DNA of 52,621 nt from Lysobacterales bacterium (GTDB taxonomy: Bacteria; Pseudomonadota; Gammaproteobacteria; Xanthomonadales; Marinicellaceae). The DNA is taken from NCBI GenBank assembly GCA_027067055.1, contig JAMOMK010000020.1, positions 1 to 52,621 on the forward strand. Direction: 5' to 3'. Below, piece by piece: positions 1 to 52,621 of this stretch (its first letter is position 1; the number at the start of each line of letters is the position of its first letter). The notes beneath the pieces are model-generated. The model had not been told where the DNA came from. It saw nothing but the letters and a program-made list of their open reading frames with translations, and made no database searches. A program made the translations under genes and the position numbers.

Positions 1-46
1 AAAAAGCCTTGGTTTTTCACTTCAGAGTCATCTCTAAATGGAAACT

Positions 47-403
47 TTAACCCAGCTCTTCTTCTGTTTTATGACTCTGTTGTGTAAGCTTAACTTCACG
101 TCTTTTCTCAAGCGTTTTTCTCACAGAGCGGGTAATTCGCTCAGCGGCACCAGAAATAGCCAAATCGACATTTTCATCATGGTGCGTCACTGCAATCGGT
201 TGCATGCCTCTTATACGGGCTTCCATGGTACAGCGCAAATCATCGTCACCACCTTTGTCGCCGTTCTCATCTGAAATATGTACCTCCACACGTGTCACAT
301 CATCCATAAAGCTATTCAAAGAATCATTCAATAGACCCTTAACATATTGTATTAACAAGTCACCGCCTTTGACGTTATGATCTGTATTAACTTGTATTTG
401 CAT
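47..403 (-). CDS. hpf: Ribosome hibernation promoting factor (HPF/RaiA family)
   Basis: A 118-residue protein of the S30AE (sigma-54 modulation) family. These proteins bind the 30S decoding region in stationary phase and stabilise inactive 70S or 100S ribosomes. The start MQIQVNTDHNV, the central VEVHISDENGDKGG stretch and the C-terminal basic helix (ITRSVRKTLEKRRE) fit the short HPF form with no C-terminal dimerisation domain. In most gammaproteobacteria this gene lies by rpoN and ptsN; those would lie beyond the window edge and cannot be checked. The family is clear. Whether it acts more like HPF or RaiA cannot be decided from the sequence. Confidence 0.85.
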   Translation of the reverse strand: MQIQVNTDHNVKGGDLLIQYVKGLLNDSLNSFMDDVTRVEVHISDENGDKGGDDDLRCTMEARIRGMQPIAVTHHDENVDLAISGAAERITRSVRKTLEKRREVKLTQQSHKTEEELG

Positions 404-564
404 TGCGTATTCCTCTTGTTTTAGTTAATTGTTTTGTCAGATATAATCTAAGGACATAATTTGTTTTTTCAATCCTTTTCGATACAACATATCACAAATA
501 AATAACCCACTATTCTGGCTCGTGCAATAATTCACAGATGACACAGATTAAAAACAAAGTCACC

Positions 565-589
565 GTAGTGGGTCACCCATGTGTGGCCC
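565..589 (+). repeat. GTAG-type REP, CTATGT-loop class
   Basis: GTAG at 565-568 is followed by a hairpin: stem GGGTCAC (570-576), loop CCATGT, stem GTGGCCC (583-589), with one G-U pair. The nearest inverted partner is GGGTCAC-ACATAG-GTGACCC at 1275-1294, where the terminal CTAC has become CTAG. It is the same class as the palindromes at 7786, 22840 and 26568. Confidence 0.6.
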
Positions 590-995
590 TGCGATGTTGA
601 AAAATAGTGAAAGTCGCATATTTATAAACGCCGCTATTTGAAACTAGGAAAACAGGTAAATTCAAACAAAACAAAAGCATAAGGTCAAGATCAAAAGCGT
701 AACGCGCGCAGCGACGCAGAGAACACAGTGAAAATCAAAAGCAAGACTCCTAATTATGCGTAAGATGGGCTCTGCCCATCATAGATGTTAACTCTGACAA
801 TATTTTGTTTTAACTGGAATATGAAAAGAAAAACGCTTGACTGCTTGCTTTATAAATTTATTTTATTCGCTAAATAATTGGCCTGACCACTTCATACTTC
901 ATATGAGTATTCGCATTTCTTTTTTAGTGTTTAACCAATATACTCTTTTACAGAAAAATATCAAATTCACCTATGAGTTTATTCTGACTCATAAT

Positions 996-1082
996 GTAGG
1001 TTGGGGCTGAGCTTGCGAAGCCCAACAGCAGATTATCAGCAGCATTACTTGTTGGGCTTCACTCTGTTCAGCACCAACCTAC
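996..1082. repeat. REPIN-like element with GTAGGTTGG ends
   Basis: GTAGGTTGG at 996-1004 is mirrored by CCAACCTAC at 1074-1082. Each arm also folds on its own: GTTGGGGCT pairs with AGCCCAAC on the left, and GTTGGGCT with AGCACCAAC on the right. Two inverted GTAG-headed palindromes with a short spacer is the standard REPIN architecture. This GTAGGTTGG...GCCCAAC type of repeat is widespread in proteobacterial intergenic DNA. Confidence 0.65.
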
Positions 1083-1409
1083 ACTCTTAAATATCTTTCA
1101 TTAATTCATTGAGGGTAGAAGTCTTTATTATTTATCGCTTTAATAATTGTTTCTTTTAATATTCTTTTGGGTAACTGGATTTAGCCAACCTATTAAAAGT
1201 GTTGACTAAACAGCCTGTAAAGCCAACTACCCGTATGAGTTTGATTTTAATTTTTAGGTTGCTGAATCATCGCAGGGTCACACATAGGTGACCCACTAGG
1301 GTGGTTTTGTTTTAAATCTGCGTTATCTGTGTTCATCTGCGGACAAATGCTTTTAATTTTTAATAAAACATTATAAGAGCAGGCGAGAGACGCCTGCTTT
1401 CTTAATTGC

Positions 1410-1985
1410 TTATGATTTTTTGGTGAATTGTGTCAAGATAACAATGCTTTGACCATTGACTCTGCCAGTAATATGTTCGGCATTGTCAGGCACTAAACCA
1501 ATTTTTCTAACGGCTGTTCCGCGTTTGGCAACCATCGATGTGCCTTTGACAGGTAAATCTTTTATCAACACAACAGTATCACCGCTTTGCAGTGTTACGC
1601 CATTGCTGTCTTTGTGGATTAGGGCCGCATCCTCTTGCTCATCTTCGCCAGTCACTTTTGCCCAGGTCAGGGCATCTTCTTCCAAATACATCATGTCCAG
1701 AGCATCTTGTGCCCAACTTTCAGCATTTAAACGCGACAACATGCGCCAAGACATCACTTGTACAGGCAGGTTCTCGTTCCACATGCTTTCATTTAGACAA
1801 CGCCAATGGTTGCTGTCCATTTCTTGTTCTTTATTGATTTGTGAACGGCATGTTTCACAGGCTAAAATACTCTTATCAAATCCACCATCTAAATCAGGTG
1901 GAATGGCATAGACTTCAAGGTTGTCAGTTGCTCCACACAATTCACACTTGGAATCGGCTCTTTCCATTAAAGCTGCTTTTGTCAT
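1410..1985 (-). CDS. phnA: PhnA-domain zinc-ribbon protein
   Basis: A 191-residue PhnA/YjdM-family protein. The N-terminal zinc ribbon shows as CELC (C14, C17) and CETC (C43, C46). The C-terminal PhnA domain contains GDTVVLIKDLPVKGTS and VKGxSxxAKRGTxVRxI-type sequence. Despite the name, the family is not tied to phosphonate breakdown by the C-P lyase, no phn gene is nearby, and its biochemical role is unsettled. The gene reads away from the divergent acetyltransferase at 2093. Family assignment is firm and function is not. Confidence 0.85.
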   Translation of the reverse strand: MTKAALMERADSKCELCGATDNLEVYAIPPDLDGGFDKSILACETCRSQINKEQEMDSNHWRCLNESMWNENLPVQVMSWRMLSRLNAESWAQDALDMMYLEEDALTWAKVTGEDEQEDAALIHKDSNGVTLQSGDTVVLIKDLPVKGTSMVAKRGTAVRKIGLVPDNAEHITGRVNGQSIVILTQFTKKS

Positions 1986-2047
1986 TTAAATTCTCTAAAT
2001 TTTTAATGAACGGATTTTAGCAGATATGCAAAGCTCAAACAAATAGT

Positions 2048-2081
2048 ATCTTATTTGACCCAAAGCCAAATAAGATATGAT
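2048..2081 (+). promoter_or_regulatory. Promoter with overlapping inverted repeat upstream of the GNAT gene
   Basis: ATCTTATTTG (2048-2057) and CAAATAAGAT (2067-2076) form a perfect 10-bp inverted repeat. A -35-like TTGACC (2055-2060) and a -10-like TATGAT (2076-2081, 15-bp spacer) overlap it, so the repeat could be an operator. The start codon at 2093 lies only 11 nt beyond the -10 box and has no Shine-Dalgarno sequence, so the mRNA may be leaderless. Confidence 0.4.
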
Positions 2082-2092
2082 AAGATTTAGCC

Positions 2093-2527
2093 ATGCAATT
2101 TAGACTTATTGATGCAAAAGATAAAGAATATTTATGGAATACCTATATCCAATCCATGCGACCGCATATCGAAAAAATGTGGGGCTGGGAGATTGATTGG
2201 CAAAAAGCAGATTTTGAAAAGAACTTAGCCAAATACACAACAGCACTAATCACTAGACGTGGTGAAACCATTGGTTATATTCAGTATAATATTGCGAAAA
2301 GGCACGTTTATATCAATATGCTGATACTGGAACCCGCACAACAATCACAAGGCGTTGGTGGTATGGTGCTGAATCATTTGTTCAAAGAATATAAACTGGA
2401 TACATTATCTTTACGCTGTTTTAAAGTGAATACCCGAGCCTTTGATTTTTATCTGCGTCAAGGTTTTGCAGTGATTGAAGAGGATGATAATTTTTATTTG
2501 TTGAAACGATATGAAAAGTTAATATGA
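2093..2527 (+). CDS. GNAT family N-acetyltransferase
   Basis: A 144-residue acetyltransferase of the GCN5 fold. The acetyl-CoA binding segment is LILEPAQQSQGVGGMVLNHL (a Q-x-x-G-x-G/A type loop), and the C-terminal part FKVNTRAFDFYLRQGFAVIEE has the usual N-x-x-A-x-x-x-Y-x-x-x-G-F signature. It overlaps the following ASCH gene by 4 nt (ATGA), so the two are probably co-translated. It is a diverged relative of the protein at 4457, sharing the GW-x(5)-Q start region and the C-F-K-x-N block. The substrate is unknown. Confidence 0.85.
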   Translation: MQFRLIDAKDKEYLWNTYIQSMRPHIEKMWGWEIDWQKADFEKNLAKYTTALITRRGETIGYIQYNIAKRHVYINMLILEPAQQSQGVGGMVLNHLFKEYKLDTLSLRCFKVNTRAFDFYLRQGFAVIEEDDNFYLLKRYEKLI

Positions 2528-3009
2528 ATAAAACCCAACAACAATATATGAATAAATACCTCGATTCACTAAGTTCAGTAGAGCATGAAAGAATAAAAGT
2601 AATTACGGTAGAGTATTTTTGTAACAGCAAAAAAGAAGCTGATGAGTTAGCACAGTTGGTTTTAGATGGAAAGAAAACGGCAACCTGTTCAATGAAATAT
2701 TGGTACGATAATTGTGATGAAATTAAGCCGCAAGTCGGAAATATCATGGTAATCACAGATTTTGAAGGGATACCAATTTGTATCACCCAAACCACCTCTG
2801 TAGAAATAAAACGCTATTGTGATGTTGATGAAGATTTTGCTTATCATGAAGGTGAAGGCGATAGAACACTGAGCTATTGGCAAAAAGCTCATTGGCAGTT
2901 TTTTTCGGAAGAATGCCAACAACAAGGCATCAAACCTTCAAAAGAGATGTTGTTATACCTCGAACGATTTAAAGTAGTCTATCCAAGTGATGCTGTGACA
3001 TCAAAATAA
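2524..3009 (+). CDS. ASCH domain protein
   Basis: A 161-residue ASCH (PUA-like fold) protein. Visible family marks are LVLDGKKTATCSMKYWY, the GDxxVITDFEGIPICITQTTSVEIKRYCDVDEDFAYHEGEGDRTL region (given here in part: DEDFAYHEGEGDRTL) and WQKAHWQFF. ASCH proteins are thought to bind RNA or nucleosides, and some members hydrolyse N4-acetylcytidine. The longer DUF984-type members like this one have no settled role. Its start overlaps the upstream acetyltransferase stop by 4 nt. Pairing of an acetyltransferase with a possible acetyl-nucleoside hydrolase is suggestive but unproven. Confidence 0.8.
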   Translation: MNKTQQQYMNKYLDSLSSVEHERIKVITVEYFCNSKKEADELAQLVLDGKKTATCSMKYWYDNCDEIKPQVGNIMVITDFEGIPICITQTTSVEIKRYCDVDEDFAYHEGEGDRTLSYWQKAHWQFFSEECQQQGIKPSKEMLLYLERFKVVYPSDAVTSK

Positions 3010-3012
3010 CAG

Positions 3013-3099
3013 GTAGGATGCGGCTCCACCCATCGGCAGTGTATCAGATACCCTCGATAATCAATCAGTATTAAATCGGTGGGCATGGCCACACCCTAC
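3013..3099. repeat. REPIN-like element, GTAGGATGCGGC class
   Basis: GTAGGATGCGGC at the left end and GGCCACACCCTAC at the right end (CTAC 3096-3099) are inverted. The inner arms contain CCCATCGG and CGGTGGGC. A second copy at 3900-4258 is about 85 percent identical by eye and is interrupted by an insertion. Confidence 0.65.
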
Positions 3100-3125
3100 G
3101 GGTTGGGAGTTTCAAATATAAAACC

Positions 3126-3219
3126 GTAGGCACAAGGCACTGCCTTGTGCATTTCAAATTTACCACAATTAAAAATAATAAAAAACCCAAACATCGACAA
3201 GGCACTGCCTTGTCGCTAC
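3126..3219. repeat. REPIN-like element, ACAAGGCACTGCCTTGT class
   Basis: GTAG (3126-3129) and CTAC (3216-3219) bracket two near-identical palindromes, GCACAAGG-CACTG-CCTTGTGC (3130-3150) and CGACAAGG-CACTG-CCTTGTCG (3195-3215). The outermost two stem pairs differ between the arms but are complementary within each arm. The element ends nine bases before the toxin stop codon. Confidence 0.65.
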
Positions 3220-3228
3220 GGTAATTTT

Positions 3229-3531
3229 TTAGGTTTGTTCTTTTTCTTCAACAAACTTTTCCCACTTCCTCGATTGATGAAAAACTCGCAGTATTGTTAG
3301 TGAGCTAGACTCGCAATAATAAACCAATGTATAAGATGTGTTGGGTATGACTAGTTCTCGGGTTTCATAAAGTTTTCCAACTTTTCCGAGTAATGGGTTT
3401 TCTTTAAGTAAATTGGCGGATTCAATTATTTGTTTACCAAGTTTATCGGCAGCACTTGGGTTGAATTGGGCGATATAATTTCTAAGCTCGGTTAAATCTG
3501 AAACTGCATCTTGTTCCCAAATTATTTGCAT
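3229..3531 (-). CDS. RelE/ParE-family toxin
   Basis: A 100-residue ParE/RelE-superfamily protein. Family marks are the N-terminal W-E-x-D-A-V-S-D-L-x-x-L-R-x-Y-I helix, ANLLKENPLLGKVG, and the C-terminal TRELVIPNTSYTLVYYC followed by ILRVFHQSRKW. ParE-type members poison gyrase and RelE-type members cleave mRNA; the sequence alone does not decide which. Its start lies inside the end of the antitoxin gene (10-nt overlap), as expected for a co-translated type II pair. A REPIN sits just past its stop. Confidence 0.85.
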   Translation of the reverse strand: MQIIWEQDAVSDLTELRNYIAQFNPSAADKLGKQIIESANLLKENPLLGKVGKLYETRELVIPNTSYTLVYYCESSSLTILRVFHQSRKWEKFVEEKEQT

Positions 3532-3791
3532 TGTGGTGGCTTGCCCTCATTTGGAGTTCCCCAACTTTCTAGCCATTGACTAACTGATTCATGGCTGGCA
3601 AATTTTGCTTCACCACTTTTGACTTTCTTTAGGGTTTTTTCTATGGCTTTTATTTGCCATGATTCATTTTCTATGTATTGCTCAACCGCTTTTCCCATCA
3701 GCCATGCTTTTGACCTTTCAGTGATTTTGGCTAACTTATCTAAATCCACTAAAGTTTCATCTTCTAATCTTATTGATACTGTTTTACTCAT
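3522..3791 (-). CDS. RHH antitoxin (CopG/ParD-like)
   Basis: An 89-residue protein beginning MSKTVSIRLEDETLVDLDKLA, a typical ribbon-helix-helix start. The following KAWLMGKAVEQYIEN helix completes the DNA-binding domain, and the acidic, tryptophan-containing tail (SQWLESWGTP) is the likely toxin-binding part. It precedes and overlaps the ParE-like toxin, so it should neutralise the toxin and repress the shared promoter. Confidence 0.85.
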   Translation of the reverse strand: MSKTVSIRLEDETLVDLDKLAKITERSKAWLMGKAVEQYIENESWQIKAIEKTLKKVKSGEAKFASHESVSQWLESWGTPNEGKPPQCK

Positions 3792-3899
3792 TGTATTTAT
3801 ATGTAGTTGATTGTTTACAATTGAATAATAACATGAATTATCTGGGGAATAAACAGAATTGAGAATTATTTAGCGACACGATAGATTTAAAAAAAATAG

Positions 3900-4258
3900 G
3901 TAGGATGCGGCTACGCCCATCGGCAGTGTATCAGACATCTCGATAATCAATCAGTATTGAATTGGTGGGCAAGCCACGAATGGCACTTACTTAAGAGCTA
4001 ACTCATTGAATATTATCATAATTAATTCGGAAGAACTCGTCATTCCTGCGAAGGCAGGAATCTCCTTGAGTAACTGTGATTCCTTTTATTAGAGCTAACA
4101 CATTGTATTTTAGTGTATTTCAAAACTTAGATTGGAAATGAATTGAATTTTTGAGGTTCCTGCCTTCGCAGGAATGACGGGAGTTTTTGCGAAAAGCCAT
4201 GCATATCAACATGTTTTAGCTTAAGTAAGTGCCATTCGGGCTAGCTACAACACCTTAC
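3900..4258. repeat. REPIN-like element interrupted by a MITE-like insertion
   Basis: The sequence from GTAGGATGCGGC at 3900 to GGTGGGCAAGCC (about 3975) matches the element at 3013-3099. The match resumes after 4238 with caccttacgggttgggag. The intervening 262 bp is a separate element with its own terminal inverted repeats (next entry). The terminal CTAC has decayed to TTAC. Confidence 0.6.
3977..4238. mobile_element. MITE-like element, 18-bp perfect terminal inverted repeats
   Basis: The termini are CGAATGGCACTTACTTAA (3977-3994) and its exact reverse complement (4221-4238), 262 bp overall, too short to code a transposase. Inside are two inverted copies of the dispersed palindrome TTCCTGCGAAGGCAGGAA (about 4039-4065 and 4157-4180) and a near-repeat of agagctaac-cattg. 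It inserted into a pre-existing REPIN, so it is the younger element. No clean target duplication could be read. Confidence 0.6.
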
Positions 4259-4456
4259 GGGTTGGGAGTTGTTGTAACTGCTTTATAATCATACAACAAC
4301 ACAAAGAATAAGCGATTTTTATATTGAATGAAAAATGTTAGAATTAAAAGCCTTACTAACATAAATCTTTCAATTATGAGGATTCAATGCACGACTAACG
4401 GTATTTTTAATAGATATCAGTGTATTGTACACCCTAATAATTGTTAGGTGAAAAAT

Positions 4457-4891
4457 ATGAAAATTGAATTCCTGAAACTAAAAAAAGATGAGTATAGCGA
4501 GACATTTGAAATATTCAAAGCCTATATGAAACCTGTCATTGACGAGGCTTTTGGTTGGGATGAAGAATATCAAAAAAATTACTTTGAGTCTCGTTTAAAA
4601 TTGGAGTGGTTTAGCTGGATTCTTGTGGATGGTGACAAAGTAGGTTTAGTTTGTAATAGGCTTAAACAAAACAGTATTCATATACACTTTCTTGTCATAT
4701 TTACTGAGGTTCAAAGAAGAGGGCTTGCTTCTTCTGTTACGCGAAGATTGCATGATGAAGCGAATAAACAGCAATTAAATTTAACGTTCAGTTGCTTCAA
4801 AAACAATGAGCCAGCATTACAATTATATAAGGGATTGGGTTTTGTTATTAGCTCTGAAGACGAATATTTTTATGATTTTATCAACAGTTGA
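4457..4891 (+). CDS. GNAT family N-acetyltransferase
   Basis: A roughly 144-residue GCN5-fold acetyltransferase. The acetyl-CoA loop is VQRRGLASSVTRRLHDEA (R-R-x-G-x-A) and the C-terminal signature is CFKNNEPALQLYKGLGF. A GTG at 4448 would add three residues, but the AGGTG around it is better placed as the ribosome binding site of the ATG at 4457. It is a relative of the acetyltransferase at 2093. The gene is flanked by repeat-rich DNA. The substrate is unknown. Confidence 0.8.
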   Translation: MKIEFLKLKKDEYSETFEIFKAYMKPVIDEAFGWDEEYQKNYFESRLKLEWFSWILVDGDKVGLVCNRLKQNSIHIHFLVIFTEVQRRGLASSVTRRLHDEANKQQLNLTFSCFKNNEPALQLYKGLGFVISSEDEYFYDFINS

Positions 4892-4973
4892 GTAATCACC
4901 TAAAAAAGCACTCAAACTGACCTCCAACACGTGGCATTTTTGCTTCACAAAATTATAACCACATGTCTGCGGC

Positions 4974-5110
4974 AGCTTAGTGAAGCGTTTCGCTTTTAAA
5001 ACTCTGTGAATCTCCGTGTCTCCTTCGTGAACCTCTGCGTTACTTAATTTCAAACAAAACCACGATACCCAGTGAGATTGCCACGTCGCTTCGCTTCTCG
5101 CAATGACGAG
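4974..5110. repeat. Dispersed-repeat debris downstream of recJ
   Basis: 4980-5044 (ctctgtgaatctccgtgtct and neighbouring sequence) is a dispersed cacagag/ctctgcgtt repeat. 5074-5110 holds the common palindrome that reads CTCGTCATTGCGAG...GCAATCTC on the minus strand. Both lie between the acetyltransferase and the recJ stop, and the second could also help end recJ transcription. No gene is seen in 4892-5131. Confidence 0.5.
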
Positions 5111-5131
5111 TTTTTTCGTTGTTGTATTCAA

Positions 5132-6856
5132 TCAATTCACAATATTCTGTACGATCAATTGTACGCTTCTTCTGCCGCGAAATTCATTGATGTCTAGGCG
5201 GTAGGTGATTTGGTTTTTACCATCTTCGGGTTTGAAGGCATTGGGATGGATGTTGAAGGCGATTGCGCCGATTCTTTTGCTGAAGTCTTGGGTTTGCAGG
5301 GTTAATTTTGTATGACCATGACCGACTTCTTTTTTTTCTATGATATTAAACCAACCATCAAATAATGGAGCAGGGAAGTTTTGTCCCCATGGGCCGTGGT
5401 TTTGTAGGTCTTCGGCAACGGCTAGACAGATATCGACGGAGTCCAGTTCACCATCAGTCTCGATGATGTGCTGGCGTTGTTCTTCAGTGAGGGTCTGGTT
5501 GACATATTCGTTAAAAATATGACGAAATTCTTCATAGTTGCCGCGATTAATGGAAAGCCCTGCTGCCATGGCGTGCCCGCCAAATTTGTGCATGAGTTCT
5601 GGATGGTTTGTTTCGATAGACACTAAGGCATCGCGGATATGAAAACCGGTTATGCTGCGAGCTGAACCTTTAAGAATTTCAGACTCATCATTTTCTGGCG
5701 CAAAAGCTATCACTGGACGGTTGGTTTTTTCTTTGACTTTTGATGCTAATAATCCCACAACCCCTTGGTGCCAGTCCTTGTGGTACAGGCAAATGCCATC
5801 GGGTAGACGTTTAATTTTATCCAGTTCGTTAACGACACTATCGGCAACGCGCTGCATGTCTTTTTGGATTTCTTTGCGTTGGTGATTAATGACATCGAGT
5901 TTGTGTGCCAGTATCATGGCTTGTTGTTCGTCATCGGTGGTCAATAACTCGATGCCAATACTCATGTCTTCTAATCGTCCTGCAGCATTTAAGCGTGGTG
6001 CGATAACAAAGCCAAAGGTTTCGGTGGTGGTCTTGTGGCATTCTTTGTCGGCGACTTTGAGCAAGGCTTTGATGCCTGCAACGGTGCGACCTGCTTTGAT
6101 GCGCTTGATGCCTTCGGTCACTAAAATACGGTTGTTGTCATCCAACCCTACCATGTCAGCAACCGTACCAAGAGCCACAATATCCAGCCATTGGGCTAAA
6201 TTGGGTGCGGTGATATTGTTATCGCTAAAATAATTGGCTTGGGTTAATTGCGCGCGAATTTCTGCCAGTAAGTAAAATACCACGCCCACACCAGCAAGGT
6301 TTTTACTGGGGAACTCGTCACCATTGAGGTTGGGATTAACAATGGCATCGGCATTGGGTAAGACTTCGGCTTGTAAATGGTGGTCGGTAATTATTACTTG
6401 CATGCCTGCATCAATGGCTGCCTGCGTTCCATCAATTGAAGAAATACCATTGTCGACAGTGATAATTAAATCACAATCCATGCCTTGTAAAATTGGTATC
6501 AACTGAGTGCTTAAACCATAGCCAAAATCAAAGCGATTGGGTACGAGAAAATCAATGTTATGGTGATTAAAGCCATGCATAGCGCGCAAACACAATGCCG
6601 TTGCAGTAGCCCCATCGGCATCAAAATCTCCAACAATAACTATTTTTTTATTGGTATTGATGACATCAACGACAATCCCTGCAGCTTTTTGAATATTGGA
6701 TAACTGTCCCGGTTTGTGCAAGTGTTGTAATGTGTGTTCAATCTGTTGGGCATTGTTGATACCGCGTGAGAGGTAAAGACGTTGGATTAAGTCAGAAAAC
6801 CCCAAATTTGATAATGGATTTTCTTCAGGTACGATTCTTCTTTTTATTTTAATCAC
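5132..6856 (-). CDS. recJ: Single-stranded-DNA-specific exonuclease RecJ
   Basis: A 574-residue DHH-family 5'-3' single-strand exonuclease acting in RecF-pathway recombination, mismatch repair and base excision repair. The DHH-domain metal ligands are clear: DFDADG (77-82), TVDNG (133-137), TDHH (157-160) and the NPN block near 174. The DHHA1 region includes KGSARSITGFHIRDAL and FGGHAMAAGLS, and the C-terminal OB-fold part ends in GRRSVQLIVQNIV. Length is typical for the family. It stands alone here, without the dsbC and prfB neighbours known from enterics. The minus-strand start is at the divergent spacer with the acetyltransferase at 7052. Confidence 0.95.
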   Translation of the reverse strand: MIKIKRRIVPEENPLSNLGFSDLIQRLYLSRGINNAQQIEHTLQHLHKPGQLSNIQKAAGIVVDVINTNKKIVIVGDFDADGATATALCLRAMHGFNHHNIDFLVPNRFDFGYGLSTQLIPILQGMDCDLIITVDNGISSIDGTQAAIDAGMQVIITDHHLQAEVLPNADAIVNPNLNGDEFPSKNLAGVGVVFYLLAEIRAQLTQANYFSDNNITAPNLAQWLDIVALGTVADMVGLDDNNRILVTEGIKRIKAGRTVAGIKALLKVADKECHKTTTETFGFVIAPRLNAAGRLEDMSIGIELLTTDDEQQAMILAHKLDVINHQRKEIQKDMQRVADSVVNELDKIKRLPDGICLYHKDWHQGVVGLLASKVKEKTNRPVIAFAPENDESEILKGSARSITGFHIRDALVSIETNHPELMHKFGGHAMAAGLSINRGNYEEFRHIFNEYVNQTLTEEQRQHIIETDGELDSVDICLAVAEDLQNHGPWGQNFPAPLFDGWFNIIEKKEVGHGHTKLTLQTQDFSKRIGAIAFNIHPNAFKPEDGKNQITYRLDINEFRGRRSVQLIVQNIVN

Positions 6857-6930
6857 AAATGGCTCTCTAGTTTACACTAAGATTGATTTAACTTGGATGA
6901 ATGTTTAATTAAATAGTACTATAATAATTA

Positions 6931-7010
6931 TCAACCCTGCAATAATGTGTCTTTGACATGAGAATTTCTTATCTTCCTGAATTACGGTATTATATCGCAG
7001 GGCTAATAGT
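6931..7010. repeat. 80-bp dispersed repeat, copy 1
   Basis: The block caaccctgcaataatgtg followed by tgagaatttctta, cctgaattacggtatta and cgcagggctaatag matches 32992-33073 closely, and its right half matches 48721-48775. AACCCTGC near the left end and GCAGGGCT near the right end are inverted, so the unit is an imperfect palindrome. It lies in the recJ/GNAT divergent spacer and may overlap their promoters. Confidence 0.55.
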
Positions 7011-7051
7011 AAGTATTGTTATTTTTTTATCTGTTATTATAAAGTAATGCC

Positions 7052-7552
7052 ATGAAATTAGTCAAACCATCAAAAAAATACCAAACAAGTTACCTCGGTT
7101 ATATAAAAGAGCTGGGTGATGAAGAGCGTTACCCATTCCCTTTAGACTTTGCTTATGATGATTTTGATGCCCTATTAGAAAAACTTGAAAACTTTGCATT
7201 AGGTAAAAAAATGCCAACAGGGTATGTTGCCAGTACTACTTTGTGGCTTGTTGAAAATGAAGAAATACTTGGAGTGACAAATTTAAGACACAAGTTGAAT
7301 AAACAAATTATGTTTTGTGGTGGTCATATAGGTTTAAGTATTCGACCTTCACAACGTGGTAAAAGTTTAGGTAATAAACTGATGAATCTCTCAATTAAAA
7401 AATTGCATTGTATGGGAGTTAATCAGATTCATATACACTGCTACAAATCAAATCTAAAATCAGCGAAAATTATAATGAATAATGGTGGTGTATTGGATTC
7501 TGAAATTAATGATAAAGAGAAAATAGTTCAAAGGTATATAGTTGAAGACTAA
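7052..7552 (+). CDS. GNAT family N-acetyltransferase (COG3981-like)
   Basis: A 166-residue acetyltransferase. The pattern SYLGYIKELGDEERYPFPLD near the start, STTLWLVENEEILGVTNLRHKLN in the middle and GGHIGLSIRPSQRGKSLGNKL as the acetyl-CoA site (R-P-S-x-R-G-x-x-x-G) match the predicted-acetyltransferase group COG3981. The tail CYKSNLKSAKIIMNNGGVLDSE is also typical. It is not closely related to the two GNATs at 2093 and 4457. The target is unknown. Confidence 0.85.
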   Translation: MKLVKPSKKYQTSYLGYIKELGDEERYPFPLDFAYDDFDALLEKLENFALGKKMPTGYVASTTLWLVENEEILGVTNLRHKLNKQIMFCGGHIGLSIRPSQRGKSLGNKLMNLSIKKLHCMGVNQIHIHCYKSNLKSAKIIMNNGGVLDSEINDKEKIVQRYIVED

Positions 7553-7675
7553 TTAACCATTGCTATTAATGGATTCTACAGAAGGAATCTTTGTAGTTAA
7601 TCACTTTGGTGGTGAGTCTACTTATTTGGAAAAATAATGAGTTGGTGATTGAGCAATGATTTATATTAACTACAC

Positions 7676-7707
7676 AAAAAAACCCAGTTAAAATTAACTG
7701 GGTTTTT
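7676..7707. terminator. Bidirectional intrinsic terminator
   Basis: AAAACCCAGTTAA and TTAACTGGGTTTT form a 13-bp perfect inverted repeat with A- and T-runs on either side, so it works in both directions. It lies downstream of the acetyltransferase and beyond groEL. Confidence 0.75.
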
Positions 7708-7785
7708 AAAATGTGAGAAGACTCAAATTTTAAATTAGATTGGATTAGTAGTTTGTCAGGTTGTTTTACAAAAGAACAAAAATGG

Positions 7786-7810
7786 GTGGACACACAGGTC
7801 CACACTCTAC
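7786..7810 (-). repeat. Single GTAG-type REP, CTATGT-loop class
   Basis: Read on the minus strand this is GTAG-AGT followed by stem GTGGAC, loop CTGTGT and stem GTCCAC. No inverted partner was found close by. Confidence 0.5.
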
Positions 7811-7825
7811 AGAAAATCCAGCCAT

Positions 7826-7856
7826 AAAAAAGCCTCGATATTTCTACCGAGGCTTT
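7826..7856 (-). terminator. groESL terminator
   Basis: On the minus strand GCCTCG and CGAGGC pair around a short loop and are followed by a run of T (TTTTTT at the 7826 side). This is an intrinsic terminator about 70 bp past the groEL stop. Confidence 0.75.
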
Positions 7857-7872
7857 GTCGTTTTCTTTCTGA

Positions 7873-7897
7873 GATTCCTGCCTTCGCAGGAATGACG
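7873..7897. repeat. CATTCCTGCGAAGGCAGGAAT palindrome, single copy
   Basis: GATTCCTGCCTTCGCAGGAA followed by TGACG is one copy of the dispersed palindrome also seen at 4039, 4157, 27861, 30674 and 30748. It sits in the 3' untranslated part of groEL, before the terminator. Confidence 0.6.
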
Positions 7898-7923
7898 TTT
7901 TTTGTCTGGAGTGACGGGGTTAG

Positions 7924-9582
<1,659 letters not shown>

Positions 9583-9627
9583 TTAAATTATTCGTTAGTT
9601 TATAAAGGTCTTTTAGTAATCTGATGA

Positions 9628-9915
9628 TTACTCGATTACACCGATGATGTCTGATTCATTCATGTATAAAAACTCATCGCCTTCTGCTTTGAATTCTGTA
9701 CCTGAATATTTACCAAATAAAACAACATCGCCTACTTTTACTTCTAAAGCACGTGTATCACCATTTTCTAAAACTTTACCATTACCTACAGCGACAATAG
9801 TTCCCTGAGATGGAGCTTCTTGTCCTGAATCAGGAATAATAATACCACTGGCTGTAGTCGTTTCTTTTGCTTTACGTTTAACAATTACACGGTCGTGTAA
9901 AGGACGAATATTCAT
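9628..9915 (-). CDS. groES: Co-chaperonin GroES (Hsp10)
   Basis: A 95-residue lid subunit beginning [14 protein letters not shown]. The mobile loop region is [20 protein letters not shown], and the [15 protein letters not shown] strand and C-terminal [10 protein letters not shown] are standard. It precedes groEL and is preceded by a good ribosome binding site (AGGAG, with a spacer of about 7 nt). Confidence 0.98.
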
Positions 9916-9991
9916 TTTTTTCTCCTAAATATATTTTTATAATTAAATAAGGTTATCGATAAGTAACTTATTAATTGTTAAGTTGGCAACT

Positions 9992-10019
9992 AGATAGGGG
10001 TGATTAGATTGAATTCAAG
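9992..10019 (-). promoter_or_regulatory. Heat-shock (sigma-32) promoter of groESL
   Basis: On the minus strand the sequence reads CTTGAAT, 12 nt, then CCCCTATCT. This is close to the sigma-32 consensus CTTGAAA / CCCCATNT with a permitted spacer. It lies about 75 bp upstream of the groES start. No CIRCE-type inverted repeat was seen, so HrcA control is not supported. Confidence 0.75.
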
Positions 10020-10060
10020 GATAAAAACAAGTTTTTTTATCTTCTTTGTTTAGTCTGGAA

Positions 10061-11299
10061 TTATTTTAATTTATCTTGAGTTAGGATAGCTTGCTCAAGT
10101 TTTGATTCATTTTTGATTTCTTGAATATATATAAAGACTGAATAAACTGATGCAAGAGTAAGGACTATTAAGAGAACGCTTGATACGACAAGTAATTTAT
10201 TTCGAGCAAAGAATTTTTTAAATAGGTACCTTTGGGTATGTTTTGTGGCAGAAATGGGTTTGTTTAATGACCATTTGTGTAAATCTTTTGCGAAATCGAA
10301 CATAGTAAAATAACGTTTTAAGCTATCCGTTCTTAATGCTTTAATCAGAATGTTACACAAGTCATTGTCAAGGGTTGATTCAATAAGTACTTTAGAAACA
10401 TATTTCTCATCTTCTTTTTCATCATAAGTTTCAGGTGAAAACTCAGGCAATTTACTGTCTTTGATAAGCAACTGTAGTAAAGTAGCGGCTAATGAAAAAA
10501 CATCAGTTTTAGTTGTTAAACCTTCGCCTTTGATTTGCTCAGGTGAGGCTATTTCTGGCGTATAGGCATTAATAGTGTTATTGTCTTTTTCATAGGTAAA
10601 TGCAGCAATTCCAAAATCAATAATTTTAATATTTCCATCTTTATCAATTATTATATTGTCGGTTTTCAAATCACCATGGATAATTAAATTTTCATGGGCA
10701 AACTTAATCGCATTAGCTATTTTCTTTATCATGCATACAATAGTGGTATTGTTGATGTTCTTTTTTTCGATATAGGCATCTAGTGGAATCCCTGCTTCGA
10801 TATATTCCATAACTAAATAATAAATTCCATCCTTTGTCTGTCCGCCATGTAAAAATGAAACAATATTTGGGTGATTAAGTTTTGAGAGAGTTCTTTGTTC
10901 TCGATTAAATAAGGCGATAGTTTGTTTGGATTGACTTAATGCCATTACCTTAATAGCCACGGGTTTTTGGACTGTTGAATCTATGCGATGTGCTTTATAA
11001 ATATAGGACATACCTCCAATTGCTATAAGTTCTGTTATTTTATAATTGCCAATTGTTTTACCTGTTAAGTCAGTAATGGATTTAAGTTGTTGGAAAACAT
11101 TACCAGAATTAGCCACTTCGAGCACTTTGTTTTTTTTATTAACTGCCTTGATTAATTTACTCACTCTTTGTTTGACAGCATTTGGTACATTATCTAGCCG
11201 TTTTAATTTTGATAGTGCTTGTTCTTGAGGAAAGTCAACTAAGCTTTCAAAGATTTCTGTTGATTGTTGCCAAATTGTCATATTGTTTTTAACTATCAT
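10061..11299 (-). CDS. Membrane-anchored Ser/Thr protein kinase, short form
   Basis: A 412-residue eukaryote-like (PknB-type) kinase. It has a helical N-terminal segment (about 1-80), then the kinase domain: glycine loop around IAIGGMS (93-99), catalytic lysine K117 in VAIK, HGDLKTDN (208-215, catalytic D210), DFG at 228-230 and SPEQ at 252-255. HGD replaces HRD, so it is a non-RD kinase and may not need activation-loop phosphorylation. One membrane helix (about 371-391) follows, and the protein ends about 20 residues later. Relatives paired with ECF sigma factors usually carry long TPR or propeller domains after the helix, so this one appears truncated. It starts 4 nt after the sigma factor gene. 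Confidence 0.85.
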   Translation of the reverse strand: MIVKNNMTIWQQSTEIFESLVDFPQEQALSKLKRLDNVPNAVKQRVSKLIKAVNKKNKVLEVANSGNVFQQLKSITDLTGKTIGNYKITELIAIGGMSYIYKAHRIDSTVQKPVAIKVMALSQSKQTIALFNREQRTLSKLNHPNIVSFLHGGQTKDGIYYLVMEYIEAGIPLDAYIEKKNINNTTIVCMIKKIANAIKFAHENLIIHGDLKTDNIIIDKDGNIKIIDFGIAAFTYEKDNNTINAYTPEIASPEQIKGEGLTTKTDVFSLAATLLQLLIKDSKLPEFSPETYDEKEDEKYVSKVLIESTLDNDLCNILIKALRTDSLKRYFTMFDFAKDLHKWSLNKPISATKHTQRYLFKKFFARNKLLVVSSVLLIVLTLASVYSVFIYIQEIKNESKLEQAILTQDKLK

Positions 11300-11303
11300 C
11301 TCA

Positions 11304-11864
11304 CTAACTCTCTTCTTCCAAAATATTTACCAAATATGCACGAGCTATTGTCCATTGTTTATGGATATGGCTTTTGCTGCAGTCATAAGTCTGTGCTATT
11401 TCATCTAAGGTCATACCCGAAAAATACCTCATTATTGTTATATTCGCTAAATCTTGATTTATTTCCTCCAATTGTTTGAGGGCATCGTCTAATTCTAATA
11501 ACTCTATGGCAATGTCATCATTTCCCATAACTTGAGATACACTAAAATCTGTATATTTTCCTTTTCGTTTTTGACGATGGTGAGAGCGTACAATATCAAC
11601 TAAGAAGAAGCGCATGCAACGAGCAACGGTATTGTAAAAATGTTTTTTATTTTCATAGTGCTGATTGTTATTTGATTTTAGCTTTAAATAACATTCATTA
11701 ACTAAGGCAGTAGGGGTTAATTGTTGCCCTGGATTTAGTTTGATTAGTTCATAGTGAGCTAGCTGTTTTATAGATGGATAGAGTTTATTGAATAACTCAT
11801 CAGAATTAATGTTGCTGATGTCTTCCTCTATAATCTGGGTAATATGATTTAATGTTTTTTGCAT
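11304..11864 (-). CDS. ECF-type RNA polymerase sigma factor (Sigma70_ECF group)
   Basis: A 186-residue sigma factor of the ECF subgroup commonly linked to Ser/Thr kinases. The hallmark LTPTALVNECYLKL is in region 2, followed by FYNTVARCMRFFLVDIVRSHHRQKRKG (quoted here only as VDIVRSHHRQKR). Region 4 has ITIMRYFSGMTLDEIAQTYD and a helix-turn-helix with KSHIHKQWTIARAYL. No anti-sigma factor is adjacent; the kinase 4 nt downstream is the likely regulator. Divergent from the beta-helix gene at 11975 with a 110-bp spacer, which may be its own target promoter; that link is inference. Confidence 0.9.
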   Translation of the reverse strand: MQKTLNHITQIIEEDISNINSDELFNKLYPSIKQLAHYELIKLNPGQQLTPTALVNECYLKLKSNNNQHYENKKHFYNTVARCMRFFLVDIVRSHHRQKRKGKYTDFSVSQVMGNDDIAIELLELDDALKQLEEINQDLANITIMRYFSGMTLDEIAQTYDCSKSHIHKQWTIARAYLVNILEEES

Positions 11865-11974
11865 ATTTCTCTATTAGTGATTGACTAATGAAAGTTCTAT
11901 CTTACAACTAAATTAAAACATTTTTGTGATTTTGTCGAAATTATCAGTAACTTCTTAAGAATTTCAGACAATTT

Positions 11975-14647
11975 ATGAATCTAAATATTATTAAATTTAT
12001 TATTTCTTGCATGGCTTTTTCAGTTAGTGCTTCTCAAATATCCATCCAAACGAAAAAACTCCAAGCAGGTTCCCCCATTGTGAGTATAAATGGCACAGCT
12101 TGTAGCTTTAACACTATTGCAGATGCCATTGCAGCAGCTCAGCCCTTTGATGTTATTAACATTAAAGGTGGAATTCATGAACAATTGATTGGTGAAATCC
12201 CTATCAGTTTAACGCTTGTCGCAAGCAGAGGAATAACAGGTTGCGAATTTGGCAATAATGCCTTTGCAACCATTGATGGGTTAGGACAAACCTTTGATAC
12301 AACAGGAGGTTTGGTCAAAGTCACTAATGGTGCGAAAGTGACATTTCAAAATATGGCATTAAGGAATGCCTCAGCATTAAATGGTGGAATCATGGCAGTT
12401 GTTGATGGCAGCAGTGTAAGTCTTGTTAACACTGATATCTATGATGGCTCTACGGTATCAGCAGGAGGCAATGTTTATGTTTCGACAAGCACTGGTGTTG
12501 AAAGTAGCCTTATCCTAAATGCTGGCTCGACAATTTACAATGGAACAGTGATTACTGGCGATGGAGGAGGTATTGCTATCTACGGCTCAAAACTGCATAT
12601 AAATGAAGGTTCTATTGGGCTGATGGGTATTAATCAAGGCAATACTGCGTCCAATAATGGCGGTGGTATTTATGCGGAAAATTCTACTATTGATATTAGC
12701 AATTTTGATAGTCACATACAAAACAATCAATCTGATAACTTTGGTGGAGGTATTTATACAGTTGGTTCAACTTTGACCATTACGAATGCAACAGTAAATG
12801 ATAATACAACAGATTTAAATGGTGGTGGCATTTATTCTGATTCTAGTAATATAACAATAATTAATGCCACAATTAGTGGCAATAGAACCACAGAAATGGT
12901 TGCTAACGGCGGAGGCGGAGGTCTCTATTTGACTGGCTCAGGTGAAGTTGTTATTGATTTAACCACCATAATATCCAATATATCTAAAACCTTCGGCGGT
13001 GGAATTTTAAATGTTGGAAACATCACAATGCTAAGAATTATTAATGGTAGCGACATCATTAATAATTCTGCTTCATCAGGAGGCGGTATATTTACGTTAT
13101 CACCATTAACAGTTGATAGCAGTAGTATTAGATTCAATACAGCCAGTTCTACTTTAGTAGGATCTGGAGGTGGAATTAGATGTCATAGTTGTCAAAGTTT
13201 ATCCGTTGTTAACTCATCTCAAATTTCAAATAACACAGCTTCAACTAGTGGTGGTGGAATAAGTATATTTTCAACTACAGATGTCAATGTTGAACTTAAA
13301 AATTCTACATTTATAGGAAATACTCTCACTGACACATCATCGTCTTTTGGTGGAGGTGTTTTTCAGGATGGTGGGACTATTTTAATTGACACTTGTACTA
13401 TTTCTAGCAACAGTGGCGCTGCAAACGGTGGTGGTGTTTCCCTTTTTGATTTAGATAGTGTTACCGATAGTGTGCATATTATCAATTCGCAGTTTTTTAA
13501 TAATTCATCATCAAATGGAGGTGCATTGTATTTAGAAGAATTACTTGATGCACATATTACAGGATCAGCTTTCAATGCTAATAATGCAGCACGTGGGGGA
13601 GCAATTTTTTCCTTTGATAGCAACCTTGTTATTGATACATCGATTATTTCTGAAAATAATGCAACACTTGATGGAGGCGGAATACGTGCTGTAGACAGTG
13701 ATTTAAAAATAAGAAGTTCAACAATTATTCAAAATGAAGCCTTTGATTTACCTGCAGTTCTTCAGGATAATTTTGGAGGCGGAGGTATAAATGCATTGAA
13801 TTCAAATTTAGATATTGTTAATTCTAAAATAAATCAAAATATTAGTAATGTTATTGGAGGAGGTATATTTTACGAGGGCAGTATTAACAATTCATTATCA
13901 ATTAAATCAGAATACGGTATTTTACCTGATGAATGCTTGCCAGCAACATTGGGATTTAATGAATATTGCAGCGAAGTGTCAAACAATGAAGCAAAACTTG
14001 GAGCAGGTTTAATGATAAAGGGTTCAACCAATGAAGAAGGAATCAACCTAAGTGGTGTGGCTTTAAATGCAAACAATGTAATAGATGACGGTTCTCCACC
14101 AGTTAGTGGAGTTACAATACATCTTGAGCTTTCTAATCCACTTGATACTGAAGTAACATTGGAAAATTTGATTTTAGTGGAGAATGATGGGCTTTCTCAT
14201 CTAAATAGATCGGTAATCTATATTAATGGGAATGTTATATTTAATCTTCTTTCTACAACTATTGCCAATAATAATGTAAGAGGCATTCGAGCCACAGATA
14301 ATAATTCCTCCATTGTTGTACAAAATAGTATATTACAACAAAATAATGGGGGACCTCTGGTCGGAGCTACCGTTCCATTTATTAGCCTGTGTAATAATTC
14401 CCAACCACCAGAATCAGGTGGACAAAGTTTTGGCCTGGACCTTGGCGATCCACAATTTATCAGTACCAGTCGCGGAGATTATCGATTGTCTGAGACTTCA
14501 CCAAGTCGTGATAGTTGTACCTTTGGTTCATTATTAGATATTAATGGAAATGTACGTCCAAATGATAACTCCAATTATGACCAAGGGGCATTTGAAATGA
14601 ACGCACATTTTATTGTCGATCAGGTATTTATAAATGGATTTGAATAA
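11975..14647 (+). CDS. Secreted right-handed beta-helix protein with FINGFE tail
   Basis: An 890-residue exported protein. A signal peptide (about 1-19, ISCMAFSVSA) is followed by SFNTIADAIAAAQPFDVINI, the usual entry strand of a parallel beta-helix. Then come about 15 turns marked by GGGI plus N-rich ladders (NNGGGIYAENSTI, FGGGIYTVGS and similar), as in polymorphic outer-membrane proteins and pectate-lyase-like folds. Near the end are the block DPQFISTSRGDYRLSETSPS and NYDQGAFEM, then the tail VDQVFINGFE. No catalytic site is evident, so surface adhesion or display is more likely than enzymatic action. Divergent from the ECF sigma factor. The tail is shared with four other proteins here. 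Confidence 0.8.
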   Translation: MNLNIIKFIISCMAFSVSASQISIQTKKLQAGSPIVSINGTACSFNTIADAIAAAQPFDVINIKGGIHEQLIGEIPISLTLVASRGITGCEFGNNAFATIDGLGQTFDTTGGLVKVTNGAKVTFQNMALRNASALNGGIMAVVDGSSVSLVNTDIYDGSTVSAGGNVYVSTSTGVESSLILNAGSTIYNGTVITGDGGGIAIYGSKLHINEGSIGLMGINQGNTASNNGGGIYAENSTIDISNFDSHIQNNQSDNFGGGIYTVGSTLTITNATVNDNTTDLNGGGIYSDSSNITIINATISGNRTTEMVANGGGGGLYLTGSGEVVIDLTTIISNISKTFGGGILNVGNITMLRIINGSDIINNSASSGGGIFTLSPLTVDSSSIRFNTASSTLVGSGGGIRCHSCQSLSVVNSSQISNNTASTSGGGISIFSTTDVNVELKNSTFIGNTLTDTSSSFGGGVFQDGGTILIDTCTISSNSGAANGGGVSLFDLDSVTDSVHIINSQFFNNSSSNGGALYLEELLDAHITGSAFNANNAARGGAIFSFDSNLVIDTSIISENNATLDGGGIRAVDSDLKIRSSTIIQNEAFDLPAVLQDNFGGGGINALNSNLDIVNSKINQNISNVIGGGIFYEGSINNSLSIKSEYGILPDECLPATLGFNEYCSEVSNNEAKLGAGLMIKGSTNEEGINLSGVALNANNVIDDGSPPVSGVTIHLELSNPLDTEVTLENLILVENDGLSHLNRSVIYINGNVIFNLLSTTIANNNVRGIRATDNNSSIVVQNSILQQNNGGPLVGATVPFISLCNNSQPPESGGQSFGLDLGDPQFISTSRGDYRLSETSPSRDSCTFGSLLDINGNVRPNDNSNYDQGAFEMNAHFIVDQVFINGFE

Positions 14648-14678
14648 GTACGCTCTCAAACAACATGTTATAACCTAA

Positions 14679-14700
14679 ACTTGATTGCATGAAATCAAGT
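14679..14700. terminator. Inverted repeat between convergent genes
   Basis: ACTTGATT-gcatga-AATCAAGT is an 8-bp perfect stem in the short spacer between the beta-helix gene and the minus-strand gene at 14736. It lacks a strong T-run, so it is only a candidate terminator. Confidence 0.4.
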
Positions 14701-14735
14701 ATTTCTTACGCAAAAATATTGACTTACTTTGTCAT

Positions 14736-15197
14736 TTAACTAATTTTTTTGTGAAAATTAGTTTTAAACATAACCACAAAAATTATAGATATGAGTAAAA
14801 ACAAGAGCCAGTAAATTTGGTTAATCGGTATCACCTGAGGGGGGATACTTCCAGCTAGACAGGTAACGGTGACAGAAACGGTTGCCATTGAATTGCCAGT
14901 TAGTGTGTAGGTGAAATTGTCGGTAGTTATACCATTGTTGCAATAGTTATTGTTTGGTTGATAATTTATGCCAAGCCCAGGTAACACTGAACTAATCAAG
15001 CCATTTGTGGGCTGAGTAAATGCCGTCACATTATCGCCTTTGTTAATTGTGTCATTATTAAATACAGGTAAAAGTGTTGTGCCACTATTTTCAATAACAA
15101 CAGCTTGGTCATCCACTGCAACAGCAGACATTGCCAAAGTTGATAATAATGTGAGTATAAATAGTAATAGTATCTTTAAAAATGTAATTTTAAGCAT
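14736..15197 (-). CDS. Exported Ig/cadherin-like domain protein with IPTL-like C-terminal helix
   Basis: A 153-residue protein. A signal peptide of about 22 residues (LFILTLLSTLAMSA) leads into one bacterial Ig-like/cadherin-like domain: VAVDDQAVVIENSGTTLLPV, NDTINKGDNVTAF, then YQPNNNYCNNG...DNFTYTL...VSVTVTC. The C-terminus is PQVIPINQIYWLLFLLISII followed by a basic end (KTNFHKK). A proline-bearing motif, one hydrophobic helix and a basic tail is the layout of IPTL-CTERM sorting signals, here with INQIYW in place of the usual PTLSQWG. It is unusually small for this class, with only one domain. It may be anchored in the membrane or processed by an exosortase-like enzyme. Confidence 0.7.
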   Translation of the reverse strand: MLKITFLKILLLFILTLLSTLAMSAVAVDDQAVVIENSGTTLLPVFNNDTINKGDNVTAFTQPTNGLISSVLPGLGINYQPNNNYCNNGITTDNFTYTLTGNSMATVSVTVTCLAGSIPPQVIPINQIYWLLFLLISIIFVVMFKTNFHKKIS

Positions 15198-15368
15198 GAA
15201 ATTATTCCTCTGATTTTGTTGTTTTTTAATTGAGAGTTTTGCATAACTCTACTTACATTTTCTTACTTTCGTTTAATATCTAAATATTTCCCCATGTTTA
15301 AAAATAAACTTTTACAATTCATAAGAAAGCGTGAAGTATGTTTTATGTAGGAAATTCACTTTCCTATA

Positions 15369-17267
15369 CTAAGAATCTTCAAAATCGTCTACAAACATCA
15401 CTTCAAAAAAATAACGTTCATCAGCACCTGCATCGAATATGCCCATGCCATCAATTTGATCAGGGTCATCCCAAGGCCTTATTTCCATATCCATATCTAA
15501 CGGATTTAACAAGGGAACACCAGAACATAAATCGATAGCCGGTGAGCCAGCAGCCAAATGAAAATCACCCAGAAGCCGATTAACAAATACAGGATCGTCA
15601 ACCAATACATTTAGACCAGTAAAACTAGTCGCTTCATGTGATACCAAACAATTGATTGTTAAATCACCACTAACAGGACCAAATAAATCACCTGAAGTTG
15701 GGTCATGTACCACTGATGAACTTAAAGACATTGAAGAACTCAATGCGGGATCAACTTCAAAAGTACTATTAACCACATGATTGTCAGCAAATGTGCTGTG
15801 ACGTATTGCAATCGAAGCTCCAGCAGATACCCTTATGGCCTCAAAATCAGAGTATCCATCAGCCCCACCATTGCCATTGTCATCAAAAACAGAATTTTCA
15901 ATGGTAATTATTGTATTTCCCCCACTAGCGACAATGGCTGTACCAAAGTCGGCACGGTTTTCTTCAACGTAAACATGACTTAAGTTCATGGTTGCATCAT
16001 CAATAAAAAAACCTCCACCAAATCCAATAGATGTACCTGAGCGGTTGTTAATAATCAAATTACAACGATCACGCTTCCAGCAGCCTCCAACCCTTCTTTC
16101 AATCTCAAAAATTGAACTGCCTCCTACATATGCGCCACCTCCATTGCCACCAGCTTGATTGTCTACTATCCAAGTTCCATTGGCATAAAATTGATTGATT
16201 CCTCCTGAACTATCCATATAAATACCACCACCTGGTTCATTGTTTAAATTATCATTGTCAGCTGTATTGCCTTGAATATAAATGGGTGCATCTTTAGAAC
16301 CCAAACAATGAGTCTCATCGCACATTTGCTGCCCAAACAAATAAAGACTGGCAGAAGCTCTTATATAGGCGCCGCCGCCTTCTTCAGCACTGTTGTTGTT
16401 AAAAAATCCAGGAAAAGAACTTATCATCATTGGGTGTATTTCAGAATACATGCTGATTTTACAATGGCCACGCATAAAAACACCACCACCATTGGTTGCC
16501 GCCGAGTTATTGGAAATAGTGCTTATACCAGTTAACGTGATTTGAGCAGCTCCACCATTGCAATATAAGCCTCCACCTAAATTAAGTGATGAATTGTTGG
16601 CAATTATCAAATCTTGCGCAAAAACATTAATATTTGTCTGACCCAGACCAGACCCTGAATTAATATACATGCCCCCTCCGACGTTACCAGAATTGTTGAA
16701 AATATTGACCCTCAACAATTGTAGCTCCACTTCAGCAAGATCAACTGACAATGCTGCACCGATAGTTGGTGGCATGACTACCCCACCAGTTAAAGTAAAG
16801 TTTTCTATACGAACTATTCTATATAGATTATTAGTTTCTCCTAATATAGTTATTATTGGTGTTTGGTTTGCCGCCCCGTTTATAGTAGTGAAATCCACAA
16901 AATTTTGATTATTGATTTCAGCATCGGAGCAGGTAGCAAAGCCACCTCTAAGAATTAAACTTTGGTTTTGAAGTACAATGCTTTCAATATAAACCCCATT
17001 AGATGCGACTCTTACCTCAGTAGATCCCGTATCAATGGCATCCTGAATACTACTAACATTAGAGTCAAAATCACAGTCAGCATCCGCACCTATGGTCACA
17101 AAATCAGCCCCTCCATGCAATTTAATTTGTTCACTGGTGCTGAGAAATGACCGATACATATCAAGATCATGAGCCACTTTGTCATCAATATTAATAGTCG
17201 TAGCAGCCAATGGGTTGGCAAAACAAACAGCAAGAACAAGTAAGGTAGTTATATATTTCATTTTCAT
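15369..17267 (-). CDS. Secreted beta-helix (Pmp-like) protein with FVDDFE tail
   Basis: A 632-residue exported protein. The signal peptide is about 22 residues (LLVLAVCFANPLAA). The start of the helix is SSIQDAIDTGSTEVRVASNG. The body has repeated GGG-Y/F/I turns with N-x-A ladders (NSAATNGGGVFMRG, NSAEEGGGAYIRA, AGGNGGGAYVGGS). The segment DPVFVNRLLGDFHLAAGSPA and DAGADERYF near the end matches the closing region of many such proteins. The C-terminus is EVMFVDDFEDS, the shared F-x-D-x-F-E tail with two extra residues. No enzyme site is visible; surface display is inferred. Confidence 0.8.
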   Translation of the reverse strand: MKMKYITTLLVLAVCFANPLAATTINIDDKVAHDLDMYRSFLSTSEQIKLHGGADFVTIGADADCDFDSNVSSIQDAIDTGSTEVRVASNGVYIESIVLQNQSLILRGGFATCSDAEINNQNFVDFTTINGAANQTPIITILGETNNLYRIVRIENFTLTGGVVMPPTIGAALSVDLAEVELQLLRVNIFNNSGNVGGGMYINSGSGLGQTNINVFAQDLIIANNSSLNLGGGLYCNGGAAQITLTGISTISNNSAATNGGGVFMRGHCKISMYSEIHPMMISSFPGFFNNNSAEEGGGAYIRASASLYLFGQQMCDETHCLGSKDAPIYIQGNTADNDNLNNEPGGGIYMDSSGGINQFYANGTWIVDNQAGGNGGGAYVGGSSIFEIERRVGGCWKRDRCNLIINNRSGTSIGFGGGFFIDDATMNLSHVYVEENRADFGTAIVASGGNTIITIENSVFDDNGNGGADGYSDFEAIRVSAGASIAIRHSTFADNHVVNSTFEVDPALSSSMSLSSSVVHDPTSGDLFGPVSGDLTINCLVSHEATSFTGLNVLVDDPVFVNRLLGDFHLAAGSPAIDLCSGVPLLNPLDMDMEIRPWDDPDQIDGMGIFDAGADERYFFEVMFVDDFEDS

Positions 17268-17380
17268 TATCTCTATTCAATTTATTTTTATTAAAAGGTA
17301 TCAGAGGTATATGCATAACTAAAAACGGTGGGAATATAGCCTCTTAGCTAACAATTGTTAAAATAAAGCTCTATTGGCTA

Positions 17381-17439
17381 TTTTTTCCTCTAAAAATCAA
17401 ACTATAGAATGACTTTAGTTTCAATTTTTAGAGAAAAAA
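17381..17439. repeat. Long imperfect hairpin in the divergent spacer
   Basis: TTTTTTCCTCTAAAAAT on the left pairs with ATTTTTAGAGAAAAAA on the right, with one bulge, and the stem continues through AAACTA/TAGTTT to a loop of about 12 nt. It lies in the 385-bp spacer between the minus-strand gene starting at 17267 and the plus-strand gene at 17653. The T-runs are on the wrong side for a terminator, so it may be a regulator site or a small element. Nothing else is recognisable in 17268-17652. Confidence 0.45.
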
Positions 17440-17652
17440 CTAACTCAATGTGCGTCTCCATCCCATTCGTCCTTAGCTATGAATATACCTCATCTATTAA
17501 TTCGATTAATTGGAATAAAAGTTTTTCTTGAGAACCTTTTGTGGAATAAGTCGAATAGATAAATGCTGATGTACGAAGTTAATTATAGGAAGCTTTTATT
17601 CATCAACAAAACATAAATTGTCAATTTTAAAATTAACTTTATAGGAAACAAA

Positions 17653-18288
17653 ATGAGCCACGCTTTTAATAAAATAAAACCAATGACACTACTAACCAAT
17701 AATCATCTTCAACTTATAAGACAGCATCATTTAAGGCGTATCATTACTTGTGTAATTATAATGCTTCTGAATTGCTATTCAGCAAGTGCTGATGACAATA
17801 AGTTTTCACTTGGTCTAAGTATAAGTAAAGACAGTATAGATGATCTTCCAAGTTCTTACATCGACAAGGGGCTAAAGCTTGACTTTGGATACACTTTGAA
17901 TAGAGTATTTTCTCTGGAACTAAGCTATTATAAAATAGGAGATATTAACTCACCAAAACCAGTCATACCAAGTGATGGCATATTTACGGCTACAACAAAG
18001 GTGAATGCTTTAGATCTATCGGTTTTAGCAAATCATCAATGGGATCGATTTTCAATATATGCCAAACTAGGTGTTTTTTATTCTGATTTAACATCCAAGG
18101 CTTATATGCTTAACAATAAAATAGGTGAATTTTCAAATTCTGGATCAAATTTATCTCTTGGTATTGGGGCAGGGTATAAAATTAATAATAATTTTAAGTT
18201 TGTTTTGGATTATACAGACTCTGATTCATCTGATCCAGCCAATACTTCCATAGCAATAACTTCATTAGGTCTTAAGTATACCTTTTAA
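17653..18288 (+). CDS. Outer-membrane beta-barrel protein (OmpA/OmpW-like fold)
   Basis: A 211-residue porin-family protein. It has an unusually long basic N-region (about 30 residues, HHLRRIITCVIIMLLNCYSASA) before the likely cleavage site at ASA-DD. The mature part alternates hydrophobic residues in eight or so strands (FSLGLSISKD, LKLDFGYTLNRVFSLELSYYKIG, FSIYAKLGVFYSDL, LSLGIGAGYKINNNFKFVLDY) and ends in LGLKYTF, the terminal aromatic recognised by the BAM machinery. A later start, at M11 (17683) or M37, would shorten the leader. Specific function is unknown. Confidence 0.75.
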   Translation: MSHAFNKIKPMTLLTNNHLQLIRQHHLRRIITCVIIMLLNCYSASADDNKFSLGLSISKDSIDDLPSSYIDKGLKLDFGYTLNRVFSLELSYYKIGDINSPKPVIPSDGIFTATTKVNALDLSVLANHQWDRFSIYAKLGVFYSDLTSKAYMLNNKIGEFSNSGSNLSLGIGAGYKINNNFKFVLDYTDSDSSDPANTSIAITSLGLKYTF

Positions 18289-18397
18289 CATATTACTATC
18301 TGTTGATAAATCGCTTAACGAGTAAGTAAGACAAGTTAATAGAACTGTATCCATTTTTTGGATATAGATAAAACATTTAAAAACCAAAAACTCAGAG

Positions 18398-18442
18398 ACC
18401 TTTGTATAACTCTTTTGCTCGTCCCACGAGTTATGCAAAGGT
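18398..18442. repeat. 45-bp inverted repeat upstream of the broken reductase gene
   Basis: ACCTTTGTATAACTC (18398-18412) is repeated inverted as GAGTTATGCAAAGGT (18428-18442) with one mismatch. It lies 26 bp before the start codon at 18469. It could be the end of a small mobile element or an operator. Confidence 0.45.
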
Positions 18443-18468
18443 ATCTGTCATTAACAAAGGAGAATAAA

Positions 18469-18711
18469 ATGAGAAATATTGACTGCCATATTGCTATCAC
18501 ACTAGATGGTTTTATATGTCGTGATGATGGAAGTATTGATGGATTTTTAATGGAGGGTGAGCATGTGGAAGATTTTATTAAACCTTTAAATGACTACGAT
18601 TCGGCTCTAATGGGAAGAAAAATATATGAATTTGGTTTTCAGCTCGGATTAATGGCTGGTGAGCCCGCCTATCCGAACTTGAAGCATTATGTGTTTTCAG
18701 AATCATTTTGA
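18469..18711 (+). pseudogene. Truncated dihydrofolate-reductase-family (RibD C-terminal-like) gene
   Basis: An 80-codon frame, MRNIDCHIAITLDGFICRDD..., carries the N-terminal half of the DHFR/RibD-C fold: the I-A-x-T-L-D-G-F-I-C-R-D-D-G strand, LNDYDSALMGRKIYEFG and LKHYVFSES. Family members are about 180 residues, so roughly half is missing. It has a good ribosome binding site (AAAGGAG) before ATG 18469, better than the start 111 bp upstream in the same frame. The frame stops where sequence similar to the dispersed repeat at 32975-33010 begins (tttgaaatagagtgac against tttgagatagagtgac), which suggests that an insertion or deletion at a repeat removed the 3' half. Confidence 0.65.
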
Positions 18712-18919
18712 AATAGAGTGACTAATTTTTCAATAATTCAAACCGACCTTGATCATCTATATAAGCCTGAGTTATTTCTATTTTTTAGAAGCTCCATAAT
18801 AATGAGATATGAGTCACAAAAATATTAGTCTTAACTAAATTTTATTAATAAGTAAAAACTAATTTCAATTTTTATCGAACTATAAAACATCATAAATAAC
18901 ATAATGTATAGGATGAAAT

Positions 18920-20611
18920 ATGAAAATTTACTTAATAATAATTTTATGGGTTACAAACATACCGAATTTGGATGCTAAAGTTTCAAACGAAGATTCGTAT
19001 GTAATGGCAGCTGTCAGCAAGGTAGTTAATATGATTTCTGATAGTACAATCTGGAATTTAGATTCAAGTGGCATAGTCGGGGTCGCTAACCCAATTGATA
19101 GATTAGGTGAGGCTCTGTCTCACGGTGATTATAATAATGATGGCATTCAAGATTTGGCAATTGGAATCCCCAATCATGATTTTAGTTTTTTTGGCACAAC
19201 GATAAATAATACAGGAGTGGTGCTTATTATTTATGGAAGATCTAACGGTCTTTCATCATTTAACAATCAATTCCTTTATCAAACATTTGAATCTGACCCT
19301 CCTAATTTAGAAAACATAAATGGTGTTGAAAGTGATGATTTTTTTGGAAAGTCTCTTGCAAGCGGCGATTTCAATTGCGATGGTATTACCGATCTTGCAG
19401 TCGGTACGCCAGAAGAAGATTACAACACTATAAATCCAGCTATTAGACAAAATGTAGGAGCAATAAATGTTTTTTATGGTTCAATAAATGGATTTGCAGA
19501 TTTAGGAGCGGGTTCTACCTTTCTTTTTCAAGGTACTGGTTTAGGGATATTTTTTGATGGAAGTATCAGTGCCAATGATAGATTTGGCTGGAGTATGACC
19601 ACTGGTGATTTTAATGGCGATGATTGTGATGATTTGGCCGTTTCTGCTCCATTCGAAGATTTTGGAAACCCCTCTCCAACCATCATAGATGCTGGACAAG
19701 TTGAAGTGTATTATGGAAGAGCACAAGGCTTATCTGGAGAATCAGAGTTCAGGGATTCATTATCACAACAATCGGATGATATCCCTGAATCATCTTCAGA
19801 AACTAATGATCAATTTGGTTTAAGTCTAACTGCTGGAGACTATAGTTTGGCAGGGATTGGAAGTAATAATTTTGATTTTCTGGCTGTGGGCATTCCTGGT
19901 GAGGACATTAATAATGTAACCAATGCTGGTGCAGTACAGGTATTTGAAGGTGGAAGTAATGGAATTGATTTACAAAATACCAGTGTAATATGGTCTCAGG
20001 CTGGAGATATAATTGGTATTGTTGAGGAGCATGACAGGTTTGGTTCGTCACTGACAACTGGTGATTTCAATAATGATTTTGTAGACGACTTAGTTGTTGG
20101 CGTACCTCGAGAGGATATTAATAGCTCTGGCATAAATGATGCAGGTTCAATAAATATTATTTATGGTGATTCATTTGGTTTATCAAGTGCCAATAATCAA
20201 TCTTTCCATCAGAATTTTAACGGGATAATTGGAACTGCTGAAAATTCAGATCAATTTGGGGATGTTTTAACAAGTGGAGATCTAAACAATGACTCATTTG
20301 ATGACTTAGTCGTAGGCGTTCCTCGCGAAAATAGTTCTAGCGGTGCTTTTCATATTCTTTATGGTTCTATCAGTGGTATCACTACTGACAATAATGAATA
20401 CCAAACAAATAATTTTAGTCCCTTGGATGAAATGGGGTTTTCAATGACTATTGCAGATTTTGGCAATGGAGGAGAACTGGCTGTCGGTATACCTGGGGAT
20501 GATATTTTCAATGGAAATAACGATGTAGGGGCTGTTGAAGTTTTTAAATTTACTCAACCAATGCTGCCTGAATTAATTTTTTCTAACTCATTTGAAGGTT
20601 TATCCTTTTAA
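18920..20611 (+). CDS. Secreted FG-GAP (integrin-alpha-like) propeller protein with FSNSFE tail
   Basis: A 563-residue exported protein. The signal peptide is about 19 residues (IIILWVTNIPNLDA). Seven FG-GAP repeats can be counted, each with a calcium-loop-like D-x-N-x-D-x-x-x-D and an A-V-G-x-P block: GDYNNDGIQDLAIGIP, GDFNCDGITDLAVGTP, GDFNGDDCDDLAVSAP, a less regular one at GDYSLAGIG...LAVGIP, GDFNNDFVDDLVVGVP, GDLNNDSFDDLVVGVP and ADFGNGGELAVGIP. Seven blades match an integrin-type propeller. The C-terminus LPELIFSNSFEGLSF carries the shared tail five residues before the end. It is followed 5 nt later by the next secreted protein gene. Probable surface adhesion or display role. Confidence 0.85.
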   Translation: MKIYLIIILWVTNIPNLDAKVSNEDSYVMAAVSKVVNMISDSTIWNLDSSGIVGVANPIDRLGEALSHGDYNNDGIQDLAIGIPNHDFSFFGTTINNTGVVLIIYGRSNGLSSFNNQFLYQTFESDPPNLENINGVESDDFFGKSLASGDFNCDGITDLAVGTPEEDYNTINPAIRQNVGAINVFYGSINGFADLGAGSTFLFQGTGLGIFFDGSISANDRFGWSMTTGDFNGDDCDDLAVSAPFEDFGNPSPTIIDAGQVEVYYGRAQGLSGESEFRDSLSQQSDDIPESSSETNDQFGLSLTAGDYSLAGIGSNNFDFLAVGIPGEDINNVTNAGAVQVFEGGSNGIDLQNTSVIWSQAGDIIGIVEEHDRFGSSLTTGDFNNDFVDDLVVGVPREDINSSGINDAGSINIIYGDSFGLSSANNQSFHQNFNGIIGTAENSDQFGDVLTSGDLNNDSFDDLVVGVPRENSSSGAFHILYGSISGITTDNNEYQTNNFSPLDEMGFSMTIADFGNGGELAVGIPGDDIFNGNNDVGAVEVFKFTQPMLPELIFSNSFEGLSF

Positions 20612-20616
20612 CAATT

Positions 20617-22278
20617 ATGAAATGTAATACGATGATTTATTTGTTTGCTGTTAAAATAATTCAAAAGAAGTGTTGGATTATTTTATTTATTATTTTTTCT
20701 TCAGTTAGTTTTTCTGACGATTTTTATGTCTGTGATTGCCAAAACAATTCAGATATTGATTGTTTGGTCGGCAATGACAATTTTGATGGTAGTTTGATCA
20801 ATCCTTTTCAGAGTATTAGTCAAGCTAATAGTGTTTTTAATTCACTTTCAGCAGGAGACTCGATTCATTTATGTAAAGGCGGTTCATGGTTTATTGCTTC
20901 AAATTTGCGTTGGGTTAATCAGTTTTGTCGGGTAGATAATAGATGTATCATAACTAACTATAATCCACCTTGGGCATCTGGTGATGAACAGAAACCGATA
21001 CTGAATTTTCAAAATGGTTCAGATGGTTTTAATCTAGCTGATAGTGGCAATGCTGAGCATGAAGAAGGTTATTTAATAGAAAATCTCGATTTAAGAGGCA
21101 GTGATGATGGCAGCGGTGTGTTTATTGCTAATGATGTAGATGATGTTATTTTGAGCAATTTAACCATTGCAAATTTCCAGTTAGGTGTTTATTTGGGTTC
21201 ATCAAATGATTGTAATATCAATGATAGTGCATGTGATGGTCAAAATAAACGCATCACTTTGCAAAATAGTACGATTCAACATAATACGTCACAGGGTTGG
21301 CTAGGAGGGTCTAGTGGTACAAAATTACTCAATAACTATTTTTCCGATAATGGTACTCAAGCAGTTTTTGATCACAATGTCTATATAAGTGGGTCAGCCC
21401 ACCAAGTAACTCAGGGGATTTTAGTTAGTGGTAATCGACTGTATAGAAACACCTTAGATCAAGATGGAGCTTGTTCATCTGTATCTTTAGTTGTGCATGG
21501 AGAACATGACAACTTGGTTATTAAAAACAATGAAATTTGGGAGGATGAAGGCAATGCATTATCAAGTTGTTGGGGTATTGCTGTTGATGGAGGTTATTCA
21601 GAGGCAGAGTCTTTCACTAATGTTCTTATCCAAAGCAATAGCATTATAAATGTTGGTCGTGTTGGTATTGGCTTGGGTTCTTGTGACAATTGTGTTGTTG
21701 AAAATAACATTATTTCCAATCATCAAGAGTTTCCAATTAGGGCCATACTTGCCCCAGACCGCAATTTAGCAGCGAATGACTTACCATTAGATAACATCTC
21801 CATTCGTAATAATTCAATTTTCATTAATAATTCATCAGCAAGTACGGCAATTACTGTTAGCACTATGGGGGCTAATCATCTGATAGTGAGCAATGCCATT
21901 TCTTATACTGGCAACTCGAATTCCTTTAACTGTTTTGACACAGACCTTCCATCATCAAGTTATTTAGATATTAATAACAACTTATGTTATACACCAAATG
22001 CTCCCAATGCAGAGTGGTCAAATCATTTTGGCAACTTATCTCAATGGCAAATCAGTTCAGGATTTTCTATTAATGCAATAGAAATGAATCCAGGATATTT
22101 TAACCCCGAAAATAATTCACTATGGGCTCAAGACCAACAAGCATCAATAGTTAATACAGGTCACAGCACGTTAAGTTCTGCATGTGATTATAATTGCAGG
22201 CCAAGAGGTGCCAATCCTGATATTGGCGCTTATGAATGGGTCGGAGATGTGGTGGTTTTTAACAATGGTTTTGAATGA
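20617..22278 (+). CDS. Secreted parallel beta-helix protein with FNNGFE tail
   Basis: A 553-residue exported protein. The hydrophobic segment WIILFIIFSSVSFS (about 20-33) is the likely signal core after a long N-region; a start at M6 (20632) is also possible. The mature start DDFYVCDCQNNSDIDCL followed by PFQSISQANSVFNSLSAGDSI is the classic entry of pectate-lyase/NosD-like beta-helices. The rest has N-rich turns (ITLQNSTIQHNTS, LVIKNNEIW, VVENNIISNH, SIRNNSIFINN). It ends DIGAYEWVGDVVVFNNGFE. There are many cysteines, in keeping with an exported, disulfide-bearing protein. It is co-transcribed with the FG-GAP gene (5-nt gap). Confidence 0.8.
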   Translation: MKCNTMIYLFAVKIIQKKCWIILFIIFSSVSFSDDFYVCDCQNNSDIDCLVGNDNFDGSLINPFQSISQANSVFNSLSAGDSIHLCKGGSWFIASNLRWVNQFCRVDNRCIITNYNPPWASGDEQKPILNFQNGSDGFNLADSGNAEHEEGYLIENLDLRGSDDGSGVFIANDVDDVILSNLTIANFQLGVYLGSSNDCNINDSACDGQNKRITLQNSTIQHNTSQGWLGGSSGTKLLNNYFSDNGTQAVFDHNVYISGSAHQVTQGILVSGNRLYRNTLDQDGACSSVSLVVHGEHDNLVIKNNEIWEDEGNALSSCWGIAVDGGYSEAESFTNVLIQSNSIINVGRVGIGLGSCDNCVVENNIISNHQEFPIRAILAPDRNLAANDLPLDNISIRNNSIFINNSSASTAITVSTMGANHLIVSNAISYTGNSNSFNCFDTDLPSSSYLDINNNLCYTPNAPNAEWSNHFGNLSQWQISSGFSINAIEMNPGYFNPENNSLWAQDQQASIVNTGHSTLSSACDYNCRPRGANPDIGAYEWVGDVVVFNNGFE

Positions 22279-22335
22279 GATTGTTAAAAACAAGGATGTT
22301 ATTTTTTGAAGCGTTAATATAGCGACATATACTAG

Positions 22336-22776
22336 CTATTCGCCTATATCTTCATTCCATAATTCAGGTTTTTCGGCAATAAATTTTTTCATGATGTCTT
22401 TGCACTCTTGGTTGTTCATCTGAATGATTTCGACACCTTTGGATTTGAGGTGTTCTTCTTCACCCATAAAGGTACTGTTTTCACCAATAACAACCTTGGG
22501 TATTCCATATAAAAGTACCGTGCCAGAGCACATGGAGCAAGGTGAAAGTGTGGTGTAGAGTGTACACTCTTTGTAGATTGAAGCTTTTTGCCGTCCTGCA
22601 TTTTCCAATGCATCCATCTCGCCGTGTAAAACCACAGAGCCATCTTGCACCCGTTTATTGTGTCCTGCACCGAGTATTTTACCTTTGTGAACAATAACAG
22701 AACCGATAGGAATCCCACCTTCGTTGTAACTTTTTTTGGCTTGCTTGATGGCAGCTTGGAGGAATTTTTGATGCAT
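22336..22776 (-). CDS. Cytosine deaminase, yeast FCY1 type
   Basis: A 146-residue zinc deaminase. The zinc site is HGE (H51, proton-shuttle E53) and PCSMC (C80, C83). Several stretches match the yeast cytosine deaminase pattern closely: GGIPIGSVIV, GAGHNKR, LYTTLSPC, YGIPKVVIGEN and the C-terminal WNEDIGE, whose acidic residue corresponds to the base-specificity tail of the fungal enzyme. It should convert cytosine to uracil for pyrimidine salvage. It is not related in fold to the bacterial CodA amidohydrolase, the usual bacterial enzyme. It stands alone, with no codB-type permease. tRNA adenosine deaminase TadA is the main alternative but does not carry the DIGE tail. Confidence 0.8.
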   Translation of the reverse strand: MHQKFLQAAIKQAKKSYNEGGIPIGSVIVHKGKILGAGHNKRVQDGSVVLHGEMDALENAGRQKASIYKECTLYTTLSPCSMCSGTVLLYGIPKVVIGENSTFMGEEEHLKSKGVEIIQMNNQECKDIMKKFIAEKPELWNEDIGE

Positions 22777-22839
22777 GGTTTAGGGTTAGTTTGAAAGGGT
22801 TAATCATAAACTATTTTCTGAAATATTAAAAGAACTCAT

Positions 22840-22958
22840 GTAGGGTAGTACCTATGTGTGCTACCGTTTTTCAGTTTAACGATAAATTAAAAATGTTGTG
22901 GTTCTAATTTAATCCTGTGGTGATTTAACAACTGGAGCACACATAGGTGCTACCCTAC
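22840..22958. repeat. REPIN, CTATGT-loop class
   Basis: The left arm is GTAGG then stem GGTAGTAC, loop CTATGT, stem GTGCTACC (one G-U pair). The right arm is AGCAC, loop ACATAG, GTGCT, then ACCCTAC. GTAG at 22840-22843 and CTAC at 22955-22958 are the outer ends, giving 119 bp. It lies between the cytosine deaminase and the gene at 22975. On the plus strand the left hairpin is followed by GTTTTT. Confidence 0.7.
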
Positions 22959-22974
22959 GATTGGGTTTGTTTGG

Positions 22975-24879
22975 TTAGTACACAATTACTGTTATTTGTG
23001 CAGTAACTCCAGCTCCTGTATCAGGTATAAATGCACGGCAGTTTAATTTATTAGTTCCATTGTTTACACAATTTGCTGATATGTTAGCATCAATAGTCGC
23101 AGATGCGATCCAAAATCTTGAATTAATGTCAGTTGGAAAGGTAAGCGTGCATCGACCTTCTGTAACACCATTAGCTATAGTTATAGCTCCAGCTGTTGTA
23201 GTTCCATTAAATTGCCTGTTGATTACTGAACCTGTTTGACCACATTTTGGAGCAACCATATATTTAACCATGCCCCCTGAGGTAATGTTTTGTGATGTGT
23301 TTCCTGAAACTTTCAAGTTTCCATTTACATCGAGAAGCTCAGAAGGTGTTAGAGTGCCAATACCGACCTTGCCATCTTGAACTATAGATAATCTAGCAAT
23401 ATAGTTAGTTCCTAATTGTAAACTTCCTGTATTAAAAAAACTCGTAGTAAGCATAAAATCGTCTGGAGCAATATTGGTTCCAGATTGGTTCATTGAACCT
23501 ATTGCTCCTTTACGAGCTCCATCTTCATAGTAAAAGACATTTACTCCTGCCGCACTTCCAGAATGGTTATGTTGATTTCCAAGAACAAATAAAGCATCAA
23601 ACCCAGTATTGGCTCTAATTGTTACAGAATCTCCAATTGAATTTTCAACAGTATTCACGTTGAGAGCCCATGGAGCATTACTTAAATCAGCATAAGCCCC
23701 ACTAAAATCATCGGCTGCATTTTTATCCCAAGCAGTGGTATCAGTGGTATTAACATAACCATTATTTAAAACATAGTCATCGACTTGAGTTTCAGTAAGT
23801 TGTGTATCATCATCACCATCGGCTAGTCCAGCAGGCACGCCTATTAATGAGCTAAATGCTCCATCGAAACCGCTTGCTGTCTGCCATGAACCTACGCCAT
23901 TGGCATCAGAGGTAAAGACTTTTCCAACACCTTGAGTGCCATCAACAATGCCTAGGGAACCATTGATAGTCACTTCATCTGTGGAAAAATCACCGCCTAT
24001 TAAAGGTGTTGTTGTCTCAGAATTTTCTATATACAATGTGTTGTCTCCAGTTTCAAATCTACCAGCTCTATTGCCTAAAAACACATTGCCACTTCCTGTT
24101 ATATTATGTCTTCCCGCAAAATATCCAACACTTGTGTTCCTAGAGCCAGATATGTTGTCATATAATGAATAACCCCCTAAAGCAGTATTAAAGCTTCCAG
24201 TAGAATTTTCTGACATAGAATATACTCCTATGGCAGAATTGTAACTTCCTGTCTCGTTACTTCTTAATGTATTGTAACCAACTGCAGAATTTTGTTCTCC
24301 TGTTGTTGTGAATACCATTGAACGGTATCCAAAACCAGCATTGTGGTTGTTTGTACCATCATCATTCTGACCAGAAGAAATACCAAAATAATAGGAATCA
24401 CCTGAAACTCTAGCATCGGATAAACCATCAATATTAGTTGCGCCCGTAGTCGGAGTATTTGGTTGCCAACCTGTGGTGTTGTCAAATGTTAAGACTTGTC
24501 CATTGGTCGCGCCTTTATCAATTAAAGTTGTTGCATAGGGAACAGCAGCCATTTTTTGTAATGGTGTTAGTGTTGTGTAACTTACATCAGTTGGTTTTTT
24601 GACGCTAATTTGCAACCAAACATCCAGTCCATCAAAAGTAGCAATACCAAGATTGACATCAGGGATGGTAAATATTCCATTTGTTACTGTAACTGTATGA
24701 GAAGAAAGGTCACCAACAAGATTTCCATCCGATAACGCATCAAATGCTTGTATGTTTATATTGAACGGGCCACTTGCTGGCGAACCGCCATCGGTTAATT
24801 CACCTTGATAACTAAAAGTGTGATCAATTGCTTGTGCATTAAAGGCACAAATGAGTAATAGACTTAATATGGTTTTCAT
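22975..24879 (-). CDS. Exported surface protein with YadA-head-like repeats
   Basis: A 634-residue exported protein. The signal peptide ends near A17 (CAFNAQA). An N-terminal beta-sandwich region (FSYQGELTDGGSPASGPFNI, later LTPLQKMAAVPYATTL) is common in secreted proteins of this kind. Residues about 175-280 hold five degenerate repeats of about 23 residues, with the pattern TG-x-x-N-[ST]-[AS]-[VIL]-G-x(3)-[LM], as in the head of trimeric autotransporter adhesins and tail-fibre-like proteins. GKVGIGTLTPSELLDVNGNL follows near residue 500, as in many tail-fibre/adhesin proteins, but no S74 peptidase is seen. It has no FE tail and no membrane anchor of the YadA type. It follows the small protein at 24894 by 14 nt. 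Confidence 0.75.
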   Translation of the reverse strand: MKTILSLLLICAFNAQAIDHTFSYQGELTDGGSPASGPFNINIQAFDALSDGNLVGDLSSHTVTVTNGIFTIPDVNLGIATFDGLDVWLQISVKKPTDVSYTTLTPLQKMAAVPYATTLIDKGATNGQVLTFDNTTGWQPNTPTTGATNIDGLSDARVSGDSYYFGISSGQNDDGTNNHNAGFGYRSMVFTTTGEQNSAVGYNTLRSNETGSYNSAIGVYSMSENSTGSFNTALGGYSLYDNISGSRNTSVGYFAGRHNITGSGNVFLGNRAGRFETGDNTLYIENSETTTPLIGGDFSTDEVTINGSLGIVDGTQGVGKVFTSDANGVGSWQTASGFDGAFSSLIGVPAGLADGDDDTQLTETQVDDYVLNNGYVNTTDTTAWDKNAADDFSGAYADLSNAPWALNVNTVENSIGDSVTIRANTGFDALFVLGNQHNHSGSAAGVNVFYYEDGARKGAIGSMNQSGTNIAPDDFMLTTSFFNTGSLQLGTNYIARLSIVQDGKVGIGTLTPSELLDVNGNLKVSGNTSQNITSGGMVKYMVAPKCGQTGSVINRQFNGTTTAGAITIANGVTEGRCTLTFPTDINSRFWIASATIDANISANCVNNGTNKLNCRAFIPDTGAGVTAQITVIVY

Positions 24880-24893
24880 AATTTTTCCTCTGT

Positions 24894-25160
24894 TTAATTT
24901 TCAAATCCATCTTTAAAAAGATCTTCTGGAAGTGGGGCAGTATTTGTTTTGTGCCAAAAACCGCCATTAAGTGAATAATTGTTTTGTGAAAGAGTGTTGC
25001 TGGCATCAACTTGTCCTATGCTGCCTTGTATTTGGTATTGACCGCCAGACATTTTCCCTCCACCGTTATTTATGGTGTATTTTTTTATTGCATATTGCGC
25101 AAAAACATGTGTGGTAATCACACACATAAGCATAACAATAATAGCTTTATTTTTTTTCAT
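24894..25160 (-). CDS. Small secreted protein with FKDGFE tail
   Basis: An 88-residue exported protein: signal peptide (VMLMCVITTHVFA), then YAIKKYTINNGGGKMSGGQY, QIQGSIGQVDAS and NYSLNGGFWHK. The GGG-x-M-S-G-G, G-x-I-G-Q-x-D and L-x-G-G-F-W pattern recurs in secreted proteins of gammaproteobacteria. It ends LPEDLFKDGFEN, the same tail as four larger proteins in the window, one residue from the end. As the smallest carrier it is the most useful for defining what the tail needs. It is the first gene of a two-gene operon with the repeat protein at 22975. Confidence 0.75.
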   Translation of the reverse strand: MKKNKAIIVMLMCVITTHVFAQYAIKKYTINNGGGKMSGGQYQIQGSIGQVDASNTLSQNNYSLNGGFWHKTNTAPLPEDLFKDGFEN

Positions 25161-25271
25161 TAGTCTTCTCCTTGCTTATCAATACGTATTATCTTAGAAA
25201 TTTATGACACAGTGATTGAAAAGAAAATGTTCCATATAGTGTATAATGATTATTTGCCAAGTGGAAATTCT

Positions 25272-26552
25272 ATGAAATTAGCTTTATTGTTATTAGTATC
25301 GGTAGTCAGTTTTGCCAAAGTTGATCCATCACTGCAAGCACAATTAAAAAATGAACTCACTCCATTTGGCGCAATCAAGGCAGGTAATGGTAAGGATATA
25401 CCTGAATGGAATGATGTATACGACAATTTAGCAGATGAAAAACCGCTACTAACCATCACGCATGAAAATTATCAACAATACAAGGAGAATCTAACAGCAG
25501 GTCAAACGGCCTTGTTTGAGCGTTATGAAACCTTTCAGATGCCAATTTATCCATCACACCGAACCGCCGTTGCACCTAGTTGGGTTTATGATAATACATT
25601 TGAAAATGCCATTCATGCAGAACTCAATAAAGACCAGTCAGGTTATGAGAATGCCAAAGGCGGCACCCCTTTTCCTGTTCCTAACTCGGCCTTGGAGATT
25701 TATTTTAATCACATTGCCCGCTGGAGAGGTCAGCAGGTGGAAAGTATGTTTAGTGATGCAGTGGTTGAAAAAAGTGGGCAATTTACTTTAATTACCAATA
25801 AAGCATTGGTACGTTATGATGCGTATATACCTAATCACAAAAGCAAAAACTTTATCTCGGTTATTGGCAAGACACTAGCTCCAGCGACTCGTTCTGGTAG
25901 CGGAGTTTTAGTACTTGAACCACTTGATCAACTCAATAATCACCGTTCTGCTTGGTTATGGGATAAAGGTCGCCGCCGTGCGATTCGTGCACCAAATGTT
26001 GCTTATGATAATGTTGTACAAACCTCGGGGGGATTAAGAACCGTTGATGATACCGATATGATTAGTGGCTCACCAGATCGTTATGACTGGAAAATGCTTG
26101 AAAAACGTGAAATTTATATTCCATACAACAATGAAAAGCTCGACAGTAAAGAATTACGCTATCGTGATATTTTGACAAAAAACCACATTAACCCAGTTTA
26201 TACCCGTTATGAATTACACCGTGTGTGGGTAATTGAAGCCACCCTCAAAGAAAAATGGAGACATGTCTATTCCAAACGCACCTTTTATATTGATGAAGAC
26301 ACATGGCAAGTAGTTATCGCCGACCAATACAATAAAGTAGGTGATTTGTGGCGAGTGAGTATTGCCTATCCTAAATTTTTCAAAGAAATGCCTGGCGTAT
26401 TTTCGGTAATCAATGTCTTTCATGACTTAGTATCAAAACGCTACCACGTTATGGGGTTAGAAAATGAAGTTAAATCTGCTGCAAAATACAATGGCGAAAT
26501 TGCTAAAGACAGCTTATTTACCCCCTCAGGGTTTAAACGCTTTATGCGATGA
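25272..26552 (+). CDS. DUF1329 outer-membrane/periplasmic protein
   Basis: A roughly 426-residue DUF1329-family protein. A start at 25212 is in frame, but the ATG at 25272 gives a clean signal peptide (MKLALLLLVSVVSFA) where the longer start buries it. Family marks include LTPFGAIKAGNGKDIPEWN, TFENAIHAEL, KGRRRAIRAPNVAYDN, the Y-x-x-H-R-V-W-V-I-E-A stretch and KRTFYIDEDTWQV. DUF1329 proteins have a LolA-like fold and usually pair with a DUF1302 barrel in a lipid or hydrophobic-compound export system, with an RND exporter nearby. None of those partners is visible within 10 kb here. The hairpin at 26573-26598 probably ends its transcript. Confidence 0.85.
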   Translation: MKLALLLLVSVVSFAKVDPSLQAQLKNELTPFGAIKAGNGKDIPEWNDVYDNLADEKPLLTITHENYQQYKENLTAGQTALFERYETFQMPIYPSHRTAVAPSWVYDNTFENAIHAELNKDQSGYENAKGGTPFPVPNSALEIYFNHIARWRGQQVESMFSDAVVEKSGQFTLITNKALVRYDAYIPNHKSKNFISVIGKTLAPATRSGSGVLVLEPLDQLNNHRSAWLWDKGRRRAIRAPNVAYDNVVQTSGGLRTVDDTDMISGSPDRYDWKMLEKREIYIPYNNEKLDSKELRYRDILTKNHINPVYTRYELHRVWVIEATLKEKWRHVYSKRTFYIDEDTWQVVIADQYNKVGDLWRVSIAYPKFFKEMPGVFSVINVFHDLVSKRYHVMGLENEVKSAAKYNGEIAKDSLFTPSGFKRFMR

Positions 26553-26567
26553 GCTGTTCAGTTCATT

Positions 26568-26650
26568 GTAGTGGCAGACCTATGTGTCTGCCTTTTTTAC
26601 TGGTGGTATTGGTAATGTTTTGCAAGGGTCACACACTGGTGACCCACTAC
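26568..26650. repeat. REPIN, CTATGT-loop class; left arm doubles as terminator
   Basis: The left arm is GTAGTG then stem GGCAGAC, loop CTATGT, stem GTCTGCC. The right arm is stem GGGTCAC, loop ACACTG, stem GTGACCC, then ACTAC. The left hairpin is followed by TTTTTT (26593-26598), so it looks like the intrinsic terminator of the DUF1329 gene. The two arms keep the frame of the sequence but change three stem pairs (CAG/CTG against GTC/GAC) in a fully complementary way. Confidence 0.7.
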
Positions 26651-26757
26651 AGATTGTGACAAAATCAAGAGGTTTTAAATCTTAGCTTTGTTAGTTCATA
26701 TCTTTTATTGAGTAAATTTGGTAAAATTCTTGCCTTTAAATTTACAATAAAAATCTT

Positions 26758-27849
26758 ATGGGCTTTAAATGTGGCATTGTTGGGCTTCCCAACGTCGGAA
26801 AATCTACTTTATTCAACGCACTAACCAAAGCAGGTATTGATGCGGCAAATTATCCTTTTTGTACTATCGAACCCAATGTTGGCGTGGTTGAAGTGCCAGA
26901 CCCTCGCTTGGCAGAACTTAGCAAGATAGTCAACCCAGAGCGAATATTGCCAACAGTTATGGAATTTGTAGATATTGCCGGATTGGTTGCCGGTGCATCC
27001 AAAGGTGAAGGCTTGGGCAATAAGTTTTTGTCCAATATTCGCGAAACCGATGCCATTGCACACGTTGTACGCTGTTTTGAAGACGATGATGTTGTGCATG
27101 TAGAAGGCAAAATCTCGCCACTTGATGATGTCGAAACAATTAATACCGAATTAGCACTAGCTGATTTAGACTCGGCAGAACGCGGTTTGCATAAAGCACA
27201 AAAACAAGGACGCTCCGGCAATAAAGAAGCGCAAGCACGAGCGGCAGTCTTAGAAAAAATTGTCGCACAATTATCAGAGGGTCACCCAATACGTGCAATG
27301 GATTTGTACAAAGAAGAAAAAGAAGTTATCCGTGAGTTTAGTTTTATTACTGCAAAACCCGTGATGTATATTGCCAATGTGGCAGAAGACGGTTTTGAAA
27401 ACAACCCATTCTTAGACAAAGTTCGCGAAATGGCTGATGCTGAAAAATCATCAGTCGTGCCCGTTTGTGCGGTGATAGAATCTGAAATTGCTGTATTGGA
27501 TGACGAAGACAAAGAAATGTTTATGGAAGAGCTGGGTTTAACCGAGGCAGGGCTAGACAGAGTTATCCGTGCAGGACATGACTTGCTTGGCTTAAAAACT
27601 TACTTTACCGCAGGTGTCAAAGAAGTGCGTGCATGGACATTTAAACAAGGTTTTACCGCTCCACAATGTGCTGGTGTAATTCACACAGATTTTGAAAAAG
27701 GCTTTATCCGCGCCGAGACCATGGCTTATGATGACTTTATTCAATACAATGGCGAAGCAGGCTGTAAAGAAGCGGGTAAGTTAAGGCTTGAGGGGAAAGA
27801 TTACTTAGTCAAAGAAGGCGATGTATTACACTTTAGGTTTAATGTGTAA
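26758..27849 (+). CDS. ychF: Redox-regulated P-loop NTPase YchF (OLA1)
   Basis: A 363-residue Obg-family NTPase that binds ribosomes and, in E. coli, prefers ATP and affects stress responses and catalase activity. The P-loop is GLPNVGKST (9-17), then the DIAGL G3 motif ([15 protein letters not shown]) and the N-x-A/V-E specificity block (YIANVAEDG). The C-terminal TGS-like region ends [16 protein letters not shown]. Length is typical. The usual upstream neighbour pth is not here. The transcript may end in the palindrome pair at 27861-27932. Confidence 0.97.
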
Positions 27850-27860
27850 TAATAACAATC

Positions 27861-27932
27861 GTCATACCTGCGAAGGCAGGTATCTTATAAATGAACACAA
27901 TTTGAATCGATTTCTACCTTTGTAGGTATGAC
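27861..27932. repeat. Paired GTCATACCTGCGAAGGCAGGTAT palindromes
   Basis: GTCATACCTGCGAAGG followed by CAGGTATC, and an inverted, more decayed partner ending TTGTAGGTATGAC, bracket a 72-bp unit between ychF and the glutaredoxin gene. It belongs to the same dispersed family as the copies at 4039, 7873 and 30674. It could act as an mRNA 3' hairpin for ychF. Confidence 0.6.
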
Positions 27933-27941
27933 AGAAAAACT

Positions 27942-28310
27942 ATGCAAAAAATCAAAAAATATATATTACCAACTCTACTTTATGGAGCGGCAATAATAGC
28001 TCTATACTTTGTGTACCAAACACAAGTAAAAGTGATTAATCAAGAAGTCTCCGCACGAGAAATCGACCCCAATTGTGACATAATAATGTTCACAACCGAA
28101 TCGTGTCCTTACTGCAAAAAAGCCAAAACTTATTTAGCTTCAAAAGGCGTTGCCTGGTGCGAACGTGATATCGAATGGTCAGATGAAGATGCACTTTTAT
28201 TTAAGCAACTTGGTGGCAAAGGCACACCACTCACCATTATTGGCAATCAAGTCATTGGCGGCTTTGTTGAAAAGCGTTTTGATAAAGCATTGGCGCAACT
28301 GAAGGAATAA
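27942..28310 (+). CDS. Membrane-anchored glutaredoxin-like protein
   Basis: A 122-residue protein with an N-terminal membrane helix (about 9-25, LPTLLYGAAIIALYFVY) and a glutaredoxin domain facing the periplasm if the helix is a signal anchor. The dithiol site is CPYC (55-58), the cis-proline block is KGTPLTIIG, and the GG-x-x glutathione-side motif is VIGGFVEKR. A third cysteine (C74) is present. Three nt separate it from the moxR-type gene, so they are one operon; a role in disulfide handling for that complex is conceivable but not shown. Confidence 0.85.
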   Translation: MQKIKKYILPTLLYGAAIIALYFVYQTQVKVINQEVSAREIDPNCDIIMFTTESCPYCKKAKTYLASKGVAWCERDIEWSDEDALLFKQLGGKGTPLTIIGNQVIGGFVEKRFDKALAQLKE

Positions 28311-28313
28311 CAA

Positions 28314-29150
28314 ATGAAATTCAACGGCACTAAAAATTACATCGCAACCGATGACTTATCCATGGCAGTTAATGCTGCGGTGACTTTGCAACGACCTTTA
28401 TTAATCAAAGGTGAACCCGGCACGGGTAAAACCATGCTGGCTGAGGAGGTTGCCAAATCACTGGGTAAAAAATTGATTTGCTGGCATATCAAATCAACCA
28501 CCAAAGCACAGCAAGGTTTGTACGAGTATGATGCAGTTTCACGCCTTCGTGATTCGCAGTTGGGTGAGAACAAGGTGCATGATATTGGTAATTACATTAA
28601 AAAGGGTAAAGTATGGCAGGCATTTGCTGCGGATGAACAAGTGGTGCTTTTGATTGATGAAATTGATAAAGCTGATATTGAATTCCCCAATGACTTATTG
28701 GTCGAACTGGATCAAATGGAATTTAGTGTCTATGAAACAGGACAACAAATCAAAGCCAAATATCGCCCAATAATCATAATCACAAGTAACAACGAAAAAG
28801 AACTACCCGATGCCTTTTTACGCCGTTGCTTTTTCCACTACATCAATTTCCCTGATAAACAAACCATGCAAGCTATTGTTGATGTGCATTATCCAGATAT
28901 TCAAAAACAATTGGTTAAAGCGGCACTTGATGTGTTTTTTCAATTACGTGAAGTACCAGGTTTAAAGAAAAAACCTTCAACTTCTGAATTAATTGATTGG
29001 ATAAAACTATTATTAGCTGACAATATTCCGCTAGAATTACTGCAAAACAAAGACATCAAAGAAGCCATCCCACCACTATATGGTGCTTTGCTTAAAAACG
29101 AACAAGATGTGGACTTGATTCAGCGTTTAGCATTTATGATGCGTCGATAA
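28314..29150 (+). CDS. MoxR-family AAA+ ATPase
   Basis: A 278-residue AAA+ chaperone-like ATPase. Walker A is GEPGTGKT (33-40), Walker B is VVLLIDEIDKAD, sensor 1 is IIITSNNEKELPDAFLRRC (with the arginine finger region). MoxR proteins of this subgroup normally sit directly beside a VWA (CoxE-like) gene and work with it in metal-cofactor insertion or protein activation. Here that partner lies 2.2 kb away at 31344, with foreign-looking genes in between. The stop overlaps no other gene. It is a different subgroup from the MoxR at 38557. Confidence 0.92.
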   Translation: MKFNGTKNYIATDDLSMAVNAAVTLQRPLLIKGEPGTGKTMLAEEVAKSLGKKLICWHIKSTTKAQQGLYEYDAVSRLRDSQLGENKVHDIGNYIKKGKVWQAFAADEQVVLLIDEIDKADIEFPNDLLVELDQMEFSVYETGQQIKAKYRPIIIITSNNEKELPDAFLRRCFFHYINFPDKQTMQAIVDVHYPDIQKQLVKAALDVFFQLREVPGLKKKPSTSELIDWIKLLLADNIPLELLQNKDIKEAIPPLYGALLKNEQDVDLIQRLAFMMRR

Positions 29151-29179
29151 TCATGCTTATAAAAAATACCAAATCATTG

Positions 29180-29235
29180 CAAAACAACCTTGTAAAAAAT
29201 GCATCAATAGTACAAAACAACCTTGTAATAAATGC
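29180..29235 (+). repeat. Two 23-bp direct repeats, 33 bp apart
   Basis: CAAAACAACCTTGTAA plus A/T-AAATGC occurs at 29180-29202 and 29213-29235 with one mismatch. The 33-bp centre spacing is close to three helical turns, so one protein could bind both on the same face. It lies 44 bp upstream of the DUF4143 ATPase start and is a candidate operator for that gene, or a scar of its insertion. Confidence 0.55.
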
Positions 29236-29278
29236 TTTGTGCTTGTAATATGTATGCAATTATTAGCTTGGCAAGCCC

Positions 29279-30613
29279 ATGTACAGAAAAAAATTAATCA
29301 ATTTAAAACAATGGCTATACAAACCTAATCGCAAACCTTTAATAATTCGGGGTGCAAGACAGGTTGGTAAAAGCACCTTGGTTAAGTTGTTTGCGACAGA
29401 TAATCAATTAGATCTTCTGGAAATTAACTTTGAAAGAAACCCAGAGTTAGCACAGCTTTTTGCAACAAAAGACCCGGCAGAAATCATTAATTTACTGGAG
29501 ATAAATTTTAATTTTTCAATAAACAATAAAACTCTATTGTTCCTCGATGAAATTCAGGCACAACCACAAGTTCTACAATGTTTACGTTATTTTTACGAAG
29601 AAATGCCCAGTATTACGATTATTGCTGCTGGTTCATTGCTTGACTTTGAGTTACGTTCACCAAGTTATTCCATTCCTGTTGGACGCATAAGCTATATGTA
29701 TTTACAACCTATGGGCTTTATTGAATTTCTATTGGCAGATAAGCAAGGAAAGCTTGCTAAATATATTGAAAACTATGCTTTTGAGGATGACATACCTGAT
29801 GTTATACATCAAAAACTAGCAAAAGAATTTAGGGTGTTTATGGCAGTCGGTGGAATGCCTGAAGCGGTTAAAACTTATACACAAACGCACAGTTTGAAAC
29901 AAACAGAAGAAATTAAAGGGGATTTACTAGCAACCTTTCAAAATGATTTTGCTAAATATTCAAAACAACATCAGTTTCAACTCATTGGTAAAGTCTTTGC
30001 TCAAATTTCAAAAAATATTGGTAATAAAATAAAATATTCCAACCTCTCCAGAGAAAGTAAATCAGCCGATGTTGCAAATGTCATTGACTTGTTAGCTGGA
30101 GCACGTGTTATTTCAAAGATTGTTAGGACATCTGCCAATGGCTTGCCGCTTGCCGCTGAGGCGAATTTTAAGTTTTTTAAAGTACTGTTTCTTGATGTTG
30201 GACTGGTATCAACACAGTTAAATGCCAGTGCAGAATTGTTGTCCACAGAAGATGTATTGTTGGTTAATAATGGCGAGTTGGCAGAACAGTGGGTTGGTCA
30301 AGCTTTGTTATTGGCAACCGAAAGTAATCAAACACCAGAATTGCACTATTGGGCAAGAGAAAAAAAATCAAGTTCGGCTGAAGTCGATTATGTTATACCG
30401 AATATTAATAAAATAGTTGCCGTTGAAGTCAAAGCTGGTAAAACGGGCTCCTTAAAGTCTCTACATTTGTTTATGCAAGAAAAGCACAGTAATATTGGTA
30501 TAAGATTTAATTCGGACAAGCCGAGTTATTATGAAAAAGATAAAATTCTTTCCTTGCCACTTTATCTAGCAGAACAGACTAGTAGAATTCTTGAACTAAT
30601 GATGAGAAGATAG
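29279..30613 (+). CDS. AAA_14/DUF4143 P-loop ATPase
   Basis: A 444-residue ATPase. The N-terminal AAA_14 domain has Walker A GARQVGKST (25-33) and Walker B LLFLDEIQAQPQVLQCLRYF, followed by the G-S-x-L-D-F-E-L block (AAGSLLDFEL). The C-terminal DUF4143 domain contains the PD-(D/E)XK-like sequence EVDYVI...VAVEVKAGKTGSLKSL. These ATPases are abundant, often patchily distributed and of unknown function; they are frequent cargo of accessory DNA. Here the gene splits the moxR/VWA operon. No phage or transposase gene flanks it. Confidence 0.9.
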   Translation: MYRKKLINLKQWLYKPNRKPLIIRGARQVGKSTLVKLFATDNQLDLLEINFERNPELAQLFATKDPAEIINLLEINFNFSINNKTLLFLDEIQAQPQVLQCLRYFYEEMPSITIIAAGSLLDFELRSPSYSIPVGRISYMYLQPMGFIEFLLADKQGKLAKYIENYAFEDDIPDVIHQKLAKEFRVFMAVGGMPEAVKTYTQTHSLKQTEEIKGDLLATFQNDFAKYSKQHQFQLIGKVFAQISKNIGNKIKYSNLSRESKSADVANVIDLLAGARVISKIVRTSANGLPLAAEANFKFFKVLFLDVGLVSTQLNASAELLSTEDVLLVNNGELAEQWVGQALLLATESNQTPELHYWAREKKSSSAEVDYVIPNINKIVAVEVKAGKTGSLKSLHLFMQEKHSNIGIRFNSDKPSYYEKDKILSLPLYLAEQTSRILELMMRR

Positions 30614-30654
30614 ATTGAAAAATATAAAAAGTTACCTATAATAGTTAAATGAAA

Positions 30655-30788
30655 GTAACTACTCACACCCACCGTCATTGCCGCGAAGGCGGTAATCTCA
30701 TAAATATTAGTGTGAAGGGTAGTAATTAATGATACAAATTACCCTATAGATTCCTGCCTTCGCAGGAATGACTGGTGTGAGTAGTTAC
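30655..30788. mobile_element. MITE-like element, 15-bp perfect terminal inverted repeats
   Basis: GTAACTACTCACACC (30655-30669) and its exact reverse complement (30774-30788) bound 134 bp. Next to each end is one arm of the dispersed palindrome: GTCATTGCCGCGAAGGCGG on the left (C/G changed to a CCGC...GCGG stem, complementary within the arm) and TTCCTGCCTTCGCAGGAA on the right. The element sits between the DUF4143 ATPase and the toxin-antitoxin pair. Confidence 0.65.
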
Positions 30789-30821
30789 AAATGAAAAGAT
30801 ATTGATTACTGAGAGAAACAC

Positions 30822-31019
30822 ATGAATTTATTAGAACAAGCCATGAAAATACCGCCAAAAGAGCGAGTTGCCTTAGCGGAGTTGATTCTTGAAAGTATTG
30901 ATTATGAGAGTAATGAGGTCAATAAAGCATGGGTAGATGAAGTTCAAAATAGAATTCAATCAGTTGCAGATGGTCAGTCTGAATTATTGGATTTTAATAA
31001 ATTGTATGCTCAAGATTAG
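30822..31019 (+). CDS. Addiction-module antitoxin component (Unstab_antitox family)
   Basis: A 65-residue protein, MNLLEQAMKIPPKERVALAE..., with the L-x-x-x-x-R-x-x-L-A-E-x-[IL]-L-x-S-[IL] helix and the later W-x-x-E-x-x-x-R motif (WVDEVQNRIQSV) typical of PF09720-type antitoxin components. The C-terminal acidic tail overlaps the toxin start by 14 nt. It has a ribosome binding site (GAGAG) before ATG 30822. Low molecular weight and context both support an antitoxin. Confidence 0.85.
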   Translation: MNLLEQAMKIPPKERVALAELILESIDYESNEVNKAWVDEVQNRIQSVADGQSELLDFNKLYAQD

Positions 31020-31305
31020 AATACATGAATTTGCTTCTAACGAATTTGATGAAGCGATTCAATGGTATGAACTACAAGCAAAAGGATTAGGTAATCGATT
31101 CAAAAAGGAAGTGGTAAACAGAATAAAATCGGCTCAAAAAAACCCAAGTTGGTATCCTCAAGAATCAAAAAACATCTATAAACTTTACATACCAAAATTT
31201 CCTTACAAAGTATTATTTACTTTTAATGACACTCACATAATAATTTGGGCAGTTTGTCATTTACACAGAAAACCACTTTATTGGAAATCAAGAATTAACA
31301 CATAA
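31006..31305 (+). CDS. RelE/ParE-family toxin
   Basis: A 99-residue toxin starting MLKIRIHEFASNEFDEAIQW. A start 69 nt upstream exists in frame but lies deep in the antitoxin gene and adds unrelated residues. Family marks are the A-x-x-E-x-x-x-A-x-x-W-Y-x-x-x-x-x-G-L-G helix pair (EAIQWYELQAKGLGNRF), SAQKNPSWYP, and the C-terminal FPYKVLFTFNDTHIIIWAVCHLHRKP strand block (quoted in part: WAVCHLHRKP). It is likely an mRNA-cleaving RelE-like or gyrase-acting ParE-like toxin, silenced by the overlapping antitoxin. Confidence 0.85.
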   Translation: MLKIRIHEFASNEFDEAIQWYELQAKGLGNRFKKEVVNRIKSAQKNPSWYPQESKNIYKLYIPKFPYKVLFTFNDTHIIIWAVCHLHRKPLYWKSRINT

Positions 31306-31343
31306 CCTCGGTTGTAACAATCTAGCCGTACGAGAAATAAACA

Positions 31344-32519
31344 ATGCTAATCAATTTTTTCTACAAACTCAAACAAGCCAAAGTTCCTGTTTCCATACAA
31401 GAGCTTTTAGTCTTGCTCGATGCTATGCAAAAAGACGTGGCATTTGGCAGTATGGACGAATTTTATCAATTATCAAAACTGTGTTTGGTCAAAGATGAAA
31501 AATATTTTGATCGTTTTGATCAGGCTTTTGGCGAATATTACCAAGGATTAAAAGCCCGTGAAGACTTAGCCACCGCAACCATTCCTGAAAATTGGGTGCA
31601 GTCGGAGTTTTTAAAGAATCTCACCGATGAAGAAAAAGCCAAAATTGAAGCACTTGGTGGTTTGGATAAAATTTTAGAAACCCTCAAAAAACGCCTTGAA
31701 GAACAAAAGAAAAAACACGCAGGCGGCAATAAATGGATTGGTACAGGCGGCACATCGCCATTTGGACATAGTGGTTACAATCCCGCAGGTGTTCGTATTG
31801 GTGGTAAAAGCACGCACAGGCGAGCAGTTAAAGTGTGGGAAAAACGCCAATACCGTAATCTAGATGATAACTGCGAAATTGGCACACGCAATATCAAAGT
31901 GGCTCTGCGTAAATTACGCAAATTTGCCCGAACAGGCGTGGCAGAAGAGTTGGATTTGGATGACACCATCAAGAGCACAGCAAAAGATGGCGGCATGTTA
32001 AATATCAAACTCGTTCCTGAACGACATAATGCCGTTAAACTTTTGGTATTTTTTGATATAGGTGGTTCAATGGATGATCATATTCGCACCTGCGAGCAAT
32101 TATTTTCAGCCATCAAGACCGAGTTTAAACATTTAGAATATTTTTATTTTCACAATTGTGTTTACGAAAACCTTTGGAAAGACAACCGCCGAAGATATGA
32201 TGAAGGTGTTAGCACGCACGATATTATCAACACTTTCGGCAACGATTATCATGTTATCTTTGTCGGTGATGCTGCCATGAGCCCATGGGAATTAGCTTAT
32301 GAAAATGGTAGTGTCGAACACAACAACCCCGAAGCAGGGCAAGTGTGGCTCAAACGCATCAAAGACAAATGGCAAAAAGCAATTTGGCTCAACCCAGTTC
32401 CGCAAGACTATTGGCGTTATACCCAAAGCACCCAAATGATAAAAGAAATTTTTGAGGATAAGATGTATCCACTAACTGTTTCGGGTATCACCGACGGGAT
32501 TAAGTTTTTGTCGAAATAG
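31344..32519 (+). CDS. VWA domain CoxE-like protein
   Basis: A 391-residue VWA protein that normally partners a MoxR-type ATPase. The N-terminal helical part (FFYKLKQAKVPVSIQELLVL) and the GTGGTSPFGHSGYNPAGVRI linker are typical. The VWA metal site begins KLLVFFDIGGSMDDHI: the D-x-S-x-S MIDAS motif reads D-I-G-G-S, with glycine in place of the first serine, which is common in this family. VFVGDAAMSPWEL supplies further metal-site residues. It is cut off from moxR (28314) by 2.2 kb of accessory genes, so expression now probably needs a separate promoter. Confidence 0.9.
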   Translation: MLINFFYKLKQAKVPVSIQELLVLLDAMQKDVAFGSMDEFYQLSKLCLVKDEKYFDRFDQAFGEYYQGLKAREDLATATIPENWVQSEFLKNLTDEEKAKIEALGGLDKILETLKKRLEEQKKKHAGGNKWIGTGGTSPFGHSGYNPAGVRIGGKSTHRRAVKVWEKRQYRNLDDNCEIGTRNIKVALRKLRKFARTGVAEELDLDDTIKSTAKDGGMLNIKLVPERHNAVKLLVFFDIGGSMDDHIRTCEQLFSAIKTEFKHLEYFYFHNCVYENLWKDNRRRYDEGVSTHDIINTFGNDYHVIFVGDAAMSPWELAYENGSVEHNNPEAGQVWLKRIKDKWQKAIWLNPVPQDYWRYTQSTQMIKEIFEDKMYPLTVSGITDGIKFLSK

Positions 32520-32680
32520 CGATACAGCCTTTACTTTTTTCAATTATCCATATAACTAGTCAGCCCTGAATAAAGGTATAACCAATTGATATTAAAGAAT
32601 ATAACTTGGTTTTTAAGAGGCTGTTTCGAGCAGATATGTTATAATTTAATACGATTCTTCGGTCGAACGGGCTCACAAAA

Positions 32681-32758
32681 ATGCTAAGAAACACACCCGA
32701 TAACCATCAAACCAATATATTTGGTACAGATTTGCTCCAACAACTTAATCCAAGCTAA
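32681..32758 (+). pseudogene. Transposase N-terminal remnant (IS5/IS1182-like)
   Basis: A 25-codon frame from ATG 32681 reads MLRNTPDNHQTNIFGTDLLQ and then QLNPS before a stop. The [N/D]-x-x-F-G-x-D-L-L-x-Q-L-[N/D]-P pattern is the N-terminus of some IS5/IS1182-type transposases. The frame stays open after the stop to about 32947 but no longer resembles a transposase, and no intact terminal repeat pair was found. In the rest of 32520-33104 the only other feature recognised is the 80-bp repeat at 32992. Confidence 0.4.
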
Positions 32759-32991
32759 CCTTTGCTTGTTCATATATGTCCTAGATGGTTCTCGATTAGG
32801 TTTGTAAGTTTTAGTTCCTGCATTAAGGTGGCTATTGAAAGTAATCCGTCTCGGGAAGTTAAAAGTTCATCGGTAGTTGATCTGTTGTGCGGCAATATAT
32901 TCATAAGCCTTGGTTTCACCCGTTGGGTGGTTAACGTTTTGTCGTAAAAGTATTATACACCAAGGCTTTTAGCTTATTTTGAGATAGAGTG

Positions 32992-33073
32992 ACCAACTCT
33001 ACAATAATATTCTTTGATATGAGAATTTCTTATCGTCCTGAATTACGGTATTATACCGCAGGGTTAATAGTAG
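32992..33073. repeat. 80-bp dispersed repeat, copy 2
   Basis: The segments acaataatattctttgat, tgagaatttcttatcgtcct and gaattacggtattataccgc, then agggttaatag, match copy 1 at 6931-7010 with few differences. Sequence just to the left (tttgagatagagtgac, about 32979) also matches DNA at the break of the reductase-like gene near 18707. Confidence 0.55.
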
Positions 33074-33104
33074 GGGAATATCTGAGCATTTGATTTTAGG
33101 TGAC

Positions 33105-34793
33105 TTATTGATTTAACGAAGGTACACACAAATTTGCATACCGTGTGTTGATAATACGTTGTAAGCTTAAGTCTACGCTATCACCGTCGTTTATGTTTAT
33201 TAGTATATCAAGTTGATTACAGTCGCGAGGAGAAAGAGTTATCTCACCATAAGAAATTCTTTCAATAGGAATATCCTCTTCATTAGGCAAAAAGGATGAG
33301 CCTGTAAATTCGAATAATTCCATAGTGACGCTTGAACTGCCCAATGCGTAATCGATATTGCCAGAAAGCCAAAAAGGAAGCCCGTCTTTATAGAGGAAAA
33401 AACTTATAAAAACATAAACTGAGCCATCTTCACGCTTACCTGTGTTCAGGACCATGCCTTGGTTGTCCCAATCAGGGCTTGCCCACACCCCTGTCAACTG
33501 TTCTGATATAAGAGCTTGGTCAGATATAATGTATATGGAAGATTTATTATTATTGTTTCTATCCCTTCCAATCACAAAAGTCGCCAAGTCATCACTAAGG
33601 ATTTTATCAACGGAGGTGTTCGCTAATTGTAATTTAGAACCCATAACATCTTGCTCGAGAAAATTAATTTCATCAATATCACGGTTACGTAAAATTATAT
33701 CATTATTGCCAGCTGAGATAACAGCAAGAGAGCCTATAAAATAAGTTGAATCATTTGTTATTTGATTAAGTAAGCCATCATAAATAACCAATATTGGTGG
33801 TGGCATTGGAGATGGTCCTGGCATCCCTCTTTGAGGGACATACTCTGTTGTGAAGTACAGGTAGTTGTCGCTTGATACTACAAATGTCATCACTCCTGGC
33901 AAGTTTAGATTATCTAGCCTTACGGGCATATTTGAATCGCCATTCAATTGAAATACTTGCCTTCCATCAAATTCATTTGTAACATTATCAAAAACCAACT
34001 TATGACGAACAAAGTAAACTTCATCATTAAAAACAAAAATTTTCTTCCAGGTGTTTGTGCCGTCGATTGATTCAATCATGGCAATATCTACATTTTCAGT
34101 TAATTGTAAATACTTAGGGGTATTAGTAGAATCTTGAAATGAGTAAAAACATGATCCGTTATGTTGCAATGCAAGTCTAGGTTCCTTAGTAGCTTCAGCA
34201 TTAATTAAATCCGTAGCGATTTCAACAAATTCACCACTAGTATAGTGATATAGTTTGGAGTAATTAAGCTCAGAATCTCTTGCCAAAATAGCAAACTCTT
34301 CTCCAGGGAGCCGACAAAGAGACTCTATTCTTGGTGATGTTAAACTACTTATATCAACTTCTGACACAGTTTGCTCATCCAGTAAAATAATTTTCCCTTC
34401 ACTCATTCCAGCTACAGTATTTCCTTGTAAGTGAATTCCCCTGAAAAAACTAATTGGTACGTTAGAAAGTTTTTCAAATACTATCCCATCCGTCTTCCAG
34501 AGTGTCAAATTGTCAGAAAGGTTGACAAAAATAATTTGATCCTTGTATTTGAGTAAATTTTGGGGGCGAGATTTTATTTTTGCACCATTATATAAAAGAG
34601 GTTTAGTACTTTCTGATGTTCCAGCAGAAGTCCAAATATAACCATCAAGACTCAAAAAAAACAATTGCCCCTTTAAAATAACTTGGTTCTTGCTACCACT
34701 AAAAGAATCATTAGTGATTTTATTTATAGTTTTAATCGCATCTGAAGTGTTAGTAACAATAAGCAACAATATAGCTATAATTGTGTTTTTCAT
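33105..34793 (-). CDS. Exported protein of unknown function, probable beta-propeller
   Basis: About 562 residues from ATG at 34793. A start 20 codons earlier is open, but this one has a ribosome binding site (GGAGAG) and leaves a clean signal peptide, MKNTIIAILLLIVTNTSDA. The body has several W/F-x-S/T-D-G-type strands (LDGYIWTSAGTSES, NLTLWKTDGIVFEKL) that resemble ELWxSDGT repeats of propeller-like proteins. Otherwise I do not recognise it. There is no FE tail and no IPTL helix; it ends in RYANLCVPSLNQ. It stands alone in its transcription unit. Confidence 0.6.
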   Translation of the reverse strand: MKNTIIAILLLIVTNTSDAIKTINKITNDSFSGSKNQVILKGQLFFLSLDGYIWTSAGTSESTKPLLYNGAKIKSRPQNLLKYKDQIIFVNLSDNLTLWKTDGIVFEKLSNVPISFFRGIHLQGNTVAGMSEGKIILLDEQTVSEVDISSLTSPRIESLCRLPGEEFAILARDSELNYSKLYHYTSGEFVEIATDLINAEATKEPRLALQHNGSCFYSFQDSTNTPKYLQLTENVDIAMIESIDGTNTWKKIFVFNDEVYFVRHKLVFDNVTNEFDGRQVFQLNGDSNMPVRLDNLNLPGVMTFVVSSDNYLYFTTEYVPQRGMPGPSPMPPPILVIYDGLLNQITNDSTYFIGSLAVISAGNNDIILRNRDIDEINFLEQDVMGSKLQLANTSVDKILSDDLATFVIGRDRNNNNKSSIYIISDQALISEQLTGVWASPDWDNQGMVLNTGKREDGSVYVFISFFLYKDGLPFWLSGNIDYALGSSSVTMELFEFTGSSFLPNEEDIPIERISYGEITLSPRDCNQLDILININDGDSVDLSLQRIINTRYANLCVPSLNQ

Positions 34794-35120
34794 GACATCT
34801 CTCCGTGGTTTTTTGTAACTAGCATTATATATTGTAAAACTTATATTTAACAAATATAAGCAAATATTATAACAGTATAACTGTTAAATTTTTGTTAAAA
34901 TTAAAATAGACTCACATTCTTATATAGAGCTCAAGCAATCGAATAAACTCTATATTTCAGAGTCAAATAATGTTTTTAGTTCAAATCCACTGATTATCCT
35001 TGTTTGGCGTTCAAATTATTTTTATTTATCAATGGAGTTAGCGTTGGTGTAAGTTTATATGTAAGCTTGAATCAGCGAAGCTAAAGCATCGCATCTACTG
35101 GGAATATGGTAAATAAAACT
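34794..35120. other. Spacer with no recognisable feature
   Basis: AT-rich DNA between the exported-protein start at 34793 and the stop of the small membrane protein at 35121. It must hold the promoter of the 33105 gene, but I could not pick out a convincing one, and there is no gene, repeat or clear terminator. Confidence 0.5.
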
Positions 35121-35555
35121 TTATTCACTTTCATCTTTTGCTAGTGTGGCAACTGGGTTGAGTTTGGTGTTAATTTCATCTAGGGTGTTATTGAGTTTGT
35201 CCATGAGTTTTTGTTTCTTTTCTTCATCAATATACTTGGATTCGATGGTGTTTTGGGTTTTTTTGAGAATTTCATCAAGGCAGTTGTCTTTGAGGTCAAC
35301 TGGCTTCATTGTGTCTTTACTGGCTTCTTCAAAAAGGCCTATCCATTTTTCTGATATTTTGCCATAGCTGAGGACTCGGTACATGTAACGCCCAGGTTGT
35401 TCTCGGTGCAGAATTAATCCTGCAATAGCAGCAAAAAATACCACTGGCATAAGCATAAGGTCACGCATCCCATCAATGATGAGTTTGAGTTGTAAAACGA
35501 TAGTGTCTCGAATGACTTCAGAACGAGAGTGTTGTTCTGTTTCTTTATTTCCCAT
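35121..35555 (-). CDS. Small membrane protein of the tgpA operon, unknown function
   Basis: A 144-residue protein with one hydrophobic segment (LMLMPVVFFAAIAGLIL, about 33-50), followed by a basic stretch and a charged helical tail (KLMDKLNNTLDEINTKL) that could form a coiled coil. It follows tgpA by 62 nt on the same strand. I recognise no family. Position suggests a part in the same envelope process. Confidence 0.55.
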   Translation of the reverse strand: MGNKETEQHSRSEVIRDTIVLQLKLIIDGMRDLMLMPVVFFAAIAGLILHREQPGRYMYRVLSYGKISEKWIGLFEEASKDTMKPVDLKDNCLDEILKKTQNTIESKYIDEEKKQKLMDKLNNTLDEINTKLNPVATLAKDESE

Positions 35556-35617
35556 AACAATAGTCCAGATGTTCGACTGCTATTTTAACGTAATAGCCTT
35601 TCATAATAAATAGGCTA

Positions 35618-37630
35618 TTAGTCATTTTTTGAGTGCAATTCCTTTTTGATTTTGATAATTATTTTTACTAATCGATTATCTAATTTGGCTTGATTATTTG
35701 TGGTTTTGGCAAATCGAAGTTTTAAATAGAGTGTAGAAAATTGGTGTATTGAATTTTTACATCGTGGGAAGTGTTGACTTGCGTGGTCAGAAAATTCGAG
35801 AATCCCATAGTTTTCTTCAATTTTTAAGCCTTGTTTTACAAATAATTGCGTAAACTTTTTATAGATTTTATCGTATCGGCTTTCTGTTCTTTTGGGGCGG
35901 TTGATGTATAAAAAGAGTAACACTAATAATGTGGTGACAACCATGATTGTGCCAAGGACTATAATAATTGAACGACCATTGATAGAGTCAAAGCCAATCA
36001 CCTTAAAGATTGCTTTTTGTTTGACTGCATTGTATTGCCGAACCCATTTATTCCAGTTATGCCGTACGGCATCGTATCTCTCGCCGAGTTTTCGAGACCA
36101 ACTTGTATCTAACCAATTACGCGAGTTTTGACTAATCAAGGCTTGTGAGCCTTTTTCTACGCGTAAAGGTGAAACCGCTGCCGTAGGGTCAACGCGCAGC
36201 CAACCCTTTTGATATATCCAAACCTCTGCCCATGCATGAGCATCGGATTGTTTGACCAATAAATAATCTTTATTGAGAATGCCTCCTTGGTATCCAGTGA
36301 CCACTCGTGCTGGAATACCAGCAGCGCGCATCATGACAGTGAAAGCCGAGGCATAGTGTTCACAAAACCCACTCTTTGTTTCAAATAAAAACTGATCAAC
36401 TGTGTTGCCTTTTAATAATGGAGGTGAATAACTGTAGTAGAATTCATCGGTTGTAAATAAGGTGAGTATTTTTTTGATTAATGCCAAGGGGCTGTTTACT
36501 TGTCTTTTCCATTGTTGTATTAGGGCTTTTGTTTTGGGATTAAATGATGGAGGTAAATATTTGAGTCGTGCAAAGTCCTCAGGTGATAATATTTCATTAC
36601 TATTATAGGTTTTGAGTTGTGACAGGGCTGAATAATGACGCAGTTGATTAACATCATTTTCGGTGATGAGTTGTTGGTCTGGCTTTAATGTTGAGTCTGG
36701 AGGAGCTCTGTTTACGTAATCAAGTGCAAACAGGTATTTCTGTCCAGTGGGTTCTAATTCCACTTCATAAGAAACATAGGTTCCTTTATCTCTGCCAAAA
36801 TTTGAGAAGTTTTTTGATGTTTGTATCTGATTAGTTTGCCATGTTTTCCCATCAAAATCCCACAGAACTGGTCCCCGCCAATAAAGGTCTGAGTTTTTTG
36901 GAATGTTGCCATTGAATGTGGCTCTAAATGCGGTTGAGTCATCATTGAATAATTGCGAAATGCTACCAGGCGACATGCTATCACCTATGCCTGTTTTTCC
37001 ACTTCCAAAAAAATCAGGAGAACCCCAAATAGGCGATCCTAAACGAGGGAAAAACAAAAAGAATAAGACAGCCAAGGGTAAACCTGTTGCCAGTAGTCCA
37101 AGAGTTTGTTTGATTTCGCGTTTATCGAGGAAGTCTTTTTTATTATCGTGTTGAAGAATAAATAAAGTGTGAGTAATCACTAAAACGGATAACAATAAAT
37201 AGATAACTAGCAATAAATCTTGAGAGTAAAAGAACCGTGTGAGAATAACAAAATAACATAATGTTACCACCATCCATGCATCTCTTTTCTTCCATGTTTC
37301 GAGGATTTTCAGTACAGTCATTGCAGCTAGAATTGTAACGCTTATTTCTCGATTAAGTTTAAAGCCTTGAAAATAGACTATAGTTATAAAGGTTGATAAA
37401 GTTATCAGTACAATAAGTGCCTTTGGTAAAGGTTTGCTGCGTTTTATTGCTGTCAACCAGCGTGAAAGTACAACGCCAATTAATAACAGTGGAAACCATA
37501 ATGGGAGGCGAGGAATATGTGGTAATACGGAAATTGTAACAGACAACAAAATCCAGAATATTTGTTTGGAACTAAGCAAGTAGGATGAAGGTTTGATTTT
37601 AGCCATGATTTTAGCCATGATTTTCACCAA
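35618..37630 (-). CDS. tgpA: Membrane transglutaminase-like protein TgpA (DUF3488)
   Basis: A 670-residue protein with about six N-terminal membrane helices (about 24-195), a periplasmic transglutaminase core and a further helix near 550. The catalytic triad is visible: C423 (GFCEHYASAF), H465 (DAHAWAEVW) and D481 (LRVDPTAAV). The P. aeruginosa homologue is an essential protein with transglutaminase activity. It follows the DUF58 gene with a 20-nt overlap. The start region MVKIMAKIMAKIKP comes from a 12-bp tandem duplication (atgattttagcc on the plus strand), so the true start could be any of three methionines. Confidence 0.92.
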   Translation of the reverse strand: MVKIMAKIMAKIKPSSYLLSSKQIFWILLSVTISVLPHIPRLPLWFPLLLIGVVLSRWLTAIKRSKPLPKALIVLITLSTFITIVYFQGFKLNREISVTILAAMTVLKILETWKKRDAWMVVTLCYFVILTRFFYSQDLLLVIYLLLSVLVITHTLFILQHDNKKDFLDKREIKQTLGLLATGLPLAVLFFLFFPRLGSPIWGSPDFFGSGKTGIGDSMSPGSISQLFNDDSTAFRATFNGNIPKNSDLYWRGPVLWDFDGKTWQTNQIQTSKNFSNFGRDKGTYVSYEVELEPTGQKYLFALDYVNRAPPDSTLKPDQQLITENDVNQLRHYSALSQLKTYNSNEILSPEDFARLKYLPPSFNPKTKALIQQWKRQVNSPLALIKKILTLFTTDEFYYSYSPPLLKGNTVDQFLFETKSGFCEHYASAFTVMMRAAGIPARVVTGYQGGILNKDYLLVKQSDAHAWAEVWIYQKGWLRVDPTAAVSPLRVEKGSQALISQNSRNWLDTSWSRKLGERYDAVRHNWNKWVRQYNAVKQKAIFKVIGFDSINGRSIIIVLGTIMVVTTLLVLLFLYINRPKRTESRYDKIYKKFTQLFVKQGLKIEENYGILEFSDHASQHFPRCKNSIHQFSTLYLKLRFAKTTNNQAKLDNRLVKIIIKIKKELHSKND

Positions 37631-38576
37631 ATAATGCTAAAGCTTTTAAACACGACAAATGATGCTGTGAAGAACAATCAAAGCCAGAGGTATATCCTGG
37701 CATCTTTAAACTGTAATCTAGTTGTTGTTGATAAGCACTAATAGCCCATGCAGTTAGTCGAGAAAGTTTATCTTCTTGGTTGGGTAATAAGACTTGTGCA
37801 TAATCGAGTAATAGTTTATCACCAAGGGTTTGTTGGTATTCACGACTAATTAATTCGCCAGTTTGGGCTGTTCTTTTCCACGCAATCAGGCGAATTGAGT
37901 CACCTGGTTGGTAGGATTTAAGCCCATGAAAGTCTTCTCCTTTTTTCACTATTTTCTTGTTGCCTTCATTGCGTTCGTGGTTTGGCAGTGGCGGCGGATT
38001 GTTTTCTGGCATGGGGTAGACTAAACATTTAGCATCAATCCTCGTCCAAATCCACGCATAAAATAATCCAAATGGATAGGATGTTTTTAGTTTTATTTTT
38101 CCGCCTTCAAGCCATCCTCGTTTTGTTGTGGGTTGAAAAAATATTAATGGTTTTGTTTCTTGTGCGGGAATTTCGAGCAGGCAATTTTGTTTTTTATCTA
38201 CTTCAACACATATATCGTATTTAGCTGTGATAGATGAAAGGTGTAAGGTAAATTGGGCCTCTTCACCGGCAAATACTGGTTGGGTTGATACCTGTTTTAT
38301 GACCAAACTATTGAGGTTGAAAAAAACACGATAAAGTGCCACTTGAGCTATCCCGAGTAATAGAAAAGTGAGCATAAGCCCCATGTTATTGTTAAAGTTT
38401 AGACTAGCCACAAGCATGAGTAAACTCACAAAACCAAAAAACAGGCCTGGTTTAGTTGGTAATATAAAAACCCTTCGCCAACTAGTAGTTAATGGCAGAG
38501 CTTCTGCTTTTTTATGCAGCAAAAGATTAGGGAATAACCGCTTCGCTATTTTGGTGTTAAGGGATACGGGTTTCAT
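37611..38576 (-). CDS. DUF58 domain membrane protein
   Basis: A 321-residue protein with two N-terminal membrane helices (about 35-75; LFFGFVSLLMLVAS and MGLMLTFLLLGIAQVALY) and the DUF58 signature FHGLKSYQPGDSIRLIAWKR ending in TAQTGELISREYQ. DUF58 proteins have a VWA-like fold and act with the MoxR ATPase encoded upstream and the transglutaminase downstream. Overlaps of 20 nt with both neighbours point to translational coupling. Confidence 0.9.
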   Translation of the reverse strand: MKPVSLNTKIAKRLFPNLLLHKKAEALPLTTSWRRVFILPTKPGLFFGFVSLLMLVASLNFNNNMGLMLTFLLLGIAQVALYRVFFNLNSLVIKQVSTQPVFAGEEAQFTLHLSSITAKYDICVEVDKKQNCLLEIPAQETKPLIFFQPTTKRGWLEGGKIKLKTSYPFGLFYAWIWTRIDAKCLVYPMPENNPPPLPNHERNEGNKKIVKKGEDFHGLKSYQPGDSIRLIAWKRTAQTGELISREYQQTLGDKLLLDYAQVLLPNQEDKLSRLTAWAISAYQQQLDYSLKMPGYTSGFDCSSQHHLSCLKALALFGENHG

Positions 38577-39504
38577 CTAAAATCGTTTGTAATAAGAATA
38601 CTGGGTTTTGTTGTGTTGTCAGGCTACGCATTCTGTGTGATGCAACTGGTAGAAATGCATTCTTGACATCCTCGGGAATAACAAAATCTCTATTGGCAAT
38701 ATAGGCAAGCGCTTGTGATAATCGAAATAAAGCCAGCCCAGCTCGAGGCGACAATCCATTGACGAAATGTTTGTTATCTCGTGTTTGTAGAACCAGTGAA
38801 TGTAAATAGTCTTTAACTTCTTGACTGGCATGAATATCAGTGATGGTTTTTTGCATAGCATTCAACTGTTGATCTGAAATGATTGCTGACAAATTTGTTT
38901 TTTGTTCGTTTAAAAATTCTGATTCGTATAATTTTTTCTCCGCTTCTGCTGATGGATACCCCAGAGAGGTGGATACCATAAAACGATCGAGTTGTGAGTC
39001 AGGTAATGGGAAGGTACCAGCATCGTCAGTCGGGTTTTGCGTCGCGATGACAAAGAAGGGAGAAGGCAATTGATGGGTTTGACCATCGATACTGACTTGT
39101 TGCTCTGCCATGGCTTCTAATAAAGCGCTTTGAGTACGTGGTGTTCCTCGGTTTAGCTCGTCAGCTAAAAGAAGCTGAGTAAAGATTGGACCATGGAAGA
39201 ATTTAAAATCTGCACTGCTAGGCTGAAATATTGAAACGCCTAAAACATCACTTGGTAACATATCACTGGTTAATTGAATGCGTTTAAATGTTAATCCCAA
39301 TACTTGAGAAATAGCGCCTGCAAGTGTGGTTTTTCCAAGTCCTGGCTTGTCTTCAATTAACAAGTGTCCACCAGCTAACAAACAGGCAAAAGACATTTCA
39401 ACTTGCTCTTTTTTATCAAAAAGTTTAGTGCATACCGCATCTATTGCTTGGTGTATTAATTGATTGTTCAAATTATAATTCCTGTCATTTGTAAATAAAA
39501 TCAA
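38557..39504 (-). CDS. MoxR-family AAA+ ATPase of the DUF58/TgpA operon
   Basis: A 315-residue MoxR ATPase. Walker A is DKPGLGKT (52-59), Walker B is LLADELNRGTPRTQSALLEA, sensor 1 is VIATQNPTDDAGTFPLPDSQ, and DRFM follows. The lid region SPRAGLALFRLSQALA is standard. It is the first gene of moxR-DUF58-tgpA, a layout found across proteobacteria. It differs from the MoxR at 28314, which belongs with a VWA/CoxE partner. Confidence 0.93.
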   Translation of the reverse strand: MILFTNDRNYNLNNQLIHQAIDAVCTKLFDKKEQVEMSFACLLAGGHLLIEDKPGLGKTTLAGAISQVLGLTFKRIQLTSDMLPSDVLGVSIFQPSSADFKFFHGPIFTQLLLADELNRGTPRTQSALLEAMAEQQVSIDGQTHQLPSPFFVIATQNPTDDAGTFPLPDSQLDRFMVSTSLGYPSAEAEKKLYESEFLNEQKTNLSAIISDQQLNAMQKTITDIHASQEVKDYLHSLVLQTRDNKHFVNGLSPRAGLALFRLSQALAYIANRDFVIPEDVKNAFLPVASHRMRSLTTQQNPVFLLQTILDETRIP

Positions 39505-39593
39505 GTATAACAGAGTGTTGTAAATAATTAAGGTGGTAAATAAAATTTAGTTAAAGTAAAATAATTGCAATCACAGAATACAAATATCAAGAT

Positions 39594-40391
39594 ATGACAG
39601 AATTTTCAAATATATTGGTTGTCGATGCATCTAAACTTGCCAGAATGTTGATGAAGAAAACAATTCTTAAACACAAGCAGGATTGTAATGTTCATGTTGC
39701 AGGTTCTGTGGAAGAAGCTGTTCAGCTAATTGATAATACAGCAATTGATATGCTGATTACGTCGTTAGTGCTTCCTGATGGTGATGGTGTTGAGATTTGC
39801 AATCATGTGAGAGCCAATCAACATTATATTCCTGTTCTAGTGGTTTCAGGTGATGTGGATAATCGTGTGCAAGAACGCCTGATGGGTGCGGATGTTACAG
39901 ACTACCTCGATAAGTCACTTGGAAAGACTGGTCTTCAGTTTTTTATAGAAGGAATTTTATCACCAAAAGTGCAAATTGAAGGGCATGTATTATACGTTGA
40001 AGATTCCCGTGTTGTCGCACACGCAACAAAAAAGGTGATGGCAAATCATGGTTTGACTGCTGATCATGTGTTAACTATTACTGATGCAATTGAGCTGTTA
40101 GGAACGGAAAAAGAGGCTGTTGAAAAATACGATGTTGTTTTAACTGACTATTATCTTAAGGACAATGAAACGGCTCAATGGTTGATTGAGTATATTCGAG
40201 AAATCCAACAAATTAATAAAATTGAACTGCCTTTAGTTGTAATGACTGGTGATGAAAATGAAAAAAATCAAAAACAAATTCTTAAATCTGGAGCGAATGA
40301 CTTGGTTTTAAAACCTGTTGATAATGATGTGCTAATTAAGAAAGTTCAGTTTCAAATTCGGTTTAAAAAATTTCAAAGGCACAAAAAATAA
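39594..40391 (+). CDS. Tandem receiver (REC-REC) protein with a dead first domain
   Basis: A 265-residue protein made of two receiver domains and no output domain. REC1 (about 1-125) keeps D11 but has alanine where the second acidic residue is expected (VVDAS) and S57 where the phosphoacceptor should be ([12 protein letters not shown]), so it cannot be phosphorylated normally. REC2 (about 131-260) has E136-D137, phosphoacceptor D185 (VLTDYYLKD), TGD and the K of KPVD. It resembles single-purpose regulators that act by protein-protein contact. The stop codon shares one base with the ung start, a rare pairing. Confidence 0.85.
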
Positions 40392-41080
40392 TGACTGAAA
40401 TAAAATTGCATCAAAGTTGGAAAGATGTTTTGCTTGATGAGTTTGATAAAGATTATATGCGTCAACTTAAGTCTTTCTTAGTTCAGCAAAAGCAACAAGG
40501 AATAACAGTTTACCCAAAAGGGCAAGATATATTTAATGCTTTGAATTCAACGCCCTTGGATGAAGTGAAAGTTGTTATTATAGGTCAAGATCCCTATCAC
40601 GGACCTGAGCAAGCACACGGGTTGTGTTTTTCAGTAAAAAAAGATATAAAGATTCCTCCTTCATTAAGAAATATCTATAAGGAACTGCATTCTGATTGTC
40701 AGTTTGAAATACCTAATCATGGAAATTTACAGTCATGGGCAGATCAAGGTGTGCTGTTATTAAATAGTGTCTTAACAGTCAACCAAGCTCAAGCAGGGTC
40801 TCATCAGAAAAAAGGCTGGGAAGTTTTTACTGACAAAATTATAGCTGAAGTTAACAATAGAAGAAAAAATGTTGTTTATTTGCTTTGGGGAAGCTATGCA
40901 CAAAAAAAAGGGCAACAGGTTGATGAGAATAATAATTTAGTTTTAAAAGCTGTTCACCCAAGTCCTTTGTCAGCACATAGGGGATTTTTTGGATGTAAGC
41001 ACTTTTCTCAATGTAATGCCTATCTTGAACTCAATAAAAAAGAATCTATTCAATGGCAGTTACCTTCGGGTTTATTGTAA
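40391..41080 (+). CDS. ung: Uracil-DNA glycosylase, family 1
   Basis: A 229-residue enzyme that removes uracil from DNA. The water-activating loop is GQDPYHG (65-71, catalytic D67), the uracil-recognition stretch is [22 protein letters not shown], and the minor-groove loop is [13 protein letters not shown] (catalytic His at its start). Length and motifs are standard. It overlaps the tandem-REC gene by one base, so the two are translationally coupled. It is convergent with the hybrid kinase, with only 9 bp between stops. Confidence 0.97.
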
Positions 41081-41089
41081 ATTGTTTTT

Positions 41090-43861
41090 TTAATGGTTTA
41101 GCGAGTTTTTTATTTGTTCAAAGGCTTTTAATTTAATACTGATTTCGGCAATGTCAAATAGTTCAATACTGTTATTGAGTGCCTGAATATATGAATTTAG
41201 TCTTTGCGAGTTAATGTCTTGGTTGCACTGTTCTAAACACTGTGTAAATTCTGAAATGGCATTTAGTTGATTGGATTGGGTTGCTTTTTCCCAAAGATAA
41301 TTACACTTATGATTGATTCTTTGGAGTAATTGTTCTTTTTGTTGCTGGCTCAAATATTCTTCATTAGGTAGAGGCTTGTTTTTACATTTTATTGTGGAAT
41401 TAAGTGTATGGCCTAGGTAGTTAGCAAGTAATTTAATGAGTTGGTTTTTATCGATAGGTTTGCGAATATACTCATCAAAAAGAGCAGTAATAGCCTCATC
41501 ATTTGAATCCAGCGTTGAAGCTGTTAATGCAATAATTGGCAGATTTGGTTGTGTTTCCTTAATTTTTACTGTTGCCGTATAACCGTCCATTTTTGGCATG
41601 CGGATATCCATTAATACAAGATCTATCTTAAACTTGTTTACCGCTTCTATTGCTTCTAAGCCATTTTCTGCTTCAATAAATTCCAGCTTTGATTCAGAAA
41701 AAATTTCAGTGACTAAAAAACGGTTGTAGTTGATATCATCAACTACCAGTACTTGAGCTTTTTTAAATGTGATTTCATTAGTGTTAGGTTTAGTAAATAT
41801 CTTTAACTCACTTGTATCAATTGCTGCAATATCTACATTGTTTAATCGCACAGAAAAGGTGGACCCTTGTCCTTTTGAACTAATCACTGAAATAGTGCCA
41901 TTCATTTTGTCAATAATTTTTTTAGAAATGGCTAGACCTAGTCCCGTGCCTTTATAGAGGTTGTGGTCTTGCCCTTTTTGTTGCTCAAAGGGGGCAAAAA
42001 TAGTGCTTAATTGTTTTTGTGCAATACCGATACCAGTGTCAGATATTTCTATTAATAAATCTACTTTACTCTGGTGGTCATCAACTGCAATTATTTTCGC
42101 AGTTAATTTTATGGTACCTTTGTCTGTAAATTTGAGGGCATTTCCCAAAAGATTTAACAAGACTTGGCGAAAGCTTCTGGGGTCAAGAATAAGACTGGAT
42201 GGAATTGTGGAATCAATGTTAACTTCAAATCCTAAATCTTTTTTATTAATACTCACAGAAAACAATTGGCAAACCTCATTAATTAAGTCGTGGAGGTTTA
42301 CTGCTTTTGTTTGAATTTCGAATTTCCCCGCTTCTATTTTTGATAAATCCAAAATATCATTGATTAAACTCAGGAGATTGTTACCCGCTTGCTTTATCGT
42401 TGTTATTATTCTATTTGTTTTTTCATCATCGATGCGTTCTGCTAATACATCAGTAAATCCAATAATTGCATTCATTGGCGTTCTGATTTCGTGTGACATG
42501 TTAGCTAAAAATTGACTCTTGGCTTTGTTTGCACTTTCTGCTTGATTTTGTGCATCAATGAGTTGTTGTGTGAGTTTGACATGATTCGAAATATCACGCC
42601 ATATTATATAGATAGCGTCTTCACCCAAATACTTAATGGGGATTTGAATAACATCAATCCAAAAATCCTTGTTATTTTTGGAATGTGCTTTTAATTTATA
42701 TCGGGCATAACCATCCTCTATACATTTGCGCACCATTTTTTTGATTAATGTAATTGAATTTGAGCCGTCTGGTTGAGTGACCTGAATTAAATCAGCTAGA
42801 TTGGAATTAATCACTTCTTGTTTATTGGTAAAACCTAACATGGTAATTGCAGTTTTATTACAATCCACAAGTTGCTTGTCAATTGCGACCATAATGCCAT
42901 CAGGTGAACTCTCTATAAGTCTTCTTAAGGTTTCTCTTTCTTGTGTTAATGCTGTTTGGATTTTTTTACGTTGTTTTATTTCTTTTGATAACACCCAGGC
43001 TCGTAGAACGACGAGTGCGGAAATAATAACTAGTAGTGAAAGTAACCAAGTAAAAAGAGGGTTTTTTTCTTTTTTTTGCCATTTAAGAAATATTTGATTT
43101 CTTTCAGTTGCAGTAATATCAGACAGGGCTGCATTTAAAATGCTAATAAGCATTTCATTATCCTTATTTGTTGCCATGTATAATCTGTTTAATGGCATTT
43201 CTTTTGATGACATTAATGGAACTATTGAATTGATAGATAGCTTATCTAAGGTGTAGTTTAGTGCAGTGTATGAATCGTAGAGCATATCTGCCTTGTTTTC
43301 GAGTACGGCAAAGATTGCTTCTGTCAATGTATTTGTGGAGATTATTTTTAGATTTGGGTAGTTTGTTTTAAGTTGAGTTTCATAAGAAAAATCTTTTGGA
43401 ATCGCTATACGTAGATTGGTAGATTGCTCAATAGTGGAGTTGCTTAAGTCATTGCGAATGAAAAAGTAATTAAAAACATCATAATAAGCACTGGTAAAAT
43501 TAAGGTATTCTTCTCTTTGAGGGGATTTATTTAATATCGGCAATAAGTCAAGTTCTCCTTTTTTAATTTTGGCTAAATTATTTTTCCATTGATCGAATTC
43601 CATAACAAAAACCAATCCAGTTTTTTTTGATATTAAATCAAGAATGTCATGACTGATTCCTATGTGTTTTAATGTGTTATTTTGTTTTTTTTCGACAAAG
43701 TCAAAGGGTGACCAGTCTAAACCTCCAGCTGTTTTGATTGTAGGGTGTTGTTGAATCCATTCTAACTGGGCTTGAGTGAGTGCTAATTTCGAATAAGCAT
43801 CCGAGTAATGCAACGCTAGAAATAAATAAAGGCTAACCTTGAATAATTTGAGTAACTTCAT
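41090..43861 (-). CDS. Hybrid sensor histidine kinase with periplasmic SBP domain
   Basis: A 923-residue kinase. A signal/anchor helix (about 5-22) precedes one periplasmic solute-binding (SBP_bac_3-like) domain (about 25-265; GGLDWSPFDFVEK, FTSAYYDVFNYFF). A membrane helix follows (about 271-290), then PAS (about 310-430), HisKA (NMSHEIRTPMNAIIGF), HATPase (N-box LLNLLGNALKF, then DTGIGI, GTGLGLAIS) and one REC domain (LVVDD...LVLMDIRMPKMDG). The last 100 residues are helical, with no obvious Hpt histidine motif. It overlaps the HD-GYP gene by 29 nt and probably signals to it. The SBP part should sense an amino acid or related small molecule. Confidence 0.9.
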   Translation of the reverse strand: MKLLKLFKVSLYLFLALHYSDAYSKLALTQAQLEWIQQHPTIKTAGGLDWSPFDFVEKKQNNTLKHIGISHDILDLISKKTGLVFVMEFDQWKNNLAKIKKGELDLLPILNKSPQREEYLNFTSAYYDVFNYFFIRNDLSNSTIEQSTNLRIAIPKDFSYETQLKTNYPNLKIISTNTLTEAIFAVLENKADMLYDSYTALNYTLDKLSINSIVPLMSSKEMPLNRLYMATNKDNEMLISILNAALSDITATERNQIFLKWQKKEKNPLFTWLLSLLVIISALVVLRAWVLSKEIKQRKKIQTALTQERETLRRLIESSPDGIMVAIDKQLVDCNKTAITMLGFTNKQEVINSNLADLIQVTQPDGSNSITLIKKMVRKCIEDGYARYKLKAHSKNNKDFWIDVIQIPIKYLGEDAIYIIWRDISNHVKLTQQLIDAQNQAESANKAKSQFLANMSHEIRTPMNAIIGFTDVLAERIDDEKTNRIITTIKQAGNNLLSLINDILDLSKIEAGKFEIQTKAVNLHDLINEVCQLFSVSINKKDLGFEVNIDSTIPSSLILDPRSFRQVLLNLLGNALKFTDKGTIKLTAKIIAVDDHQSKVDLLIEISDTGIGIAQKQLSTIFAPFEQQKGQDHNLYKGTGLGLAISKKIIDKMNGTISVISSKGQGSTFSVRLNNVDIAAIDTSELKIFTKPNTNEITFKKAQVLVVDDINYNRFLVTEIFSESKLEFIEAENGLEAIEAVNKFKIDLVLMDIRMPKMDGYTATVKIKETQPNLPIIALTASTLDSNDEAITALFDEYIRKPIDKNQLIKLLANYLGHTLNSTIKCKNKPLPNEEYLSQQQKEQLLQRINHKCNYLWEKATQSNQLNAISEFTQCLEQCNQDINSQRLNSYIQALNNSIELFDIAEISIKLKAFEQIKNSLNH

Positions 43862-44879
43862 CTATTTTGTCAATTAAAATTTCTACTAACAGAGGATCAA
43901 AATGAATGCCTTTTTCTTTTTTGATATAATTTACAGATTCTTCAATAGTCCAAGCTTTTTTATAATGCCTCTCATGAGTCAGTGCATCAAAAACATCGGC
44001 AAGGGCGACGATACGACCAAATATATGAATGTCTTCTCCTGCGAGTCCTTCTGGGTATCCTGATCCATCCCATTTTTCATGGTGTTGAGATGCGATAATT
44101 GAGGCTCCTTTGATAAATTTCCTTTTAGAGTGTTTTAAAAATCTATTAGCAAGAGTTGTGTGGGTTTTCATTATGGCTCTTTGTTCATTATTTAGTGAGT
44201 TAGGTGAGTGTAAAATTTCCAATGGTATAGCGATTTTGCCAATGTCGTGCATCGGGGCTGCGTGGTAGATAATATTTTCTTCTTCTTGAGAAATGCTAGG
44301 GTGGTATTTTGCCAATAGTCGAGACAAATTGGCAACCCTTTTAAGGTGTTGACCTGTTTCATCTGAGGTTACTTCCATGAGTTCAGTTAGAATGGCTATC
44401 ATTTCTTTCTGGTTCATTTCAATTTCAGAACTTAATCGACTCTCTTTTCTTATAATTTCTGTCACAAGAGATGTGTTTTTCTTTTCTAATTTTAGTTTGG
44501 CTGTATAGAGTTGTAATTGTGTGTTGACTCTTGCTAAGAGTTCTTCTGCATGAAATGGCTTAGAAATATAATCGTTCCCTCCAACTTTAAATGCTTTACT
44601 AATTGAATCTATATCTGTTCGAGCAGTTAGAAATATTATGGGAATGTTTTTGAGGCTTTTATCTTCTTTGATTAATCTACAGACTTCAAAGCCATCTATT
44701 TCTGGCATCATTACATCAAGAAGAATGAGGTCATAGTGGTTTTTGTTAATTAAATCTATGGCTTCCTTGCCATTAAGAGCAAAAGAAAAATCATAGCTCA
44801 TTTCTTTCAAAATATTCATTACTACCTGAATGTTTTCAGATATGTCATCGACTATTAATATTTGATAATTTAGTTGCAT
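43833..44879 (-). CDS. HD-GYP response regulator (probable c-di-GMP phosphodiesterase)
   Basis: A 348-residue RpfG-like regulator. The N-terminal REC domain has D11-D12, phosphoacceptor D55 (LILLDVMMPEIDG), T86 and K107. A helical linker (about 125-165) leads to an HD-GYP domain: HDIGK (211-215), HHEKWDGSGYPEGL (GYP at 274-276) and DVFDALTHERHYKK. All core residues of active c-di-GMP phosphodiesterases are present. It should lower c-di-GMP when phosphorylated by the overlapping hybrid kinase. Confidence 0.93.
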   Translation of the reverse strand: MQLNYQILIVDDISENIQVVMNILKEMSYDFSFALNGKEAIDLINKNHYDLILLDVMMPEIDGFEVCRLIKEDKSLKNIPIIFLTARTDIDSISKAFKVGGNDYISKPFHAEELLARVNTQLQLYTAKLKLEKKNTSLVTEIIRKESRLSSEIEMNQKEMIAILTELMEVTSDETGQHLKRVANLSRLLAKYHPSISQEEENIIYHAAPMHDIGKIAIPLEILHSPNSLNNEQRAIMKTHTTLANRFLKHSKRKFIKGASIIASQHHEKWDGSGYPEGLAGEDIHIFGRIVALADVFDALTHERHYKKAWTIEESVNYIKKEKGIHFDPLLVEILIDKIDEVTQIIQG

Positions 44880-44994
44880 GATAAGTGGTTTAAGTTAGTA
44901 ACCTATTTCTATTGAGGTGATTAGAATTCCAAAATAACATAAGTTAACATCTACTACCTTAGATGATAACATAGTTTATTACACAAGTGAACTT

Positions 44995-47340
44995 TTAAAA
45001 TGGAAGTGTTAGGCTGTTGTCTACTGCTAGTATTTGGGCTCTAAACTCTTCTTTAATATTTTCTAATGCCGTTTCATTGTCTGCATCAAAGCGTAAAACC
45101 AAACAAGGGGTTGTATTTGAACATCTTATCAAACCCCATCCATCGGCAAAATCTGCTCTTATGCCATCAATGGTAGTGATGTTAGCATCAGGAAATTGTG
45201 CGGCTTTTTGAAACTTCTCCATAAAGGCATAATTTTCCCCTTCCTGAGTATGACACTTAAGTTCTGGGGTGCTAACGCTATTGGGTAATTCGTCAAATAT
45301 TTCATCAGCAGGCCTGTCTTGATGGTCAATGATTTCAAGTAAACGTGCGGCAGCATAAATACCATCATCAAATCCAAACCATCGCTCATTGAAGAAGAAG
45401 TGACCACTCATTTCACCAGCTAGAGCTGCATTGGTTTCTTTTATTTTAGCTTTAATAAAGGAGTGTCCAGTTTTCCAAATAATTGGTAAACCACCATATT
45501 TAACAATCTCTTTTGGTAAGTGTCCTGTGCATTTAACATCGAAGATAATGCTGGCACCAGGTTGACGAGTTAAAACATCTTGAGCATAAAGCATGAGAAC
45601 TCTATCTGGGTAGATGATTTCACCTGTATTTGTTACGACACCAAGTCGATCAGCATCCCCATCAAAAGCTATACCTAAATCTGCACCAGAGGCTTTAACC
45701 GCTGCGATGAGGTCTGAAAGGTTTGCAGGTACACTTGGGTCAGGATGATGGTTAGGAAAGCTGCCGTCAATTTCACAATGCAATGGTATAACCTCACATC
45801 CAATTTCCTCAAGCAATTGTGGACCAATTTCGCCACCAATTCCATTACCACTGTCAACAACAATCTTTAGCTCATTCTCAAGTTGAATATCTGATGAGAT
45901 ATAGTCAATATAGTCATCAACAATATCCATTTCTTGTTCGCTTCCATCGCCTGTGTCAAGTTCATGATTAATGATGGATTTATATAAATTCATTATTTGT
46001 TTCCCAGATAATGTTTCACCATCAAGCATGATTTTAACCCCATTGTAATTGGATGGGTTATGACTACCTGTAAGCATTACACCAGAACCTGTTCCTAAAT
46101 GATGTGTGGCAAAATAAAGGACTCCTGTTGGAACTGCACCAACATTTATAACGCTACAACCACTTTCAATCAACCCTTCAACTAAAGCTTTTAGTAACAT
46201 TTCTCCAGATAATCGACCATCTCTTGCTACAACGATTTCAGTTTTTCCTCTTTTGATGTTTTCTGTGCCAATAGCCTGACCAATGAGTCTTACTGCATCG
46301 CTAGTGAGTGACTCATCAACAATGCCTCTGATATCATAGGCTCTAAAAATAGATTTATCGATGTCAATTTCTTTACTTTGTTTCTTATCAGTATTCATTG
46401 TATCTTCGTTATGTTTTTCTACTGTTTCTTCAATGTTTTGTAGAGCGTTTACTTCGGCAACATGGACGTATTTATGTCGCTCTTTACGCTTTAGTTTTTG
46501 TTGTTTTGTTTTCTTAATTGTAAGTAAACTTACACCTGCTAATAACAGAACTGAGGAGAGTAAACCAATTATTGTCGATAGGGTGGTTATACCTCTAAAC
46601 AAGAAAAAAGGAGGGAGGTAAGATGATTCGACACTAAAATAACTGTCAGCAATTGCTGTGGAATTAAGTGGCAATAAGTCTTTAGTGTTGTCCTTCAAAC
46701 CCCAGATTTTTAAGTTGACTAAACTATAGCTGCCTGATTTTTGAATCAATTTTACCTGACCTTCATCTAAATCTATATTTGATAAACCTTGAAAAATAAC
46801 TTGTGCAGGCAAGCTAATAATAAGGTAATTATCGTTGTTATTGTCAATAATATAAACGTAGTTGAGGTATTGGTTTTGTCGTCCAAATAAATGAATTTCA
46901 GCGACTGGATTACTGTTGCCTTTTTTTGTTTTTTTGAGCATGTCTAGGGTGGCGTAATTTATAGCGGGAAAGTCTTGAGGCTCGATAGTTTTCAAGTCTC
47001 GCTTAGTTATTTTCACCCGCAAGGCAATTGGTAAAGCTTTCTTTATGTCATCGATAATTTCGTCATTACTTTTTTTGTTTATGTTTGAAAGCTGTTGCAA
47101 TGCGATTTCATCGACATCTTTTTTATTTTTTAAAAAGTTACTTTGGATGATGTTGACAACTTCAGAAGAAAAGTTGTTTAGCTGAGACTTGGTTTGAGCC
47201 TCTTTAAAAATATTTAATAAAGTCATTGAAAAGAGAACTGTTAAAACCAATGCAATAATAATAAAAATTGAGCTCAAAACAGTGCTGGTTAGATTGCTAG
47301 TAAAATAACCTTTTTGATTGTGGATATTTGCTCTTGTCAT
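44995..47340 (-). CDS. algC: Phosphomannomutase/phosphoglucomutase with membrane N-terminal domain (AlgC type)
   Basis: A 781-residue bifunctional-type hexose phosphate mutase. The N-terminal third has two membrane helices (about 20-45 and 250-275) enclosing a periplasmic domain of about 200 residues, then a charged linker (278-328). The mutase begins FRAYDIRGIVDE; the phosphoserine is S426 (TGSHNPSNYNG), the metal loop is AFDGDADR, the sugar loop is GEMSGHFFF, and the phosphate loop is RCSNTTPCLVLRFD. The reaction supplies GDP-mannose or UDP-glucose precursors for polysaccharide. A dut-algC order is the usual one in pseudomonads; the gap to dut is 27 nt. Confidence 0.93.
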   Translation of the reverse strand: MTRANIHNQKGYFTSNLTSTVLSSIFIIIALVLTVLFSMTLLNIFKEAQTKSQLNNFSSEVVNIIQSNFLKNKKDVDEIALQQLSNINKKSNDEIIDDIKKALPIALRVKITKRDLKTIEPQDFPAINYATLDMLKKTKKGNSNPVAEIHLFGRQNQYLNYVYIIDNNNDNYLIISLPAQVIFQGLSNIDLDEGQVKLIQKSGSYSLVNLKIWGLKDNTKDLLPLNSTAIADSYFSVESSYLPPFFLFRGITTLSTIIGLLSSVLLLAGVSLLTIKKTKQQKLKRKERHKYVHVAEVNALQNIEETVEKHNEDTMNTDKKQSKEIDIDKSIFRAYDIRGIVDESLTSDAVRLIGQAIGTENIKRGKTEIVVARDGRLSGEMLLKALVEGLIESGCSVINVGAVPTGVLYFATHHLGTGSGVMLTGSHNPSNYNGVKIMLDGETLSGKQIMNLYKSIINHELDTGDGSEQEMDIVDDYIDYISSDIQLENELKIVVDSGNGIGGEIGPQLLEEIGCEVIPLHCEIDGSFPNHHPDPSVPANLSDLIAAVKASGADLGIAFDGDADRLGVVTNTGEIIYPDRVLMLYAQDVLTRQPGASIIFDVKCTGHLPKEIVKYGGLPIIWKTGHSFIKAKIKETNAALAGEMSGHFFFNERWFGFDDGIYAAARLLEIIDHQDRPADEIFDELPNSVSTPELKCHTQEGENYAFMEKFQKAAQFPDANITTIDGIRADFADGWGLIRCSNTTPCLVLRFDADNETALENIKEEFRAQILAVDNSLTLPF

Positions 47341-47367
47341 TGTTTTTATTCCTTTATTTAGTATAGA

Positions 47368-47820
47368 TTATTTGCCAGAATGACCAAAACCACCTTCGCC
47401 TCTATCGGTCTGTGTAAAAGTGTCAACAACGGTAAACTGTGCTTGGACAACGGGAATAATGACAAGCTGAGCAATTCTTTCCCCTGCTTGTATTGTATAG
47501 TCTTTATTGCTTCTATTCCAGCACGAAACAAACAGCTCCCCTTGATAATCTGAATCAATGAGTCCGACAAGATTTCCTAACACGAGACCGTGTTTATGCC
47601 CTAGTCCTGAACGTGGTAAAATTATTGCAGCAAGGTTACTGTCTTTTACATAAACTGATAGTCCTGTTGGAATAAGGTGAGTTTCACTTGCTTTGATTGT
47701 TAGGGGCTGGTCGATACAAGCCCTTAAATCCATACCGGCAGAACCTTTGGTTGCATGACCAGGAAGTCCAAATTTCCCAACAAATTCTTTGTTAATTATT
47801 CTGATTTCTATTTCTTTCAA
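47368..47820 (-). CDS. dut: dUTP diphosphatase (Dut)
   Basis: A 150-residue trimeric dUTPase that removes dUTP and yields dUMP for thymidylate. Motif 1 is [15 protein letters not shown], motif 2 is [12 protein letters not shown], motif 3 is [14 protein letters not shown], motif 4 is [11 protein letters not shown], and motif 5 is [12 protein letters not shown] at the extreme C-terminus. It starts the dut-algC operon, divergent from radC. With ung also in the window, both arms of uracil exclusion lie within 8 kb, though in separate units. Confidence 0.97.
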
Positions 47821-47969
47821 CTTGTTTGTGCTGTATTTAATAGGATAATTTTAAACTATTCATATTGATTTCACTAGCTCTTATGGTAATTTTCTTACAA
47901 GTAGCTAAGCATTTTGCTGATATGAACTTCCTTTTAAGTCAATATAATGTGTTGTTTTGGAAGAACAAT

Positions 47970-48644
47970 ATGGGAATTAATCAATGGCCAAAATCTGAGC
48001 AGCCAAGAGAGAAGTTGTTGCAATATGGTGCATCACGTTTAAGCAATGCTGAATTGTTGGCAATATTTTTAAGAACCGGGATAAAAGGCAAGTCTGCAAT
48101 CGAGTTGGCTCAGGAGTTGTTGCATCGTTTTGGTAGTATCAGCAATATATTGGATACAAATTTAAAGTCATTTACCCAAGTAAAAGGAATAGGAAGTGCC
48201 AAATATTGTCAGCTTAAAGCAACAGTCGAATTAGTAACACGCCACTTCAATGGCAAAGTTGAAGAGACTCATAGTTACAACAATCAGGACGTTGTTAAAA
48301 AATTCCTATTGTGCCACTTCTTTAACTTGAAAAATGAAGTGTTTGCATGTATGTTTCTTGATAATAAGAATAAGTTAATCAAGATTGAAAACTTATTTAC
48401 TGGCACAATTAATCAAGCTCAAGTTTATCCGAGAGTCTTAGCACAATCGTGTTTAGAAAATAATGCTGCTGCTGTTATTCTTGCCCACAATCACCCTTCA
48501 GGGAATTTAAAAGCAAGTCAGTCAGATATTGACATCACTAAAAAATTAATCGTTACCTTGAAATTAATAGATGTACGGGTTTTAGATCATTTTATTGTTG
48601 GTAAAAATGAAGTCATGTCTATGGCTCAATATGGTTTAATGTAA
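47970..48644 (+). CDS. radC: RadC family protein (JAB/MPN domain)
   Basis: A 224-residue RadC. An earlier in-frame start at 47865 would add 35 residues of no family match; MGINQWPKSEQPREKLLQYG is the normal start. A helix-hairpin-helix segment (about 20-90, FTQVKGIGSAKYCQLKA) precedes the JAB domain with the metal motif HNHPSGNLKASQSD. RadC is a putative metalloprotease-fold protein of uncertain function, not a proven repair factor. Position beside dut is usual; coaBC, often between them, is missing. Confidence 0.93.
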   Translation: MGINQWPKSEQPREKLLQYGASRLSNAELLAIFLRTGIKGKSAIELAQELLHRFGSISNILDTNLKSFTQVKGIGSAKYCQLKATVELVTRHFNGKVEETHSYNNQDVVKKFLLCHFFNLKNEVFACMFLDNKNKLIKIENLFTGTINQAQVYPRVLAQSCLENNAAAVILAHNHPSGNLKASQSDIDITKKLIVTLKLIDVRVLDHFIVGKNEVMSMAQYGLM

Positions 48645-48646
48645 GT

Positions 48647-48775
48647 GGGTTAAAGAAATCCCCGTCTCAGCGCTGTAGCCTTTATCAAGGGAATAACCAT
48701 TAATTGCAGGCTACGCCTTGGTATGAGTATTTCTTTAACTCCTGATGAGCGGTATTATCTAGCAGGGTTAATAAC
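48647..48775. repeat. Nested inverted repeat and partial third copy of the 80-bp repeat
   Basis: GGGTTAAAGAAAT (48647) pairs with ATTTCTTTAACTCC (48728-48741), and inside it GTAGCCT (48675) pairs with AGGCTAC (48708-48714). The right part (tgagtatttctttaactcct, then ggtattat and agcagggttaata) is a diverged third copy of the repeat at 6931 and 32992. It also probably serves as the radC transcript end. Confidence 0.5.
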
Positions 48776-48895
48776 TAAATTTAGAACATTGGAACATACC
48801 ACATGAATTATTGAATATAATTTGTATTTTTAGTTGTAGTTATATTAAACTAAGAATTCTTGGTTAGGTAATAATTAAAAAGGTAAGAACAAATA

Positions 48896-49435
48896 GTGAC
48901 ATATCAAATCAAAGCAGCAGCATTAGTTGAAAAAGGTAAGTTCAAACGTGCGGTTAAGTTAATGACCAAGTCAATTAAAAAAGATCCAGAAAATCAAAAT
49001 CTTTATCGGATCAGGTTTGAGTATGGTCAATTTATACCTTTCGATAAAATTTACCACCAAGCCACCGAAGAATATTTTCGTTTCTTGTTAAATCGGGAAA
49101 CCTCAGGTTATATTATTCATGACCATTATTCTGTCTACTTAAGTACAACTCAGGGAAGAATTGGCATAAGTGATGATTTGTTGCTTAATTTAGCCGCCAT
49201 ATTTGCAGGGCATGGGTTTGAAAATGATGCTGTGTATATCATCAATAGAATTATTCGACAGAAAGTGAAGCCGACCTTGTTGGTAGATCCGATTGTTTCA
49301 CTTGTCAACTACTATATTGATAATGGACAGAAGCAAAAGGCTACTCAATATGTTCAATACATGATAGATTTTTATCCAACTCATCCAATGACCCGATACA
49401 TTGTAGGTGTTTATAAACAAGCGAAGAAAAAATAA
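48896..49435 (+). CDS. TPR-like helical protein, function unknown
   Basis: A 179-residue protein with GTG start (48896), preceded by AAGG-type sequence. The first repeat (KAAALVEKGKFKRAVKLMTK followed by SIKKDPENQNLY) is a clear tetratricopeptide unit. Further helices (LLLNLAAIFAGHGFENDAVY, YYIDNGQKQKATQYVQYMID) are consistent with two or three more. There is no signal peptide or membrane helix, so it is probably cytoplasmic. I do not recognise the family. It is convergent with dxs. Confidence 0.65.
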   Translation: MTYQIKAAALVEKGKFKRAVKLMTKSIKKDPENQNLYRIRFEYGQFIPFDKIYHQATEEYFRFLLNRETSGYIIHDHYSVYLSTTQGRIGISDDLLLNLAAIFAGHGFENDAVYIINRIIRQKVKPTLLVDPIVSLVNYYIDNGQKQKATQYVQYMIDFYPTHPMTRYIVGVYKQAKKK

Positions 49436-49464
49436 ATAATAGACTGGGTATTATTGTGTGACCT

Positions 49465-51357
49465 CTACTTAATCTGAATAATTTTAGATTGAGTTTTTTG
49501 TAAATTCATAAATTCTCTGACTTGTTTAATTATGCCGTTGCTATCAATTTGTGCTTCATTCAGTAAATCTTCTCTAGAGCCGTGGTTCTGATACGAATCG
49601 GGCAAGCCTAGATTTAGAATGTTCACAGAAGACTTAAGTTGCGCTAAAACTTCATTAACTCCGCTGCCTGCACCACCTTTAATCACATTGTCCTCAATGG
49701 TCACTATCAGATCATGTTTTTGTTGCATCTGCTCTATCATTTCAAGATCCAAGGGTTTAACAAAGCGCATATTAACAACGCTGGCATCTAAAGTTTGTGC
49801 TGCGATTTTCACATCATCAAGAGTTGACCCAAAAGATAAAAGGGCAATGTTTGTGCCTTTTGATATAAGTTTTGCTTTGCCAATAGTGAGTTTTTTCATT
49901 TTTGGAACGATTGCAATGCCAGAGCCTGTACCACGGGGGTATCTTACCGCAGCGGGCGAATTAAGCATGTAACCGGTATAAAGCATCTGTCTGCATTCGT
50001 TTTCATCGGCAGGGGCCATGATTGTCATGTTTGGTACACAGCGTAAGAAGCTTAAGTCCATGCTCCCTGCATGGGTTGAACCATCAGGGCCAACAACGCC
50101 ACCACGGTCGATGGCAAATAATACCCCTAAGTTTTGGATGGCAACATCATGAATTAATTGGTCATAGGCACGTTGTAAAAAGCTCGAATAAATTGCCACA
50201 ACAGGCCTGATGCCTTCACAAGCCATTCCAGCAGCTAGAGTTACTGCGTGTTGTTCGGCAATCCCTACATCAAAATAACGTTTTGGGAATAGTTTTGAAA
50301 ACTCAACCAATCCAGAACCTTCGCGCATCGCAGGGGTAATACCGACAAGTTTGTTGTCATCACGTGCCATGTCACATAACCATTGCCCAAAAACTTGAGT
50401 ATATGTCGGTTGAGTGGGCTTTTGTTTAGCTACGACACCGACTTTGGGGTCAAATGCAGAAACAGCATGGTATTTAATAGGGTCATTTTCGGCTGGTTTA
50501 TAACCTTTGCCTTTTTTGGTGATAATGTGTAAAAATTTTGGGCCCTTGGTTTCTTTAATGGTTTGCAGTGTTTTGACTAGTTGGTTAACATCGTGTCCAT
50601 CAATTGGACCAAAATACAAAAAGCCAAGTTCTTCAAATAAAGTAGAAGGTATCAACATTCCTTTGGTGTGTTCTTCCCAACGTGACATGAACTTCCACAA
50701 CCACGAATCACGTTTCATAATGCGTTTTGAGGTTTCGCGCATTTTGTTATAGAAGCGGCCGCTGACAATCTTCACTAACATGCGCGAAAAAGCACCAACA
50801 TTTGGAGAAATGGACATTTCGTTCTCATTTAACACCACTAACATATCAGCTTCGATGTCACCGCCGTGATTTAATGCCTCAAATGCCATGCCTGCTGTCA
50901 TGGCTCCATCGCCAATAACTGCAATTGACTTTCGTTCTATTCCAAGTTGTTTTGATGCCAGTGCCATGCCAAGGGCTGCGCCAATTGAGGTTGATGAATG
51001 ACCCACGCCAAACGTATCGTATTGACTCTCACATCGTTTTGGAAAAGGAGTTAGCCCGCCTTTTTTCTTAATGGTTTGGATCGTGTCCTTACGCCCGGTT
51101 AAAATCTTATGTGGATAAGCTTGATGACCAACATCCCAAACAATTCTATCATCAGGTGTGTTGTAAACATAATGCAAGGCAACGGTTAATTCAACTGTTC
51201 CAAGACCTGAACCAAAATGGCCGCCAGATTTAGAAACTGAATTGATTAAGAATTCACGTAATTCATCGGCAACTTGAGGCAGTTGTGATTCGTCAAGTTT
51301 TCTTAAATCATTGGGTAAGTTGATAGATTCAAGTAAGTTTGTTTGTTGCTTTGTCAT
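49465..51357 (-). CDS. dxs: 1-deoxy-D-xylulose-5-phosphate synthase
   Basis: A 630-residue thiamine-diphosphate enzyme that condenses pyruvate with glyceraldehyde 3-phosphate, the first step of the MEP isoprenoid pathway. H47 in [11 protein letters not shown]78 in [10 protein letters not shown], the thiamine-diphosphate motif [15 protein letters not shown] (149-163) and NENEMSIS (177-184) are present. The pyrimidine-domain glutamate is in [15 protein letters not shown]. Length is typical. The common neighbours ispA and xseB would lie upstream (higher coordinates) but are absent; what follows is non-coding DNA with a possible gene scrap. Confidence 0.97.
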
Positions 51358-51853
51358 CTTAATATCTATTTAATAAGAGCATTATTATCTCTTAAATGGG
51401 TATTATCGTCAAAGAAACAATAGCTTATCATTCAATCAAAGTTTAAATTTGAAGTTTTATTAAACTTATCTCAAATGTCGAGCTACCAATTCGCTTGTTT
51501 TTGGCGTGTATTTGATGTCTTGCATAAGGATGTTTTTTTCGCCACGTGTGAGTTCTTGGTATTGACCTGGCGGGGGCGTTCATATGTGTCCTTGTTTTCT
51601 GTTTGCTTTCAATCGTAATTTAATGCTGATACTGCTATTACTGCGTAGGAATGCATAAAAAAATCGTTAAGATTCTGATTTTTAGATTGACATATCTAGA
51701 TGGGGGGGGGTTAACATAGGCAGTATCTATTATTAATGTACAAATGTGAACATTTACAAAATAAAACCATTAATTGCATTTTCTGCATGGTTTGTTTTAA
51801 AATAGATTAGGAAATATGTTTTACCTAAAATAAAACCACGGAGATAGTCCACG
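51358..51853. other. Spacer upstream of dxs with a coding scrap and a G tract
   Basis: About 500 bp with no intact gene. It contains the short minus-strand frame at 51466-51582 and a run of nine G at 51702-51710 in otherwise AT-rich sequence. The G tract lies about 145 bp upstream of the secreted-protein start at 51854, where a length change could alter promoter spacing. Confidence 0.5.
51466..51582 (-). pseudogene. Possible C-terminal gene remnant
   Basis: On the minus strand a 38-codon open stretch reads TPPPGQYQELTRGEKNILMQ then DIKYTPKTSELVARHLR and a stop. The composition looks like real protein rather than random AT-rich translation, but no start or family can be named. It could be the tail of a gene whose 5' part was lost. 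Confidence 0.25.
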
Positions 51854-52621
51854 ATGAAAAAGCTAATATTACCACTAATAATTTTATTTCAATGCCATCA
51901 AATTATGGCACACCACTTTCCAACAACCCCACCAAACACCCCAGGATTTCCACTTTATCCTGTCACTTCAATTAAAGCCCATACAATCTATGAAGGCGAT
52001 GAGGTTTTTATTGGGTATTCTCAAACTCGCAACCCTTGTTTAGCGAAAACTCCCAACATTGATGGGGATACAGAGTTTATACAAATAGATGGTAACAACA
52101 ATATCGATATTACGGTATCTGGTTCAGCTAGCTTTATCTGCTTAAATCATGATATGTTTTTAGAATTCTATCAGTTTTATAGCTTAGGTAATTTACCAGT
52201 TGGCACTTACAATATTCAGATGTACTGGACGCGTCCATCCCTTCCTTTTCCTACTCCAATAGGAAATACTAGGTTGCCACTCGGAGAAAACATCCAGTTT
52301 CAAGTGTTAGCACCTGTTGTTATTCCATTATTTAATCTTTACTCACTTGTTGTCCTTGGAGGTATACTTATGTTTGTTTCGTTCTTATATTTACGCAAAA
52401 AGTCAAAAATAGTTTTACTGTCTATTGTCAGCTTGTTACTTTTTTCTGGAAATTTATCTGCTAAAAAGTTTCATTTAATTTTATCTACAAATCCTGGCAC
52501 GCCAAGTGCTGATGATATTGTCAATCAAGCTTCAACATCTCCTTCACCGCCTGCTTGGATATTAAGTTCATTTAATCTGAACTCGCCCTCAAGTGTTGAT
52601 TATTTGATAACTGACAGACCA
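51854..52621 (+). CDS. Exported protein with internal IPTL-like helix, runs off the window
   Basis: At least 256 codons, open to the window end. The signal peptide is about 19 residues (LILPLIILFQCHQIMA). A secreted domain follows (TIYEGDEVFIGYSQTRNPCL, YNIQMYWTRPSLPFP). At about 158-183 lies VIPLFNLYSLVVLGGILMFV then SFLYLRKK, which has the layout of an IPTL-CTERM sorting signal (proline motif, helix, basic stop). The chain does not end there: a second signal-like segment, IVLLSIVSLLLFSGNLSA, leads into another exported-looking domain (KKFHLILSTNPGTPSADD). It may be a fusion of two neighbouring secreted-protein genes. Confidence 0.65.
   Translation, partial: MKKLILPLIILFQCHQIMAHHFPTTPPNTPGFPLYPVTSIKAHTIYEGDEVFIGYSQTRNPCLAKTPNIDGDTEFIQIDGNNNIDITVSGSASFICLNHDMFLEFYQFYSLGNLPVGTYNIQMYWTRPSLPFPTPIGNTRLPLGENIQFQVLAPVVIPLFNLYSLVVLGGILMFVSFLYLRKKSKIVLLSIVSLLLFSGNLSAKKFHLILSTNPGTPSADDIVNQASTSPSPPAWILSSFNLNSPSSVDYLITDRP

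Follow-up and report, generated by a model that had tools for sequence, protein, structure and literature searches.

The window, a 52,621-bp stretch of DNA from a Lysobacterales bacterium belonging to the family of Marinicella pacifica, carries five genes whose exported products end in similar short tails. On the forward strand, a beta-helix protein of 890 amino acids (aa) (positions 11975 to 14647; PF13229) ends in VFINGFE (14624 to 14644), an FG-GAP protein of 563 aa (18920 to 20611; PF01839) ends in IFSNSFEGLSF (20576 to 20608), and a second beta-helix protein, of 553 aa (20617 to 22278), ends in VVFNNGFE (22252 to 22275). On the reverse strand, a 632-aa protein (15369 to 17267) ends in MFVDDFEDS (15372 to 15398) and a small protein of 88 aa (24894 to 25160) ends in LFKDGFEN (24897 to 24920). 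The original prediction had placed these five tails at gene ends, on proteins with signal peptides and very different bodies. All five open reading frames (ORFs) are present with these ends, and each passes a crude signal-peptide score. Using Pfam, beta-helix was identified in two of the five bodies and FG-GAP repeats in one, while the 632-aa and 88-aa proteins matched no family over cut-off. The tail region was not covered by any Pfam or NCBIfam match in any of the five proteins, and an Rfam scan of the window matched nothing. The 88-aa protein represents a small-protein family, with five further tagged copies in the stretches fetched from this genome. AlphaFold models of this family had a mean pLDDT of 56.0, too poor for use, and the coil predicted for the tail proves nothing; those of the Lcl_C family (mean pLDDT, 34.5) were also too poor for use.

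From the analysis of 84 tails it was found that the full motif is [DE]-x-[ILVM]-F-x-[ND]-[GSD]-F-[ED], a stretch of nine residues that reaches three residues further upstream than first described. No conserved positions were found upstream of -3 in these tails. In 63 of the 84 copies the protein stops exactly at E/D, and at most eight residues follow in the others, the 15-residue search used to collect tails allowing at most nine residues behind the motif. Across this genome, a DNA-level search showed that F-x-[ND]-[GSND]-F-E is encoded 66 times and the reversed pattern 14 times; with a stop codon directly adjoining, the counts are 24 and 1. The window and 40 stretches fetched from this genome together contain 568 ORFs, of which 44 have the motif in the last 15 residues, compared with a mean of 0.085 over 200 shuffles. 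As those stretches were selected for holding the DNA pattern, the genome-wide comparison of 66 with 14 is the unbiased count. The occurrence of the tails is far above chance. The prediction of a C-terminal tag held in that most copies lie at the extreme end, but not in full, as some copies directly follow the signal peptide or lie in interdomain positions. At the N terminus the motif is rare (3 of the 568 ORFs); N-terminal or internal copies were not seen in 80 loci, all of which had been selected for a C-terminal copy. Genes were called by a greedy longest-ORF method, which makes errors in GC-rich stretches.

The tag is tied to exported proteins. A crude hydrophobicity rule that includes a choice of start site was used to call signal peptides, and by this rule they are present in 32 of 37 complete tagged ORFs of this genome versus 160 of 487 complete untagged ORFs. 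In a scan of named genomes (80 of 116 loci), the corresponding numbers were 58 of 60 tagged and 157 of 415 untagged ORFs, and in an additional set 35 of 39 tagged ORFs had a signal peptide by the crude predictor. By the same predictor, most tagged proteins have the N-terminal Sec or Tat signal peptide expected of substrates of a type II secretion system (T2SS). An equal frequency on cytoplasmic proteins, or a homologous C-terminal domain, would have spoken against a shared recognition signal; the motif is instead enriched in proteins with signal peptides, and no common C-terminal domain was seen among the 84 tails. These results support the view that what unrelated exported proteins have in common is a signal for recognition and not a homologous domain.

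To the extent sampled, the tag is near-restricted to one order, in which dozens of unrelated exported proteins carry it. Genomes sampled from the rest of the class showed the pattern at background level, and matches in Sphingobacterium and Aquimarina were taken as chance. A lineage variant was identified in family f9, where genomes free of the strict tag carry F-x-D-R-F-E near C termini. This was found in 10 of 211 f9 ORFs, from stretches partly selected around homologs of a tagged protein, versus none for the reversed control. The DRFE variant is present at 7 to 81 copies in 27 of 43 f9 genomes, while every other genome has at most five copies, a number also reached by the reversed pattern in one genome. 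N or D is retained in the variant tails seen, followed by R in the f9 variant. It is highly improbable that the tag is a domain-start remnant (e.g., of a first jelly-roll strand), spread by descent and with no present role. In one tagged protein (L117), FFCDDFE does start an apparent domain that we take to be of jelly-roll type. However, 63 of the 84 tails have nothing behind E/D, the bodies of tagged proteins differ, and the rewriting to DRFE across many f9 genomes suggests selection; a jelly-roll remnant was therefore not favored.

As the original prediction proposed dedicated machinery, a protein family co-occurring with the tag was sought, and one of two type II secretion systems, here called system A, was found to track it. 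System A is a gspC-gspD-gspE-gspF operon. In this genome its GspD (TIGR02517), GspE (TIGR02533), and GspF (TIGR02120) score over the curated cut-offs and are accompanied by a GspC, as expected of a T2SS. This GspC matches T2SSC (PF11356) over cut-off and falls below that of TIGR01713 (80.7 versus 101.6). The GspC of system A is of the PDZ type, with T2SSC in 29 of 29 sequences and PDZ_2 in 28 of 29 (at an E value cut-off of 0.01). For the other system, system B, the weakly XpsN-like protein found in this genome had no Pfam match. The fetched A operon contains only the C, D, E, and F genes, and none of the pseudopilins GspG to GspK, GspL, or GspM were recognized by eye beside it in L273, L276, and L285.

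To compare the distributions of the tag and system A, 250 genomes of the order were searched with an A-GspD profile, with about 630 bits or more taken as presence. The scores split into present and absent, save for partial hits and, in family f2, an Xcs-like kind (430 to 559 bits). For the strict tag (at least two) and full system A, 60 genomes had both, 11 the tag only, 44 system A only, and 135 neither (Fisher P = 1.7e-18). The main mismatch comprises f9 genomes that have system A and no strict tag but carry the DRFE variant. When DRFE and partial hits were counted, using a DRFE threshold and a set of eight partial hits that were fixed after seeing the data, the numbers became 91, 7, 21, and 131, so that system A, partial hits included, is present in 91 of 98 tagged genomes, as befits substrates of a T2SS encoded in the same genome. 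The seven tagged genomes in which no system A was found are all drafts of at least 150 contigs. Of the 21 with system A and no counted tag, G398, G395, and G489 showed variant tails; no tail could be read at the G390 and G018 loci, and none was seen in single stretches of G423 and G436. In the best 141 of the 250 genomes (at least 98% completeness and at most 1% contamination; DRFE counted, no partial hit counted in), 34 had both, none had the tag without system A, 7 had system A without a counted tag, and 100 had neither. A search for homologs of an S8 peptidase showed close homologs to be rare in A-negative genomes, and variant tails were found in A-positive genomes.

The association is phylogenetically structured, and we estimate that it contains four or five independent contrasts (f1/G011, f2, f8, f10, and the f9 variant). 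It is quite unlikely that shared ancestry alone accounts for it, the tag and system A both being ancestral and lost together in derived lineages while some other ancestral machinery reads the tag. The two are jointly missing in most of f2, f10, and f8, groups that may have lost many ancestral genes, and just four candidates were compared. Against this, the concordance repeats within families: system A is present in 5 of 5 tagged and absent in 46 of 47 untagged genomes of f10, in 2 of 2 and 51 of 51 of f2, and in 3 of 3 (one a partial hit) and 32 of 36 of f8. A genus-level within-family permutation gave P = 1.5e-4 for the strict tag and 5e-5 when variants and partial hits were included, genera not being independent. 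In addition, G011 is the sole f1 genome without the strict tag and the sole one of a 121-genome sample without any GspD. In that sample, system A correlated best with the tag (phi, 0.78), followed by peptidase C25 (0.46), the Lcl_C homolog (0.32), and any GspD (0.09). GspD in general is present in 120 of the 121 genomes, including all 60 that are tagged, and hence was uninformative as a tracker; the tag signal among secretins appeared only after they had been split by tree (20 rows).

The second-placed candidate, C25, the single sortase-like one compared, bears on whether the tail is processed in a sortase-like or proteolytic manner, with this clan CD peptidase cutting at [ND]-[GSD]. This genome has two C25 matches, one of them in a protein that has an internal motif copy and resembles PorU models below cut-offs; the N or D is conserved in the variants seen, and [ND]-[GS] looks like a site for asparaginyl cleavage. 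Such processing is nonetheless very unlikely. C25 peptidases are present in 40 of the 121 genomes but absent from 27 of the 60 that are tagged, which rules C25 out as a universal reading enzyme; N-terminal copies would be cut away uselessly, and these copies, together with the R that follows N/D in the f9 variant, disfavor an asparaginyl transpeptidase site. Of the functions originally envisaged (secretion, surface attachment, or processing), export by a T2SS is the one indicated by the data, and sortase-type reading is not.

In our view, the tail probably acts as a short linear signal for export that is read by system A, possibly via the GspC PDZ domain. Signal peptides direct proteins across the inner membrane by the established Sec route, after which a tagged protein would fold in the periplasm. 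The folded protein would expose the tag peptide, usually at its C terminus and sometimes immediately behind the signal peptide or in an interdomain position, and the exposed tag would bring it to system A, to be carried through the secretin of that system. On the basis of the co-occurrence, system A appears to export tagged proteins and the tag to be what it recognizes, with the GspC PDZ domain as a candidate receptor. In known systems, export of VesB requires the PDZ domain of EpsC, and the PDZ domain of OutC is bound by a disordered loop of PelI, according to passages of one paper (PMC12369372). Covariation between the PDZ domain and the DRFE variant was not apparent by eye in 29 GspC sequences. 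A PDZ mode that binds C-terminal peptides does not alone account for N-terminal and internal copies.

The tag could alternatively serve retention after export, docking proteins on an outer-surface partner while system A exports them for other reasons. Beta-helix and FG-GAP proteins are common at the cell surface and make up three of the tagged proteins in the window, and the freedom of tag position suits a docking motif. Lcl_C homologs without the motif in G430 and G483 have lipoprotein-like N termini, as though the tag could stand in for such an anchor; G430 itself has system A and DRFE, which weakens that argument. However, no partner family was identified, and an anchor need not follow one secretin among two. 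We therefore regard docking as unlikely, and recognition by system A remains the preferred reading. A broader proposal, possible but tentative, is that this is the first portable linear T2SS signal: nine residues that work at either end or between domains, are read by the GspC PDZ domain, and exist in GFE and DRFE dialects, each coevolved with its own system.

For a T2SS, a linear signal would be novel. In the open-licence literature, titles and the openings of abstracts of the papers listed gave no description of the motif, and motif strings such as FADGFE, FSNGFE, and FSDGFE did not occur. With dozens of tagged proteins, a second T2SS as an internal contrast, and a natural dialect, a direct genetic test is possible. 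If the proposal is right, the motif would predict secretomes across the order and could be fused to recombinant proteins to have them exported.

Several known systems invite comparison. In type IX secretion, exported proteins carry C-terminal export information, as in the CTD/PorU arrangement, and C25 is present in the order. As had been predicted, the tag differs from type IX tails, being nine residues with no conserved C-terminal domain, and only 33 of the 60 tagged genomes have C25. GlyGly-CTERM/rhombosortase, PEP-CTERM/exosortase, IPTL-CTERM, and LPXTG likewise mark many unrelated exported proteins by a short signal at the C terminus, which dedicated machinery reads. Again in line with the prediction, the tag matches none of them, as neither a transmembrane helix nor a basic cluster follows the motif, which also occurs at N-terminal and interdomain positions; the NCBIfam matches obtained for the five window proteins include no CTERM model. 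One GlyGly-CTERM protein, VesB, is itself a T2SS substrate (PMC12369372). Passages of two papers describe T2SS secretion information as structural and not encoded in a universal linear signal (PMC12369372, PMC7949064), and the first of these, from 2025, states there that the mechanisms of substrate selection are poorly understood and that such a signal is lacking. System A resembles Eps of Vibrio and Out of Dickeya in having a GspC with T2SSC and PDZ domains together with GspD, GspE, and GspF; unlike in Eps and Out, dozens of unrelated proteins here share a short linear motif.

In the genome that holds the window (3.42 Mb in 145 contigs), the DNA pattern for the strict tag, F-x-[ND]-[GSND]-F-E, was found in 66 copies, compared with 14 for the pattern read backwards; with an immediate stop codon the counts were 24 and 1. 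Using 568 open reading frames (ORFs) from the window and from 40 stretches picked around matches to this pattern, the motif was located within the last 15 residues of 44, against a mean of 0.085 over 200 shuffles. The consensus [DE]-x-[ILVM]-F-x-[ND]-[GSD]-F-[ED] was derived from 84 examples at C-termini, 44 of them encoded in this genome and 40 in 11 of the 12 sampled relatives; its F, [ND], F and [ED] positions were imposed by the search. At positions that the search left free, the residue preceding the first F was I, L, V or M in every example, and D or E lay three positions ahead of that F in 58. The tail ended on E or D in 63 of the 84 and ran one residue further in 14. Because free positions are conserved at the tail while no conservation was seen further upstream of the [DE] in these 84 examples, the sequences argue for a linear motif rather than a shared domain, bearing out the original prediction of a common signal.

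Within the window, all five ORFs were present with the tails first noted (VFINGFE, MFVDDFEDS, IFSNSFEGLSF, VVFNNGFE, and LFKDGFEN), and all five passed a crude signal-peptide rule. Two of the bodies matched a Pfam beta-helix model and one an FG-GAP model above cut-offs, no Pfam family was matched above cut-off by the remaining two, and all five tails fell outside every Pfam and NCBIfam match. Genes for a Ser/Thr protein kinase (10061-11299) and an ECF sigma factor (TIGR02999; 11304-11864), both on the reverse strand, adjoin the first tagged gene and are divergent from it. In the sampled neighborhoods, kinases of this cluster recur near tagged genes (12 copies in 7 genomes), as do the ECF sigma factors (10 copies in 5 genomes), and this recurrence suggests kinase-ECF control of the tagged proteins. 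Between two tagged genes lies the gene of a 153-amino-acid (aa) exported protein that contains a bacterial Ig domain (Big_9; 14736-15197, reverse strand); its C-terminus, a hydrophobic stretch and short basic tail, resembles a classical C-terminal sorting signal, and it matched none of the NCBIfam models. Also within the tagged cluster is an outer-membrane beta-barrel protein (17653-18288, forward strand; OMP_b-brl match and a weaker OmpA_membrane match), and beside the gene for the tagged 88-aa protein lies that of a 634-aa exported, untagged protein (22975-24879, reverse strand) with no Pfam or NCBIfam match.

When complete ORFs were compared using the crude rule, signal peptides were scored for 32 of 37 tagged versus 160 of 487 untagged ORFs in the window genome set, 35 of 39 versus 123 of 385 in the relatives, and 58 of 60 versus 157 of 415 in loci from named genomes, the last comparison taking in 80 of at least 116 loci. 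The motif is thus enriched among signal-peptide proteins in all three sets, and tag carriers are, on this sequence-based prediction, exported.

Most copies lie at the C-terminus, as originally proposed, but the motif also occurs behind signal peptides and inside proteins. In the window's genome it directly follows the signal peptide in three ORFs (0.23 expected by shuffling), two of them Lcl_C-type proteins. The N-terminal motif of the Lcl_C-type family was also found in G010 and G009, with a looser FASGFE in G487; of 30 loci fetched, 13 yielded an ORF and 4 of these carried it, the window genome's own included. One N-terminally tagged Lcl_C-type gene (L043, 2570-3049, reverse strand) is seemingly broken, with homology to its halves in two ORFs on a short contig. 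Nine further matches in the window's genome are internal, one probably by chance; the longer form of the motif accounts for eight internal matches (0.275 expected by shuffling), of which seven lie 75 to 100 residues from the end and precede an extra domain. L048, L053, L062, and L063 are among the stretches encoding exported proteins with such a C-terminal region; six of the seven regions appear to be versions of a single paralogous domain, and W is the last residue in five of the six. The eighth precedes a C25 peptidase domain in a 1,177-aa protein (L044, 3897-7430, reverse strand); this C-terminal domain matches PorU sortase models below cut-offs, and residues 145 to 319 match the CCXG family PEP-CTERM model above cut-off. 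In the relatives, four of six internal matches resemble the motif (L080, L101, L104, and L106), and no N-terminal or internal copies were seen in the 80 named loci, all chosen for a C-terminal copy. Placements away from the C-terminus make a strictly C-terminal reader unlikely, although they are a minority.

Among 369 sampled genomes of the Gammaproteobacteria, the 364 outside the order Xanthomonadales had zero to two stop-anchored matches each (38 had any), resembling the control pattern. Within the order, 90 of 250 genomes had at least one, with a maximum of 36. A scan of named genomes matched at least 116 stretches; among those listed, at least 84 were labeled Marinicella, Lysobacterales, Tahibacter, Dokdonella, Rudaea, Pseudofulvimonas or kin, which we take to be members of the order, at least 23 merely Gammaproteobacteria, Proteobacteria or Pseudomonadota, at least 7 came from other gammaproteobacterial groups and at least 2 from Bacteroidota.

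Peptidase C25 was rejected as universal machinery, as it occurs in 40 of 121 genomes and is missing from 27 of the 60 tagged ones. The type II secretin GspD was found in 120 of the 121; the sole exception, G011, is the only genome of family f1 without the strict tag. In a tree of 20 secretins from fetched loci, GspD split into two clades, each at 100/100, representing systems A and B, with an f2 secretin (G412) branching basally on the A side. In the window's genome, system A is a short operon on the reverse strand of L273 encoding GspC (10559-11407), GspD (7461-9323), GspE (6017-7471), and GspF (4798-6012), with a 306-aa ORF between GspC and GspD. Adjoining genes look, by eye, like ftsE and ftsX, and no pseudopilins were seen beside the operon. 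System B of this genome lies in a gspE-to-D operon with a weakly XpsN-like protein. Downstream of its gspD are two forward-strand ORFs of 492 and 359 aa with signal-peptide-like starts (L274, 10278-11756 and 13525-14604), which had no NCBIfam match; for each of them, homologs recur in four further genomes, in the stretches that hold system B.

A profile built from nine A secretins was run over the 250 genomes of the order, and A was present at about 630 bits or more; lower scores were partial matches, an Xcs-like kind in f2 (430 to 559 bits) or low B-type scores. Taking two or more copies as presence of the strict tag, and with G004 and G424 scored A-positive on long partial matches, 60 genomes had both, 11 the tag only, 44 A only, and 135 neither (Fisher p = 1.7e-18). 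By genus, 64 of 73 were concordant among high-quality genomes (within-family permutation p = 1.5e-4). Since 34 of the 44 A-only genomes belong to family f9, a variant tag was suspected there. S8 peptidase homologs in A-positive genomes free of the strict tag have altered tails: FFDEFE in G398, FMLDGFEDL in G395, FMVDGFENSPL in G489, and, in G020, FWDRFE followed by about 18 residues. F-x-D-R-F-E (DRFE) lay within the last 30 residues of 10 of 211 f9 ORFs, from stretches partly picked around S8 peptidase homologs, and the reversed motif in none. In the 250-genome scan, DRFE counts ran from 7 to 81 in 27 of the 43 f9 genomes and did not exceed 5 outside those 27, the reversed pattern reaching 5 in one genome.

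Eight further genomes have shorter partial A matches, five beginning at most six bases from a contig end and the others being G488, G517, and G575. Counting these and DRFE, 91 genomes had both, 7 (every one a draft) had the tag only, 21 had A only, and 131 neither, and 68 of 73 genera were concordant among high-quality genomes; the DRFE threshold of 7 and the partial-match list were chosen after the data were seen, and the strict-tag result is independent of both. For the best 141 genomes (completeness of 98% or above, contamination of 1% or below), where counting partial A matches makes no difference, the variant-counted figures were 34, 0, 7, and 100. The seven with A only are G390, G395, G423, G436, G437, G461, and G593; G395 has a variant tail, no tag was seen in the single stretch from each of G423 and G436, and no tail could be read at the G390 locus. 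A search for a co-occurring family was among the checks first proposed, and of four compared over 121 genomes system A best tracked the tag (phi of 0.78, versus 0.46 for C25, 0.32 for Lcl_C, and 0.09 for any GspD). This co-occurrence is a correlation with phylogenetic structure.

The GspC of system A is of the PDZ type, with T2SSC matched by 29 of 29 and PDZ_2 by 28 of 29 (E of 0.01); in the window's genome, system B's XpsN-like protein matched no Pfam family. No covariation of the PDZ domain with the DRFE variant was seen by eye. C-terminal peptides are common PDZ ligands, and internal hairpins can replace them, which would suit the [ND]-G turn of the tag. PMC12369372 describes export of VesB in Vibrio cholerae as requiring the EpsC PDZ, and the OutC PDZ as bound by a disordered loop of PelI; for Pel3, PMC7949064 describes several flexible loops that jointly form a composite signal. 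On these grounds, we read the tag as a putative linear signal that would direct export through system A, and the PDZ domain of that system's GspC is perhaps what recognizes it.

No description of the tag was found in the open-licence papers searched. The proposed export machine is of a known kind, and a linear signal for it would be new. Named C-terminal sorting signals have a helix and a basic cluster, and the tag, as first noted, has neither; unlike them it is free in placement, and it tracks a secretin where they track a sortase.
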